DNA from: Candidatus Acidiferrales bacterium
Lineage (GTDB): Bacteria; Acidobacteriota; Terriglobia; Acidiferrales; UBA7541
Assembly (NCBI GenBank): GCA_030037315.1
Contig: JASHRM010000133.1
Span: 1 to 56,590 of the forward strand
DNA: 56,590 nucleotides
Direction of reading: 5' to 3'
Under the pieces are notes generated by a model. That model ran no database searches. It was not told the DNA's origin and worked only from the letters and a program-made list of their open reading frames with translations. A program made the translations under genes and the position numbers. Below are positions 1 to 56,590 of this stretch, piece after piece. Every line of letters begins with the position of its first letter. Position 1 is the stretch's first letter.

Positions 1-1618
1 TGGAATAAAGATACGGCGTGAAGGATTCGAATTCCGCCGCGCACGTGTCTACTCGCTTGAAAACCGGCAAGACTCCAAGCTCGTGCCGGCGCGCGCGAAC
101 GGACGCTGATTTCACGTTCCACAGCTTGGCGAGCTCTTCGTCGCTCGCGCCCGAGCGCTTGGACTCGAGCAGCAGCTCTTTTGAAATTCCGCGCAGCGAG
201 CTGGCGGCGACCTGGCGGTCGAGCGCGACCATTGCCTCCATCTGCTGAATGAACCACGGATCGATTTTCGTGAGCGAGCAGACTTCGTCGCGAGTCATTC
301 CGCGCTCGAGCGCTTCAAAGAGCCAGTGGATGCGGTCCGGTCCCGGGATATGCAGCTTTTCGCGCAGGAGCGCGGTGGTGACTTCCGCCGGAGGCCGCCA
401 TGCGGTGCTCGGCTCGAGCGAGCGAATCCCCTTGCAGAGCGCTTCCTGAAAGGTGCGGCCGATCGCCATTACTTCACCGACGGATTTCATTTGCGTGGTC
501 AGCGTGGTTTCGCTGCCGGGAAATTTTTCAAATTGCCACTTCGGAATTTTCGCGACCACGTAATCGATGCTCGGTTCGAAGCACGACGGAGTCTTGCGCG
601 TGATGTCGTTGGGAATTTCGTCGAGCATCATGCCGACGGCGAGCTTCGCGGCGATTTTCGCGATCGGGAAGCCGGTGGCTTTGCTGGCCAGCGCCGAGCT
701 GCGCGAAACGCGCGGGTTCATCTCAATCACGACCATGCGGCCATCTTCCGGATTGACGGCGAACTGGATATTTGAACCGCCGGTTTCGACGCCGACTGCG
801 CGGATGATCGCGGCTGCAGCGTCGCGCATACGCTGATATTCCTTGTCGGTGAGGGTCTGCGCAGGCGCGACGGTGATCGAGTCGCCGGTGTGGATGCCCA
901 TGGGGTCGACATTTTCGATCGAGCAAATCACCACGAAGTTGTCGCGAAAGTCGCGCATCACCTCGAGCTCGAATTCCTTCCAGCCAATCACGGATTCTTC
1001 GATCAGCGCCTGATGGACGGGGCTGGCGTCGAGCGCGCGCGCGATCGCGTCGACAAATTCCTCGTGGTTGTAAGCGATCGATCCGCCGGTGCCTCCAAGA
1101 GTGAAGGACGGGCGGATGACGACGGGATAGCCTATCGCGTCGGCGAGGCGAACTGCGTCGGGAACATTTTCGACGACTTCGGACGCGGGCACTTCGAGGC
1201 CGACTTTGCGGCAGACGTCCTTAAAGAGCAGGCGATCTTCGGCGATTTTGATGGCGTTGAGCTGCGCGCCGATCAGTTTCACGCCGTATTTTTCGAGGAC
1301 GCCTTTTTCAGCAAGCTCGACGGCAAGATTCAGTCCCGTCTGGCCGCCGACGGTGGGCAGCAGCGCATCGGGACGCTCGGCAGCAATGATCGCTTCGAGA
1401 TATTCGAGAGAGAGAGGCTCGATGTAGGTGCGCGAAGCGATTTCCGGGTCGGTCATGATCGTCGCCGGGTTCGAGTTGACGAGGATTACGTCGTAACCTT
1501 CGGCGCGCAGCGCCTTGCACGCCTGAGTGCCCGAGTAGTCGAACTCGCACGCCTGCCCAATGATGATCGGCCCGGAGCCGATGATCAGAATTTTCTTAAT
1601 GTCAGAGCGCTTGGGCAT
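1..1618 (-). CDS. carB: Carbamoyl-phosphate synthase large subunit, N-terminal 539 residues (partial)
   Basis: Makes carbamoyl phosphate for pyrimidine and arginine synthesis, working with the glutaminase subunit CarA. The reading frame is open from ATG at 1618-1616 to the window edge, so the C-terminal half is missing. The start [18 protein letters not shown] is typical of CarB. The first ATP-grasp domain follows, with recognisable segments [34 protein letters not shown] and [18 protein letters not shown], and then the beginning of the oligomerisation domain. It starts 3 bp after the stop of the exported-protein gene that separates it from carA, which suggests one transcript. The large plus-strand frame over 890-1657 is its antisense shadow. 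Identity is certain. Confidence 0.97.
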
Positions 1619-1621
1619 TTC

Positions 1622-2371
1622 TTATGTAGGCCGGTTGTCGACCTTGCCGTGATTTAACAACCCTCCGACCCTCAGAACAACGGTGACTGGCGAGTGACTC
1701 GGTTTGGATGAGTCGCTCGTTGCTACCGTGAAACAAAGTATGTGCCTCACAAAACCTGGCTCTTCAAAAAGCGCGACGCAGCTTCCTTCGGGCAAAGCCA
1801 GCGAGAATTCCCCATCCAATCCAGATACGGTTTCAGCGACCGACGTTTGGACGCCCCGATCAACCTTCCAAACTGCAATGCTTGCCCGCACGATGGCGGC
1901 CCCTGAGGGATCTAGAACAGAACCGGAGAATCGTTGCACGAACGGTTCGTCGGCAAATTTTCCCACCGCGAAATCGGCCAGCGCTTGTTGAAGCCCGCTA
2001 TCGGGTAAGAGATCCATTTTGTAGGCGATCGGAGCCCACTGCCCGTCGACGGGTACCGTGATGTAAGGAGGCACGAACGAACCGCGCCAATCTCGAGCTT
2101 CAATGCGATAGTTGCCCGGCTCGAACTCCGGCGGAATGGCAAAGCCTTTCTCGTCAGTCACACTCGAATAAAAAAGAGACCTGTCTGCCGGGCCGAGAAC
2201 ACTGACTCGAACGCCCTCAAGCGGCTTGCCGTTTGAGACCGCGACGAGACGGATATTCGTTGAGGATAATGTTGGTCCAGAGACAACTCCTGGTCCGTCA
2301 ACAACGACGCATTCAGCAGCCGACACGCTCGCCGCTGTGAGAAATAAGAGCAGAACCGCAAGAGCCTTCAT
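1622..2371 (-). CDS. Exported protein with carboxypeptidase regulatory-like fold, inserted between carA and carB
   Basis: 249 residues with a clear signal peptide (hydrophobic core about 3-17, cleavage likely after VSAA). Two beta-rich segments resemble carboxypeptidase-regulatory-like or prealbumin-like domains: about 38-110 ([20 protein letters not shown]...) and about 147-215 ([19 protein letters not shown], then [11 protein letters not shown]). No catalytic motif is visible. The ATG at 2371-2369 overlaps the carA stop as ATGA, and the stop lies 3 bp before carB, so it is probably translated with the two synthase subunits. Such domains are common in exported acidobacterial proteins, but I know of no role in carbamoyl phosphate synthesis. 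The function is unknown and the position may be accidental. Confidence 0.85.
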
Positions 2372-3624
2372 CTATTTCCCTCGTCCATCAACGTGATGAA
2401 ATCGTCGAAGAGGTAACGCGCGTCGTGGGGGCCGGGCGACGCTTCGGGATGATACTGCACGCTGAAGAGCGGCAGCGAACGATGGCGCATGCCTTCGTTC
2501 GTGTGATCGTTCAAATTGATGTGCGTGATTTCGACGTCACTCGATGGCAGCGAATCAGGATCGACGCAGAATCCATGATTCTGCGCCGTGATTTCCACTT
2601 TTTCCGTGAGCAGATTTTTCACGGGATGGTTCGAGCCGTGGTGGCCGAACTTCAGCTTGAATGTCTTGCCGCCGAGCGCGAGGCCGCACAGCTGATGGCC
2701 GAGGCAAATTCCGAAAATCGGGACACGCCCGGTTAATTTTCGGATGTTCGAGATGGCGTAACTGATTGGTTCGGGATCGCCGGGGCCATTGGAGAGAAAG
2801 ACGCCTTGCGGTTTCATCGCGAGAACGTCTTCGGCAAGAGTATTTGCCGGGACGACGGTCACGTCGCAGCCATGGTCAACCAGCAGGCGCAGGATATTTT
2901 GCTTGATGCCAAAGTCGTAGGCGACAACGCGGTAGCGTTCGCCCTGCGGGGCTGAGGCTCCCGTCGGGGCGCTCGAAGCAGGGGAGCCGATCGATCGTTG
3001 CGGACCGGAGCCGTTTCCGCCTTTTGCGCTCGGTGTTGAACCGTGCGCGGCAGCGGCCGCCGCAGCGGCTTGGATCGGAGCCGCCAGGTCCACGGAGCCG
3101 CGCGACCAATCGTATTTTTTCGCTACAGTGACGCGGCTTGCAAGTTCCTGACCGGCCATGCTGGGCAGCGCGCGAGCCTCGGCAATCAGCTGATCGGCAG
3201 GAGTGCCATCGGTCGCGATGATTCCGCGCAACGCGCCGACTTCGCGCAGATGACGCACCAGCGCGCGCGTGTCGATGTCCCAGATTACCGGCACGCCGTA
3301 GCGTTCAAGGTATTGCTGGGCGGTTTCTTTTGAGCGCCAGTTGGACGCGAGCGTCGAAAATTCTCGGACGATCAAGCCCTCGATGTACGGCTTGGTCGAT
3401 TCCTCGTCATCGAGATTCGCGCCGACGTTGCCAATATGCGGGTAGGTGAGGCAGACAATCTGCCCCGCGTAACTTGGATCGGTGAAAACTTCCTGGTAGC
3501 CAGTAAGGCTAGTATTGAAAACGACTTCGCCGCCACGGCGGGTGCGAGCACCCGCCGCGCAGCCGTTAAATACTCTTCCGTCCTCTAGCGCGAGAATCGC
3601 GCGTTGTGCGAGGGCTTCGTTCAG
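2368..3624 (-). CDS. carA: Carbamoyl-phosphate synthase small (glutaminase) subunit, apparent CTG start
   Basis: Hydrolyses glutamine and passes ammonia to CarB. About 418 residues. The N-terminal CPSase_sm domain begins near [12 protein letters not shown], and the class I glutamine amidotransferase domain carries the Cys nucleophile in [11 protein letters not shown] and the His/Glu of [10 protein letters not shown]. The start is odd. An in-frame TGA lies at 3645-3643, and between it and the first conserved residues there is no ATG, GTG or TTG in frame. CTG at 3624-3622 is preceded by GGAGG with 5-nt spacing and is the best start; the first ATG, at 3375, would remove about 83 conserved residues. 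A low-complexity Ala/Gly/Ser/Pro linker of about 49 residues (2938-3084) separates the two domains and is longer than usual. Downstream coupling to the exported protein is by ATGA overlap. Confidence 0.95.
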
Positions 3625-3636
3625 TGTGTCCTCCCG
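3622..3636 (-). promoter_or_regulatory. Ribosome binding site and CTG start of carA
   Basis: On the minus strand GGGAGGACACACTG is read: a strong Shine-Dalgarno core GGAGG, five bases, then CTG in the carA frame. The lepB stop and an in-frame TGA lie just upstream, so no other standard start codon is available for carA. This site decides the start call. Confidence 0.65.
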
Positions 3637-3642
3637 AGGATG

Positions 3643-4251
3643 TCATTTCGATGCCGCACTGACGGTAGATGATGGCGACGAGCTGAGCGATCCGAAATGA
3701 TCGACCGGCCAATACGCGAAGACTGCTTTGCCATAAATGAATTGCCGCGTGACGGGACCGAACACGCGAGAGTCGTTGGAACTATCGCGGTGATCACCCA
3801 TGACGAAGTAGCTGTCAGGCGGAATTCGCCGCGGGGGGTAATTCGAGCCGTCAAGATAGCTGCTTGGTACATACTGGTCCGCCAATTCCCCGCCGTTGAT
3901 GTAAACGTGCCCCGCGCGAATTTCAATCACTTCGCCGGGCAGGCCGACGACGCGCTTGATGAACGACTTCGAACGGTCCAGAGGATACCAGAAGACGACC
4001 ACGTCGCCGCGCTCGATTGGCTCGAAGCGATAAATAAACTTGTTGATGAAAATCCGCTCCTGATCGCTCAAGAGCGGATTCATGCTGGTGCCTTCCACTT
4101 TTACCGGCTGGTAAAGAAAAATCATGATAACGATCGCGAGGCCAAGGGCAACGGCCAAATCGCGGGTCCAACTGCGAAGCTCGCGCCGCAAAGGCGCAAT
4201 AGGTGCCGGATCCAGCTGATTCGTTGGACCGGGAGTGGGAACGTCCTGCAT
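3643..4251 (-). CDS. lepB: Signal peptidase I
   Basis: Removes signal peptides from exported preproteins at the outer face of the inner membrane. 202 residues. A cytoplasmic N-terminus is followed by one transmembrane segment at about 33-48 (LAVALGLAIVIMIFLYQP). Box B VEGTSMNP carries the catalytic Ser56. Box D SFIKRVVGLPGE carries the general base Lys99. Box E is FVMGDHRDSSNDSR. The Ser/Lys dyad is intact and the length is normal for a compact bacterial enzyme. It ends 18 bp before carA and starts 69 bp after the rsmE stop, so it probably belongs to the same minus-strand transcript. Confidence 0.96.
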   Translation of the reverse strand: MQDVPTPGPTNQLDPAPIAPLRRELRSWTRDLAVALGLAIVIMIFLYQPVKVEGTSMNPLLSDQERIFINKFIYRFEPIERGDVVVFWYPLDRSKSFIKRVVGLPGEVIEIRAGHVYINGGELADQYVPSSYLDGSNYPPRRIPPDSYFVMGDHRDSSNDSRVFGPVTRQFIYGKAVFAYWPVDHFGSLSSSPSSTVSAASK

Positions 4252-4320
4252 GCTTTGGTTATCTACAGATATTTATATCACGAGGGTAGAGACCGCGCAA
4301 AGAACCGCTGGCGCACCGAC

Positions 4321-5052
4321 TTACGATTGCAAAGCAAAATGTAGAACCGCAAGCGACGCGATCAAGGCCGTTTCGGTGCGCAATATATTTTCGCCGAGCG
4401 AAACTTCGGTGAAACTTGCGTTGCGCGCCGCCGCAATCTCGGCGTCCGTCCAGCCACCCTCTGGACCAATTGCGAGAGCGGCCGAAATTTGACCCTCTTT
4501 AACTAGAGACGCGCGAAACGGCGAAACGTCGCGCTGTTCGGAGAGAAAAATCTTCAGATCCGCGTGCGAACAGCGAAACGCGTTTTCGGGGCTTGCGGTT
4601 TCGCCCAGGACCGGGGACCGCAAGCGGCGAGATTGTTGTGCGGATTCGAGCAGGATTTTCTGCCAACGCTCGCGGCGTTTGTGCGCTGCGGCAATCAGCG
4701 GCTTATCGGTGCGCGCGGCCGCCAGAGGAATGATTTCGGCGGCGCCGAGCTCTGTCGCTTTTTCGAGGCACCATTCGAACCGGTCGAACTTGACGATGGA
4801 GACAAGCAGGCTGATTTCTAGTCGAGGCTGCGGTGCTGCGACCGGCTCGACGAGAGAGAAGTCCACGCGATTGCCATTGCGCTTCGACGTTTCTACACGC
4901 TCGATTCTTGCGAGAAAGACGCGATGGCCGTCGCTCAGTTCGTAAAGTTGACCCGGCTCCGCGCGCAGCACACGGCCGAGATGTTCAGCGGCATCGCCCT
5001 GAAGGGTGGCGGAATTCGATTCAAATTTGTCGACGAAGAAACGGCGGCGCAT
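4321..5052 (-). CDS. rsmE: 16S rRNA (uracil-1498-N3)-methyltransferase
   Basis: Methylates N3 of U1498 in 16S rRNA using S-adenosylmethionine (family knowledge). 243 residues. The N-terminal PUA-like domain begins MRRRFFVDKFE. The SPOUT-type C-terminal domain has the family signatures WCLEKATELGAAEIIPL, AIGPEGGWTDAEI and LGENILRTETALIASLA, the last forming the trefoil knot. It lies 71 bp after dnaJ; rsmE following dnaJ is a common bacterial order. The start ATG at 5052 fits the family N-terminus. Confidence 0.95.
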   Translation of the reverse strand: MRRRFFVDKFESNSATLQGDAAEHLGRVLRAEPGQLYELSDGHRVFLARIERVETSKRNGNRVDFSLVEPVAAPQPRLEISLLVSIVKFDRFEWCLEKATELGAAEIIPLAAARTDKPLIAAAHKRRERWQKILLESAQQSRRLRSPVLGETASPENAFRCSHADLKIFLSEQRDVSPFRASLVKEGQISAALAIGPEGGWTDAEIAAARNASFTEVSLGENILRTETALIASLAVLHFALQS

Positions 5053-5123
5053 TAGGTGGGATTGTAGCGCGGCTGAACCCCGCCAATCACGAGATTGGCG
5101 CTCCCCAAGAGGCGAGATAGCAG

Positions 5124-6266
5124 TTAGCCGAAGATGTCTTTGACTTTGTCGAAGAAGCTGGAGGATCGCTCGGCGGGTTTGTTTTCAACTTTTACTGTTT
5201 GGTGGAGCTGCTCCATCAGTCGGCGCTGCTCCCGCGTCAGCTTCGATGGAATCACAACGCGAATGTCGATATAGAGGTCGCCTTTGCCGCCATGCGGATT
5301 GGGCAGACCTTTTCCCTTTTGCCGGAAAATCTGGCCGGATTGCGTGCCTTCGGGAATTTCGAGATCGGCCTCGCCGTTCAGCGTGGGAATTTTGATTTTT
5401 GCGCCAAGCGCGGCTTGCGCGAAGCTGATCGGCATCGCGCAATAGAGGTCGGCGCCGCGGCGCTCGAAGAAGGGGTGCTCTTTCACTTCGAGAAAAATAT
5501 AGAGGTCGCCGTGAGGCCCGCCGTTCGTTCCGGGCTCGCCCTGTCCTGTCATGCGGAGACGCGTGCCGGACTCGACGCCCGCGGGAATGCCGACTTCGAG
5601 AGCGCGTTCGCGCTCGATGCGGCCTTGTCCGCGGCACGTGGCGCACGCCTCGCGAACGACTTGTCCCATGCCCTGGCATGCCGGGCATGTGCGCGTGATC
5701 GAGAAAAATCCTTGCTGGTAGACCATCTGGCCGCGTCCGCCGCAATTGCGGCACGTGGTCATTCCAGTTCCGGGTTTCGCGCCGGTGCCTTTGCAATCTT
5801 CGCAATTCTCGTGACGCGAAAGACGAATCTTCGAACGAACGCCTGTAGCGGCCTCCTCGAACGAGAGGCTCATGTCATAACGAAGATCAGCACCGCGCTG
5901 ACCGCGCGAGCCGCGGCCGCGACGGCCTCCGCCTCCGAAAACTTGGTTGAATCCGAAGATGTCGCCGATGACGTCCTGGAATTCTTCGAAGATGTCGGCG
6001 CTAAATCCGCCAGCTTCGAACCCGCGTCCGCCCAAACCCGCGTGGCCGTAGCGATCGTAAATCGGGCGCTTCTGCGGATCGGAAAGGACGCTGTAGGCTT
6101 CCGACGCGAGCCGGAAATTTTCTTCGGCTTCCGCCTTGTTGTTGGGATTGCGGTCCGGATGCCACCTCAGCGCCGCTTTGCGATAGGCGGACTTGATTTG
6201 ATCCGCGGTGCAATCACGCGCGACGCCGAGAATTTCGTAGTAATCCTGCTGTGTGCTGGATGCCAC
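5124..6266 (-). CDS. dnaJ: Chaperone protein DnaJ (Hsp40)
   Basis: Co-chaperone that stimulates DnaK ATPase activity and delivers unfolded substrates. About 380 residues from GTG at 6266, preceded by GAGGAACAAG. A TTG at 6302 in the same frame would add 12 residues but has poorer context. The J domain has HPD at residues 36-38. A Gly/Phe-rich stretch follows, then four CxxCxGxG zinc repeats ([32 protein letters not shown]) and the two C-terminal peptide-binding domains. It is third in the hrcA-grpE-dnaJ heat-shock order. dnaK is not in the window. Confidence 0.97.
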
Positions 6267-6377
6267 CTTGTTCCTCGTTAAGAACTCGTGGATATGAGTC
6301 AAAAACTGCTAGCCACTCACAGGCCTCCCCCGGAACCCGCAAACAACGATAGTAAATCCGCGCTCCACAATCAGATG

Positions 6378-6965
6378 CTAATTCTCGCGCTTCGATGCGT
6401 GAGCGGAACGCTTCTCCGGAGCGGTGGCCACGCGAACCATCGCGGGCCGCAAAACTTTGTCCTGAAACATATAGCCCGGCTGCAGCTCGCTCGTGACGAT
6501 TCCTTCCGCATGGTCCGACGTTTCCACCTGCTCGATGGCATGGTGAAAATGCGGATTGAATTCCTTGCCGACCGATTCCATGCGCGTCAGGCCTTGCTTT
6601 GCAAGCGCGTCGGTAAGCTGGCGATGAATCAGCTCAAAACCTTTCAAGTATTCGGCGTTGGCGGACTTCTCCTGGCCGGCCAGAGCGCGGTCGAAGGCGT
6701 CAAGCACGGGCAGGATACGCTCTATCAAAAGCTCGACACCGCGATGACGCTCCTGATGCCGTTCTTTTTCAACGCGCTTGCGATAATTTTCAAAATCGGC
6801 CTGGCGGCGGACAAGCGTGTCCGTCAGCTCTTTTACCTCGGCTTGCAGCTTCTGCAACGCGTCAGGCGCTGGAGCCGGAGCAGCATTCGAATCGCTGGTA
6901 CTTTCCACTTCCGAGTTTTCGAGCTCTCGATCGTTTTCCTTGTTGCGGTTGCCTTGCGGCGACAT
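6378..6965 (-). CDS. grpE: Nucleotide exchange factor GrpE
   Basis: Releases ADP from DnaK. 195 residues. An acidic, disordered N-terminus (about 1-35) is followed by the long coiled-coil dimerisation helix (ALQKLQAEVKELTDTLVRRQADF...) with the FENYRKR signature. The C-terminal beta domain is recognised by FNPHFHHAI and GYMFQDKVLRPAMVRVA. It begins 3 bp after the hrcA stop, so translation is probably coupled. The order hrcA-grpE-dnaJ is the classic HrcA-controlled heat-shock arrangement. Confidence 0.97.
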   Translation of the reverse strand: MSPQGNRNKENDRELENSEVESTSDSNAAPAPAPDALQKLQAEVKELTDTLVRRQADFENYRKRVEKERHQERHRGVELLIERILPVLDAFDRALAGQEKSANAEYLKGFELIHRQLTDALAKQGLTRMESVGKEFNPHFHHAIEQVETSDHAEGIVTSELQPGYMFQDKVLRPAMVRVATAPEKRSAHASKREN

Positions 6966-6968
6966 CGA

Positions 6969-8012
6969 TTAGTTCCCTTCTTGATTGTCGGAAAAAAATT
7001 GCGCCATGAATGCGACGGCCGTGATCACGCGCTCATAATGCATCCGCATGGGCGCCAAAATTCCCAAGGTGCCCTGCACCTGATCTTTGGATGAGTACGA
7101 AGCCGAAACAAGTGCAAGATGCTTGCCCGCTTCCGACATTTTATCGAGACCCAGCTCCACGTGAACTGGCTCAGGCGCCTCAATGCAACCGCTCAGCAAT
7201 TCGATCAGGCGATCTTTTTCTTCGATAGCTTCCAGAAGCTCACGGAGTTGATCCTGGCTCGTGAACTGCACGGATGAGGCGATCTGGGCCGCGCCTTCCA
7301 CGTAGACCTTGCGCTCGTCGCTGCCACCAAGGATTGCCGGGTCGCAGAGAATCAGAGCGGCATCCGCCAAACGGCCATATTGTTCGCGGTCGCGCGCGAC
7401 TTGCGCCTTTAGGTCCGCGCGCATTGCCTCAAGCGTCCAGCCGACGTAGTGGCTGTTCAAATAGGCGGCGACGCGGTCGAGTTCCTCTTGGCGAAACGCC
7501 CTGCCGGGGCGAATCAGCTTGTCACGCGTCACGCCGCCAGTTGTTACGAGGACGACCAGCACGCGATTATCAGGCACGAGCAAAAAGCGCACATGTTCGA
7601 CCACGCTGCGCGCCAAGGGCGGCGAAATGAAAATCCCCAGACCGCGCGAAACCGCCGCAAGGACGTGGCTAGCGCGCTCCATCACGGCTTCAGGAGTTTG
7701 GGCGGTAGCTAGTTCGCGGCGGATCCACAGGCGGTCTTCCGGGCTGGCAGTGGCTTGCGCCGTAACTTGTTCTACAAAAAAGCGATAGGCTGCTGCCGTG
7801 GGAACACGTCCCGCGGAGGTATGCGGCTGGTAAAGGTAGCCCTCGTCTTCTAGGTCAGCCATCACGTTGCGCACAGTGGCGGGACTTAGTGGCTCGATGT
7901 GGCGATGTGCCACGCTGCGCGAGGAAACAGGCTCGCCCGTTTCGATGTAGACGCGCACTACATCGGCAAGAATTTGTTGGTGCCGCTTTTGTTGCAAGAC
8001 TGTGGAACTCAT
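6969..8012 (-). CDS. hrcA: Heat-inducible transcription repressor HrcA
   Basis: Represses heat-shock operons by binding the CIRCE operator; its activity depends on GroEL in well studied species. 347 residues. The N-terminal winged helix has the signature EPVSSRSVAHRHIEPLSPAT followed by VRNVMADLEDEGYL. The GAF-like middle domain and the C-terminal motif GTLGILAPMRMHYERVI are also present. The ATG at 8012 is about 19 nt downstream of the predicted transcription start. I could not find a standard CIRCE repeat (TTAGCACTC-N9-GAGTGCTAA) in its leader, so autoregulation is not visible here. Confidence 0.96.
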   Translation of the reverse strand: MSSTVLQQKRHQQILADVVRVYIETGEPVSSRSVAHRHIEPLSPATVRNVMADLEDEGYLYQPHTSAGRVPTAAAYRFFVEQVTAQATASPEDRLWIRRELATAQTPEAVMERASHVLAAVSRGLGIFISPPLARSVVEHVRFLLVPDNRVLVVLVTTGGVTRDKLIRPGRAFRQEELDRVAAYLNSHYVGWTLEAMRADLKAQVARDREQYGRLADAALILCDPAILGGSDERKVYVEGAAQIASSVQFTSQDQLRELLEAIEEKDRLIELLSGCIEAPEPVHVELGLDKMSEAGKHLALVSASYSSKDQVQGTLGILAPMRMHYERVITAVAFMAQFFSDNQEGN

Positions 8013-8037
8013 GAATAGCCGAGGGTCGTGCTATGAA

Positions 8038-8066
8038 ATTTTAAACGGTGTTCGGAATCGCGTCAA
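8038..8066 (-). promoter_or_regulatory. Sigma70-type promoter of the hrcA operon
   Basis: On the minus strand TTGACG (8066-8061) and TAAAAT (8043-8038) are separated by exactly 17 bp. The predicted start near 8031 is about 19 nt before the hrcA ATG. This is one of the best consensus matches in the window and lies in the expected place. Confidence 0.75.
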
Positions 8067-8170
8067 CTTGACAACAAAGCCGCCGCTACAAAACCATCCA
8101 CGCGGCGGCGCAATGGCGTCAAACCGATACGGGTCTTCGCAAGTTCTCAAAACGAAGAGATACTTCGACT

Positions 8171-8228
8171 GCGTCTGCCGAGGTTTTCGCAGAGCGGGCG
8201 AAAACTTACAAATCCGCCGGCAGACTGC
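8171..8228. repeat. Nested inverted repeat between hrcA and carD
   Basis: Inner arms GTTTTCGC (8183-8190) and GCGAAAAC (8198-8205) are perfect 8-bp complements around a 7-nt loop. Outer arms GCGTCTGCCG (8171-8180) and CGGCAGACTGC (8218-8228) pair with one bulge. The whole can fold as one long hairpin on either strand. There is no T-run beside it and it lies beyond the carD terminator, so it looks more like an intergenic REP-type palindrome than a terminator. A second copy was not found in this window. Confidence 0.5.
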
Positions 8229-8279
8229 GCCCAGAATGACAGCGGTCGTGGCGCGAAAGAACTTGGTTACTGCGGGACT

Positions 8280-8321
8280 AAAAAAACGAATCGGGCAAGA
8301 TCGACAAGGATCGTGCCCGAT
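8280..8321 (-). terminator. Rho-independent terminator after carD
   Basis: On the minus strand the arms ATCGGCA-type 8290-8297 (ATCGGGCA) and 8314-8321 (TGCCCGAT) are perfect 8-bp complements, extended by GATC/GATC across one mismatch around the loop GACAAG. They are followed by TTCG and seven T residues (8286-8280). It lies 25 bp after the carD stop. Confidence 0.8.
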
Positions 8322-8346
8322 AAGAACGTAAAAAGGCGAGGAGTTG

Positions 8347-8871
8347 TCAGTTCTCAGGCAGTTCGGATGCTTCGGGCATCTGCAACTTGGCCTTGGCGAG
8401 AGCGCGGACGATGTTGGTCTCAACGGTTTGTTCGGATGTGTTTCGGACGGTGGCCAGTTCGCTGATGAGAAGATACTTTGCGCGTTCAAGCATTTTCTTC
8501 TCACGAAATGAAAGCGGCTTTGTGCGGCTGAGTGCAACGAGGCCCTTCAGAACTGCGGCGACTTCCATCAGGGATCCCGTTCGCATGCGGTCCGAATTTT
8601 CCTTGAAGCGATGTTTCCAATCGTGGTGTGACGCCGAGCGGCCCTTTTCGAGATAGGAGAGCACAGCGCCGGCTTGGTTTGAGCGGATGATAGGTCGCAA
8701 ACCCACGCTCTCAATGTTGGCTTGAGGAACCATCACCTTCAGGCCACTTGAGAGAATCCGCAGCATGTAAAAGCGTTCTGATCGGCCGTTCACATAACCA
8801 TAACTGATCTGTTCAATCAATCCTACGCCATGGTTCGGATAGACAACCTTCTCGCCTAGTTTGAAATCCAT
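8347..8871 (-). CDS. carD: CarD/CdnL-family RNA polymerase-binding regulator
   Basis: 174 residues. The N-terminal RNA polymerase interaction domain (about 1-60) begins MDFKLGEKVVYPNHGVGLIE, as in CarD, CdnL and the TRCF RID. The helical C-terminal DNA-binding domain includes WKHRFKENSDRMRTGSLMEVAAVLKGL and REKKMLERAKYLLISELA, both close to family signatures. Members stabilise the open complex at sigma70-type promoters, notably rRNA promoters, and several are essential (family knowledge). It is monocistronic, with its own promoter at 8905-8934 and a strong terminator. Confidence 0.93.
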   Translation of the reverse strand: MDFKLGEKVVYPNHGVGLIEQISYGYVNGRSERFYMLRILSSGLKVMVPQANIESVGLRPIIRSNQAGAVLSYLEKGRSASHHDWKHRFKENSDRMRTGSLMEVAAVLKGLVALSRTKPLSFREKKMLERAKYLLISELATVRNTSEQTVETNIVRALAKAKLQMPEASELPEN

Positions 8872-8904
8872 GAGTGGAAATTCCCTCCCCCGACTGCTGT
8901 GGGA

Positions 8905-8934
8905 AGTCTAGGCCTGTGGATATCGTGGCGTCAA
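8905..8934 (-). promoter_or_regulatory. Sigma70-type promoter of carD
   Basis: Minus strand: TTGACG (8934-8929), 18-bp spacer, TAGACT (8910-8905). The predicted start is about 27 nt upstream of the carD ATG, with a purine-rich GGGGGAGGG in the leader. Only this promoter explains carD, since the upstream gene points the other way. Confidence 0.65.
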
Positions 8935-9011
8935 GTTTTTCCAATCAATTCATACAGGATAAAAGTTGCGTTCACACGCATTTTTACGGGCTTTTGGCAA
9001 CACGCGTGCCC

Positions 9012-9027
9012 TATAATCGCGTGCGTG
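9012..9027 (+). promoter_or_regulatory. -10 element placing tsaB transcription at its GTG start
   Basis: TATAAT at 9012-9017 is a perfect -10 hexamer. Seven bases later comes GTG at 9025, the conserved start of tsaB. Transcription would begin at about 9024-9025, which leaves no room for a ribosome binding site and implies a leaderless mRNA. No good -35 hexamer is seen at 16-18 bp. Confidence 0.55.
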
Positions 9028-9747
9028 TTGATCTTGGCCTTGGATACATCTTCGCCCGCCGGAAGCATCGCCGCGTTGCAAAATGAGAAAGTGATTGGAA
9101 CTGTTTCGACGTCGACCACCGAAATTTATTCGTCCCGGATGTTCCGGCATCTCGATTTTCTGCTTACTGAACTTTCGCTGAACCTAGGTTCATTCGACGT
9201 GTTCGCAGTTGCCGCTGGGCCAGGTTCATTTACGGGGCTGCGAGTGGGGCTTGCAACTGCGAAAGGCTGGGCGGAGGTTTATCGCAAACCGATTGCGGCA
9301 GTTAGCAATCTTGAAGCAGTTGCTGCACAGCAATCTCACGATCCGGCGGTCGTAGTTCCAGTACTCAATGCGCATCGCGGGCAGGTCTACTTTGCTCGAT
9401 ACCGACGTACAGGCGAAGGTAATCTGGCGCTCGAAGGCGAAGAATGCGTGGCGAGTCCGGATGAATGTCTTGAAGCTGTATTGTCGGGTCACGATTCCGA
9501 GAAGATCACCATCGCGGCGACTGAGCCAGAACTCATGACGCGTGCTCTCGAGCGCTATCGATCCAATCACCCGAGGGCCGGCGGAATTTGGCTTGAATGC
9601 GCCTCACCGATCCTTGCTCCTTACATTGGAATACTCGGACTGCAGCGGAGTCAAACAGGCGAGCTTTCCGATCCACTAACGCTGGATGCGAATTACGTAC
9701 GCCGCAGCGATGCTGAACTGAAATGGAAAGCGCCGAGCGGAATTTGA
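9025..9747 (+). CDS. tsaB: tRNA threonylcarbamoyladenosine biosynthesis protein TsaB
   Basis: Partner and activator of TsaD in making t6A37 on ANN-decoding tRNAs. 240 residues from GTG at 9025. The N-terminal VLILALDTSS is the first beta strand of the ASKHA fold, and AAGPGSFTGLRVGLATAKGWA is the family signature. A frame extension to 8899 is open but has no homology to the family start. The 3' end overlaps rimI by 25 nt; tsaB-rimI is a widespread gene pair. Confidence 0.92.
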   Translation: MLILALDTSSPAGSIAALQNEKVIGTVSTSTTEIYSSRMFRHLDFLLTELSLNLGSFDVFAVAAGPGSFTGLRVGLATAKGWAEVYRKPIAAVSNLEAVAAQQSHDPAVVVPVLNAHRGQVYFARYRRTGEGNLALEGEECVASPDECLEAVLSGHDSEKITIAATEPELMTRALERYRSNHPRAGGIWLECASPILAPYIGILGLQRSQTGELSDPLTLDANYVRRSDAELKWKAPSGI

Positions 9748-10187
9748 ATCCGAGGCGCGTTGAAGGTCGCGACATCGACGCGATTCTCGACATCCAGGAA
9801 GCATCTCCGGAAATCGCGCGATGGAATGCGCGGGACTATGCGCGTGTGGCTGAGTCCGAAATGGCGGGCTGGGTGGTCGAGGAGTTGCGCGTCGTTGCAG
9901 GCTTCCTGGTTGCGCGGCGTATCGGCGACGATCTCGAAATTCTGAACCTTGCCGTGCGGCCTGAAAATCGCCGAAACGGCATCGCGACTGCGCTGTTGGA
10001 CGAGGCGCTGAGATGGGGAAGGACATTCCACGCTGAGAAGGCGTTTTTGGAAGTGCGCGCGTCAAATGTGGCGGCGCTGCGTTTTTATGCGCTGCACGGA
10101 TTTGATGTGACGGGCCGGCGAGCGCAGTATTACTCCGCTCCAATTGAAGACGCGCTGACTCTGACTGCCACAATGAAGAATGATTGA
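9723..10187 (+). CDS. rimI: GNAT acetyltransferase, RimI (ribosomal protein bS18 N-acetyltransferase) type
   Basis: 154 residues. The acetyl-CoA binding motif A is LAVRPENRRNGIATALLDEAL, spanning the RxxGxA loop, followed by FLEVRASNVAALRFYALHGF, which is the characteristic RimI segment. The family acetylates the N-terminal alanine of S18 and sometimes other proteins. It overlaps tsaB by 25 nt, as expected for the tsaB-rimI pair. Some members are general N-terminal acetylases, so the exact substrate is inferred. Confidence 0.88.
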   Translation: MESAERNLNPRRVEGRDIDAILDIQEASPEIARWNARDYARVAESEMAGWVVEELRVVAGFLVARRIGDDLEILNLAVRPENRRNGIATALLDEALRWGRTFHAEKAFLEVRASNVAALRFYALHGFDVTGRRAQYYSAPIEDALTLTATMKND

Positions 10188-10198
10188 GCGCTTCCTGT

Positions 10199-10213
10199 TA
10201 AAATGGCGGCGTG
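10199..10213 (+). promoter_or_regulatory. -10 element placing transcription at the GTG of the thiO-like gene
   Basis: TAAAAT at 10199-10204, then six bases, then GTG at 10211. With the usual distance the transcript would start exactly at the GTG. No -35 match and no Shine-Dalgarno sequence are visible, so a leaderless message is likely. Confidence 0.5.
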
Positions 10214-11347
10214 AAATCGTTTGATGTGGTCATCGTGGGTGGCGGAATTATCGGTACTTCTGTCGCGTTGGAACTTGCCGCGGAAAAGCTCCGGGTAGCG
10301 GTCCTTGATCGGCAGCAGCCCGGCGAGGAAGCTTCATGCGCCGCAGCTGGGATGCTCTCCCCCGCTCCCGATTCGCCCCGCGGTATCCCGCTGGCGCCTC
10401 TCGCGAATGAAAGCCTGAACCTTTACCCCGAATTTGTGGAAACGGTCGAACGCGCGTCCGGCCAATCCGTCGATTACGCGCGCAAGGGCGCGGTCGAAGT
10501 CTTCTTCGGAATAGAGGCCGAGACACAGCGCGACAAGCGCGTGACCGAATGCACGCGGCTGGGCGTCAAGGCACAAGCTGTCAAGTTTGAAGAGATTCGA
10601 AAAAAGGAACCTTTGGTGAGCAGCTTGGCGCGCGCTGCGGTCTGTTTTCCCGAAGAAGCCCGCGTCGATCCACGGCTGTTGATTCGCGCAGTCATTGGCG
10701 CGGCCCAGGCGCGCGGCGTTCAGTTTTTTCCTGATTGCGAAGTGACGGCGCTGGAGTTTCGACAGGATCGATGCGCAGGGGTGCGAACACTAACCAGCAA
10801 TTTCGTCAGCGAGAACGTGATTGTTGCGGCTGGTTCTTTTTCCGCCAGCATAGGCGGCGAAAATAACCAGTTAGCTCGCCTTGCTCCGACGCGACCAGTC
10901 CGCGGACAATTGATCGCGCTTCGTCGCGACGGATTGAATCTGACTTGCGTTTTGCGCTCCGATCACGTGTATCTGGTGCCGCGACGCGACGGACGTGTGA
11001 TCGCGGGGAGCACGCTCGAAGAGGCGGGATTCGAGAAGCGAGTGACGGCTTCGGGCATCCAGCAAATACTGGATCGCGCGATCGAACTCTGCTTCGAGTT
11101 GGCTGGTGCCGAAATCGTTGAAATGTGGTCGGGGCTGCGACCGGGAACGCCGGACGATCTGCCGATCATCGGTCCGACGGACATAGACGGACTGTTAATC
11201 GCCACCGGCCACTACCGAAACGGAATTCTTCTGGCCCCGGTAACCGCGAAACTGATCAAGGAATGCATCACGCACAGGCGTACGATGTTTGACGCGCAGG
11301 CTTTTTCGCCGTTGAGATTCAAAGAGACTGCGGCACACGCCGGCTGA
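10211..11347 (+). CDS. thiO: FAD-dependent amino acid oxidase, glycine oxidase ThiO type
   Basis: 378 residues. The N-terminal dinucleotide fold VVIVGGGIIGTSVALELA binds FAD, followed by EEASCAAAGMLSPA, typical of glycine oxidases (DAO family). The C-terminal MWSGLRPGTPDDLPIIG and TGHYRNGILLAPVTA are the ThiO signature. In thiamine synthesis ThiO oxidises glycine to dehydroglycine for the thiazole ring. No other thi gene is nearby, so a catabolic amino acid oxidase is possible. Start: GTG at 10211. Confidence 0.87.
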   Translation: MKSFDVVIVGGGIIGTSVALELAAEKLRVAVLDRQQPGEEASCAAAGMLSPAPDSPRGIPLAPLANESLNLYPEFVETVERASGQSVDYARKGAVEVFFGIEAETQRDKRVTECTRLGVKAQAVKFEEIRKKEPLVSSLARAAVCFPEEARVDPRLLIRAVIGAAQARGVQFFPDCEVTALEFRQDRCAGVRTLTSNFVSENVIVAAGSFSASIGGENNQLARLAPTRPVRGQLIALRRDGLNLTCVLRSDHVYLVPRRDGRVIAGSTLEEAGFEKRVTASGIQQILDRAIELCFELAGAEIVEMWSGLRPGTPDDLPIIGPTDIDGLLIATGHYRNGILLAPVTAKLIKECITHRRTMFDAQAFSPLRFKETAAHAG

Positions 11348-11373
11348 AGAATCCTCCAGCAAATTTGAGATTA

Positions 11374-12267
11374 TCAGTATGGAATAGGGGCGATGGGATT
11401 CTGACGCACCGTACGGCTGGGAGGCCCGGGCAGCGCGGAGGCCTGTCCAGGGCCGGTGAATTGCACCCTGTCGGCATCGAGATAAATTGGACGGTCAATT
11501 ACCGCTTCGAGCGTTGAGCCGCGCGGAAGTTCCGCGTCAGGCCCGCGCGTCAAAAGGACCGCACCTAAACCCGTCAGCAGGCCAACGCCAGCGCCGATTC
11601 CCGCGCCTTTGCCAACATTACCAGCCGCTGCTCCCACGCCAGCCCCGATTCCGGTGCCAGCCTCCGTCGTTCGAATCACGGTGCCAGCGTCCTGGCCTTT
11701 CGCGCTATCGCCGATCACTTTCCCTTCTCTGTCGACAGTTTCATTGCCGCCCGTGCCGGCATTGCTGGGCGCCGCATTCAAATTGACCATATAACCGTTC
11801 GGCAGAATGAGCTCGGTTAGCTTCACGGCGATTTCGGCGCGTCCTTTTACGCGTCCGGCGCGCTTCGACTGAGTGACTTCCCCGCTCACGTAAGAACCGG
11901 CAGGAATCGCGACGCGATCGTCCACCATCACCGGGAATAAGGTTTCGAGATAAATCGGATCGCCGGGACGCGCGCTGCGGGTTGAAATCGCGTTGTGAAG
12001 AACCAGCGGGATGTGGCTGCCAGTCGGAACCACTACTTGCGCTTTCTTTGCTGATGTTGAGGCCGTTGCCGTCGTACCGGAGGACGCCGCCGTCTGGCCT
12101 GCGGGCGTAGCGGCGGGAGTCTGCTCTGAAGGCCTGGCTGCCGGAGTTTGATTCGAAGGCGGAGCCGACTGAGCGGGACCAGAATCCTGTGCGTGCGCGA
12201 CCAACACAGAGCCCAGCGCCAACACAGCGAACCCCACAAAATGCAAACGAAAGCGCTTAACGGCCAT
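11374..12267 (-). CDS. Exported Ala/Pro/Gln-rich protein with VirB10/TrbI-like domain and glycine zipper
   Basis: 297 residues from ATG at 12267 (GAGGAC just upstream). There is a signal peptide at about 7-26, ending VAHAQ. A low-complexity Ser/Pro/Thr/Gln/Ala stretch spans about 27-75. The beta-rich domain (VPTGSHIPLVLHNAISTRSA ... IPAGSYVSGEV ... GRAEIAVKL) resembles the TrbI/VirB10 C-terminal fold. A glycine zipper (GIGAGVGAAAGN ... GAGIGAGVGLL) could insert in a membrane. There are no secretion-system genes around it. The function is unknown, probably a cell-envelope protein. A possible 40-residue upstream extension overlaps a structured leader and was not chosen. Confidence 0.75.
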   Translation of the reverse strand: MAVKRFRLHFVGFAVLALGSVLVAHAQDSGPAQSAPPSNQTPAARPSEQTPAATPAGQTAASSGTTATASTSAKKAQVVVPTGSHIPLVLHNAISTRSARPGDPIYLETLFPVMVDDRVAIPAGSYVSGEVTQSKRAGRVKGRAEIAVKLTELILPNGYMVNLNAAPSNAGTGGNETVDREGKVIGDSAKGQDAGTVIRTTEAGTGIGAGVGAAAGNVGKGAGIGAGVGLLTGLGAVLLTRGPDAELPRGSTLEAVIDRPIYLDADRVQFTGPGQASALPGPPSRTVRQNPIAPIPY

Positions 12268-12280
12268 AAAGTCCTCGCTG

Positions 12281-12332
12281 CTTCGTAAGGGATGCCCTCC
12301 GCCAACTGGCGGATGCCCGGAGCCCCTTAAGC
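12281..12332 (-). promoter_or_regulatory. Structured leader hairpin before the glycine-zipper protein
   Basis: As RNA on the minus strand this folds into a GCUU/AAGC and AAGGG/CCCUU closing stem, an internal region with two copies of GGGCAUC, and a terminal CCGCC-AGUU-GGCGG hairpin. A further small hairpin GCCUC-GAA-GAGGC (12354-12342) lies just upstream. The end is about 14 nt before the gene start, so it could control translation. It matches no riboswitch consensus that I can recall. Confidence 0.4.
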
Positions 12333-12459
12333 TAATTTTGCGCCTCTTCGAGGCTTTTTCCTGGAATGCATATACCTTCTTGGACACGCTTAGACACGCC
12401 TGCCAAGTTTTCGTGCAGGACCTTTCTATACTAAACGTCTAGGCGAAATTTAACATCCG

Positions 12460-15069
12460 ATGCAATTCCAGTGGAAGACATCCCTGCGCCGAAAGACGCT
12501 GGTCATCGTATTGGCCGCGCTGGTGGTTTTAGAAGGCGGCCTCTACGCGTTTTCGCGGATCGTGCTTCTGGGCGGCTTTTCGCGTCTGGAAGAGGATTTC
12601 GCGAGCCAGAATTTGGGCCGTGCCTCTCTGGCCCTGTCGAACGAAGTCGAAGGGCTCCAGCACCTCACGCTCGAATACGCGAACCGAGACCAAACGTACG
12701 CTTACACCGAGGCTGGCAACTCAAAGGGTCTTGCAAATGAATTTTCCAACCGGACTTTCGAGCAATTACGCGCCAACTTCATCGTGGTCATCGATCGATC
12801 CGGCCATCCTGTATTCGCCCAAGGATACGATCTGGCCGCTTTGACGCCCAGAACCCTGTCGCCCGCGATGTTGACTCAACTGAAAAGCGATCCCGCGTTG
12901 CGGGGGGGCGGCGGAGCGCCACGCGATGTGAAAGGAATTCTAACGATTCAATCCAAGCCCGTCTTGCTGGCTTCGAGCCCGATTCTGAGCAGTGACGCGA
13001 ATGGCACACCGGCAGGGCGGCTCATCCTAGGGCGTTCGCTAGACTCCGACGAAACGGTCCGCCTGAGCGAGATAACCGACACGCTGATCGATATCGGGCC
13101 ACTCGATCTGAAGTTACTGCCCAAGGATTTTGCGGCCGCGACGCAAAAAATCTCAGACAGCCAGCCCATTGCGGTTCATCCGTATCCGGGCAGCATGCTG
13201 GCAGCGTACGAGGACCTGCACGATATCAACGGCCGGCGAGCAGCGGTGCTTCGCGTCCTGCTTTCGCGCACGATTTACCAGCAGGGCCAAACGACGCTAA
13301 TTCAGTTTCTGCTGCTTCTCTTGGCGTCCGGATTTCTATTTGGCGCGATCGTTTTGTATCTGCTGGAAAGATTCGTCACGTCGCGGGTGGCGAGCCTCAG
13401 CCGAAACATTAGCAAGATCGGCGTGAGCGGGAACCTGACTGATCGAGTGGAAGTTTCCGGACACGACGAACTCGCGAAGCTTTCTGCTTCGATCAACGAG
13501 ATGCTTGAGGACTTGGATCGCGTCCAGACCGAGAGGCAAGAGGAGCGGACGCGCCTGGCGATGATGGTAGAGAGAATGCCGGCGGTGCTCTGGACGGCAG
13601 ACACCAATTTGAGAATCAAATCGGCCACAGGAGCCGGGTTAGCAGCGCTTGAAATTGGCTCGCCCATAGGGCTTTCCGTCTTTGAATTTTTCGCGACGGA
13701 TGATCCGGGCGCCCCTCCGATTGCGGCTCACCGGCGAGCGCTGGCCGGCGAAATCATCCCGTACGAAACGGCGTGGAAGGAGCGGCAGTTCGAGTCGCAC
13801 GTTCAACCATTAAGAGACGCTGAGGGGAAGATTCAGGGAGTTATCGGCGTCGCCCTCGATATAACAGAGCGAGAGAAACTCACCGATCAGCTTCGCCAGT
13901 CGCAAAAGATGCAGGCAGTGGGAGAACTTGCAGGAGGCGTGGCGCACGACTTCAACAACCTGCTGATGGTCGTAAAGGGACACGCGCAGCTCCTACTGGA
14001 CCGGATGCCGGATGGATCGCAGTCGAAACAGAGCGTAACTCAGATCGAGAAAGCGGCGGATCGCGCCGCGGCGCTGACGAGGCAATTGCTGGCGTTCAGC
14101 CGCAAGCAGGTACTGCAGCCACGCGTGCTGGATATGAACGAAGTGGTGGCCGGGATGATTCGAATGTTTTCACGCGTGATCGGTGCAAACATCGATATGG
14201 CGTTTCTTCCCGGCGGGAATCTTTCGCGCGTGAAAGCGGATCCTGGGCAAATCGAACAGGTTCTGCTCAATCTGGTGGTGAACGCGCGCGACGCGATGCC
14301 AGACGGAGGCCGGCTGACCATCGAAACATCCAACGTGGAACTCGATCAGGGATACGCGGCTTTGCACGCGAGCGTTGAGCCCGGCCACTACGTAATGCTC
14401 ACTGTCACAGACACCGGCTGCGGAATGGACGAAAAAACTCAAGCGAGAATCTTCGAGCCATTTTTTACGACGAAGGCACCCGGAAAAGGAACTGGCTTGG
14501 GACTCGCCACGGTTTACGGCGTAGTGAAACAGAGCGGGGGCTACATTTACGTCTACAGCGAACTGAATCGCGGGACGACGTTCAAAATTTACCTGCCAAA
14601 GGTTGTGGCCGAAGTCGATAAGGTGGTCGCGACGCCCGAAGGCGAGGGGCACGCACGAGGTTCGGAAACGATTCTTTTCGTCGAAGACGAACAGAGCGTG
14701 CGCGATCTGGTTCGAGAATACCTGGGGCCGGCTGGATACTGCGTGCTTGAGGCTGCCGACGGCCTGCAAGCATTAAGAGCGGCGTCGGCACATCCCGGGC
14801 CGATCCACTTGCTAATCACGGACGTGGTGATGCCGCATTTGAGCGGTCCGGAACTTGCGACAAAGATCAGCGCCACGCGGCCGGATATGAAAGTTCTGTT
14901 CATCTCCGGATACACCGACGATACCGTTTTCCGGCACGGAGTGCTGGAAGGCGACGTCGCGTTCCTTCAGAAACCGTTCAACCTCAAAGCGCTTGCCAAG
15001 AAGATTCGCGAAGTCTTGAGTGGGCGTACCGTAAGCGTCGAATCCCACCCAGAGCTCGAGGAAGCGTAA
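12460..15069 (+). CDS. Membrane-bound hybrid histidine kinase (CHASE4-HAMP-PAS-HisKA-HATPase-REC)
   Basis: 869 residues. TM1 about 13-36. A periplasmic sensor of about 230 residues resembling CHASE4 (TLEYANRDQTYAY). TM2 about 281-302. HAMP about 303-356. PAS about 365-472 ending GVALDITERE. The HisKA phosphoacceptor His496 is in GGVAHDFNNLL. HATPase has NLVVNARDAMPDGG, DTGCGMD and GKGTGLGLATVYG. A C-terminal receiver domain carries Asp788 in LLITDVVMPHLSG. The architecture implies signal input from the periplasm and internal phosphotransfer. No dedicated output regulator is adjacent. A -10-like TATACT is at 12427-12432. Confidence 0.93.
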   Translation: MQFQWKTSLRRKTLVIVLAALVVLEGGLYAFSRIVLLGGFSRLEEDFASQNLGRASLALSNEVEGLQHLTLEYANRDQTYAYTEAGNSKGLANEFSNRTFEQLRANFIVVIDRSGHPVFAQGYDLAALTPRTLSPAMLTQLKSDPALRGGGGAPRDVKGILTIQSKPVLLASSPILSSDANGTPAGRLILGRSLDSDETVRLSEITDTLIDIGPLDLKLLPKDFAAATQKISDSQPIAVHPYPGSMLAAYEDLHDINGRRAAVLRVLLSRTIYQQGQTTLIQFLLLLLASGFLFGAIVLYLLERFVTSRVASLSRNISKIGVSGNLTDRVEVSGHDELAKLSASINEMLEDLDRVQTERQEERTRLAMMVERMPAVLWTADTNLRIKSATGAGLAALEIGSPIGLSVFEFFATDDPGAPPIAAHRRALAGEIIPYETAWKERQFESHVQPLRDAEGKIQGVIGVALDITEREKLTDQLRQSQKMQAVGELAGGVAHDFNNLLMVVKGHAQLLLDRMPDGSQSKQSVTQIEKAADRAAALTRQLLAFSRKQVLQPRVLDMNEVVAGMIRMFSRVIGANIDMAFLPGGNLSRVKADPGQIEQVLLNLVVNARDAMPDGGRLTIETSNVELDQGYAALHASVEPGHYVMLTVTDTGCGMDEKTQARIFEPFFTTKAPGKGTGLGLATVYGVVKQSGGYIYVYSELNRGTTFKIYLPKVVAEVDKVVATPEGEGHARGSETILFVEDEQSVRDLVREYLGPAGYCVLEAADGLQALRAASAHPGPIHLLITDVVMPHLSGPELATKISATRPDMKVLFISGYTDDTVFRHGVLEGDVAFLQKPFNLKALAKKIREVLSGRTVSVESHPELEEA

Positions 15070-15174
15070 GAAACTGCAGCCGGAACCACGGGAAAGAACT
15101 GGAAGCGGATTCCCGCCTGCCTTCAGCAAAACGGCCTGGGATAACAGTCGGGCTTCTGTGGCCGCGATGAACTA

Positions 15175-15444
15175 CTAAATCAGGAAGACAGTTTGGCCGG
15201 TTAATTCAAAGCGCTTGCGGCAGCGAATGTTTCGGCACGCGACCATGTTATCGACACGGACCATGTAAGAACGCGCCTTGGCGAACTGCTTTTTATCTTC
15301 TTCGTTCGCACCGCCGGGCGCTTGCGCCTTCTTCGTTCGAACCATCCACCGAACGGGATACGTATTTTCCTGGCGGCAGTGCGGACAATTCAGCGGAATC
15401 TGCTTGGTTTCTTCCTTCTCGTCGTAAAAGCGCTTTTCGTCCAT
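15175..15444 (-). CDS. Small zinc-ribbon protein
   Basis: 89 residues from ATG at 15444. Contains CPHC near residue 20 and CRNIRC near residue 70, a pair of knuckles likely to bind one zinc. The middle is charged. It lies 14 bp after the polysaccharide deacetylase stop and is probably co-transcribed with it. I do not recognise the family and assign no function. Confidence 0.7.
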   Translation of the reverse strand: MDEKRFYDEKEETKQIPLNCPHCRQENTYPVRWMVRTKKAQAPGGANEEDKKQFAKARSYMVRVDNMVACRNIRCRKRFELTGQTVFLI

Positions 15445-15458
15445 TTTATTTTTTCCGT

Positions 15459-16166
15459 CTAGGTATGTTCGCCGATCTCGTCCAAATTTACAAAACGAAT
15501 TCCCGTATCGATCCAGCGCGGGATCCAATACTCAAGCGCTGCGACGGTGTGCCGGCGATCGCCATTCGGCAAGCGATGATCGCCGTCGTGCAGCAGCACG
15601 ATGTCGCCCGGTCGGACGCGGCCAAGGCGTTCAATGACTGGCTGGGCAGGCTGCGATTTCCAATCGCGCGCGGAACGCGACCACATCACGAGCCCGCTGC
15701 CAGCTTTCTTTACGGTTGCGGCGAGCCAAGGTCCTCGATAGCCAAATGGCGGACGCATCCAGCGGGCAGTTTGGCCGGTGGCGGTACGAATTGCGTCGTC
15801 GCAACGCTGCAGTTCGCTGCCGATGCGAGCGGGCGAGCGAAACGTGAGCGCCGGATGATTCTGCGTGTGATTGCCGATGGTGTGTCCCTGCGCGGCAATT
15901 TCCTGCGCCAGCGCGGGCGAGGCCAACACGCGGCTGCCGATCAAGAAAAACGTCGCCGTCACTTTGTGGCGCGCCAGAAGTCCGAGCAGCGAAGGAGTGA
16001 CGGATGGATTGGGGCCATCGTCAAAGGTGAGCGCCAGTGTGCCCGGCTCGCGCGTGTGGCGAATCGTTCTACCAAACAGCTGCGACGATGGCGCGACCGC
16101 GGCCCAAGAAAATGCACCGGCTGCGGCACATGCGGCGCCGGCCGCCCATAATGCGGGAGAATTCAT
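15459..16166 (-). CDS. Polysaccharide deacetylase (NodB/carbohydrate esterase 4)
   Basis: 235 residues from ATG at 16166. The N-terminus MNSPALWAAGAACAAAGAFSW looks like a signal peptide or anchor. NodB motifs are intact: TFDDGPNPSVTP (motif 1), HTIGNHTQNHP (motif 2, metal ligands), RWMRPPFGYRGP (motif 3) and IVLLHDGDH (late motif). The family removes N-acetyl groups from peptidoglycan, chitin or other envelope polysaccharides at a metal centre outside the cytoplasm. The substrate is not deducible. An in-frame upstream extension to 16364 overlaps the divergent neighbour and is rejected. Confidence 0.9.
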   Translation of the reverse strand: MNSPALWAAGAACAAAGAFSWAAVAPSSQLFGRTIRHTREPGTLALTFDDGPNPSVTPSLLGLLARHKVTATFFLIGSRVLASPALAQEIAAQGHTIGNHTQNHPALTFRSPARIGSELQRCDDAIRTATGQTARWMRPPFGYRGPWLAATVKKAGSGLVMWSRSARDWKSQPAQPVIERLGRVRPGDIVLLHDGDHRLPNGDRRHTVAALEYWIPRWIDTGIRFVNLDEIGEHT

Positions 16167-16252
16167 CCGGCGGATTCTCGCACCGGCCCGCGCAAATGCC
16201 AACGCAGGATTTCGCGAGCAGCGTTTGATACGATGACGCGACCGGGCAAGAA

Positions 16253-16888
16253 ATGGAATTGCAATCCAAAACACGCGCGCATTTTCCGACCTGGCTGAAG
16301 ATCGCGTCGGCTGCGTGGCTTGTTGTGTGGTTTCCCGTTTACTGGCGCACCTGGGGCGGAGCAAACTTCATTCACTTGTGCGATATCGCGATGATTCTTA
16401 CGTGCGTCGGAATCTGGACGGACAGCGCGCTGCTGATTTCGAGCCAGGCGGTGAGCTCGCTGGTTGTGGACATAGCGTGGCTTTTCGACGTGGGATCGCA
16501 CTTTTTTCGCGGTCGGGCGATTTTTGCAGGAACGGAGTACCTTTTCGATCCGCACTACGCGCTATGGATCCGCCTTTTGACACTTTTCCATGTGATTTTG
16601 CCGGCCCTGCTGCTTTGGGCGATCTACCGGATCGGATATGACCCTCGCGCGTGGAGCTTGCAAGTCGCGATCGCGTTGCCGGCATTCATCGCAGCCCGAT
16701 TTACAGCTCCGGCAGAGAATATCAATTACGCATTCACCAATCCTTTTTCGGGTACGCAGTTGGGGCCCGCACCCGTGCACGTGCTCATCAGCTGGCTCTT
16801 CATGTGTATTGTGGTGTATCTGCCGACACACCTGGCGCTGTGCAGAATTTTTTCGCGGCGACGACACAGAGCTGAACGCGAGATTTAA
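16253..16888 (+). CDS. Conserved-looking integral membrane protein, unknown function
   Basis: 211 residues with about six hydrophobic segments (about 14-30, 38-62, 66-82, 105-126, 134-150, 175-196). It is rich in aromatic residues and has the motifs FDVGSHFFRGRA and ENINYAF. The last residues are very basic (SRRRHRAERE), which suggests a cytoplasmic C-terminus. It ends in a 4-bp convergent overlap with the NtrX-like gene. Starts about 85 bp from the divergent deacetylase. I do not recognise a family. Confidence 0.75.
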   Translation: MELQSKTRAHFPTWLKIASAAWLVVWFPVYWRTWGGANFIHLCDIAMILTCVGIWTDSALLISSQAVSSLVVDIAWLFDVGSHFFRGRAIFAGTEYLFDPHYALWIRLLTLFHVILPALLLWAIYRIGYDPRAWSLQVAIALPAFIAARFTAPAENINYAFTNPFSGTQLGPAPVHVLISWLFMCIVVYLPTHLALCRIFSRRRHRAEREI

Positions 16889-18288
16889 TTCGTCTGGCGA
16901 AGCGCTCGCAGGTCGATACCAAGTTGCTGGCATTTCTTATAGAGGTGGCTTCGCTCGAGGCCCAAGGCTTTCGCCGTGTTGGTCATGTGATGGCGGTTGC
17001 GCTTGAGCTCTGCGAGCAATGTTTCGCGCTCGAAGATTTCGATGCGGTGAGAGAGCGTGCCTGCTAGATGTCCTCCGTGCGCAAAATCGTCCAACGATCC
17101 CGCCGTCGCCATTTCAGACGGTGACTGCGGCAATGCGCGCTGCACAGCGGCAGCTTCAACGGTATCACCCGCAGTAAACAGCAAAACGCGCTCGATTACG
17201 TTTCGCAGCTCGCGCACATTTCCGGGCCAAGAGTAATTTTCCAGAGCCGCGAGCGCGGCGAGAGCAAATCTTTTGGGTTTCCAGTGATTCTGCTCGGCAA
17301 GCTGCGCCGCGAAATGTTCGGCCAGAACACGGACATCCTCGCGACGATCCCGAAGCGGCGGAAGCGCGATGGGAAAGACGAAGATGCGGTGGTACAGATC
17401 CTCGCGAAACGTGCCCTGACGGACCTGTTCTTCAAGATTGCGATGCGTGGCCACGATCACACGCACGTTTACTGCGAAGGGACTCTCTCCGCCTACGCGC
17501 TCGATCTCGCCCTCTTCGAGCACGCGCAGCAGTTTGGCCTGCATGGCAAGCGGCATATCTCCAATTTCATCGAGAAACAGAGTCCCCTGATGCGCCTGTT
17601 CGAACTTTCCGATGTGGCGGGCCGCGGCGCCGGTAAACGAACCTTTTTCGTGGCCGAACAGTTCGGACTCCATGAGTTCGGCGGGAATCGCCGCACAGTT
17701 CAGCGAAATGAATGAGTTCCCTTTGCGCGAACTTTTTTCGTGAAGCGTGCGCGCGATCAGTTCCTTGCCAGTGCCCGTTTCGCCACGAACGCAAACACGA
17801 GTCTCACTGGCAGCGACGTGTTCCACCTGAGCCATCACCTCGCGCATGGCAGGGCTGGAACATACGATCTGGTGACGGCCAAGGCGCCGTTTCAGGTCAC
17901 GATTCTCTTCTTCGAGGCGCGTGAGCCGCACGGCATTTTCAACAGTGAGCAGCAGCTTATCGGTGGAGATCGGCTTTTCGAGAAAGTCGATCGCCCCCAA
18001 ACGCGTGGCGCGTACGGCCATATCGATGGTGGCTTGGCCGGACATCATTACCGCGGGAGAAGCAACGCCGGCTTTCTTCAGATCTTCCAGCAGCGAAATT
18101 CCATCCCGTCCCGGCATTACCACGTCAGAGAGAATTAGATCGTATCGCTCGGCTTTGGTCAGCTCGACTGCGCGTGCCGCATTGTCACAGACCGTTGCTT
18201 CATGCCCCGCGAGACGAAAGGCGCGAGAGAGCGATGCGAGCGTATTCGCATCATCGTCGATGATCAAAATGCTGGCTTTCAGGCTCAC
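16885..18288 (-). CDS. Sigma54-dependent response regulator, NtrX/NtrC type
   Basis: 467 residues from GTG at 18288. Receiver domain about 1-120 with Asp55 in [10 protein letters not shown]. The AAA+ domain has Walker A GETGTGK at 169-175, the sigma54-contact loop GSFTGA at 216-221 (a known variant of GAFTGA) and Walker [13 protein letters not shown]-terminal Fis-type helix-turn-helix is [18 protein letters not shown]. The start GTGA overlaps the stop of the kinase upstream, so the two form one translationally coupled two-component pair. Target genes are probably sigma54 promoters. Confidence 0.93.
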
Positions 18289-20144
18289 TTCGTCGACTCG
18301 CTTGTCCCGCCGCCGTTGACGGGCTGCTCCGCAGACGGAAGATCCACGGAAATCGGCTGCAACGGGGGCTTCGTCGGCAAATGAATGTGAAACGACGTGC
18401 CGACCCCAGCTTCGCTCTCGACGGAAATTCTGCCGCCGTGATCGCTGATGACCGACTGCACGATCGCCAAACCCAGTCCGGTGCCGTGTTGCTTGGTAGT
18501 GTAGTAAGGCGTGAAGAGGCGGTCGCATTCTTCGGGGCCAAGTCCGGTACCCGTGTCGGAAATTTCGAGAGCGACATTTCCATTGTCTTGCGTGGTACGC
18601 AGCATCAAAACTCCGCCAGCAGGCATTGCGTCCATCGCATTGAGGACGAGATTTTCAATCGCGCGCCGCAGAAGGGTCTCATCGGCCTGAATAGAGGGCA
18701 ACGCTTCGGCAAGGTGCAGTTCAGGTGTTATGGGCGGCTTACCAACAGCGCCGAATTGCGCTTCGAACAGCTTCACCGTGCCACGAACCACTTCGTTCAG
18801 GTTGACATCGTTCAATTCGGGCTGCGGCATTTTCGCGAAGTCGCTGAAACGCGTAACGATTTTCTTTAGATTTTCGACTTCAGCGAGCAAAATCGCGGTC
18901 GATTCGCGGAAAACTTCATCGAATTGTTCGGGCCGCCGATCGCGGGCACGCTGAAGATTCTCGACGGTCGTTTGCAGCGGGAACAGCGGATTTTTCAATT
19001 CGTGCGCCAACCGCCTTGCCAATTCGCGCCAGGCGGCCACGCGTTCAGCTTGAACGAGGCGCTCGCGCTGTTCGTTTAGCTGCTCGGTCATGCGGTTGAA
19101 CGCGGATGCAAGCCGGCTGATTTCCCTGGGACCGTGAACATAGACGCGCGCAGCCCAGTTCCCTTCCGCCACTTCCTCCGAACCGCGAGCAAGAGCTTTG
19201 ACAGGACGCGTGATTCGCGTTGAGGCCCACCAGCTCAGGAGCAAGCCGAGCAGCAAGCCGATTCCCGCGACGGCGAGGGCGACGAGAACGATATGCCGTT
19301 CAAGCAGCACCATCTCGTGCTGGGAACGGCCTACCAGCAACACGCCGAGCAGTTCATGTTCGCGGCCCAGAAGCGGCATGGCGTGAAATTCCTCCGCACT
19401 CGCAGAATCGGGCGTCCAGAAGATTTTGAAATCCTCACTAGAGGGATGCTGCTGCTCTGCTTCTACGAAATTCGCAAAGCGGCCTGCGCCGCTAACGGGG
19501 CCGCTTTCGGCAACTAAATTTTCTGGCCGGAAATTCGGATCCAAATTCATGAAGAGAAGGGCGCGCATTCCGGCAGGCAACACTAGAGAATGCAGGAAAT
19601 TCTTGCTGAGCCGCTCGCCGCCAAGCACGTAGAGATTTTTGTCTCCGACGCGCACCGTGGAAACGGACATCAATCCGAGCGTCGGCCCTTCCTGCGTATC
19701 GACTTTCATCAGGAAAGAGCCGGTGGCCACCCAATCTTGTGGCTCGGTCAGCCAGATCATTTTGTAGCCGAAGCGGGCGGGCGATTCATTGGAGGAGATA
19801 ATCGCGCCATCGCTTGAAACGAAATCGAGAAAATCGAGCTGGTGAGAAGTGGCCGCATTTTTCGCGTCGTTCACATAAGCAGATGCGTCAGTTTGCTGGC
19901 GGCTGAGATCGATCGCCATGCGAGTGGTTGTCTCCGCATCGGCAATGCCTTGAACGCGGCGGACGACGTCCTGTTCCTGGCTTTGAAATTCGCGTTCGAA
20001 TTGCGCGACGAGGGCTTCGCTATGCTGGCGGTTCGATTGCTCAAACGCGCGGCGCGTGACCACAATCACTCCCGCAGCCACGCCGCCCACTGAAATAAAC
20101 AGAGCGAGTATGAATGCGAAAAATAAATTGGTGCGAAACGTCAC
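18285..20144 (-). CDS. NtrY-like membrane sensor histidine kinase
   Basis: 619 residues from GTG at 20144, which overlaps the stop of the upstream gene as GTGA; an ATG at 20162 is the alternative. TM1 about 6-30. The periplasmic domain is about 250 residues. TM2 about 285-308. HAMP follows, with WWASTRITRPVKALARGSEEVAEGNW. HisKA carries the phosphoacceptor His in RRLAHELKNPLFPLQ, and HATPase has NLVLNAMDAMPAGG, DTGTGLG and HGTGLGLAIVQS. The HELKNPL box and the paired NtrX-like regulator identify the NtrY class, which senses nitrogen, redox or envelope cues in different bacteria. Confidence 0.92.
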   Translation of the reverse strand: MTFRTNLFFAFILALFISVGGVAAGVIVVTRRAFEQSNRQHSEALVAQFEREFQSQEQDVVRRVQGIADAETTTRMAIDLSRQQTDASAYVNDAKNAATSHQLDFLDFVSSDGAIISSNESPARFGYKMIWLTEPQDWVATGSFLMKVDTQEGPTLGLMSVSTVRVGDKNLYVLGGERLSKNFLHSLVLPAGMRALLFMNLDPNFRPENLVAESGPVSGAGRFANFVEAEQQHPSSEDFKIFWTPDSASAEEFHAMPLLGREHELLGVLLVGRSQHEMVLLERHIVLVALAVAGIGLLLGLLLSWWASTRITRPVKALARGSEEVAEGNWAARVYVHGPREISRLASAFNRMTEQLNEQRERLVQAERVAAWRELARRLAHELKNPLFPLQTTVENLQRARDRRPEQFDEVFRESTAILLAEVENLKKIVTRFSDFAKMPQPELNDVNLNEVVRGTVKLFEAQFGAVGKPPITPELHLAEALPSIQADETLLRRAIENLVLNAMDAMPAGGVLMLRTTQDNGNVALEISDTGTGLGPEECDRLFTPYYTTKQHGTGLGLAIVQSVISDHGGRISVESEAGVGTSFHIHLPTKPPLQPISVDLPSAEQPVNGGGTSESTK

Positions 20145-21292
20145 TGCGAATCCCCCAGCCAAACGTCAGCCAACGGCCACGACTCGCCGGTTGCAGGCGT
20201 TTTCCAATCTTTCACGCGGGCGCTAAGGCCATACACGCGCGGCAGCCAGACGAGCGGTATCACGCGATAGCTGCTCACGATCGCGCGCTCTCGATCATAA
20301 ACCTGCTGCGCAGACGCGTCGCCCGGCAAACTATCGTAATGCAGGCCAGTGATGGGCCCCAAGATCCCGCAAAACTGGTTCAGTGACTTGCGAGGCAACG
20401 GCGACGGCATCGAAAGCCGGATTAGCTGAATGTCTGGTTGCGCGGAAGCCCCGGAACCATTGGCCGCCGCTTGAATCGAAAGCGGAATTCCCGTCTCGCG
20501 TGCGTTCACAGCGATTCGCTCCGCAATGGTCTGCTCGAGCGTGTCATTTCCGTCGTACCCTAAGACGATTTTGGGCGATCCAACGGATTGCGCCCAGAGA
20601 TTTTTCGCTGCGTTGACGTCTACGGCAGTCGAAAAAAGAAACGCCGTGCCGCCGGACCACTGAGGCAGCAATCCTCCCGCGGGTTCGCCGGTTTTCTGCA
20701 GGATGAAATTGACGATGGCGGTACGGTCGATGGCGAGTGTCAGCGCTTGCCGCGCATTCACATCATCCGCCAGCAAGCTGTGGGCGGCAAAGGCGAGTGC
20801 CAAAAGTTCGTCCGGCTGCGAAATGGCGAGACGCACGCCCCGCTCTGCTGTCTGGCGCGCCTGCTCCGCTGGAATCTCTGCGACGTCGGTTTTGTCGAGT
20901 TCGAGGTCGACTGAGCGATCATGCGCGGAACGCCCCATCTGGATTTCCACATAATCGACGAATGGACGACCCTGACGAGAGCCATCGTTCGCCACGAGCA
21001 TGGCGTGCTTGCCCGGATCCCACTCGGCGATTCGGAACGCACCGGAACCGGCAGTGCCTGCAAAAGTGCCGTCGGAATTGCGCCGCTCGTACAGCAAGGA
21101 GTCGATCTCATCGCGCAGAGCCGCTTCCTGCGGGTTCGCGGGAGGCAGCGCCGGATCGAGCGACGTGACTGCGGAAGCAGTATCGATGCGCAAAGTGCCG
21201 CCATATTTCGGCCGCCGCGCGCTTTCGAGCCGGCTTCCGGAGAACGCAAGGAGGCTAATGGCTGCAAGAAACAGAAACAATCGAAGCTTCAT
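20141..21292 (-). CDS. Short family-5 (peptide-type) solute-binding-like exported protein
   Basis: 383 residues from ATG at 21292. Signal peptide at about 1-20. The N-terminal KYGGTLRIDTASAVTSLDPA is the start of family-5 binding proteins, and GSGAFRIAEWDPGKHAMLVAND is a later lobe signature. These two blocks are only about 40-45 residues apart, whereas full-length members (about 500 residues) have well over 100 between them. The central region that carries much of lobe I therefore looks deleted. No permease or ATPase genes are adjacent. Because it overlaps the NtrY kinase by GTGA, it may be a sensory accessory to the kinase rather than a transporter part. Confidence 0.75.
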   Translation of the reverse strand: MKLRLFLFLAAISLLAFSGSRLESARRPKYGGTLRIDTASAVTSLDPALPPANPQEAALRDEIDSLLYERRNSDGTFAGTAGSGAFRIAEWDPGKHAMLVANDGSRQGRPFVDYVEIQMGRSAHDRSVDLELDKTDVAEIPAEQARQTAERGVRLAISQPDELLALAFAAHSLLADDVNARQALTLAIDRTAIVNFILQKTGEPAGGLLPQWSGGTAFLFSTAVDVNAAKNLWAQSVGSPKIVLGYDGNDTLEQTIAERIAVNARETGIPLSIQAAANGSGASAQPDIQLIRLSMPSPLPRKSLNQFCGILGPITGLHYDSLPGDASAQQVYDRERAIVSSYRVIPLVWLPRVYGLSARVKDWKTPATGESWPLADVWLGDSQ

Positions 21293-22511
21293 ATAAACCT
21301 GTCTGCAAATTTCGGGAAATTGCGCGCACGGACTGCGCGTCGTCAGAAGACCATAACGCAAGTACCGGACCGGGAATCTCAAGCGGCTGGCCAGCTGGAG
21401 CGGGCCGCCCGTCAGTAACCGAATAGAGCTGGATTTGGTCGGGCTGAGTCCAATCTCCGGCACCCGTGACGAGCAGTTGCCAATTCGAACTGCAGGACGA
21501 TGCGATCGACGCGATGTCGCTGCCCCAGTTGTCGAATGTGGCAATCGATTCCGCGGCGCCCGTGAATAATTGCGAGCGCCCATCAGTGCCCGCCACAATC
21601 CATTGCGACGCGAGCGGACCGCCGACAGCCGGCGGCGGGGTAGCAGCCGAATAAAAAGACGGAAACTTTAGGGTCACACTGTTCGAATAAAGTACGGAAC
21701 CCAGAAAATAGTCGCGGGACGGATCGATTTGCCAAATCGCGTTACCCATCGGCCATTGCTGGCCGGCGTTTTCGCGGCAATCGATCGTGAAGCCCGCGCT
21801 CCAGCTTGCGTCGCAGTAGATACCGCCTACGACTGCGCTGACGTGGGTGGCGTCGGTCACAGTGAGTCGGCCTCGCGTATCCCGCGAAGGATAGAGCTGG
21901 GAAATAGCGCTCGATTCGTGCTGGATAAGCTGGTCTCCGGCGAGCTGGTAGGCGGATATCCTGCTCGGCTCAAGCAAATACAGGATCGTATGGCTTGCGT
22001 CCAGCGAGGCTTGCGCAAAATCGAGTATGGGGTGCTCCTGCTGCCACACGATTTTGCGAGCGAGGGTCGGTTGCGGAACGGGCTGACTCGGCGACGTTTC
22101 CACGCTTCCGACGGTGACAACAAACGCGGATTGCGAATCGCCGCGATGGATGGTTGCGACCAACGCAAAGCTGTCGAGGCTTTTGGAAATCGTGATTTGA
22201 ATCATGGATTCGGCGGGGCCGTTCTGTGAAACGTTCGCCAGACGACCGCCTCGCAAGATCAGTTCCTGGATCGAAGCATCGCGAACGAGCGCCGGGTCGA
22301 CGGGCGCCGAAGCGATCTCGTTCACGTCGACAGAAAATTCCCGAGAGGGGCCAAGCGCCGCGGCAAGCCGTTCTGCCAATGCGTGCACGGCATCATTCCA
22401 GACCACCGGCAGCTGTGCCGATTGCGGGGGCGAGGGCGCGGCGGAGCACAAAACAAGGCACGCGACGGCAAATATGCGCAGCCAGAGGGGTATTCGATGG
22501 AATGGCCGCAT
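21255..22511 (-). CDS. Exported beta-rich protein, possible beta-propeller, unknown function
   Basis: 418 residues. Signal peptide at about 10-28. The N-terminal third (about 35-130) contains an alpha/beta segment with ITISKSLDSFALVATIHRGDS. The rest has repeated short beta strands with aromatic/Asp turns (ILDFAQASLDASHTILYLLEPSR, GNAIWQIDPSRDYFLG, SQWIVAGTDGRSQLF, VLALWSSDDAQSVRAI), as in propeller proteins. Overlaps the next gene by 38 nt, so it is first in a four-gene run with the binding-like protein, kinase and regulator. A role as a periplasmic signal input protein is conceivable but unproven. Confidence 0.75.
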   Translation of the reverse strand: MRPFHRIPLWLRIFAVACLVLCSAAPSPPQSAQLPVVWNDAVHALAERLAAALGPSREFSVDVNEIASAPVDPALVRDASIQELILRGGRLANVSQNGPAESMIQITISKSLDSFALVATIHRGDSQSAFVVTVGSVETSPSQPVPQPTLARKIVWQQEHPILDFAQASLDASHTILYLLEPSRISAYQLAGDQLIQHESSAISQLYPSRDTRGRLTVTDATHVSAVVGGIYCDASWSAGFTIDCRENAGQQWPMGNAIWQIDPSRDYFLGSVLYSNSVTLKFPSFYSAATPPPAVGGPLASQWIVAGTDGRSQLFTGAAESIATFDNWGSDIASIASSCSSNWQLLVTGAGDWTQPDQIQLYSVTDGRPAPAGQPLEIPGPVLALWSSDDAQSVRAISRNLQTGLYEASIVSVSCSH

Positions 22512-22841
22512 CGGATTGAGTTAATTGCGCAAGGATTTGCTGGTACCTCTTCATGATACACCCGCTGAACTTGACCTTCGGTTTGCGGTTCGCACGCGTA
22601 AACAGCAGCGCCGGTTGGGGCTTGGACGAGACTTGGAAGCAGCAGGTGCGGCTTTTCGACACCGAAGATGGTGCGAATTAGAGCCGGCGATACCCTGACT
22701 CGCACGATCTTCCTACGAGCCTCCCCCGGCTGTTTCCAAGCTGCGCCGAAGCCCCTGGCAAGGTTATTCCGGCGTTGCTCCGAATGTCTGGCGGATCGCG
22801 CTCCTAGCCTGAAGGGCGATTCTCCAGATCAACTCGGGATC
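22512..22841. other. 330-bp intergenic stretch, nothing recognised
   Basis: This lies between the SPFH gene stop and the exported beta-rich protein, both on the minus strand. I see no convincing terminator T-run, tRNA fold or consensus promoter. Short frames here encode no recognisable protein. Confidence 0.5.
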
Positions 22842-24317
22842 TCAAGGCTTCGCGATCGGCTTGCTCGAATTCGTCGCGTCGCTTCCGATGAACGAGCGCA
22901 GCGCGTCGTTTGCGAAAAAGAATTTGCCGTCATTTGGCACCATCATGATTTGCACGCGATCGGAAAGGCGTTGCGCCACCGTGTACTGCACGAGAAGCGG
23001 ATTCGTCTTCAGCGCCGCGGCTTGCAACTGTAGTTCTTCGGATTCCGCCTGTGCGGTAAGGCGAATTCGATTCGCCTCCGAATCGGCCTGCATCTTGTCG
23101 CGCTCTTGATCGGCAGCCGCCGTGACGCGAATGCGATTGGCCTCGGAATCGGCCATCAGCTTCTGGCGGTCTTCTTCGGCTTGCGCCGCAAGGCGAGTGT
23201 GATTTGCCTCGGCTTCCGCGAGGAAATTCTGGCGCTGTTGTTCGGCTTTGCTGTCGATGACTTTGGCCTGCGCTGCAGCGTCAGCGTCTTCGATCGTCGT
23301 TTGCTTTCGCGCTTCCGCTTCGAGACGAGACTGCTCGATCTGTTTCTGCTTCAGCGGAAGCGTGTACTGCATCGCGTCCGACTGCGCCTTGGCCATGATG
23401 ACTTGCGACTGCGCGTCGGCTTCCGCGCGTTTCACTTCGCGCACTTTTTGGGCTTCGGCTTGCGACTGGGCGATGGCGACTCGCTTCTGTTCGATTTGCG
23501 CATCGACGGAAGTACGGTCATCTTCCTGCTCTTTCAGCAGCAAATCTTCAAGGCCCTTCGCGTATTCCTCGGGCAATTCGACCTGTTTCAGCAAAACTTC
23601 TTTGACCACGATTCCGTCACCGGCAAGGCGCGCGGTAATCGCTTGCGCGGCGCGAGAGCGAAATTCCTCGCGCTTGTTGGCAAAGACGTCGCGAACGATG
23701 TAATTCGGCGCCAGGGCTTCAAAAGTGCTCACAACGACGGGCGCGACGACTTCCTGGTCGATCGGCTCGGAAAGATTCGCGTGAATGTAATCGAGGCGCC
23801 GGGAATCGATTCGGTAGCGCACCGTCACCGCCAATCCAACTTGAAGACCTTCGCGAGCCTGCACGATCAGCGGCGGGATCGTTTGGCCGCGGACGTCCAG
23901 CGCGGCAGTGGTGAAAACGCGGTCGCGAATGTCGTACATCACGGCATGCTCAACAAACGGGACCACGAAATGGGTGCCCGCGGAGAGGGTCCCGGGCCTT
24001 ACTCCGGAAATTTGGCTGACGCGGATCGCAGCGTAGCCATCGGGCACAACGAGAATGCTCACGCTCAGCAGGCCCAAGAACACGCCGATGACGGCGAGCT
24101 TGCCTGAAATGGTCCACCGAATGGCGCGGCGGGGACGGCGCGGAATCTCAACAACGGGGGGAGGCGGATCCGTCAGATTCATATCCGCTGAAGGCCTGCC
24201 GCGGCGCAAAGCGCGGTTCAGCTCGAACGCGAGATAGATGTCATAGAGAATGGTGCCGGCGGCAGCCGCGAGCAAACCGAAACACGTCACGAGAAATAGG
24301 ATCTTCAGCAGAAGCAT
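22842..24317 (-). CDS. SPFH/Band-7 (flotillin/prohibitin-like) membrane protein
   Basis: 491 residues. Two hydrophobic segments: about 3-25 and about 72-95. The SPFH domain follows, beginning VPDGYAAIRVSQISGVRPGTLSAGTH with VMYDIRDRVFT and ALAPNYIVRDVFANKREEF. A long charged coiled coil (about 265-445) contains imperfect repeats with the core ADSEANRIR(V/L)TA. The family forms large membrane-associated rings or scaffolds that organise membrane domains and proteases. A 48-residue membrane ORF lies 27 nt upstream in the same direction. The start is supported by AGGAAAGTGAGAG before ATG. Confidence 0.88.
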   Translation of the reverse strand: MLLLKILFLVTCFGLLAAAAGTILYDIYLAFELNRALRRGRPSADMNLTDPPPPVVEIPRRPRRAIRWTISGKLAVIGVFLGLLSVSILVVPDGYAAIRVSQISGVRPGTLSAGTHFVVPFVEHAVMYDIRDRVFTTAALDVRGQTIPPLIVQAREGLQVGLAVTVRYRIDSRRLDYIHANLSEPIDQEVVAPVVVSTFEALAPNYIVRDVFANKREEFRSRAAQAITARLAGDGIVVKEVLLKQVELPEEYAKGLEDLLLKEQEDDRTSVDAQIEQKRVAIAQSQAEAQKVREVKRAEADAQSQVIMAKAQSDAMQYTLPLKQKQIEQSRLEAEARKQTTIEDADAAAQAKVIDSKAEQQRQNFLAEAEANHTRLAAQAEEDRQKLMADSEANRIRVTAAADQERDKMQADSEANRIRLTAQAESEELQLQAAALKTNPLLVQYTVAQRLSDRVQIMMVPNDGKFFFANDALRSFIGSDATNSSKPIAKP

Positions 24318-24344
24318 TTCAATCTCTCACTTTCCTGCGGCTCC

Positions 24345-24491
24345 TCACCGGCTCTGACGATGCGGTTGATTGCGGTGAATCGGCATTAGGGCCATGAGGC
24401 CAGAAAGACCGACCCATTCGAGTCCGATCGCCAGCGCCACTGCCGCTGCGATCACTCCTGCTACTTCTGCAAATCCGATAAAGGTGACCAT
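24345..24491 (-). CDS. 48-residue membrane micropeptide upstream of the SPFH gene
   Basis: ATG at 24491, TGA at 24347-24345. It begins MVTFIGFAEVAGVIAAAVAL and continues through a hydrophobic stretch to about residue 36, then a basic tail HRNQPHRQSR. A GAGG Shine-Dalgarno core lies five bases before the ATG. The gap to the SPFH start is 27 nt, so the two are probably co-transcribed. One or two membrane helices and a positive C-terminus suggest a small membrane subunit. I know of no named homologue. The frame is short, so the evidence is the RBS, the composition and the position. Confidence 0.6.
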   Translation of the reverse strand: MVTFIGFAEVAGVIAAAVALAIGLEWVGLSGLMALMPIHRNQPHRQSR

Positions 24492-24734
24492 GGCCGCCTC
24501 GCTTCCTTGTGCTTCCGTCAAAGTGCCGGTTCCTCAAACCGGCGATGCATAACCGACTCTGGGGCTGAGTGCAGGACACCTTCCACGACTCGCCATAAGG
24601 AGAGAAAGGACTTAGCGGCCTGGGCGGCGGTGCCGCCGTGGTCGCCGGAACACGCCGTGGAACGCAGTCCGCGATGGCGGCTGAAAAACCGGGTGAATGG
24701 GTATCGCGCCAGTGCTGTAGAATGCGCGTCAACA

Positions 24735-27104
24735 ATGACGGCATGTCGAGGCCGGGGCGCCGCAACCGCGAGTCGGTATTTGGGCATAGCCGCTCTTGTT
24801 TTCGGGCTGGCCTGCGCGATTGGGGCCGCCCCACAACACTCCACAAGAGGCGAGCCAAACCGGCCGGTCCCGGCTACGTCATCCAGCGCATCGCAGCATG
24901 CCCGCCGGCTGACGGAGCCGGTCAACATCGTTCCGGTCGATGCAATCCGCGAAAACAATATTGGGATTGCGCTGATGGAGCGGCACATGTTTCCGGACGC
25001 GCTGGCGCGGTTTGAACGCGCGTGCATCCTGAATCCCAACTCCGATGTGGGGTGCCTGAATATGGGCATTGCCATGCTCAACATGCAGGATTATGACGAC
25101 GCGCGCAGAACCCTGACGAGGTCCGCTCAGCTCAAATCGCATAATCCGCGAACCTGGTTCAACCTTGGGCTGCTGGAACGCGCGATGGGGAATCTGCCGG
25201 CAGCCCAGAACGATTTTGAGAAAGTGGCGACGCTCGACTCTCACGACGCCGACACGCAATATTTTCTCGGCTACCTGGCAGCCGAAAGCCAGAACTATGA
25301 TGAGGCAATCGGGGATTACAAGAAGGCTCTCGAATTGGAGCCCTTTCACGCCTCGGCCGAATATGCGCTTTCGCAAGCCGAACAAAACACAGGCGACGCG
25401 GCAGATGCGAAAATCGACCTCGAGAAATTTCAGCGGATCACCACAAATCGTCTGAGCAAACCGATCCGGTTCGTATACGGCGAGCAAGGGAAATACTCTT
25501 TCGCGGAAGAAATGCCAGTACCAGAGCAGCATGCGTCAGCGGCGCTGCCGGTGCGGTTCGTCAACGTAACTGAGCTTTCGGGACTTCCCACACGGCCAGA
25601 TCGTCCCGCAAGCCTTCTGTACCGGAGAGGATCTCGAAGGACTCGAGCACGAGCGAGCAACCCAGTTCCTTCACCCGAATCGTTCGCGCAGTTCCTGGGC
25701 AGCGGTGCGTGCGTTTTCGATTACGACGGCGACGGCCTACCGGACATTTTTCTGGTCAATGCCGATGGCAGCGGCAACGCTGCACTTTTTCGCAACCAGG
25801 GACATGGCAAATTTCTCGATGTCACCAAAGCGGCGCATATCGATTTTCACGGTGAGGGAATGGGTTGCGCGACCGGCGATTACGACAACGACGGCCACAC
25901 CGATCTTGTTGTCAGTTCGAGCCACTCGCTTACGCTGCTTCATAACGAGGGTGACGGAACGTTCAAAGACGTGACGGACGAGACCGGAGTGCGAACGGAA
26001 ACACCCGATGGCGCACTGATCCTCGGCGTGACGTTCGTGGATTACGATGGCGACGGTGACCTGGACCTTTACGTCACGCGCCTGAACAATTTTCATGTGG
26101 CCCATCTGAGACAGCCATTCTTTTTCCCGGACGATTCCAAGGCTCCCGGTAATGTCCTCTGGCGCAATCAGGGCGGTGGAAAGTTCACAGACGTAACGGA
26201 GAAAGTCGGCGTCGCCGGAAGCGCGTCGGGTATTGGCGCAATCCCTTCGGACTTAACGAACACTGGCGCGCTCGATCTTGTGCTCACGGGCTGGTCGAAG
26301 TTCCCAACAGTGCTGCTCAATTCGCGCGAAGGATACTTCCGTGATTCCAATCCCTGGGCGATCAGCATGCCAGGTCCGGCGGCGGGAGGCATCGCGTTCG
26401 ATTTCGATCGGGATGGCTGGATGGATTTGGCGTTTACGCATTGGGCGCCACCCGGACTGAGCGTGTGGCACAACATTGCAGGCAAATCCTTCGAGCGAAT
26501 TCCGTTGGTGGCTCCGGGATGGATGCGCGGCTGGGGAGTTTCGGCCCTCGACTACGACAACGATGGCTGGGTCGACCTCGTTGCCGTCGGCGAAACGTTT
26601 TCAGGCGAAGGCCGCATCGCGCTCTTTCGCAACGCAGGTCCGAGCGAGCATGGGAATTTTCGCGATGTAACGCAACAAACCGGCCTCGACAAAATCGTGT
26701 TGCGCGATCCGCGTAGCGTGATCGCGTTTGACGCTGAAGGAAATGGCTCGACGTACCTGCTGATTACACAGAATGGGTTGCCGCCCATCTTGCTCAAAGC
26801 CACCGGGGGCGACAAGAACGGATGGATGCAACTGCAATTGGCGGGTGATCCGGACAACAAAACCGGCCTCGGCGCGAAAATCGATATTCTGGCTGGCGCA
26901 CAGCGGCAAACGGTGGAGACCGGAAATTCGTCTGGCTACCTGGGACAAGGTCCGGCCGCGGTCAGCCTCGGATTGGGTCCCGAGGAAGGCGTCGACGTTG
27001 TGCGCATCCACTGGCCCACCGGCGTGCTGCAAGACGAGATCGGTGTACGAGCGGAATCGCGAGTCCCCATTGCGGAAAGTGAGGCAGGCGATGCTCCAAA
27101 CTAA
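24735..27104 (+). CDS. Exported TPR / VCBS (FG-GAP) / UnbV-ASPIC (CRTAC-type) protein
   Basis: About 789 residues from ATG at 24735. Signal peptide at about 12-36. TPR repeats run from about 60 to 200 (NIGIALMERHMFPDALARFERAC, CLNMGIAMLNMQDYDDARRTL, YFLGYLAAESQNYDEAIGDY). Seven-bladed integrin-like VCBS repeats follow with calcium-binding DYDGDGLPD, DYDNDGHTD, DYDGDGDLD, DFDRDGWMD and DYDNDGWVD loops. The C-terminal UnbV/ASPIC domain has KTGLGAKIDILAG and SLGLGPEEGVDVVRIHWPTG. It is exported and probably binds calcium or surface polymers. A longer frame to 24507 lacks a credible signal peptide. TAGAAT at 24718-24723 suggests a very short leader. Confidence 0.88.
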   Translation: MTACRGRGAATASRYLGIAALVFGLACAIGAAPQHSTRGEPNRPVPATSSSASQHARRLTEPVNIVPVDAIRENNIGIALMERHMFPDALARFERACILNPNSDVGCLNMGIAMLNMQDYDDARRTLTRSAQLKSHNPRTWFNLGLLERAMGNLPAAQNDFEKVATLDSHDADTQYFLGYLAAESQNYDEAIGDYKKALELEPFHASAEYALSQAEQNTGDAADAKIDLEKFQRITTNRLSKPIRFVYGEQGKYSFAEEMPVPEQHASAALPVRFVNVTELSGLPTRPDRPASLLYRRGSRRTRARASNPVPSPESFAQFLGSGACVFDYDGDGLPDIFLVNADGSGNAALFRNQGHGKFLDVTKAAHIDFHGEGMGCATGDYDNDGHTDLVVSSSHSLTLLHNEGDGTFKDVTDETGVRTETPDGALILGVTFVDYDGDGDLDLYVTRLNNFHVAHLRQPFFFPDDSKAPGNVLWRNQGGGKFTDVTEKVGVAGSASGIGAIPSDLTNTGALDLVLTGWSKFPTVLLNSREGYFRDSNPWAISMPGPAAGGIAFDFDRDGWMDLAFTHWAPPGLSVWHNIAGKSFERIPLVAPGWMRGWGVSALDYDNDGWVDLVAVGETFSGEGRIALFRNAGPSEHGNFRDVTQQTGLDKIVLRDPRSVIAFDAEGNGSTYLLITQNGLPPILLKATGGDKNGWMQLQLAGDPDNKTGLGAKIDILAGAQRQTVETGNSSGYLGQGPAAVSLGLGPEEGVDVVRIHWPTGVLQDEIGVRAESRVPIAESEAGDAPN

Positions 27105-27162
27105 GCAATCGCGCAACGGCGAGGATTGGAAATTTGAGATTTCACACGGAGATTACGAAGGA

Positions 27163-28010
27163 TCAAAACTGCGTGATGCCGGGTCTTGTGTCCCTGTGCC
27201 ACGGCATCTTGAATTCCATTAGATTAGCGAAAGAGCGAGTCGGATTGAGGAACACGCGCACCATCGCACGCTTGCGATCGCTCTTCGTTTCATTTTCCCA
27301 GCGGCTGATGTATCGCTTATCGACGAAATCCTCGGTGACCATCCACGCCAAACCAGCGGTTGGGGTAATGACCCAATCGACGCCGCCGCGGGCCTTGGGA
27401 TTCTGTTGCACGTTTCCGATCGACGCCTCGCTGATCGGTCCAATTTCGAACTGCAAGCTATACGCCGCTGCGTACGCGGTGGCTCGCAGACGGCTTTTCC
27501 AATATCGGCTGTTCATATCGAATGTGGCGTCGCGATAGCGAGGGTCGTGTGCAATTTCCAGATAACTCGCGACAGCGCCTTCCATCGGGTGCGCGGCATA
27601 ATTCGTGAGGATTCCGTCGCCGTCGCCCCACTCGTGAATGTTCGCCACAGAGGCAGCGTAATCGCCGAAAAACGGCCCGGTCAGGCCTGCTCTCGTTTTC
27701 TCCTGAACTGCCAGTCGATATCCGTGTTCAACCAGAAGAAACCGCAGCGAATCCCGGATTAGGCCGCCCCATTCAATTCCTCCGCGCATTTGGTCTGGAG
27801 AGGGCGATGCTGCTGGATCGGAAGTGAGTCCGAGATCGCTCCAAAGTTGAAAACGAAATCGAGAGAAAGGGCGTCCCAAGTTTGCGCATCGGGTACGAGC
27901 GGTTCCGCACCGTCGTCGAGGATGCTCTGCGAATAAATTGCGGGGCACATTCCCGCAATAAAAGCCGACAACACCAGCTCAGACACTAAGACGCGCGGTT
28001 TGGTGGTCAA
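27163..28010 (-). pseudogene. Conserved exported protein split by a frameshift
   Basis: The 5' part (TTG at 28010 after GAGGAAACGAA, signal peptide ending about AIYSQS) runs to ...DFVFNFGAISDS, then goes out of frame. The sensible continuation TSDPAASPSPDQMRGGIEWGG lies in the next frame and runs to the stop at 27163. The shift lies at about 27821-27830 and looks like loss of one base. The rejoined protein would be about 280 residues: signal peptide, then a domain with SRYWKSRLRATAYAAAYSLQFEIGP and a C-terminal PTRSFANLMEFKMPWHRDTRPG. I recall similar exported proteins in acidobacteria but no function. A sequencing error is equally possible. Confidence 0.65.
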
Positions 28011-28203
28011 TTCGTTTCCTCGGCGAGATTCGAACGTGGAATCCTGAAGCGCAATCGATTATATATTCTCTTCATCCATCCGAACTGGCAATTGTGACAG
28101 CACGGTCGACCGGTAGAATGAAAGTAGCTATCGCTTGATCGATATATCCGCTGCGTGCTAATTTCAAATTATCCGTAGCGATTTGCACTCGCACACTCAA
28201 ACT

Positions 28204-30603
28204 ATGCCTTCATCGCAATCGGTCGCATCGGACGCGAAATCCGGACAGCGCAATCAGCATTCAGCGCCGGCTTCAGGCGATGAGCACGTCTTTTGGCGTG
28301 TCGAAGGCAGCCTGCTGAATCTGACGGCGGTCCGTCCCGTCGGATTCTTCACCTGGAACGCGCAGACGTTTTTGGAGCGCTGGACGCGGCGCGGCACGAT
28401 GGCTTTCCTCGCGCTGGCTCGCCCGTTTTTCTACGCGTCGGATCGAGTGTTCGCTACGCGTGTTTTGCATTCGGTGCTGCGCGGCGAAAGCCGCGACCGG
28501 CTGGATCTGCTCGGCGAAGAATTCTTCCACTACCATTTGCGGCCGCGACTGAAATCTCGCGGCGTGGCCGAACTGCAGCAACTGCTTGCAGGCGGCGCGA
28601 ATGTGGTTCTCGTAAGCCAGGGACTCGATCACATCATGCGGCCCCTGGCCCGCGAGCTGGGTGTGCGCTGGATTCTCTGCAACCGGCTCGATTTCCGCGA
28701 CGGAATTTGCACGGGACGCTTGCTGCATCCTGTGATCCGCCCTCGTGGGCCCTTTGCGAAATTGCGATCCGATCAGCCGGATGGCACCATCGCACGCTCC
28801 GAATTGCTGCACGACCTCGGATTTGCGAAGCAGCCGGAGGTTTTGGAGCAAACGATCCGGCCAACCGAGCGGATTATTCCGACTCCCTGCGTGCCCGTGG
28901 TTGACTTCGATTCGCACAAGAATGGAACGCCGCTTTCCGTGCGCGGCGCACTGAAAGGAAAACAGGTTCTCCTGATCGGCGGTACCGGATTCATCGGCAA
29001 GGTGTGGCTGGCGAATCTGCTGGCGGATGTGCCGGATATTGGTTGCGTGTATTTGCTGATCCGGGGACATCGCACCGCGACTGCACTGCAGCGCTTTCAG
29101 CGCATGATCGAAGAGTCCCCTGTTTTCGATCAACTCGCCGCAAAGCATGGCGACCGTTTGCTGGATTTTCTGGGCGAGCGCGTCGAGATTTTGAGCGGAG
29201 ATGCCAGCAAGCCTAACCTCGGGTTGGCGCCGGAAGTCCGGGAACGCGTTGGACGGACGCTTGATTTGATCGTCAACAGCGCGGGCCTCACCGATTTCAA
29301 TCCCGATTTGCGCGACGCGCTCTCGATGAACGTGCGGTCGACCGCCTACCTTCTCGATTTTCTGCGCCAGTGCGATCACGCCGCGTTGCTACACCTCTCC
29401 ACTTGCTACGCAGTGGGCCAGCGCGATGGACGCATCCTCGAGGATTTGCAGAAAAATTACGCGCCGTTCAATGCGCCAGGATTCGACGCGGAGAAAGAAT
29501 GGCGGTCGCTTGAGGAACTCGCCAAGCATACCGAGGCACGCGCCGATTCTGCCGAACTCACCGACGAGCTTCGCAAGCAGGCGCTTGAAAAGCGCCATGC
29601 CGCAAAGGATTTGCGCGGAGCTGCGCTCGATAACCAAATTCGCAAGAATCGCACGCGCTGGCTGCGGCAGTCCATGATGGAAGCAGGCACGAAGCGCGCC
29701 AACGAACTCGGCTGGCCGAACACCTACACGCTCACGAAAAGCATTTCCGAATCGCTGATCCGCAATTACCTCGATGCAAATCCGCGCGCGGCCATCGCGG
29801 TGGTGCGGCCGTCGATTGTCGAATCGTCGATCGAAAGGCCGTTCCTCGGTTGGAATGAGGGAGTAAACACTTCGGCCTCGCTTTCTTATCTATTGGGCAC
29901 GTTTTTCCGCCAGCTGCCGACGAACGCGAGCAAATGCCTCGATCTGATTCCGGTCGATTTGGTTTGCCGCGGCATGACGCTAATCGCTGCAGCTCTTGTT
30001 GAGCGCCGCAACGACCGCGTGTATCAGTTGGCCACGTCCGTCTCGAATCCATGCGACATGCGTCGCTCAATCGAGCTGACCGGATTGGGGCACCGTAAGT
30101 TTTACCGCTCGCAAAACGGGTTTCAGCATCGCTTGCGGCTGAAATTTGACGCGATTCCTGTCTCCAAGGCGCGCTACGAGAACCTTTCGGCACCCGCGCA
30201 GATGATCCTGGTGCAAGCTATCAATCGCACGATCGAAGAAATCCCGTTCGCGAAAGCGCCGCTGGCGCGCCAAGAGCGCGACCTTGAAAAAGTAATTAAA
30301 CTGATTGCGCTTTTCGAGCCGTTCATCTTGCACAACGACCATGTTTTCGAGGCGGCGAACGTCGAAAAACTCAGCGCTGCGCTGCCTGCCGACGAGCGCG
30401 AACTCTTCGCATACGACGCTCGCTCGCTTGATTGGTGGAACTACTGGATCAACGTGCACATTCCGGCGCTGCGAAAGTGGTGCTATCCTCTCATCGAGGG
30501 CCGTCCGCCGGAGGCGAACCGGCGCCGTACCGTGCCCATCGCGGGTCGTGGCGGGAATTCCGCTGATGGCTCGGCGGAAGCAGCTTCCGCGACCACGCCC
30601 TGA
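28204..30603 (+). CDS. Degenerate HAD-like domain fused to fatty acyl-CoA reductase
   Basis: About 799 residues from ATG at 28204 (a TTG at 28183 is also in frame). Residues about 25-185 resemble a HAD-IB phosphatase, but motif I reads RVEGSLL, where the nucleophile Asp is Arg and the second Asp is Glu. The motif II Ser is kept (VVLVSQG). No GDSxxD motif IV is seen. The reductase follows: nucleotide-binding GGTGFIG (about 259-265), active-site Tyr508 and Lys512 in YTLTK, and a C-terminal FAR_C/sterile domain ([12 protein letters not shown]...DWWNYW). FAR enzymes reduce acyl-CoA or acyl-ACP with NADPH to fatty alcohol or aldehyde. It is the first gene of the lipid operon. Confidence 0.9.
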
Positions 30604-30615
30604 CATCCGAAAACT

Positions 30616-31779
30616 GTGTCTATTTTCCTGACTGGAAGCACCGGCTACATTGGTGCCCACGTTGCGTCCAACCTGCTCGCGGATCATTCCGGGCCGCTCA
30701 ATCTGCTCGTCCGCGCAGGAACCGCGGAAGAGGCCAAGGCGCGCCTATGGCATTCACTGCAACTTCATATGGACTTGCCGTGCTTCGAAAATTATTTTCA
30801 CTCGCGCATTCGCGTATTTCGCGGCGACCTGACCGATGCGCATTTCGGACTTTCTGACGACGATTATCGCCAGCTCGTTCGTTCGACGGACTCGATCGTT
30901 CACTGCGCTGCGTCGCTGAACCGCAAATCGGAAAAGAGCTGCCTGAATGTGAATCTACGGGGCACGCTCGAAGTGATCCAGCTTGCGATGCGAGCCCGCG
31001 ACGATCACGGCTTGCGGCGATTCAGCCATGTGAGCACCGTCGCGGTCGCCGGCCAGCGCTCGAACGAAGTGATCGAGGAAGATGCGGGGATCGATTGGAG
31101 CCGTTCGGATTACGATCCCTACGCCCGCACGAAGAAATTCTGCGAGCACATGCTGACCCAGTTGCTTCCGGATGTGTCTCGCACGATCTTCCGCCCCAGC
31201 ATCGTGCTCGGCGATAGCCGCCGGCCCGAGACGAATCAGTTTGAGATGGTCCGTGCGTTCGTGTTTCTGGCGGGTCTGCCAGCGCTTCCCTTCCGCCCAA
31301 CCGATAAAGTGGATATCGTTCCTGTCGATTACGTCGCTGATGCAATCGCGACGATCCACCAGAAGGAAAATCCGGCCTACGGAATCTATCACCTCTCTTC
31401 CGGCGAGGACTCGGAGACGTTTCAAGAACTGACCGATGCGCTCGCGAAAGCGCAAGGCAAGCGCGGCCCGATGTTTGTTCCGGGCATGGAAAAACCATCG
31501 TCGAAGATCATCGACGCGCTGGCCGGCCGCGCCGGAAAAATCGGCGGCTTGGCCACGCTACTAAAAGTCTTCATTCCCTACCTGGTCTGGAACACGGTCT
31601 TCGATAATCGCCGGGTGATCGCCGAAATGGGCAGAAAACCGGTGCCGTTCTCGCAGTATTGCTTTCAATTGCTGCGATTCAGCCGCCAAAATCATTTCAA
31701 CTACAAATATGTTGACCTGCCGGCCGCCAACGCAGCTCTCGCCTCCGCACAGACCGCAGCTCAGGACGCGCCCCGATGA
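30616..31779 (+). CDS. NAD(P)-binding SDR, thioester-reductase-like (NAD_binding_4)
   Basis: 387 residues from GTG at 30616. The cofactor loop GSTGYIG is at 7-13, catalytic Tyr169 and Lys173 are in YARTK, and Ser is in [11 protein letters not shown]. The sequence order is like the reductase domain of carboxylate and thioester reductases ([35 protein letters not shown]). Together with the preceding FAR it could carry out the two reduction steps acyl thioester to aldehyde to alcohol, or reduce a different intermediate. 12 bp after the FAR gene, and its stop overlaps the next gene as ATGA. Confidence 0.87.
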
Positions 31780-33206
31780 TGGATATGGATGTGGCCATCG
31801 AGGCTTGGGTCAGCGGCCTGATCGAACTGAATAAGCTTGAATACGTGCTCGGCTCGGGAAAAACGTGGCGGCCAGGCGAAAAGCTCAAGCTGCTTTTCGC
31901 GGGCTACAACGGCACCCGAAATACCGGCTCCGACATTCGCGTCGAAGAAATCGTACGCCAGATTCGAAAGATTCTCGGCGAACAAAACATCGCCGCCACG
32001 GTAATGACGCAGAATTTCGAGCTGACGCGCGGCTACTTCGGCGACGCGCAGCAAGTTCACCTGCCCGATGTATTTCCTCCCTTTCTGAATTCCGAAGTGC
32101 GCAAGCACGACGGCGTGATCGCATGCGAAGGTTCGATGTTCAAAAGCAAATTTGCCAACGCGCTTTCCGCGATGATGATCGGCGCGCTCGGCATCGCGTC
32201 CGTCCGCAATAAGCTTAGCGTGGCCTATGGCGGCGAGGCCGGCGCGATGGACTCGCTTCTGCAAAAAATGTGCAAGCGCTATTGCCGCGGCTCGCTGGTA
32301 ATCACGCGGAATCCGGAATCGCAGGAAGTTCTGGGCAAGCTCGGCATCGCCACCGAACTCGGCGCAGATACGGCTTGGACGTTCGAGCCTCTCGGCAGCG
32401 ACTACGGCACGAAAGCCCTGCTCGATGCCGGATGGGACGGAAAAACACCTGTACTGGCTGTCGCTCCCATTAATCCCTTCTGGTGGCCGGTGAAGCCTTC
32501 GCTTACTAAATCCCTGGCGCACGCGCTGGCCGGCTCATACGAAAAAAGCTACTACCGCACTATTTATTTCCATCGCTCGGGCGCCGACGTGGACTTGGCC
32601 TACGCGAAATACCTCTCGGAAATAGCTGCGGGCGTTCAAGGGTACGCTGAAAATCACAAAGTCTTCCCTGTAATGATCGCGATGGAGATGCTCGACCGCG
32701 ATGCCTGCGAGCGCGTCGCGCAGAAAATCGGCGGCGCGCCCGTTTTCTGTTCAGACGAGCGCAACATGTACGAACTTGTGAGCATCCTGCGCGCATCTCA
32801 TCGGCTGCTTTCTTCGCGATTTCACGCGATCGTCACCTCGATGCCGGCGGGCGTTCCGTCGGCGGGTGTCACCATGGACGAACGCATCCGCAACTTGATG
32901 CACGACCGCGGTCATCAACACTTGCTGATGAATGTAGACGAGCCTGATCTCGCGGATAAAATCGCCGTTGCACTCCAGAGGCTCGATTCAGACGCGGAAG
33001 AAATTCGCGAGTCGATGGGCCGCTGCGTGGTGCGCAATCTGAAAATGATGTCGCGCATGGGCGTCTATTTTGAAGAGCATGTGGCGCGACAATATCCCGA
33101 CTTCCCCATCCGCACCGGCGTCCTCGGTTGGGAAGACTACTTGCCACCGCTAGAAGGATGCCTGCGCCACCTGCTTGAGAAATATGACGGGGCCATCGCC
33201 GCATGA
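31776..33206 (+). CDS. Polysaccharide pyruvyl transferase family protein
   Basis: 476 residues. Begins with a short helical region, then [29 protein letters not shown], which matches the N-terminal glycine-rich motif of CsaB/WcaK-type enzymes (GYYGxxNxGDE). [19 protein letters not shown] and the C-terminal [22 protein letters not shown] match the conserved SxRxH motif. The family transfers pyruvate from phosphoenolpyruvate to sugars in wall or capsule polymers. Its place in a lipid operon, with ATGA overlaps on both sides, is unusual and suggests that the lipid carries a ketal-modified or related head group, or that the fold has another use here. Confidence 0.82.
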
Positions 33207-34867
33207 CGTTTCTCGAGAAAATTTTCGAACGTCTCGAGACAAACCCGCAGGCCCCGGTGTTGCGCGAATTTAGCGATGGCCAGCTTGTTTCCGTCACGGC
33301 CGGCGAACTGCTCGCACTTATCGAACAGGCGTGGCGGTTTCTCGATGCGCGTGGATTAAAGCAAGGCGACCGCTGTGCGCTGCTCGCGCCCAATAGCATT
33401 CGCTGGGCGGCGCTCGACCTCGCGATGATGGCGCACGGTTTGATCGTCGTGCCTCTGTATGCGCGTCAGGCGCCCGCTGAGCTGGCGGGCATGATCGCGA
33501 ATTCGACTCCCACGCTGATCTGTTGCGCAGACGCCGCCATAGCTGGCGAATTGCGAAAACATCTCGATTCCGATGTACCAACCGCACTTTTCGACGAGAT
33601 ATTTACCTGGTCGAATACGGCTCCGGCAACGCCCCACCGGCACGCGGAAGCCGATCCCGTCACGATCATCTACACCTCCGGGACTTCGGGCGAGCCAAAA
33701 GGCGTAATTCTGAATGCGGGTAACGTAAATCACATGATCGGATGCACGAATGCGCGGCTCGATCGGTTGATGGGTCCGCGCAACGCTCCGGATCGCATTT
33801 TTCACTATTTGCCGTTTTGCTTTGCGGGTTCTTGGATTCTGCTGCTGACGGCGCTTTCGCGCTCCAGCACGCTGACTCTTTCGGCAGACCTCACGAAGCT
33901 GGCCGACGAGATGAAAGCCGCGGCACCCGATTACTTTATGAATGTGCCGACGCTGCTCGAGCGGGTGCGGACCAAGGTCGAAGAATCCATTCAAAAGCGC
34001 GGCGGATTCGCGACGAAACTTTTTGAGTTTGCTCGCGGAGGATATTTTCGCAAGCACAAAGGTGAGCCGCGACTTGTCGGCTCGCTTGCACTCTTGCTTG
34101 CGCGCAAACTGATGTTTCCTGGGATCCGCGCAAATATCGGGCCGAATCTCAAGGCGCTGATCTGCGGATCGGCGCCGCTCTGTTTGGAAACGCAGCTCTT
34201 TTACCTCATGATCGGCATCCCAGTCCTGCAAGTCTACGGACTTACGGAAACCACGGCGATCTGTACAATGGATGACCCGAGGAAATTCGAGCCCGGTCGC
34301 GTGGGTCCAGCGATTCCAGGAGTCGAAATGAAAACGGCGAACGACGGCGAAATCCTTGTTCGCGGTCCGAATATCTTTCCGGGCTACTGGCAGCGTCCTG
34401 CGGAAACAGCGAAGGCGCTGGCTGGCGGCTGGTTCCACACTGGAGATATCGGCGACGTGGATGCCAATGGAAATTGGGCACTTACGGGCCGCGTGAAAAA
34501 TCTGATCATTCTGAATTCCGGCCACAACATCGCGCCCGAACCGATCGAGGAAAAACTGTCCTCCGCTCTTCCGGAGGCGCAGCAGGTCGTTTTGCTCGGC
34601 AATCAACGCAGTTTTCTTGCCGCTCTTATCACAGTTGCCGGAAACGGATCAGGCAATGGCGCTTATCAGGCACACATCCAATCCGTTTTGAATGCTGCTA
34701 ACGCCAATCTGCCTCACTACAAGCAAATCCGTGCATTTCATCTCGTGTCGGAACTTTTTAGCGTTGAGAATGGTCTGCTAACAGCGAACGGCAAGCTGAA
34801 GCGCGACGCGATTGCCGCTCGGTACGCCGGCGAAATCGAGACGATGTATCAGAAAAGGCTCGCATGA
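33203..34867 (+). CDS. AMP-forming acyl-CoA/acyl-ACP ligase (first of two)
   Basis: 554 residues. The adenylate-forming core has P-loop IIYTSGTSGEPKGV, YGLTETTAI (motif A5), WFHTGDIGDVD (A7) and GRVKNLIILNSGHNIAPEPIE (A8). The C-terminal catalytic lysine is in NGKLKRDAI. It activates a carboxylic acid with ATP and transfers it to CoA or to an acyl carrier protein; an ACP gene lies 0.9 kb downstream. The ATG overlaps the previous stop as ATGA, and so does the next gene. Chain length cannot be read from sequence, but the neighbours suggest long-chain acids. Confidence 0.92.
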   Translation: MTFLEKIFERLETNPQAPVLREFSDGQLVSVTAGELLALIEQAWRFLDARGLKQGDRCALLAPNSIRWAALDLAMMAHGLIVVPLYARQAPAELAGMIANSTPTLICCADAAIAGELRKHLDSDVPTALFDEIFTWSNTAPATPHRHAEADPVTIIYTSGTSGEPKGVILNAGNVNHMIGCTNARLDRLMGPRNAPDRIFHYLPFCFAGSWILLLTALSRSSTLTLSADLTKLADEMKAAAPDYFMNVPTLLERVRTKVEESIQKRGGFATKLFEFARGGYFRKHKGEPRLVGSLALLLARKLMFPGIRANIGPNLKALICGSAPLCLETQLFYLMIGIPVLQVYGLTETTAICTMDDPRKFEPGRVGPAIPGVEMKTANDGEILVRGPNIFPGYWQRPAETAKALAGGWFHTGDIGDVDANGNWALTGRVKNLIILNSGHNIAPEPIEEKLSSALPEAQQVVLLGNQRSFLAALITVAGNGSGNGAYQAHIQSVLNAANANLPHYKQIRAFHLVSELFSVENGLLTANGKLKRDAIAARYAGEIETMYQKRLA

Positions 34868-35667
34868 AGAGCTTTCGCGGCAAAACGCTTTCGTGGGCGC
34901 TATCCAGCGGCACGATTGAACTCGTTCTGGATCGCGCACCCTGCAATGAAATCGGCTCTGAAACCCTGCCCGAGCTCGAACAATTCGTCACGGCTTTGCC
35001 AGAGCTTCAAGAAGATGCACCCGCGCTGATCATTTCCAGCGCACGCAAACAAGGATTTTGCGCCGGCGCGGACTTGCGCGAACTATACGAGCGTTCCCAG
35101 GGCCTAGACGTAAGCGACAAGCGCGCCAGTGTGCGGAATTTCATCGAAAGAATTCATCGGGTGATGAACGCGCTCGACTCCGCTCCGCTTACAACGATTG
35201 CCGCAGTACATGGGGTCGTTTTTGGCGGAGGTTTCGAGCTGGCTCTCACCTGCGATCTAATTATCGCCGACAAAATGGCACGGTTTTGCTTTCCGGAATT
35301 GCGGCTCGGGCTGATTCCCGGCTTCGGGGGCATTCCGCGCCTCAAGCGCGATCTGGGGAACGCGGTCGTGCGCGACCTGCTGCTCACCGGCCGCAGCATC
35401 AATGCGGCAAAGGCACAGTCTGTCGGGTTGGTCAGCCAGGTGACTGCCGAAGGCGACGCTCTGCGCGTCGCGCGTGCCACAGCGGCGCAGCTCGGGAAAT
35501 TCGATCGCCATACGGCGCTCGAAGCCAAGAAATTCATCAAGCCGGTTCCGTTCGATGAGCTCCGCGAAGAAATCGATATTTTTTGCGAACTGATTGCGCG
35601 ACCTGCGGTCGAAAGCGGATTGCGCAAGTTCGTTGAAAGCAAGGACGCGCTGCCGTATCTGCCTTGA
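34864..35667 (+). CDS. Enoyl-CoA hydratase/isomerase family protein
   Basis: 267 residues. Crotonase fold with oxyanion-hole segments ISSARKQGFCAGADLREL and GVVFGGGFELALTCDLIIA. Both catalytic glutamates are present: in GGGFELAL and in CFPELRLGLIPGFGG. It may therefore hydrate a trans-2-enoyl thioester or act as an isomerase. Most of the C-terminal helices are normal. ATGA overlap with the ligase upstream places it in the same operon, where it would modify an activated chain. Confidence 0.9.
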   Translation: MKSFRGKTLSWALSSGTIELVLDRAPCNEIGSETLPELEQFVTALPELQEDAPALIISSARKQGFCAGADLRELYERSQGLDVSDKRASVRNFIERIHRVMNALDSAPLTTIAAVHGVVFGGGFELALTCDLIIADKMARFCFPELRLGLIPGFGGIPRLKRDLGNAVVRDLLLTGRSINAAKAQSVGLVSQVTAEGDALRVARATAAQLGKFDRHTALEAKKFIKPVPFDELREEIDIFCELIARPAVESGLRKFVESKDALPYLP

Positions 35668-35728
35668 GCGGCTGGCTTGATTTCGTCGAAGAGAATTGGC
35701 CGCGACAAACTGTGCGAAAATAGCGCTC

Positions 35729-35971
35729 ATGCCTGACATCGACACGACGACGAATCAGATTCTCGATCTGGCTTCGACGCACTTCAAGGTGCCGCGCGAG
35801 CAGCTTTCGCCCGACGATGACTTTTTCAAAAAGCTTGGCATCGATAGCCTGCAAGCCTTGAGTCTGCTGACGCGCATCGAGGGCCACTTCCACATCGAGC
35901 TACCCGATTACGAATTGCAAGGCGTCACAGATTTCCGCACGCTGGCCGAACGAATACAATCCCGCCTGTGA
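35729..35971 (+). CDS. Acyl carrier protein, stand-alone
   Basis: 80 residues from ATG at 35729. The phosphopantetheine site is Ser40 in LGIDSLQALSLLTRIE. Acidic four-helix composition as in AcpP. It is not next to fabD/fabG/fabF, so it is a dedicated carrier for the lipid operon rather than the main fatty-acid-synthase ACP. The stop overlaps the next gene start as GTGA. The charging enzyme is probably one of the two neighbouring AMP ligases. Confidence 0.93.
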   Translation: MPDIDTTTNQILDLASTHFKVPREQLSPDDDFFKKLGIDSLQALSLLTRIEGHFHIELPDYELQGVTDFRTLAERIQSRL

Positions 35972-36369
35972 GCCACCGAGACACAGAGACATCTGATCTG
36001 ACTGAACTCAACGAACTGACCGAGAAAATCATCGGTTGCGCCATCGAAGTCAACCGTAACCTCGGACCGGGTCTTCCTGAATCAACTTACGAAGAGGCGC
36101 TATCCATTGAACTCGCCGATGCCGGTATTGAGCATGCAAGGCAATTGCCCTTCCCGATGTTTTACAAGGGCCGACCTCCCGGCATGAACCGTTTGGATCT
36201 AGTAGTGCGGAACGCTGTCATCGTTGAAATTAAGAGCGTCGAACGTTTCGATCCAATCTTTGCGGCTCAGGTTCTGACTTACCTGCGCGCGACCGGAAAA
36301 AAGATCGGACTTTTGATACATTTCAACTCGCGCCTGCTTCGCGATGGAGTGAAGAGGTTTATTCTGTGA
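35968..36369 (+). CDS. GxxExxY-family protein (PD-(D/E)xK nuclease-like)
   Basis: 133 residues from GTG at 35968. Family motif GxxExxY as GLPESTY. The nuclease-like core is [17 protein letters not shown], followed by [21 protein letters not shown]. This family is scattered over many phyla; its role is unknown, though a PD-(D/E)xK fold suggests nucleic acid cleavage. It is bounded by an imperfect 21-bp inverted repeat (35971-35991 and 36384-36404) and is unrelated to its lipid-gene neighbours. I read it as an inserted cassette. The first residues, SHRDTE, are encoded by the repeat itself. Confidence 0.85.
35971..35991 (+). repeat. Left arm of inverted repeat bounding the GxxExxY gene
   Basis: Contains CCACCGAGACACAGAGACA. 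Its reverse complement matches the right arm (36384-36404) at 17 of 21 positions by eye. The arm begins exactly at the ACP stop and lies within the start of the GxxExxY frame. Confidence 0.6.
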
Positions 36370-36383
36370 TTTCTCTTCCTTTT

Positions 36384-36404
36384 TGTCTCGCTGTCTCTGC
36401 GGCT
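36384..36404 (-). repeat. Right arm of inverted repeat bounding the GxxExxY gene
   Basis: Contains TGTCTCGCTGTCTCTGCGG, which pairs with the left arm at 17 of 21 positions. It ends 8 bp before the start of the next ligase gene, so the unit fits neatly between two operon genes. Similar CAGAGACACAGAG sequences commonly flank this gene family (my recollection). Confidence 0.6.
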
Positions 36405-36412
36405 GCGTGCTG

Positions 36413-38122
36413 ATGCTGGATCTCCACCAATACAACTGCCTCGGTGAAGCGCTGCGGGCAGCGATCGACCGCTGGCCGGACGAAATCTGCCTGATCGAAT
36501 CGGATCGCGACCGTGAAAACACGCGCCTCACCTATCGCGAATTTAAGGAAGCCGCGCTTCCCTTCGCGCGCGCGTTGCAGGACGCCGGTTTCCGGCCCGG
36601 CTCGCGTGCGGCGATTTTGATGACGAATCAATCGAAATGGCTGATCTCCGCTTACGCAATCTTTTTCGCTGACGGCGTGCTCGTTCCGTTGGATTACATG
36701 CTGAAGGCTCCGGACCAGATCAAACTTTTTGCGCACTCCGGCGCTGAAGTCTTGATCGCCGAATATCACCTTTGGCGAGAAATCGCGAAGGCTTCTAACC
36801 TTGACGGCCTTTCCGCCAAGCTCATAATTGCCGTCAACGCGCCACCGGACGCCGACCTGGGCGGCGCCAAGCGCTGGGAGGAATTTCGCAGCGGGCAAGA
36901 GCCTCAATTCGCCGCGCGTGGGCGAAAAGACCCCGCGTGCATCGTCTATTCGTCCGGAACGGGCGGCCGCCCGAAAGGTTGCGTGCTGACGCACGAAAAT
37001 TATTTGGAGCAGGCGGCGGCAGTCGCGCCGGTTTTTCCCTTTTCGCCAGGCGATCGCTATCTCAGCATTATCCCAACGAATCACGCCATCGACTTCATGG
37101 GTGGATTTATCATGCCGTTCACGGGCGGCGGCACGGTTGTACATTTGCGAACCCTGCGTCCTGAATTGATTCGAAGCGCGTTCACAAAATACAAAATTAC
37201 TTACATGGCGGTCGTGCCGCTCATCCTGAAGAACCTGCAGAACGGACTTCGCGAGCGATTTGCTGCTTTGCCTGCGGGCAAGCGCCGCATGCTCAAAGTG
37301 CTCACTGCGGTGAATTCCACTCTCACTCGCGACCGGCCCCGCCTATGGTTCAGCCGGTTCTTGCTCAAGGACATTCACCAGGCCTTCGGCGGCGGCCTGC
37401 GGGCGTTGCTTGTCGGCGGAGCGTTCACCGACCCGTCGCTCATCGAATTTTTCCACGATCTCGGAATTCCGATTTACAACGGTTATGGCTGTACGGAGGC
37501 GTGCACGGCGATTACGTTGAACGATCTTCGCCCATTTCGCCCGGACACCGTCGGCCGCCCGGTCGCCGGTATGGAGATTCGCACTCTGAATTTGAACGCG
37601 GAAGGAATCGGCGAAGTTGCAGTACGCAGCAGAACGGTGATGTCGCGGTATCTGAATGATCCGGAAATGACGGCCGAAACGATCGTCGATGGTTGGTTGA
37701 TCACCGGTGACCTGGGCCGCATCGACGCGAGCGGCCAGCTCAAGCTTTTCGGGCGCAAGAAAAATATGATTGTCACCGAAGAAGGCAAGAACATTTACCC
37801 TGAGGACGTCGAAGCGGCCTTCGAAGGCATTCGAGTGAAGGAATTCTGCGTGTTCGCAGCAAATTATTTGTGGCCGGCTCATACCATGACGGGCGAGCAA
37901 CTCGTCGCCGCCCTGCATCTCGATTCGGGCCAGTCCCTGACGGACGAACTTGTGAAAGATCTGGCCGATCGGAATCGCCGCTTGCCGAACTACAAGCGTA
38001 TCAGCGGATATTTTGTTTGGGATGCGGATTTTCCGCGTACCGCGTCCATGAAAATCAAGCGCGTCGACCTTGCGAATCAAATCCGGGGACAGGTGCATCG
38101 CGACGTGATGGCGCCCCTATGA
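36413..38122 (+). CDS. AMP-forming acyl-CoA/acyl-ACP ligase (second)
   Basis: 569 residues from ATG at 36413. P-loop [21 protein letters not shown]5 [18 protein letters not shown]7 [12 protein letters not shown]8 [21 protein letters not shown], and C-terminal Lys near [12 protein letters not shown]. The core is like long-chain fatty acyl-CoA synthetases. It is clearly distinct from the first ligase, so the pathway activates two different acids or loads two carriers (CoA and ACP). It follows the inserted GxxExxY unit. Confidence 0.92.
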
Positions 38123-38165
38123 TTTGCCGTCCATATTTCTCGCGCAGGATCATCGCAGCGTGAGC

Positions 38166-39062
38166 ATGCGCTTTTTCGCCGTTGTGAATCCCGCGGCGGG
38201 CGGCGGACGCTCCGGCAAGCTCGCGCCAGCTGCTCTCGATCGCATCCGCAAGCTGGGCATCGAAATGGAGGTTGCGCGAACCACGCGCGCAGGTGATGGC
38301 GTGACGCTCGCGCGCGACGCCTACACGCGCGGCTTCCGCAATTTCCTCGCTGTCGGCGGCGACGGCACTTCGTACGAGATCGTGAATGGCATTTTTCCAG
38401 CCGCGCTGACCGAAGGCAAACCTGCGCTCGCCTTTTTGCCGCTGGGCACAGGCAATTCTTTCTTGCGCGATTTCACCGAACGCGGGGTGGAACATACGAT
38501 CGATTCTTTGCGCGCCGGCAAGAAGCGCTCGTGCGACGTGATTCGGCTGCGTCACTCGCGGGGCGAGATCTATTTCATCAACACGATGAATTTAGGTTTC
38601 GCAGCCGATGCCGGCGAAGTGGCAAATCGTGAATTCAAGCGCTGGGGCGAACTGGGATACATTTTGGGCGTTTTCACAAAACTCGTGCGCCTGAAACACG
38701 CCGCCTTTCCGCATCGCCTCGATGAATCGCGTGAATGGGATCGCCGCCCGTGCCTGTTTCTTGCGTTCGGCAATAGCAAGTTCACCGGCGGAAAAATGAT
38801 GATCGCGCCGCATGCCGATCCCTCGGACGGCATCATCGAATACGTTCGATGGTCGCCAGTCGGACGCCTTCGGCTGCTTTGGACATTTCCGCGATTATTT
38901 ACCGGCACGCACATCGATCATCCACTGGCCGGCCGCGCAGGCGCGAAGCGCGTCGATTTCGATCTGAACGGCCCGGCGAACGTGATCGTCGACGGAGAGG
39001 TAATGCAGCTCGACTGCCGGTCCATCGAAATTCTCCCGGCAGCGCTCGACATCTTCGCATGA
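38166..39062 (+). CDS. Diacylglycerol/sphingoid-type lipid kinase (DAGK_cat, YegS/LCB5 family)
   Basis: 298 residues from ATG at 38166 (a GTG at 38160 is also possible). NPAAGGGRSGKL and the glycine-rich GGDGTSYEIVNG are the ATP-binding signature, and PLGTGNSFLRDF is the typical loop. The C-terminal beta domain ends FDLNGPANVIVDGEVM. The family phosphorylates diacylglycerol, sphingoid bases or other lipid alcohols in the cytoplasm. Following a fatty acyl reductase, a lipid-alcohol kinase role is plausible. ATGA overlap with plsC. Confidence 0.9.
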   Translation: MRFFAVVNPAAGGGRSGKLAPAALDRIRKLGIEMEVARTTRAGDGVTLARDAYTRGFRNFLAVGGDGTSYEIVNGIFPAALTEGKPALAFLPLGTGNSFLRDFTERGVEHTIDSLRAGKKRSCDVIRLRHSRGEIYFINTMNLGFAADAGEVANREFKRWGELGYILGVFTKLVRLKHAAFPHRLDESREWDRRPCLFLAFGNSKFTGGKMMIAPHADPSDGIIEYVRWSPVGRLRLLWTFPRLFTGTHIDHPLAGRAGAKRVDFDLNGPANVIVDGEVMQLDCRSIEILPAALDIFA

Positions 39063-39814
39063 GAAAAACGTGGCTCACCGTCCGCTCGCTGACTTTATGG
39101 GCGATCAGCGGCATCCATTTCGTGGTGGTGGCGAGTGTCTTAATCCTGATCGGAATGTTGATCGATCCGCGCAAAAACGATAAGCCTCAGCGCGTTTTCT
39201 TTCGCAATGTTCTGCGTTTCGCCGGCGTAAAATTCGAAGTTCGCAGGTCGCCTGGATTCGACCCCGATCGAACCTGCATTTTCATGTGCAATCACGTAAA
39301 TATCTTCGATCCCTTCGTGATTTATTCCGCGATTCCGCAATTCGTACGTGGGTTCGAACTTGAATCCCATTTCAAGCTGCCCATTTACGGCTGGATGATG
39401 GGACACTTCGGCGGAAACATCCCGGTTCCTGACGTGCCGACGCTCAAGAGTCTTGCGAAGATGAATCGGCTCGCCAAGGAATCGCTCGATTCGGGTATCA
39501 GCCTGATTGCATTTGCCGAAGGTTCGCGAACGCGTGACGGCCACGTCCATGAATTCAAGAAGGGTGTTTTCAAGATCGCCCAGAAATTGCGTGTGCCCAT
39601 CGTGCCGATGAGCATTGTGGGTTCATACCAATTCTTTCAGACCGGCAACTGGATGCTCTATCCGGGGAAAATCACCGTCTACCTGCACGACACGATTGAC
39701 AGCTCCGAGATCCCGCGCGACCTAGAAAACTTCTGCGAGCGGGTGCGGCAAATCGTCGCCGCGCCGGTGGACGAATCGCTGAAGCAGTTCCCGCCGCCGG
39801 ATCAGAGAGGCTGA
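39059..39814 (+). CDS. PlsC-type lysophospholipid acyltransferase
   Basis: 251 residues from ATG at 39059. N-terminal membrane segment about 15-34. Acyltransferase motif I has HX4D (His79, Asp84 in NHVNIFDPF), motif III has EGSR at 154-157, and motif IV is VPIVPMSIVGS. The family acylates lysophosphatidic acid or similar acceptors at the membrane. It is the last gene of the lipid operon, overlaps the kinase by ATGA, and shares 13 bp of 3' end with the convergent phosphatidyltransferase gene. Confidence 0.92.
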   Translation: MRKTWLTVRSLTLWAISGIHFVVVASVLILIGMLIDPRKNDKPQRVFFRNVLRFAGVKFEVRRSPGFDPDRTCIFMCNHVNIFDPFVIYSAIPQFVRGFELESHFKLPIYGWMMGHFGGNIPVPDVPTLKSLAKMNRLAKESLDSGISLIAFAEGSRTRDGHVHEFKKGVFKIAQKLRVPIVPMSIVGSYQFFQTGNWMLYPGKITVYLHDTIDSSEIPRDLENFCERVRQIVAAPVDESLKQFPPPDQRG

Positions 39815-40449
39815 GGCACGCTGGCTCCGGGAATGGAGCGCCCCGCCCGCAATTCTTTCCAGGTGTAAACCACGCGGTGAATCACCGTAATCGTCGAGAT
39901 CGTGGCGATCACCCAGAGCACGGGCGCCATTCGCATCGACGCGCCGCCGATAATCAGCAGGACGAGCCGCTCCGGCCGCTCCATGAAGCCGACTTTGCAC
40001 GACGGGATTAAGGATTCGGCACGTGCCCGCGAATAGCTGACCATAAACGAACTGGCCATCGCCACCGCCGCCAGCACCATATAAAACGTGCGCCCAATCA
40101 GCGTGTAGTAGACGACCAGCCCCATGTAAAGCGCGAGGTCGGAATAGCGGTCGAGCGTGGAGTCGAGAAATCCGCCAAATGCCGTCACTTGTCCGGCGCG
40201 CCGCGCCACCTGGCCGTCGGCCATGTCGAGAAATCCCGCGAGAAATAGGACGCCCGCAGCCTGACGGAAAAGTCCCATGGCAAAAAGAGCCGCCGCCGCG
40301 GAATTAACGATCAGTCCGAGGTAGGTGAACATGTTGGGCGTGAGGCCGGTGGCCGTAAGGCCGGTCACCACATGCTGTAGCAGCCAGCCCGCTCCTTCGC
40401 CGATCCAATACGTGATGGGGCGCTTCAAATTTTCGCGGCCATTCTGCAT
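39802..40449 (-). CDS. CDP-alcohol phosphatidyltransferase
   Basis: 215 residues from ATG at 40449, about five to six membrane helices. The family motif DGxxAR-x8-Gxxx-Dxxx-D is complete (Asp78, Gly79, Ala82, Arg83, Gly92, Asp96, Asp100). These enzymes join CDP-diacylglycerol and an alcohol such as glycerol 3-phosphate, inositol phosphate or serine. The alcohol is not deducible. It converges on plsC with a 13-bp overlap, so the lipid region may extend to it functionally. Confidence 0.9.
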   Translation of the reverse strand: MQNGRENLKRPITYWIGEGAGWLLQHVVTGLTATGLTPNMFTYLGLIVNSAAAALFAMGLFRQAAGVLFLAGFLDMADGQVARRAGQVTAFGGFLDSTLDRYSDLALYMGLVVYYTLIGRTFYMVLAAVAMASSFMVSYSRARAESLIPSCKVGFMERPERLVLLIIGGASMRMAPVLWVIATISTITVIHRVVYTWKELRAGRSIPGASVPQPL

Positions 40450-40580
40450 TCTGAAAACATCATAGCATTGCGCTGATGCAAAACGAGGGGGGGTGCCGGC
40501 CGCACCGGCGTTCGCCGCGGTTCGTTCCATGGCTAATGCTTGGCGGCGTGCCCGAACGCATCGGTTCTGTCATCTCGAAC

Positions 40581-40601
40581 CATCCGCGATTTTTGCGGAT
40601 G
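40581..40601. repeat. Perfect 7-bp inverted repeat between ddl and the phosphatidyltransferase
   Basis: CATCCGC (40581-40587) and GCGGATG (40595-40601) around the 7-nt loop GATTTTT. No T-run follows on either strand, so terminator function is weak; it may be a small intergenic palindrome (REP-like). Confidence 0.45.
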
Positions 40602-40642
40602 TGTGAGGGAGCTGCGGTGCCTTTTTCCGGAATCCGAAATGA

Positions 40643-41776
40643 TCAAGCGTCCAGCGCGCCGCCGCTGCCTTCCGGTAATTCGATCGAATATTTCGTGCGG
40701 GCCTTTTCGCGATGAAGTTCAAAGGCAAGCTCGATCAGCTTGTCGATCAATTTCGGATAGGGCAGTCCTGAGGCTTCCCACATCTTCGGATACATACTGA
40801 TCGCAGTAAAACCGGGAATCGTGTTTAGTTCGTTCACGAAAATCTTGCCGGTTTTCTTTTCAAGGAAGAAATCGCAGCGCGCCATTCCGGTGCCGTCAAT
40901 GGCGCGAAACGCGCGCACCGCATATTCCTGAATAATCCTCACTTGCTTTTTCGCAAGGGGCGCGGGAATCAGCAGCCGAGTTCCCTCCTCCAGATATTTT
41001 GCCGCGTAATCATAAAATTCACGGTGCGGCAAAATTTCGCCCGGAATCGAAGCGCGAACGTCGTCATTGCCGAGCACGGAAACTTCGATCTCGCGCGCCG
41101 TCACGCAGCGCTCCACCAAAATCTTCAGCGCGAATTCGCCTGCCAGATCCAGCGCGCCGGAGAGTTCGTTCGCCTTATTTACGCGCGTCATACCAACGGA
41201 CGAGCCCAGTGTCGCGGGCTTCACGAAAACGGGAAAACGAAATTTCTTTTTGATCGCGCGAATCACTTTCGCGCGGTCCGCTTCCCACTCCGAGCGCCTT
41301 ACGGCGATAAACGGGACGATCGGAATGTCCGCCTGCTCAAAAAGCCGCTTCTGGACATCCTTATCCATTCCGACCGCCGACGCCAGCACGCCCGCGCCCA
41401 CGTAGGGCAGCCCTGTTAATTCAAGCAGCCCCTGCACCGTGCCGTCTTCGCCAAACGTGCCGTGCAACACCGGGATCACCACGTCCACCGCAACGCTCGG
41501 GCGCTCTGCGCTTGGCGTCAGCGGAATCAGTGCCGCGGAAGTAGGATCGGGCGGCAGCCACACGCGCTCGCCGGATCTCAGCACTTCCGGCAACATCTTC
41601 TGTGCCGGCGAACCGACCAGCCACCGGCCGTCTTTCGTAATGCCGATTGGGACTGCTTCGTACTTTTCGGGATCGAGCGCGCGAATGACCGATGCGGCCG
41701 ACGCGAGCGAAACCTCATGTTCGCCCGAGCGCCCGCCAAAAATCACGCCAACGCGGAGCCGTTTGTTTGCAGTCAT
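40643..41776 (-). CDS. ddl: D-alanine--D-alanine ligase
   Basis: 377 residues. Joins two D-alanines for peptidoglycan. N-terminal GVIFGGRSGEHEVSLASA, then HGTFGEDGTVQGLLELTGLPYVG, central ATP-grasp FVKPATLGSSVGM, and metal-binding FLEKKTGKIFVNELNTIPGFT. All are classic Ddl signatures. The length is slightly above that of E. coli DdlB. Monocistronic in this context. Confidence 0.96.
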   Translation of the reverse strand: MTANKRLRVGVIFGGRSGEHEVSLASAASVIRALDPEKYEAVPIGITKDGRWLVGSPAQKMLPEVLRSGERVWLPPDPTSAALIPLTPSAERPSVAVDVVIPVLHGTFGEDGTVQGLLELTGLPYVGAGVLASAVGMDKDVQKRLFEQADIPIVPFIAVRRSEWEADRAKVIRAIKKKFRFPVFVKPATLGSSVGMTRVNKANELSGALDLAGEFALKILVERCVTAREIEVSVLGNDDVRASIPGEILPHREFYDYAAKYLEEGTRLLIPAPLAKKQVRIIQEYAVRAFRAIDGTGMARCDFFLEKKTGKIFVNELNTIPGFTAISMYPKMWEASGLPYPKLIDKLIELAFELHREKARTKYSIELPEGSGGALDA

Positions 41777-42063
41777 ATGAATTGCGCCTGAAGACGAACT
41801 TCATTTGTATGCCAGCGGCGATCGAATTGCGAGCCGTCACCGCAGCGTCGATGCCCATTCAAACAACTCGCGCGGTCAAACCGGACAGGTTGCGCACCAA
41901 AACAAATCTGAGTCGTCCTACAGCGTATCGCATCGAATCTTGCACGATGAGATCGCCTCACATTTCGCTGTTTTGAGGTGTTCGGGGAAGCTTCGCAGGA
42001 TAGCGGTCTGTCGAGTCGGTAAGTCGTAACCCATGCGTTGGCAGCAAATCCAAAGGAGACGTC

Positions 42064-42804
42064 ATGTCTAGGTTGAGCAACAAAGTGGCACTGGTTACCG
42101 GCGGTTCGCGCGGCATTGGTGCCGCGATCGCAAAACGTCTGGCGACGGATGGAGCAAACGTGGCAATCACCTACGCGAAGAATCCGGATGCCGCGGCGGC
42201 CGTCGTAAAGGAGATTGAGCGTTCCGGTGGCAAGGCGATCGCGATTCAGGCGGACGCCGCCGATGCGAACGCCGTGAAGACCGCGGTCGAAAAGACCGTC
42301 GCGACCTTCGGCCGGCTCGACGTGCTGGTGAACAATGCAGGCACAGCCATTCCAAAGAAATTCGAGGAAACCACTCTGGAAGATCTTGACCGCGTAATTG
42401 ATCTCAATTTTCGCGGCGTCATGTTGACGACTCACGCGGCGCTAAAGCACATGAAGGAAAACGGCCGCATCATCACGATCGGATCGTGTGTCGGAGAACG
42501 TGTCATGACTCCCGGCTTAGTGCCCTATTCGGCCACAAAGGGAGCAGTCAAGATGTTTAGCCAGGGATTGTCTCGGGAAGTCGGGAGCCGCGGCATCACA
42601 GTGAACAACATCCAGCCGGGTCCGATTGACACAGATTTAAATCCCGCGTCTAGCGAGTGGGCCGTGTCCCAAAAGGCTGCGACAGCGCTGAATCGCTACG
42701 GCCGAGTGGACGATGTCGCCGAACTGGTGGCGTTCGTCGCTGGTCCGGAGGCGTCGTATATCACCGGCGCGAACTTGACTGTCGATGGCGGCACCAACGC
42801 GTGA
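42064..42804 (+). CDS. FabG-like short-chain dehydrogenase/reductase
   Basis: 246 residues. Cofactor loop GGSRGIG with an Arg that favours NADP, NNAG motif, Ser near IGSCVGE, YSATK catalytic pair, and C-terminal GPEASYITGANLTVDGG. AAGGAG lies 5 bp before the ATG, a strong ribosome binding site. The isolated position suggests a stand-alone reductase (3-oxoacyl or other carbonyl substrate) rather than the core FabG. Confidence 0.9.
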   Translation: MSRLSNKVALVTGGSRGIGAAIAKRLATDGANVAITYAKNPDAAAAVVKEIERSGGKAIAIQADAADANAVKTAVEKTVATFGRLDVLVNNAGTAIPKKFEETTLEDLDRVIDLNFRGVMLTTHAALKHMKENGRIITIGSCVGERVMTPGLVPYSATKGAVKMFSQGLSREVGSRGITVNNIQPGPIDTDLNPASSEWAVSQKAATALNRYGRVDDVAELVAFVAGPEASYITGANLTVDGGTNA

Positions 42805-42824
42805 CCCCCCGCGGCAGGGTGAGT

Positions 42825-43481
42825 TCAATTCGGCGAAGCTGATGACAAAATCGGGGGCGGGTAAGACCGGACGACGGATTTTGGCTCGGTGCTCTCGATC
42901 AGTGTGCGCCACAGGAATTCAGGAGACTTGCTGAAGACCGAATCGGCGGTTGCTGGCACGCTATGCCAAGCGCCGATTGCAAATTCGTTTTCGAACTGCT
43001 CCGGAGCCCATTGCGAGCGCCCGAGGAAAATACGCAGCGTCGGCGTTTTCTGCGGATCGGCGGCTAACGCAACGATCGTATCGGAGTCGAACGTCACATA
43101 AACATCATCGAAAACCAAAGTCGCACTCTTTGGGGGCGTCTTCGACCGGAAAATCGCGCTGCGCGCCACGACCTCCGCATCAACCGGCCCGCCGAAATAA
43201 GCAACCATGTCACTTTTCTGGAGCGCCTGAGAATCCGGAAACACGTCACGCACCTTGATCTTCGACGGCTTGTTGATGATCAGTCCCACCAGCAGTTGAC
43301 CTCCCTCTTTAATGGGCAGCATCAGCACCACGGAATCGTGAAATAGAGGATCGGGCAAATCGCGGCTGGCGACCAGCATTTGCGCGCGAGTTTTGCCGTT
43401 AGGCGTTTCCTGCATAGCCTGGACAAGGAAAGCCGGAAGAAGGGCTACTGCCAAAATCGCGGATGCGAGCCAAGCACGCAT
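42825..43481 (-). CDS. Exported YqgE/AlgH family protein
   Basis: 218 residues. The family core DLPDPLFHDSVVLML ... GLIINKPSKIKVRDVFPD ... YFGGPV is recognisable. Unlike ordinary AlgH/YqgE, which begins directly at this core, the protein has an N-terminal signal peptide (about 1-22, ending VQA). It would therefore be periplasmic or secreted. It converges with the upstream SDR, 20 bp apart. Confidence 0.85.
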   Translation of the reverse strand: MRAWLASAILAVALLPAFLVQAMQETPNGKTRAQMLVASRDLPDPLFHDSVVLMLPIKEGGQLLVGLIINKPSKIKVRDVFPDSQALQKSDMVAYFGGPVDAEVVARSAIFRSKTPPKSATLVFDDVYVTFDSDTIVALAADPQKTPTLRIFLGRSQWAPEQFENEFAIGAWHSVPATADSVFSKSPEFLWRTLIESTEPKSVVRSYPPPILSSASPN

Positions 43482-43559
43482 GTGCGCATGCGCCGGGAAT
43501 CAGGGCGCTGCTCTTCGCATCATATTCGGGACAAAAGCGCCGCACAAGTCGTCAGCGGA

Positions 43560-44471
43560 TTATAGGATTTTCTTTCCCAGCCCGGAGAGCACCAACTCAA
43601 CGCCGAGAAGTGCCGTCGTGTTGTGTAAATCGATCACAGGATTAATTTCGACAAGCTCGAACGAAACCATGGCGCGGCTGTCCGCAATCATTTCGAGCGC
43701 CAGATGCGCCTCTCGATAGGTCGCGCCTCCGCGCACGGGCGTTCCCACACCGGGCGCGTCCGATGGATCAACGAAATCCATATCGAGGCTCACCGCAATT
43801 CCCGCCGTATCGTCGCTCGCAAAACGAATCGCTTCCGCCATCACTTCGCGCATGCCTCGCTCATCGATATCGCGCATCGTGAACACATGCACGCCCGATT
43901 CCTTTGCAAAGCGCCGCTCTTTCGAGTCGAGATCACGAATGCCGACGAGCGCCACGTTGCGCGGCTCGACCATCGGCTTCCTGCCCGCGAGATCCGTCAG
44001 TTCCGTAGGGCCGTATCCCATAATCGACGCGAGCGGCATTCCGTGCACGTTTCCCGACGGCGAAGAATCCGGCGTATTCATGTCGCCGTGTGCATCGAGC
44101 CAAATGATGCCAGCGCGTTTCGATTCCTTGGCGAAATGCGATGCCACGCCCGCAACCGTGCCGACCGCGATGGAATGGTCCCCGCCAAGCACCAGCGGCA
44201 GCATGTCTTCGTCCAGCGTTTTGCGAACCACCTCGGCCAAGCCTTTGCACGTCTCGACAATTTCCCCGAGATAACGCGCCTTCTTCTCGCCGTAGGGCTG
44301 CTCCTCTGCCTGCGAAACGGGCACGTTACCCACGTCCTCGACCTGCCGACCCAGTTGCTTCAGTCTCGCCTGCAATCCGGCTACGCGCAGCGCTGAAGGC
44401 CCCATGTCGACGCCTCGACGGCTGGCGCCGAGATCCATCGGCACGCCAATGATGCGAATTTTTTCGGGCAT
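43560..44471 (-). CDS. rocF: Arginase
   Basis: 303 residues from ATG at 44471. Hydrolyses arginine to ornithine and urea with a dimanganese centre. Metal ligands: His99 in GGDHS, Asp126, His128 and Asp130 in DAHGDMN, and the two Asp in SLDMDFVDP. APGVGTPVRGGATYREAHLALEM is typical of arginases rather than agmatinases. It ends 78 bp before the AlgH-like gene start and lies close after asnS. Confidence 0.9.
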   Translation of the reverse strand: MPEKIRIIGVPMDLGASRRGVDMGPSALRVAGLQARLKQLGRQVEDVGNVPVSQAEEQPYGEKKARYLGEIVETCKGLAEVVRKTLDEDMLPLVLGGDHSIAVGTVAGVASHFAKESKRAGIIWLDAHGDMNTPDSSPSGNVHGMPLASIMGYGPTELTDLAGRKPMVEPRNVALVGIRDLDSKERRFAKESGVHVFTMRDIDERGMREVMAEAIRFASDDTAGIAVSLDMDFVDPSDAPGVGTPVRGGATYREAHLALEMIADSRAMVSFELVEINPVIDLHNTTALLGVELVLSGLGKKIL

Positions 44472-44510
44472 TTCGTTCTCTGGGCCGCCCTTGAACCTTG
44501 GCAGGGGCAA

Positions 44511-45836
44511 CTAAGGATAGACGCGGTAAAGCATCCGTGGAAAGGGGATGACCTCGCGGATGTGCTCGGTTCCGCAAATCCACGCCACCGTTCGTTCTAA
44601 GCCGAGCCCAAAACCCGCATGCGGGACGCTGCCGTAGCGCCTCAAATCGAGATACCACTGAAAAGCCTGTTCGGGCAGGTTGTGTTCGCGAAGCCGCTTG
44701 ACCAACGTCTCGTAGCTCGATTGACGCTCGCCGCCGCCGATGATCTCGCCGCCGCCCTCAGGAGCGATCATGTCGAAACTCAGGGCGAGATTCGGATTTT
44801 TCGGGTCAGCCTCCATGTAAAACGCCTTCATGGCAGCCGGATAGCGGTGGATCACCACAGGTTTATCGAAATTCTTGGAGATAAGCGTTTCCTCGTCGCC
44901 GCCGAAATCGTCTCCCCATTTTGTGGGGTTGCCAGCTTTCTGCAGCACCTGCACAGCTTCATCGTACGTGATGCGTGGAAACGGAGGCTTGATGTTTTCG
45001 AGTTTGCTGACATCGCGGCCCAGCGTTGCGAGTTCGCGCTTTCGGCTCTTCACCACCGACTGTACCATCGCGCTCACCAGTCCTTCGCCAAGCTCGATCA
45101 TGTCTTCCAGATGAAGGTACGCGGCTTCTGGCTCGAGCATCCAAAACTCCGTCAAATGCCGGCGCGTTTTTGATTTTTCGGCGCGAAACGTGGGCCCGAA
45201 CGTGTACACCTTCCCCAGCGCCGCCGCAGTCGCCTCCACATAAAGCTGTCCGGACTGCGTCAAGTACGCTTTCTGATCGTCGATGTAATTCACTTCGAAG
45301 AGCGTCGTGGTCCCTTCGCACGCCGCAGGAGTGAAAATCGGCGCATCCGTAAGCGTGTAGCCCTGATCATCCATGAAGTTTCGCGCGGCGCGAATCGCGT
45401 CGGCGCGAATTCTTAGAATCGACGCTTGCCTCGGCGTCCGAATCCAGAGGTGCCGCTTATCCAACAGAAAATCGACACCGTGCTCTTTCAGCTGAATCGG
45501 ATACGGATCGGAATCGGCCACGCGCTGCACCACTTCGATTGCGCTGACGTGAATTTCGCAACCGCCCGGCGCGCGCAGCTCCGCCTGAATTTTGCCAGTG
45601 ACGGCCACGCTCGATTCCTGCGGCAAGCCTTTCAACGCCGCAAACGCGTCCGGATGCTCTTTCAACGAAACGACCCCCTGCAGCACGCCCGTTCCATCGC
45701 GAAAAATAGGAAATAGCAATTTGCCCGATTCGCGCAGGTTGTAGAGCCAACCGCGAATTGCCACCGTTTGGCCAACGTGATCGCCGGCGCGTTCGATTGC
45801 AACAACGGCAGCTGTGGTTTGGTTTTCCTGGGTCAT
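44511..45836 (-). CDS. asnS: Asparaginyl-tRNA synthetase
   Basis: 441 residues. The OB-fold anticodon domain begins [22 protein letters not shown]. The class II catalytic domain has motif 2 [24 protein letters not shown] and motif 3 [34 protein letters not shown] separates AsnRS from AspRS. Its presence implies direct charging of tRNA-Asn. The start overlaps the stop of the TIM-barrel gene by 4 bp. Confidence 0.96.
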
Positions 45837-46690
45837 CGATTTGCGGAATTCGAGCGGGCTTTGGTTTGATCGAACTTCTTTTCAATCTTGTCGAAGGACT
45901 CGCGAGCGGAATCGAGCGTCGGCGCGCCTCCCGCAGCTTCCTTCAATTCCAGCACCATATCGATTTTCTCCGGCGCGGCTGCATAGTCCGCAAGGGCCCC
46001 GTCCCAATCGATCGTGCCGCTAAACGGCAACAGATGCTCGTCCTTTTCGCCGTGATTATCGTGAATGTGCGAGGTCACGATCCGGTCGCGCATCAAGTCG
46101 AATCCCGCAGCGACGCCGCCCTCGATCTGTGCGTGGCCTATATCGAAGCAGAATTTCAGATCGAGACGCGTTTCCTTAATAAACTGGACCAGCGAGCCGG
46201 GGCAGCCGAGTTCATTCGGCGTATTCTCGATTGCGATCGTCACTCCGCGGTGCCGCGCAAACGTCACTAGATGCTCGAGCGAGCTGAACGCGGCATCCAG
46301 ATTCCGCGGATTATTCTCCTGCCGGCTGCTGCCCATGTGCTGGATCAGATACTTGAAAGGAATCGCCTCCGCCACTTCCAGTGCGCGCTTTACCTCATCC
46401 ATTGCGTCGATGCGACGGATGCGTTCTGGCTCCGAAATCGATATGGGGACGCCGCTTTCGCGATTCGGACTTGAATTGCGCTCGGTTGGCGAATGCAAGG
46501 AGTGCAGTTCCAGTCGATAATCCCTCAAAGATCCGGCAATTTCGCGTACGGATTCAGCGGAACGATAGTTGAAGTGAAACGACGCGCAGAAAATCTCAAT
46601 GCTCGCAATCTCAGCTTGCGCGATCGACTGCAGCAGCGTAGGCGTGAGCGGCTGATTGACGTATCGGTAGGTCGAAAGAACGCGTTGCAT
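45833..46690 (-). CDS. Sugar phosphate isomerase/epimerase-like TIM barrel (AP endonuclease 2 fold)
   Basis: 285 residues from ATG at 46690, just after GGGGGTGGG. The fold shows [77 protein letters not shown] and MVLELKE. Metal ligands (Glu, Asp-His, His, Glu) look complete. The substrate of such proteins cannot be predicted from sequence. ATGA overlap with asnS. Confidence 0.82.
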
Positions 46691-46801
46691 CCCACCCCCG
46701 GGGCACAACAAAACGCGTGAATCTCTATCGTCTTTGGAAATCGCTGCGCCGTCAATAGCGGGCAGAATCTTCGCAGCCCGCCATATTCTGTGGCGTTGCG
46801 T

Positions 46802-47668
46802 TTATGCGGCTTCGGAGAGAAATTCCACCTGGAAAGACGACGGCACCAGCCCAACCGCTGCGCCACGCGACAGCAGCTGGCGGACGGCGCGGCGTCCCGG
46901 CTCGCCGTAATCGAGCGTCCAGTGGTTCACGTACATGCCAATGAACTTGTCCGCGAGCACGGGGTCCATGTCGCGCGCAAATTGCAGCGCGTACTCGACC
47001 GCGGCCTCGCGATGCTCAAGCGCGTAGCTGACGCTTTCGCGAATCACCCGCGCCACCTGCAGGCCTATGTCCGGACCGAGCCTTCGCAGCACCGCATTTG
47101 CGCCCAGCGGAAGCGGCAAACCCGTCGATTCCTGCCACCATTGGCCCAGATCGACCACTTTGTGCAATCCAGCCTGCGAGAAAAGCAGCTGGCCTTCATG
47201 AATCAGCAGGCCGGCTTCAACTTCTTTCGCTTGCACCGCCGGCAGGATCTTGTCGAACGGCATCGCGATTGTTTCGACGTTCGGTTCAAACAATTTCAGC
47301 GCGAGATATGAAGTCGTCAGATTGCCGGCGACAGCGATTTTGCGTCCCGCCAGCTCATTTTTCTTGATCGGGTGCGCCGAAACAACGGTCGGCCCGTATC
47401 CTTCGCCAAAACTCGCGCCGCAATCGAGCAAAACGTACTTGTCCGCGACGAATGAATAGCCGTAGAAACTGACAGCGGTCACGTCGTATGTTTCTTTGTG
47501 TGCTGCTTTGTTCAGAGACTCGATATCCGAAAGGACGTGCTCGAATTTCACGCCAGGGAGACGGACTTTGCCGGTCGCAAGCGCATAAAACATGAAAGCG
47601 TCGTCGCTATCGGGCGAGTGTGCAAGGCGGAGTGCGATGGTTTTCGCTGTCGGGGCTGGTGTCGACAT
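46802..47668 (-). CDS. mqnD: 1,4-dihydroxy-6-naphthoate synthase (futalosine pathway)
   Basis: 288 residues. Periplasmic-binding-protein-like fold without signal peptide. Begins LRLAHSPDSDDAFMFYALATGKV, the hallmark MqnD start, with ASFGEGYGPTVVSAHP and LLIHEGQLLFSQAGL. It converts cyclic dehypoxanthine futalosine to 1,4-dihydroxy-6-naphthoate in the alternative menaquinone route. mqnA, mqnC and mqnE are not in the window. Single gene here. Confidence 0.92.
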   Translation of the reverse strand: MSTPAPTAKTIALRLAHSPDSDDAFMFYALATGKVRLPGVKFEHVLSDIESLNKAAHKETYDVTAVSFYGYSFVADKYVLLDCGASFGEGYGPTVVSAHPIKKNELAGRKIAVAGNLTTSYLALKLFEPNVETIAMPFDKILPAVQAKEVEAGLLIHEGQLLFSQAGLHKVVDLGQWWQESTGLPLPLGANAVLRRLGPDIGLQVARVIRESVSYALEHREAAVEYALQFARDMDPVLADKFIGMYVNHWTLDYGEPGRRAVRQLLSRGAAVGLVPSSFQVEFLSEAA

Positions 47669-47955
47669 TTCGATAACCGTCCTATTCCTTGTCGAAAGCT
47701 GGCTTCACCGCAAATTTCGAGTCGCGGGACAAATTTCCCGCCGTCACTTCCATACTGCCGCTGAATGAACGATCGGCGTTCGGTGTGTGCGTCTTCCCGG
47801 ATAAGAACCGTTGTGAGACGCCCAAGGATACCACACGCATCACGGGGCGCATAGGCGGCGCAGTTTCGCTCTCGGTCTTCATTTGCGAGCCAAACGCGCG
47901 GGCTCTGTGGCGTGCTGCGATATCTCTCCGGTAGAATGCCGCAGGAGAAAAACGA

Positions 47956-49128
47956 ATGCCGTCCTTTGGCGGAGTTGACTATCTTGAATTCGATTCCCTT
48001 CTAAGCGACGAGGAAAAACTGGCGCGAAAAACCGCGCGGCAGTTCGTCGACGAAAAAGTGCTGCCGATTATTGTCCAGCACGACCGCGAAGGCACATTTC
48101 CCAAAGAGCTGATCCCCGAAATGGCCCAACTGGGTTTCTTTGGCGCCAACCTCACGGGCTATGGTTGCGCGGAAATGTCCAATGTTGAGTACGGACTTGT
48201 GACCCAGGAGCTCGAGCGCGGCGATTCCGGCCTTCGCAGCTTCGTTTCCGTGCAATCGGCCCTGGTGATGTATCCGATTCACGCATTTGGTTCGGACGCG
48301 CAGAAAGAAAAGTGGCTGCCGCTGCTCCAGCAAGGTAGAGCCATCGGCTGCTTCGGCCTCACGGAACCGCAATTCGGCTCGAATCCCGGCGGAATGCTTA
48401 CGCGCGCAGTAAAGAAAGGCGATAGCTACATCCTGAACGGCGAAAAAATGTGGATCACTAACGGTTCTATCGCAGACGTCGCCGTGATCTGGGCAAAATG
48501 CGAGGACGAAAAAGTCCGCGGCTTTTTGATCGAGAAAGACACGCCGGGATTCAAGTCGTGGGCCATTCACGGAAAGCAGTCGCTGCGCGCTTCCGTGACC
48601 TCGGGCCTGGCGATGAACGATTGCAAGATTCCCGTCGGAAATCTGCTTCCGGGTGTACAAGGCTTGCGCGGACCTCTTTCATGTCTTGATCAGGCGCGCT
48701 ATGGAATCGGGTGGGGAGCGATCGGCGTGGCGATGGCTTGCTACGACACAGCGCTCAGCTACGCGAAGCAGCGCAAGCAATTCAACAATCGCCCGATCGC
48801 CTCGCACCAGCTCGTGCAGGATAAGCTCGTCTGGATGATCACCGAAATTACAAAGGCACAATTCCTCGCTCTGCAAGTCGGCCGGTTGAAGGATCAGGGC
48901 CGCGTTCATCCCGCGCACGTTTCGATGCTGAAAATGAACAACGTATGGATGGCGCGCGAGACCGCTAAGTTAGCGCGCGAAACTCTCGGCGCGAATGGCA
49001 TCGTCGACGACTATTGCGTGATGCGCCACATGAACAACATCGAATCGGTCTACACATACGAGGGCACCCACGATATTCACAAGCTCGTGATCGGCGAACG
49101 CATCACCGGCATCGCCGCCTTCATCTAA
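47956..49128 (+). CDS. gcdH: Acyl-CoA dehydrogenase, glutaryl-CoA dehydrogenase-like
   Basis: 390 residues. FAD-dependent oxidation of an acyl-CoA. CFGLTEPQFGSNPGGM and WITNGSIADVAVIWAK are FAD-binding blocks. The catalytic Glu369 is in YEGTHDIH, the same place as in glutaryl-CoA dehydrogenases. VTSGLAMNDCKIP and LDQARYGIGWGA also resemble that subgroup, which decarboxylates glutaryl-CoA to crotonyl-CoA in lysine and tryptophan breakdown. Start ATG after AGGAG; TAGAAT at 47932-47937 is a plausible -10. Confidence 0.87.
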   Translation: MPSFGGVDYLEFDSLLSDEEKLARKTARQFVDEKVLPIIVQHDREGTFPKELIPEMAQLGFFGANLTGYGCAEMSNVEYGLVTQELERGDSGLRSFVSVQSALVMYPIHAFGSDAQKEKWLPLLQQGRAIGCFGLTEPQFGSNPGGMLTRAVKKGDSYILNGEKMWITNGSIADVAVIWAKCEDEKVRGFLIEKDTPGFKSWAIHGKQSLRASVTSGLAMNDCKIPVGNLLPGVQGLRGPLSCLDQARYGIGWGAIGVAMACYDTALSYAKQRKQFNNRPIASHQLVQDKLVWMITEITKAQFLALQVGRLKDQGRVHPAHVSMLKMNNVWMARETAKLARETLGANGIVDDYCVMRHMNNIESVYTYEGTHDIHKLVIGERITGIAAFI

Positions 49129-49188
49129 CCGCAACGCAAGAATCGCAAAAATTCGCCATGTGAAGCGCTCCGTGCAAGCCAGGGACGC

Positions 49189-49217
49189 TTGACCATTCTT
49201 TTCGATCGCGTTATATC
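49189..49217 (+). promoter_or_regulatory. Sigma70-type promoter of glpX
   Basis: TTGACC (49189-49194), 17-bp spacer, TATATC (49212-49217). The transcript would start near 49224, about 60 nt before the glpX ATG, which is preceded by CAGGAG. A second -10-like TAAAAT lies at about 49255. Confidence 0.55.
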
Positions 49218-49283
49218 CCGGCTGAATTAGAATCGTGTGACGCATCTCGGCCTGTAAAATCATCAGACATCGCAGGAGTTTTC

Positions 49284-50273
49284 ATGGAACAGGAACTCAG
49301 CCTCGAATATTTGCGCGTCGTTGAACGTGCCGCAATCGCGTGCGCACGAACCATGGGCTTGGGCGACGGTCATAAGGCCGACCAGGTCGCCGTCGAGGCC
49401 ATGCGGGCAGAGATGGATACCGTCGGAATGGACGGCACGATCGTTATCGGCGAAGGCGAACGCGACAAAGCGCCCATGCTCTTCATCGGCGAAAAGGTTG
49501 GCCTTGCATCCCATGACCGGCATCACCAATATCCTGCCGTCGATATCGCCGTCGATCCACTTGAAGGCACGAATCTCTGCGCTTCTGGCGCACCCAATGC
49601 CATCACGGTTCTGGCCGCCAGCGAACACGGAGGGCTTCTCCACGCTCCCGACCTGTACATGGAAAAAATCATCGTCGGGCCGCTTTGCAGGGGTGCCGTC
49701 GACCTCGATGCCCCTCCCGAAAAAAATCTTAAAGCAATCGCCAAGCGGCTCGACCGCAAAGTGAAAGACCTTGTTGTCACGGTGCTCGACAGGCCGCGGC
49801 ACGAGAAATTGATCGCGGATATTCGGAAGGCTGGCGCTCGCATCCGCCTGATCGGTGACGGCGACCTGTCCGCAGGGATCGCCGCGGCGGTGTCGGATAT
49901 GGGCGTTCACGCCGTTATGGGAATCGGGGGCGCGCCGGAAGGCGTACTCACCGCCGCTGCACTACGTTGCCTAAACGGACAGATTCTCGGCCGCTTGGTG
50001 ATTAACGGCAAAGAGCATCGTGAGCGCGCCGCAAAAATGGGAATCAGGGATCCGAAACGCATCTACGATACGGCCGAACTCGCGCCCGGCAAGAAAATCA
50101 TTTTTGCCTGCACTGGCGTCACGCCCGGGGGCTTGTTGCGCGGAGTTCGATTCTTTGGAGGGGGCGTGCGAACCCAGTCGCTGATCATGACCCTCGACGA
50201 TCGCCAGATTCGCTTCATCGACTCGGTGCAGATCGAAAAGGGCGCACACGACGTTCGCGTTCGCTTCTACTAA
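49284..50273 (+). CDS. glpX: Class II fructose-1,6-bisphosphatase
   Basis: 329 residues. Removes the 1-phosphate from fructose 1,6-bisphosphate in gluconeogenesis. Signature blocks: [45 protein letters not shown]-type [12 protein letters not shown], and [18 protein letters not shown]. Lithium-sensitive phosphatase metal ligands (Asp/Glu) are present. Length is normal for the GlpX family. Confidence 0.96.
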
Positions 50274-50338
50274 TTAGCGCCTACGGCGCAGCCTGCGCGG
50301 GTTCGGCGCCTTCTCTCAGTTCTTCGGAGCCCGCCTTT

Positions 50339-50381
50339 AAAAAACAACAACGGCCCGCCCGTCGAATCGACGAGCAGGCCG
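50339..50381 (-). terminator. Rho-independent terminator after the XRE regulator
   Basis: On the minus strand the hairpin CGGCCTGCTCGTCG-ATT-CGACGGGCGGGCCG (50381-50351) pairs fully if two G-U pairs are allowed, and is followed by TTGTTGTTTTTT (50350-50339). It lies about 30 bp after the regulator stop. The two wobble pairs exist only on this strand, which fixes the direction. Confidence 0.8.
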
Positions 50382-50410
50382 TCATGCCCACCCAGAATTG
50401 TGAATCGCCT

Positions 50411-51061
50411 CTAGCGATGCGCGGCTGCGTGCCCGCCCACATGAGCTTGCCGGCGCGGCATCTGTGGCATCCGTTCAGCCGTTTGCGGCGGAAGCGGCCG
50501 CACAGCCTGGCTGGTGCTCACATGCTCGCTGATGGCTTGCAGCCTCTTCAGAATTCCCTGCCACTGCGTCCAATCGAGTTGCCGAAGAAATGGACGAAGT
50601 CCCTGGATGAACGGGTCCTCGAGAACGGTTTCGCCGTTGCTCTCCGGGACAAAGAAGCGGTTCAAACCCACGCCTAGGGCTTCGGCAATCTTTTCGAGCG
50701 TGCCAAGGCTGGGGGTCATCTGGCCGCTTTCGATGCGCGAGAGATACGATCGCGATACGCGCGAGCGCGCTTGCAACTGGCTTTGAGTCATGCCGCGAGA
50801 TTCTCTGAGTTGACGGATTCGCTGGCCGATGTTCTCCACCGTTTCGCGGTTCGGCCAGTTTTCAAAGAGTTGACGGTCGTCCCCCGGCAGATCCGTAGCA
50901 GATGGCGTCGGAATGACGAACGTCACCTTCGGGGGCAGCAGACGCAGACAGCGCCGGCAGTTTCCTGTACGTGTACGGTATTGAACTAATCCGCATACCT
51001 GACAGCGGATTACTTCTCGATCAAGTTCCATGGGAGCTGCTAAGCCATCTTTTTCCGCCAC
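50411..51061 (-). CDS. XRE-family regulator with N-terminal zinc ribbon
   Basis: 216 residues from GTG at 51061, preceded by GAGGAG at 4-nt spacing; ATG at 51031 lacks a ribosome binding site. Two CxxC knuckles (CQVC and CRRC, about residues 20-38) form a small zinc ribbon. The helix-turn-helix domain (about 75-140) reads IRQLRESRGMTQSQLQARSRVSRSYLSRIESGQMTPSLGTLEKIAEALGV-like text, the Cro/CI type. The C-terminal tail is Pro/Gln/His-rich. It has its own promoter and terminator. Targets unknown. Confidence 0.87.
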   Translation of the reverse strand: MAEKDGLAAPMELDREVIRCQVCGLVQYRTRTGNCRRCLRLLPPKVTFVIPTPSATDLPGDDRQLFENWPNRETVENIGQRIRQLRESRGMTQSQLQARSRVSRSYLSRIESGQMTPSLGTLEKIAEALGVGLNRFFVPESNGETVLEDPFIQGLRPFLRQLDWTQWQGILKRLQAISEHVSTSQAVRPLPPQTAERMPQMPRRQAHVGGHAAAHR

Positions 51062-51380
51062 CGGTCTCCTCGCAGACTATTTCCGGCGGTGCGAAAGGGG
51101 AGGACTCGTGATCAACAGGGGAAGGCAGAAACAGGCGCGCGACGTATTCTGCATAGGGTGCCATTTTCTGTCAAGCCCTATTTATCCCCGCCCGCAAAAT
51201 AATTCTATCGCCACGCGCTTCGGCCCTACAAATTGCAGCCCGGCGAAGGCATGGCGAACCGTGGCAAATGCCGCAACGATGCTTACTGAGTGAACATCCA
51301 ACCTGTGTGGCACCTGCTTTTTCGTTTGATTGCGTGTGTTATGATCGCCCGCGCTTCGAAAATCTTTGGGCGGGAATAAA
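51062..51380. other. 319-bp divergent intergenic region with two promoters
   Basis: Holds the strong minus-strand promoter of the XRE gene (51146-51174) and, on the plus strand, a -10-like TATGAT at 51340-51345 about 35 bp before the LolA-like start. Nothing else recognised. The XRE leader is about 78 nt and purine-rich. Confidence 0.55.
51146..51174 (-). promoter_or_regulatory. Near-consensus promoter of the XRE regulator
   Basis: Minus strand TTGACA (51174-51169), 17-bp spacer, CAGAAT (51151-51146). The -35 is a perfect consensus. Expected start near 51139. Confidence 0.65.
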
Positions 51381-52085
51381 TTGAAATTTATAAGGACTCT
51401 TTGCGTCTGCAGCGCCGTAGCCTGGTTGGCAGCTTCGAGTTTCGGAATATCTGCAGCGGCGCAGGGCCGCGGCACATGGACTTTATCCTCGGTACTCGAG
51501 GAATTAGACCGGCAGGCGAGAGATTTCCACAGCCTTTCGGCGGACGTCGAACGAACCAAAGTCACCATTGTGGTAAACGACAAATCCACCGAAAGCGGCA
51601 GCATCCTTGTCCGCGGCGACAAAATGCTGCTCCAATTGAAGGAGCCGGATCAGCGCACAATCCTTCGCACCGGCGATAATCTTTTCATCTACGAGCCGGG
51701 CCTGAAGCGCGTCGAGGAATACGACCTCGGCAAGAATCGCAGCCTTGTCGATCAGTTTCTATTGCTCGGGTTTGGGACGGGCGGGAAGGAACTCCGCAAG
51801 AGCTACCTGATCACGTTGCTGCACGAGGATAAAGTCGACGACCGCAAGGCAGTCGAGCTGGAATTGACGCCCAAATCGCAGGACGTGCGCAACCAGATCT
51901 CAAAGATTGAGATTTGGCTCGACGAGTCCAACTGGCTGCCCCTTCAGCAGGAGTTTTTCGAGGCGGGCTCGGGTGACTATTCGATCGTCCAATATTCCAA
52001 AATCGTACGAAACCCGGCTATTCCGGACTCTGACTTTAAGCCCCGCTGGCCCCGGGATACCGCCAAGATAAAACCGCAGGGCTGA
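51381..52085 (+). CDS. LolA-like outer-membrane lipoprotein-sorting protein
   Basis: 234 residues from TTG at 51381 (an in-frame TTG at 51366 is the alternative). Signal peptide at about 1-28 ending SAAAQ. The mature part has LolA-type half-barrel features: LDRQARDFHSLSADVERTKVT, GSILVRGDKMLLQLKEPD, LFIYEPGLKRVEEYDL and KIEIWLDESNWLPLQQEFF. Resembles the Lipoprotein_sorting/LolA family rather than E. coli LolA itself. Probably binds lipids or lipoprotein anchors in the periplasm. Confidence 0.82.
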   Translation: MKFIRTLCVCSAVAWLAASSFGISAAAQGRGTWTLSSVLEELDRQARDFHSLSADVERTKVTIVVNDKSTESGSILVRGDKMLLQLKEPDQRTILRTGDNLFIYEPGLKRVEEYDLGKNRSLVDQFLLLGFGTGGKELRKSYLITLLHEDKVDDRKAVELELTPKSQDVRNQISKIEIWLDESNWLPLQQEFFEAGSGDYSIVQYSKIVRNPAIPDSDFKPRWPRDTAKIKPQG

Positions 52086-52114
52086 ACCCGATCGCTCTGG
52101 ATTGTCATACTTGT

Positions 52115-53308
52115 CTAATTCGTGCGCCGACCCCTGCCCGTTTTCGCATGCGCCGATTCATTATCGAGCAAGGCCCGCTTGCGTCCCAGCCCCCATCTGT
52201 ACCCCGCCAGATTCCCGTCGCGCCGCACCACTCGATGGCACGGCACTACCACGGACACGGGATTCGTCGCGCAGGCACTCGCAACCGCCCGAATTGCAGC
52301 CGGTTTGCCGATCGCGTCAGCAATCTGGCTGTAGGTTCGCGTCGAGCCGTAGGGAATCTTGCGAAGCTCGTCCCACACCCGACGCTTGAACGCAGTCCCC
52401 TGAACGTCGGTTGGCAGGTCGAGATGGGGCTCTTTCCCGCGCAAGTGCACTAGGATTTTTTCGACCCAGTCGCCCAGACTGTCACCATTTACGGCTCCAC
52501 CGCGACGTTCTGCCGCGATCTCGGCATTCGGATATTCCTTCCGGAGTTCCCTCTCTAGCGTCGCATCCGGCTCGCCGAGATAGAGCGCACTGATGCCACG
52601 ATGCGTGGCCCCTACCAGCATCCGGCCCAGCGGCGAATCAACGATCACGTAGTCAATTTGCATTCCCGCGCCTCCGCGGCCGTAATCGGCGGGAGTCATC
52701 CCCAAATGGCTCGGAGCGCGCTCATAGACCCTGCTCGGCGAGCCGTAACCTGCCTCGTAAAGTGCTGTCGTCACGTTGTCTCCTTTTTTCAAACGCGTCT
52801 TAAGATGTTTCATCCGCAACGCATCCGCGTATTGCTTGGGTGTGATTCCCATGGCGCTGCGAAACGCCCGCTCCAGCTGGTGCGAACTCATGCGAACCCG
52901 TGCGGCGAGAGCCGTCAGAGTCAACCGCCCATCAGTCGCCGAGTCAAACACACCGTTTGGTTTGACATTCGCTTCGATCGCGCGACAAACCGTCGCGATG
53001 GTTTCAATCTTGGGGTCAGTCGAGTGGACCCTGCTCGGCCAGCAGCGGCGGCACGCGCGGAAACCTTGCTGCTCGGCAGCCTCCGGGAGGGCGAAATAAA
53101 CCACTTGCCGCAGTGCCGGCTTGCGCGCGGGGCATGACGGTCGGCAGTAAATCCCTGTCGACCTTACACCGTAGACGAAAGCGCCGTCGGCCTTTCGATC
53201 CCTGCTCTGAATCGCAGCCCATCGCGGCTCAACAGGTCCGGCTCCGTCCGTGCCCTTTCGCCTTCTTACTTTCGCAGGCATTTCGCTTTTTCCGCTCATC
53301 ACTGCCAT
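52115..53308 (-). CDS. ada: Bifunctional DNA repair protein and regulator Ada
   Basis: 397 residues. The N-terminal Ada metal-binding domain has Cys55, Cys59, Cys86 and Cys89 (YCRPSC, CRRC). The AraC-type helix-turn-helix region has MSSHQLERAFRSAMGITPKQY. The C-terminal O6-methylguanine-DNA methyltransferase has acceptor Cys357 in VVPCHRVV. All parts are complete, so the protein can repair alkylated DNA and activate the adaptive response. The stop lies 29 bp past the convergent LolA-like gene. Confidence 0.96.
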   Translation of the reverse strand: MAVMSGKSEMPAKVRRRKGTDGAGPVEPRWAAIQSRDRKADGAFVYGVRSTGIYCRPSCPARKPALRQVVYFALPEAAEQQGFRACRRCWPSRVHSTDPKIETIATVCRAIEANVKPNGVFDSATDGRLTLTALAARVRMSSHQLERAFRSAMGITPKQYADALRMKHLKTRLKKGDNVTTALYEAGYGSPSRVYERAPSHLGMTPADYGRGGAGMQIDYVIVDSPLGRMLVGATHRGISALYLGEPDATLERELRKEYPNAEIAAERRGGAVNGDSLGDWVEKILVHLRGKEPHLDLPTDVQGTAFKRRVWDELRKIPYGSTRTYSQIADAIGKPAAIRAVASACATNPVSVVVPCHRVVRRDGNLAGYRWGLGRKRALLDNESAHAKTGRGRRTN

Positions 53309-53537
53309 GCTCTCGATTACATTACGCGCGCTGATTTTCTGCGGCTATCCGATTTTTGCGGTCAAAGTCGGACCACCATTCGCAACTGCCAGAACGGAGA
53401 GTCGAGTAGCCGCAAGGTGGTACTATACCGAGGGTTACATAATAAGACACCAAGCAGACCCGGTTCGTTGACGCCACAGCCAACCTCCCGCATAGTCGGA
53501 AACCTACCGGGGTTTTGCAGGTCTTGGGGGATGTGTC
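53309..53537. other. Divergent region between ada and the PilZ gene
   Basis: 229 bp. On the plus strand the last 90 nt before the PilZ start can form AAACC-loop-GGTTT and other GC-rich pairs around 53505-53520, ending with a GGGGGA ribosome binding site. No promoter of good consensus was identified. Confidence 0.35.
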
Positions 53538-54032
53538 ATGGGAGCTTTGCCGGATCGCGATTCGCGGCCAATAGCTTCGCCTGTTCGCGAACTTGAAGCC
53601 CGAACCGAAGCCGTCGCAGCAAAAACCATTAAGCCAGGCCCGCGGCGATTCGCCCGCGTCCCCACCCACGCCATCGGAGTAGCCGACGAGCGCAGGCGTT
53701 ATCCCAGAGCTTCTCTTGCATTGCCTCTTCGCCTGACCCGCATCGCGGGGATCGCAGAAAGCACTCCTGTGACTCTGGTCACAAAAAATATCAGCTCCAG
53801 CGGCATTTATTTCCTCGCGCCTCGCGAATTGCAACCCGGCATGGCGATTGAGCTCGAAGTGGCGCTGATCGAGCGTCCTCTCGGCCTTGGCAGCGTGCAG
53901 ATGTGCACTGCAGCTCACATTGTTCGTGCCGAGGAGACCGACATCCCCGGCTGGCACGCCTACGCCGCGAGTTTCGATGATTTTGCGCTTCAGCGCGACG
54001 ATTGCCTTCCCCAGCGTTACCAATCCGCATAG
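53538..54032 (+). CDS. PilZ-domain protein (putative cyclic-di-GMP receptor)
   Basis: 164 residues. A disordered N-terminal about 50 residues is followed by a PilZ domain with the c-di-GMP motifs: RRYPR (Arg53 and Arg57, RxxxR) and NISSSGIYF (N/DxSxxG). Both are intact, so nucleotide binding is likely. No enzyme or motility gene is adjacent, so the output is unknown. Preceded by TTGGGGGATGTGTC, giving a GGGGGA ribosome binding site. Confidence 0.85.
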   Translation: MGALPDRDSRPIASPVRELEARTEAVAAKTIKPGPRRFARVPTHAIGVADERRRYPRASLALPLRLTRIAGIAESTPVTLVTKNISSSGIYFLAPRELQPGMAIELEVALIERPLGLGSVQMCTAAHIVRAEETDIPGWHAYAASFDDFALQRDDCLPQRYQSA

Positions 54033-54077
54033 CTTTCGCTCAGTTTTCCCTCGTGACTGAAGAGCGCATTCTTCTGG

Positions 54078-54092
54078 TACGATCCCTGCGTG
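54078..54092 (+). promoter_or_regulatory. -10 element placing transcription at the GTG of the HAD gene
   Basis: TACGAT at 54078-54083, six bases, then GTG at 54090: the same geometry as the thiO-like gene. No ribosome binding site is visible between them. Confidence 0.45.
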
Positions 54093-54737
54093 TCCCGAGA
54101 AATTTTGCTTGCGCGTTTTGTCCTGCTGGATTGGGACGGGACGCTACTCAACTCCTACGTAGCGGATCAGCACGCGTACGTTGCGATGTTCAGGGCTTTG
54201 GGCATTGAGTTTGGCGTTGAAGAGATCGACAGGCACTATTCCCCAAACTGGTATCACATCTACCGCGTCGCACGCGTTCCAAAAACTCAGTGGATACGAG
54301 CGGACCGCTTGTGGCGGGCGGCCTATTCGCTCGAACGGCCAGCGCTCTTGCCCGGCGTGCGAGCCACGCTGCGGACCTTGAGCCGCCGCTACGTGCTCGG
54401 CGTGGTCACAAGCGGCAGCCGCGCGCGAGTCTGCAAACAACTGCGCGGCCTCGGATTTTGGAAATATTTTGCGACGCGAATTTGCAGCGAAGACACCGGA
54501 CTCAAAAAGCCGCATCCTGCCCCACTGCGGCGGGCGATGAAGGAACTCGGCGCGAAACCGGACGAAACGGTTTACGTCGGCGATGCAGCGCAAGACGTCG
54601 AAATGGCGCGTCGCGCCGGCGTCAGAGTTATCGGCGTCCTCGGTCCGTTTCCAACGGCGAAACGGATCCGCCGCGCCAAACCAGACTTGCTCCTAAAATC
54701 AATCCGCGAGTTGCCGCAATGCTTACAACCGTTCTGA
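54090..54737 (+). CDS. HAD-family phosphatase, phosphoglycolate phosphatase type
   Basis: 215 residues from GTG at 54090. Motif I LLDWDGTLLNS with nucleophile Asp14 and Asp16; motif II VVTSGSR; motif III Lys in DTGLKKPHPAPLRRAM; motif IV VYVGDAAQDVEMARRAG. All are intact. The alpha-helical C1 cap lies between motifs I and II. Substrate unknown, phosphoglycolate or a sugar phosphate being common for this type. Confidence 0.88.
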   Translation: MSREILLARFVLLDWDGTLLNSYVADQHAYVAMFRALGIEFGVEEIDRHYSPNWYHIYRVARVPKTQWIRADRLWRAAYSLERPALLPGVRATLRTLSRRYVLGVVTSGSRARVCKQLRGLGFWKYFATRICSEDTGLKKPHPAPLRRAMKELGAKPDETVYVGDAAQDVEMARRAGVRVIGVLGPFPTAKRIRRAKPDLLLKSIRELPQCLQPF

Positions 54738-54750
54738 CGACCTGGCCAAA

Positions 54751-55641
54751 TTAGCGGGGCTGCGGCTGGCGCGGCAATGAATCGGCTGGCTCTTCCTGGG
54801 CCGGTGCGGGCGCATTCGCATCTGGCAAAACCGCCGGCGTCGGAGCGGCATTCAACTTGAAATTTGCGGAACGCACGACAATGCGGAGATGCAGGGGCTC
54901 GTCTGCCTTCACATCGACGAAGTCGTCTGACGTTGTGTACGTCGGCAGCCAATATTTATTCTGAAAATTTTCACGGAACGTCTCAAAGAGAGAGAATGGC
55001 AGTTTCGTGCCGGCAGTGTTTCCCATTTCATTCACGAATTTTCCGTATGTTTCGACAATCGCCAGATCCTGATCATCGACATAGATGATTCCGTCGAAAA
55101 AAAGCCGGCCGCGATCGAGCCTCTTCGGCTTTACCTGAAAAATGTAAGCGTTAATTTCGTCGACCTTTTGCTTGCCCGCGTAAACCAGGTCGTAGCTTCC
55201 AATCTGATCGCTGGTCAGAAAAAAGAGCGGCAGCGAGAGAATCGTTCGCAGGTCGTCAACCGTGTACGTCGTCAATTTGAGATCCGATTGCAGCGGTTTC
55301 GTAACTCGCCAGACGCGCTGCCCATCGGGGCGTGTGTACTGCAAGCCGGTGATGGTCAGCTTCCCGCCGGGGCCGTTCAACTCTTCGAGACGAATGGTCT
55401 GCTCGAAATCGTAGGTCTCGTAAACTTTTCTCGCCGCGTCTTCGTTGGCCGCAAACGCCTGGATGATCTTGGGAGGGGGCATGGCAGGCGCCGGCGGCTG
55501 CGGTGCGGACGGCATCCTCTTGATCTCGATTGTGGGCGCGGCCGGCATCGGCCCCTGATCGTTGCTTTGGTCCTGAGCGCGCGCAGGATTTGCGCACGCT
55601 GTAAGAAGCATCACCGCCATCGCCGCGAGAGCTCTAGTCAT
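54751..55641 (-). CDS. Exported or lipoprotein-like protein with proline-rich ends
   Basis: 296 residues. The N-terminus MTRALAAMAVMLLTACANP contains a lipobox-like LTAC, so lipidation at Cys16 is possible; ARAQ could also be cleaved by signal peptidase I. A Pro/Ala-rich linker (about 30-60) precedes a beta-rich central domain (FEQTIRLEELNGPGGKLTITGLQY ... RLFFDGIIYVDDQDLAIVETYGKF ... YWLPTYTTSDDFVDV) resembling LolA/LolB-type half barrels. A Pro/Ala/Gln-rich tail follows. Function unknown. Confidence 0.75.
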   Translation of the reverse strand: MTRALAAMAVMLLTACANPARAQDQSNDQGPMPAAPTIEIKRMPSAPQPPAPAMPPPKIIQAFAANEDAARKVYETYDFEQTIRLEELNGPGGKLTITGLQYTRPDGQRVWRVTKPLQSDLKLTTYTVDDLRTILSLPLFFLTSDQIGSYDLVYAGKQKVDEINAYIFQVKPKRLDRGRLFFDGIIYVDDQDLAIVETYGKFVNEMGNTAGTKLPFSLFETFRENFQNKYWLPTYTTSDDFVDVKADEPLHLRIVVRSANFKLNAAPTPAVLPDANAPAPAQEEPADSLPRQPQPR

Positions 55642-55820
55642 TTGTATGTCTGAATCGAATTAGATGCATACACCCCGCGACACGTTTGACGGCAGGGCAA
55701 ACGACGGCATCCAGACAGCGCGAAGTTATCACATGTAATCACCGCGAGCGCAAAAACGAAGCGGCTTCGGCGCCGCGCTCTGCTAAAATTTTGCGTCTGT
55801 CGTAATGGCTGAAGTGAACG

Positions 55821-56114
55821 GTGCACGAAGAACTCAGGAGCAAACGGTATTTTGTAAGCGGCATTGTGCAGGGTGTGGGTTACCGATATTTTGTCGAACG
55901 GATTGCGCAGCGCCTCGGAATCGCGGGATACACACGAAACTTGCGGGATGGCAGAGTGGAAGTTTACGCCATCGGCGGCGCAGGTTCGCTATCGGCGCTG
56001 GAGCATGAGCTCCGGCAGGGCCCGCGTGGGGCCTCTGTATCCGACATTCGCAGCGAGGCCGCCGAAATCGATCCTCGATACGGCGACAATTTTTCGATCG
56101 AATTTGATAATTAA
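55821..56114 (+). CDS. acyP: Acylphosphatase
   Basis: 97 residues from GTG at 55821. Catalytic Arg22 in VQGVGYR and Asn40 in GYTRNLRDGRVEV are both present. The family hydrolyses carboxyl-phosphate bonds such as acetyl phosphate or 1,3-bisphosphoglycerate. Short gap to apt (20 bp) suggests one operon. TAAAAT at 55784-55789 is a plausible -10. Confidence 0.93.
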   Translation: MHEELRSKRYFVSGIVQGVGYRYFVERIAQRLGIAGYTRNLRDGRVEVYAIGGAGSLSALEHELRQGPRGASVSDIRSEAAEIDPRYGDNFSIEFDN

Positions 56115-56134
56115 TTAAAGAAATGGGGAGATGA

Positions 56135-56590
56135 ATGGAAGACTTGCGAACATTGATCCGCGAAATTCCGGATTATCCGAAGCCGGGAATCTTGTTCTAC
56201 GACTTGACGACGCTGCTGCAGGACCCGCGCGGATTCCACTCGCTCGTCGATCAGCTCTCTGACCATTACTTGGGTAAAAAAGTGGACGTAGTCGCTGGAA
56301 TCGAGGCGCGCGGCTTTATTTTCGCGCCGGCGCTCGCGTACCGGTTGAACGCCGGGTTCGTTCCGGTGCGTAAACCGAAAAAATTGCCGTGGAAAACGGC
56401 GTCCGTCAGCTATCAGCTCGAATATGGAAGCGACCAGCTTGAAATTCATGAGGACGCGATCAAGCAGGGACAAACTGTTTTGCTCTGCGATGACTTGTTG
56501 GCGACTGGCGGCACTGCTGCGGCCGCCATTGAACTGATTCGGAAGCTCGGAGGGAAGGTTGCAGGAGCTGCGTTCGCCGTCGAGCTGAAT
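56135..56590 (+). CDS. apt: Adenine phosphoribosyltransferase (partial, cut at right edge)
   Basis: 152 residues are visible from ATG at 56135, preceded by GGGGAG. Begins [20 protein letters not shown], the typical Apt start. [17 protein letters not shown] and the PRPP-binding loop [17 protein letters not shown] are conserved. Converts adenine and PRPP to AMP in purine salvage. The C-terminus is beyond the window. Confidence 0.95.

Follow-up and report, generated by a model that had tools for sequence, protein, structure and literature searches.

The closest described system to the locus reported here is the elb (ether lipid biosynthesis) operon, elbA-elbE, of Myxococcus xanthus; similar sets of genes occur in Acidobacterial loci, either fused (L235) or with the fatty acyl reductase (FAR) gene apart (L036). 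Two other systems are the AGPS route, i.e., the MXAN_1676 operon and the FAR-AGPS-HAD-PlsY cluster in L034, which shares with our locus a fatty alcohol made by FAR and an acyltransferase, and the PlsA/Ger glycerol ester reductases, whose product would likewise be alkyl ethers and which, by the papers' account, reduce a finished ester lipid and do not need FAR. Acidobacteriota are, according to passages in PMC11868695 and PMC10087280, among the supposed makers of the branched ether lipids used in past-temperature reconstruction, and the same passages report elb or agps genes only in some genomes of subdivision 4 Acidobacteria. A passage in PMC11868695 states that the route to the ether bond in Acidobacteria is unclear.

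The window is the whole stretch of 56,590 nucleotides analysed here (contig JASHRM010000133.1) from a soil bacterium, Candidatus Acidiferrales bacterium. A sequence-only reading of it had described ten plus-strand genes of named families, and all ten ORFs are present with those families per Pfam and NCBIfam. The core order is FAR, SDR, PPT, ACS1, ECH, ACP, ACS2, DAGK and, often, PlsC, where PPT denotes the PS_pyruv_trans protein of the operon:

28204..30603, plus strand: FAR, a degenerate HAD-like N-terminus followed by a fatty acyl reductase (NAD_binding_4 and Sterile; Pfam)
30616..31779, plus strand: SDR, thioester-reductase-like (NAD_binding_4; Pfam)
31776..33206, plus strand: PPT, PF04230 pyruvyltransferase homologue with a GT-B-like predicted fold (Pfam, E 2.1e-7)
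33203..34867, plus strand: ACS1, AMP-forming acid-thiol ligase (AMP-binding, E 1.8e-58)
34864..35667, plus strand: ECH, enoyl-CoA hydratase family (Pfam; both Glu-bearing motifs)
35696..35971, plus strand: ACP, acyl carrier protein (PP-binding, E 1.4e-13)
35968..36369, plus strand: GxxExxY (PDDEXK_3), an inserted gene (NCBIfam, 129 bits)
36383..38122, plus strand: ACS2, fatty-acid thiol ligase (AMP-binding, E 5.2e-70)
38124..39062, plus strand: DAGK, lipid kinase of the YegS/DAGK type (Pfam)
39059..39814, plus strand: PlsC-type acyltransferase (Pfam; true start 39059)
39802..40530, minus strand: convergent CDP-alcohol phosphotransferase (complete CDP-alcohol motif)

The gene overlaps described earlier are found as four-base overlaps at SDR/PPT, PPT/ACS1, ACS1/ECH, ACP/GxxExxY and DAGK/PlsC; at the other junctions, i.e., FAR/SDR (12 nt apart), ECH/ACP, GxxExxY/ACS2 and ACS2/DAGK, the first possible starts leave no overlap. 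A candidate promoter at 28092 was rejected, promoter-like matches numbering 4 against 4.6 expected from shuffled sequences, and repeats within 27000-42000 are unremarkable.

Comparison with elb, AGPS and ester reductase loci

The sequence-only reading held that no known ether-lipid gene was present, a statement that finds no support, since FAR, the acyl ligase, ACP, the PlsC-type acyltransferase, the HAD-like domain and the SDR are kinds of elb parts. The window shares with elb a FAR, an acyl ligase, an ACP and a PlsC-type acyltransferase, which it encodes together, as well as a HAD domain and, possibly, NAD-dependent reductases. In contrast, elb has a fused multidomain ElbD where the window has four separate genes (FAR, ACS, ACP, AT), and ElbB is a HAD-family protein, whereas the HAD-like domain of the window is degenerate and fused to FAR. 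The elb operon also contains a LarA-like gene, probably ElbC, of which there is none in the window operon, and the window operon adds PPT, ECH and a second ligase, ACS1.

For myxobacterial ElbD, Acidobacterial loci of the described architecture served as stand-ins. Locus L235 encodes a HAD protein, a LarA-like protein, a 1457-aa FAR-ACS-ACP-AT protein and an NAD epimerase, and L234 encodes a fused 1447-aa ElbD-type protein. A DAGK gene adjoins L235, L036 and L038; none was seen beside the elb-type locus L035. Identity of the window proteins to elb parts is low (24-33%), with FAR 33% identical to the FAR domain of L235 and ACS2 28-29% identical to two ElbD ligase domains versus 23% to one other ligase compared. 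In a scan of 297 genomes from the phylum, with four candidates scored per genome, the listed match closest to ACS2 outside the operon lies within an ElbD-type ORF. The window protein is an extended SDR whose best Pfam family is NAD_binding_4, and the best family in L235 and L036 is Epimerase; in blastp the window SDR gave no match to the ElbE-type epimerase of L235, matching only FAR domains.

Window-type and elb-type loci number 36 and 9 among 61 genomes and 9 and 31 among the 297, where at most five candidates per genome were scored, and no genome in either set showed both. This mutual exclusion gives 1.2e-4 in the 61 genomes with kinship ignored and 0.37, which is not significant, in the 297 alone.

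The AGPS route depends on an AGPS gene, and the window operon has none. No AGPS linked to FAR was found among the window genes or among the PF02913 matches listed in the 61 relatives. Comparison of 31 PF02913 places with the AGPS of L034, a set that leaves out other partial matches in carriers such as G008:C155, found a single carrier among the matches compared, G004, with an unlinked AGPS-like gene elsewhere in its genome (33% identity to the L034 protein). An AGPS-dependent route was thus rejected for the window-type operon on these matches. The window operon likewise has no PlsA/Ger-type gene, a DUF2229 (PlsA-like) reductase being absent from it per Pfam. DUF2229 genes occur in 22 of the 61 relatives and in 12 of the 36 carriers, including G000, where the gene lies elsewhere in the genome; therefore, another route to ethers may operate in some carriers.

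Conservation and co-inheritance

The sequence data confirm the operon and show strong conservation. Among the 61 relative genomes, a window-type FAR was found in 35 others, and the locus was fetched for 26, all of them picked by FAR. In these FAR-picked loci, SDR, PPT and ACS1 are each present in 26 of 26, ECH, ACP and ACS2 each in 25, DAGK in 24 and PlsC in 22, and some of the absences are slice or contig ends. Most loci of two sets that share genomes, the 26 above and 80 named ones, keep the gene order; each of the best 80 named carriers is a MAG. In the 297-genome scans, where PPT and elb counts come from at most five scored candidates per genome and ACS2 counts from four, orthologues of PPT, ECH and ACS2 occur in exactly the same nine genomes, from five families, and ACS2 orthologues (at least 59% identity) occur only in those nine. 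The linked lipid gene set proposed from the sequence is supported as co-inherited in relatives, and the possibility that the genes would be unlinked in relatives was examined and did not hold. The claim that no standard lipid operon has the same set also stands, in that none could be matched, and no paper on this gene set was among the matches listed in open-licence PMC papers.

The FAR-locus operon is broken or incomplete in six genomes, all six of which still have ECH and ACS2. In the four broken operons that were mapped, FAR-SDR-PPT-ACS1 forms one piece and ACP-ACS2-DAGK-PlsC the other; ECH goes with one piece or the other or stands alone. An ACP-ACS2-DAGK-PlsC module lies apart from FAR in G028, G190, G120 and G353.

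Three genes named earlier fared less uniformly. PlsC counts as an operon member in the 22 FAR-picked loci, but no match was seen after DAGK in 22 of the 80 named loci, 20 of which have at least 3 kb beyond DAGK. Of the 26 relative loci, only 2 have GxxExxY within the operon; we therefore regard this gene as a hitchhiker and exclude it as a member of operon and pathway. The convergent CDP-alcohol transferase is a real ORF, with its motif complete in the window and in 17 of 17 relatives, but over wider distances it does not count as core and is present in 17 of 26 loci, which rejects it as a core gene and makes it a frequent, accessory neighbour.

Motifs of the operon proteins

Gene set, co-inheritance, motifs and family membership are read from the sequences directly. 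Catalytic motifs are largely intact across the operon, with the exception of the HAD-like domain at the N-terminus of FAR, which spans roughly residues 33-196 of the ORF opening at 28183. The fusion noted earlier is present, its partner being a HAD-like domain that lacks the nucleophile Asp in the window and in 26 of 26 relatives (FWRVEGS in place of FYDLDGT); an active phosphatase role was rejected, the nucleophile being missing in 27 of 27 sequences. The reductase part, whose closest solved relative is the fatty acyl-CoA reductase 7eoz (E 2e-43), keeps its Rossmann and YxxxK motifs in 26 of 26 relatives, as does the SDR its own motifs (closest solved relative MxaA, 4u7w, E 2.8e-19). The relatives of ACS1 are FadD11, malonyl-CoA synthetase and CAR. 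ECH, aligned to EchA8, has GGGxEL and PExxLG in 25 of 25, the phosphopantetheine Ser of ACP is found in the window and 25 of 25 relatives, and GGDGT of DAGK and NHxxxxD of PlsC are kept in 24 of 24 and 22 of 22.

PPT scores 31.6 bits against PF04230 (Pfam cut-off 25.3) and 66.3 bits against the CsaB model, below its cut-off of 213.1, which none of 41 relatives exceeds. It shares a family with the ketal pyruvyltransferases CsaB and Pvg1p and, judged by spacing, appears to share their R, RxH and basic residue for PEP binding, but differs by its lipid-operon setting, its score far below the CsaB cut-off and the lack of a surrounding sugar pathway. The PEP-site residues of CsaB are R148, R306, H308 and K328 (PMC10435577). 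In PPT, R178, R348-x-H350 and R370 are present in 27 of 27 rows and, in a mapping made by spacing and a paralogue, would correspond to these residues; R370 stands at the H+20 spacing of CsaB with K changed to R, and a K-to-R change at this site leaves CsaB active. The best Foldseek matches of the predicted model (pLDDT 87) are UDP-GlcNAc 2-epimerases and glycosyltransferases, and the solved pyruvyltransferase Pvg1p (5ax7) is absent from the 50 matches listed. A search of solved structures with the PPT profile found nothing up to E = 1. An amphipathic N-terminal helix was rejected as a sign of membrane binding, its moment lying only at the 70th percentile.

Candidate pathways and their product

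We propose that the eight- to nine-gene operon would act like elb with the multidomain protein split into separate genes. That it encodes an elb-like route to a fatty-alcohol-derived glycerolipid, probably an alkyl ether phospholipid, we put at about an even chance. The order of steps, the product and every substrate we infer as follows. ACS2 would load a fatty acid onto ACP (or CoA), and FAR would reduce the loaded acyl group to a fatty alcohol, which would be joined to a three-carbon unit. The operon contains no established ether-forming enzyme or AGPS, and PPT, as a PEP-type transferase, is the candidate for this step. Processing of the three-carbon unit would fall to ACS1, ECH and the thioester-reductase-like SDR, DAGK would phosphorylate the resulting lipid alcohol and PlsC would acylate it, after which the CDP-alcohol transferase could act.

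A more specific form of this pathway, which we consider unlikely, is de novo synthesis of ether lipids with sn-2 alkyl ethers and a glycerol backbone drawn from phosphoenolpyruvate. Here PPT would join the fatty alcohol (from ACS2, ACP and FAR) to PEP, yielding 2-alkoxyacrylate; ACS1 would activate the carboxyl group, ECH would hydrate the terminal double bond, producing a 2-O-alkylglyceroyl thioester, and the SDR, with or without FAR, would reduce this to 2-O-alkylglycerol, to be phosphorylated by DAGK and acylated by PlsC. This scheme uses every conserved gene. It also matches the split of the broken operons, in which FAR-SDR-PPT-ACS1(-ECH) would make the alkylglycerol and ACP-ACS2-DAGK-PlsC would turn it into a phospholipid, except that ACP and ACS2 would serve both modules. 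Bacterial sn-2 alkyl ethers are known, and a passage in PMC5552659 called their formation unknown in 2017.

The structural matches of PPT would also suit a fatty-alcohol glycolipid or pyruvylated lipid, with the alcohol coming from FAR and the acyl chains from the remaining genes, while PPT would work either as a sugar transferase of the GT-B type or, on a sugar-lipid, as a ketal pyruvyltransferase. The characterised PF04230 enzymes covered in the passages of PMC6801904 work on lipid-linked sugars. We nevertheless hold such a product to be unlikely: the ten window genes include no further glycosyltransferase or nucleotide-sugar enzyme, no clear role is left for ACS1, ECH and the thioester-reductase-like SDR, and PPT, by spacing, appears to keep the PEP-site residues. 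Fatty-acid salvage or phospholipid remodelling, with the ligases, ACP, DAGK and PlsC recycling chains and FAR draining the excess to alcohol or wax, seems quite unlikely. The ACP-ACS2-DAGK-PlsC module would suffice to take a lipid alcohol to phosphatidate, and it does stand apart from FAR in the four genomes named above, but in the 297-genome sample ACS2 orthologues are confined to the nine PPT-bearing genomes, so that neither a lone ACP-ACS2-DAGK-PlsC module nor its ACS2 turned up in a genome lacking PPT, and no wax synthase is among the ten window genes.

A sphingolipid- or sulfonolipid-like pathway would likewise employ an ACP, a ligase, an SDR and a lipid kinase, and such genes are found near bacterial sphingolipid genes too; since none of the ten window genes resembles a serine palmitoyltransferase, we think it very improbable. 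Chance packing of unrelated neighbours, a description that fits only the inserted GxxExxY gene, is already refuted by the linkage data, namely the kept gene order and the 297-genome co-occurrence, and we give it almost no weight.

The elb-like route to a fatty-alcohol-derived glycerolipid would bear on the question of Acidobacterial ether lipids, for which the co-inherited FAR operon offers a concrete gene set. If PPT does use PEP on a fatty alcohol, this would be a new way of building a lipid backbone. The operon looks like an undescribed membrane-lipid route from fatty alcohols, possibly to the ether lipids of Acidobacteria.

Gene content and conservation of the operon

All ten plus-strand genes listed in the sequence-only reading, together with the CDP-alcohol transferase converging on them, were recovered in the window (contig C275 of a source genome that is 83% complete):

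28204-39814, plus strand: FAR (HAD-like and fatty acyl reductase fusion), SDR (thioester-reductase-like), PPT (PF04230 pyruvyltransferase homologue), ACS1 (AMP-forming acid-thiol ligase), ECH (enoyl-CoA hydratase family), ACP (acyl carrier protein), GxxExxY (inserted PDDEXK_3 gene), ACS2 (second AMP-forming ligase), DAGK (lipid kinase) and PlsC (acyltransferase), by domain scans
From 40530, minus strand: CDP-alcohol phosphotransferase (CDP-OH), converging on the operon, by domain and motif

An ATG is present at 28204, which fits the proposed start of FAR, and PlsC starts at 39059, overlapping the stop of DAGK.

Across 61 genomes, comprising the source genome of the window and its relatives, a FAR search found the window type in 36 genomes from 15 genera, two of them (G006 and G014) with fragments only, and another FAR type in nine; G024 has a HAD-like match only. 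Loci were examined in 26 of the 35 other window-type carriers, chosen by FAR, and the anticipated linkage of FAR, PPT and ACP in Acidobacteriota relatives was borne out: SDR, PPT and ACS1 were each found in 26/26, ECH, ACP and ACS2 each in 25/26, DAGK in 24/26, PlsC in 22/26 and CDP-OH in 17/26.

When a titled genome collection was scanned with a PPT alignment, 363 of the 373 stretches matching one of two peptide patterns encoded a PPT relative, the closest among titled records being MAGs titled Candidatus Acidiferrales and Terriglobia, which places the window in Acidobacteriota. The best 80 were mapped, several of them being the same contigs as in the 26-locus set. FAR is present in 74, and in the remaining six the leftmost match lies at most 0.6 kb from the end of the locus. 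The full gene set occurs with adjoining CDP-OH in 15/80 and without it in 11/80, while 22/80 keep the order as far as DAGK and have no PlsC, 20 of these with at least 3 kb beyond. Most of the other loci are clipped by contig ends, and three (L112, L163 and L168) are rearranged. The whole operon was also seen on L131 (CP070763.1), a chromosome titled Latescibacterota, and on L164, a MAG titled Acidimicrobiia, which may reflect transfer or mislabelled MAGs.

GxxExxY genes are inserted at two different places of an otherwise coupled operon, i.e., at 35968-36369 in the window with the same place in the relatives L046 and L052, and between PPT and ACS1 in L169. The ECH-ACP junction accepts insertions (L046:13047-13707, L052:7767-8441, also L043, L044 and L057), recognised by eye as HigB/HigA-like pairs and peptidase-like ORFs. 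One relative has a 561-aa ORF, radical-SAM-like by eye, between ACS1 and ECH (L067:9644-11326).

The motifs of FAR, SDR, ECH, ACP, DAGK and CDP-OH are kept in the relatives examined. PlsC retains NHxxxxD in 22/22 relatives, with EG changed to EA in the second motif of two (L043 and L068). In both ligases the nucleotide-binding loop is retained apart from minor changes; ACS1 of L061 appears as a gap because its ORF is broken, and ACS2 of L056 lacks its C-terminus because the slice ended. Free-standing HADs of related clusters read FYDLDGT, FYDLEGT or FYDFDGT; the HAD fused to FAR reads FWRVEGS or similar, with the nucleophile Asp missing in 27/27 sequences, and is probably a structural remnant.

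Retention of the genes in broken operons

In a phylum sample of 297 genomes, with at most four to eight candidates scored per genome, PPT was found in nine genomes spanning five families (at least 58% identity), and orthologues of ECH (at least 64%) and ACS2 (at least 59%) were found in the same nine. The sole further ACS2 match at that threshold among the candidates scored lies in a 1444-aa ORF of G198, which also has a FAR match and, by length and content, appears to be of the ElbD type.

In six genomes (G028, G190, G120 and the genomes that contain L112, L168 and L163) the operon at the FAR locus looks broken or incomplete, and ECH and ACS2 orthologues were found in all six. Three of them, namely G120 and the L168 and L163 genomes, have ECH right at the FAR locus; ACS2 is about 5.6 kb off on the same contig in the L163 genome, and its match in the L168 genome spans 386/579 residues. 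In the four broken operons mapped (G028, G190, G120 and G353), the break separates FAR-SDR-PPT-ACS1 from ACP-ACS2-DAGK-PlsC, with ECH on either side or alone.

Comparison with other ether-lipid systems

The elb ether lipid operon of Myxococcus xanthus comprises, according to a review, NAD epimerases (ElbA and ElbE), a HAD (ElbB), an unassigned ElbC, and ElbD, a FAR-ACS-ACP-acyltransferase fusion (PMC9131029). The acidobacterial locus L235 similarly encodes a HAD, a LarA-like protein, a 1457-aa FAR-ACS-ACP-acyltransferase, a NAD epimerase and a convergent DAGK, and L036 encodes FAR, ACP-ACS-acyltransferase, PlsY, HAD, LarA-like protein, epimerase and DAGK. L035 has a fused ACP-ACS-acyltransferase and PlsY by domain scan, with FAR and HAD matches; a DAGK match was looked for there and none was found. 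In family f5 (L034 and L033), a FAR-HAD-PlsY cluster, its PlsY taken from the L034 scan, adjoins an FAD oxidase of about 600 aa of the alkylglycerone-phosphate synthase (AGPS) type, an animal-like ether-lipid set. LarA-like genes (PF09861) stand beside elb-type loci of Acidobacteriota at L036:15053-16766, L038:2491-4152 and L235:6504-8096, and are perhaps the 'unknown' ElbC. LarA performs hydride chemistry on hydroxy acids, which may be relevant to how elb works.

Parts found both in the window operon and in elb-type loci are FAR, ACS, ACP, acyltransferase, DAGK, a HAD-like domain and, more loosely, an SDR. In contrast to them, it has no fused ElbD, active HAD or LarA-like gene, and it has PPT, ECH and ACS1 in addition. 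A blastp comparison of the window SDR with the L235 epimerase gave no match.

When no more than five candidates were scored in each genome, FAR matched in 40/297 phylum genomes, nine of which are the PPT genomes; the match lies in ORFs of 1442-1525 aa in 28 (domain scans cover two, L234 and L235) and of 508-654 aa in three. None of the 297 had both kinds among the candidates scored. Across the 61 genomes the window type occurs in 36, the other type in nine and both in none (1.2e-4, kinship ignored). Within family f3, G038 and G041 carry the window type, and G039, G040 and G042 carry FAR with a nearby DAGK, a LarA-like gene being shown in G040. This pattern fits alternative solutions to one need. 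PlsA-like DUF2229 genes occur in 12/36 window-type carriers, 5/9 genomes with the other FAR and 5/16 of the rest, and are thus not exclusive with the operon.

PPT and the proposed product

PPT scores above the PF04230 cut-off and below that of the CsaB model, which no match of that model in 41 relatives reached. Its good AlphaFold model (pLDDT 87) retrieved UDP-GlcNAc 2-epimerases and glycosyltransferases in Foldseek at a TM of about 0.4-0.5, which points to a GT-B-like fold; the pyruvyltransferase structure 5ax7 was absent among the 50 matches listed. Passages of PMC10435577 describe CsaB mutants of R148, H308 and K328 that point to PEP binding, a predicted role for R306, and a K328R mutant that remains active. 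The PPT family conserves R178, R348 and H350 as well as R370, which stands at H+20 as K328 does in CsaB, and paralogue L238, which has a better CsaB score, has R, RxH and a K at that spacing. Matched by spacing and through L238, these residues make a PEP-like donor plausible. A second PPT-like gene, 34-35% identical, lies outside the operon in G120 (L188, L193:9493-10878).

A bolder and rather unlikely reading, drawn from what these enzyme families do, is a 2-O-alkylglycerol lipid built from PEP and a fatty alcohol. Enolpyruvyl transfer is known from MurA, enoyl thioesters are hydrated, and thioesters are reduced by MxaA and CAR. A PEP-type transferase would join PEP and the fatty alcohol into an enolpyruvyl ether, whose activation, water addition at the terminal carbon and reduction would give 2-O-alkylglycerol, to be completed by the kinase and acyltransferase. 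The transferase, second ligase, hydratase and thioester reductase would be grouped together because this route needs them, and 2-O-alkyl glycerols do occur in bacteria according to a passage of PMC5552659.

The ether-lipid route in Acidobacteria is called unclear in PMC11868695, which notes elb or agps only for certain genomes of subdivision 4; ElbD is absent from Solibacter usitatus (PMC10087280), and elbD-type clusters are described in sponge Acidobacteriota and Poribacteria (PMC9426513). Iso-diabolic glycerol ether is abundant in most subdivision 4 cultures and present in small amounts in 2/17 cultures of subdivisions 1 and 3 (PMC13274423). The window's gene set is not mentioned in any of the cited passages. 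The safest reading of the genes is that the operon makes a fatty-alcohol-derived glycerolipid, which is probably an alkyl ether.
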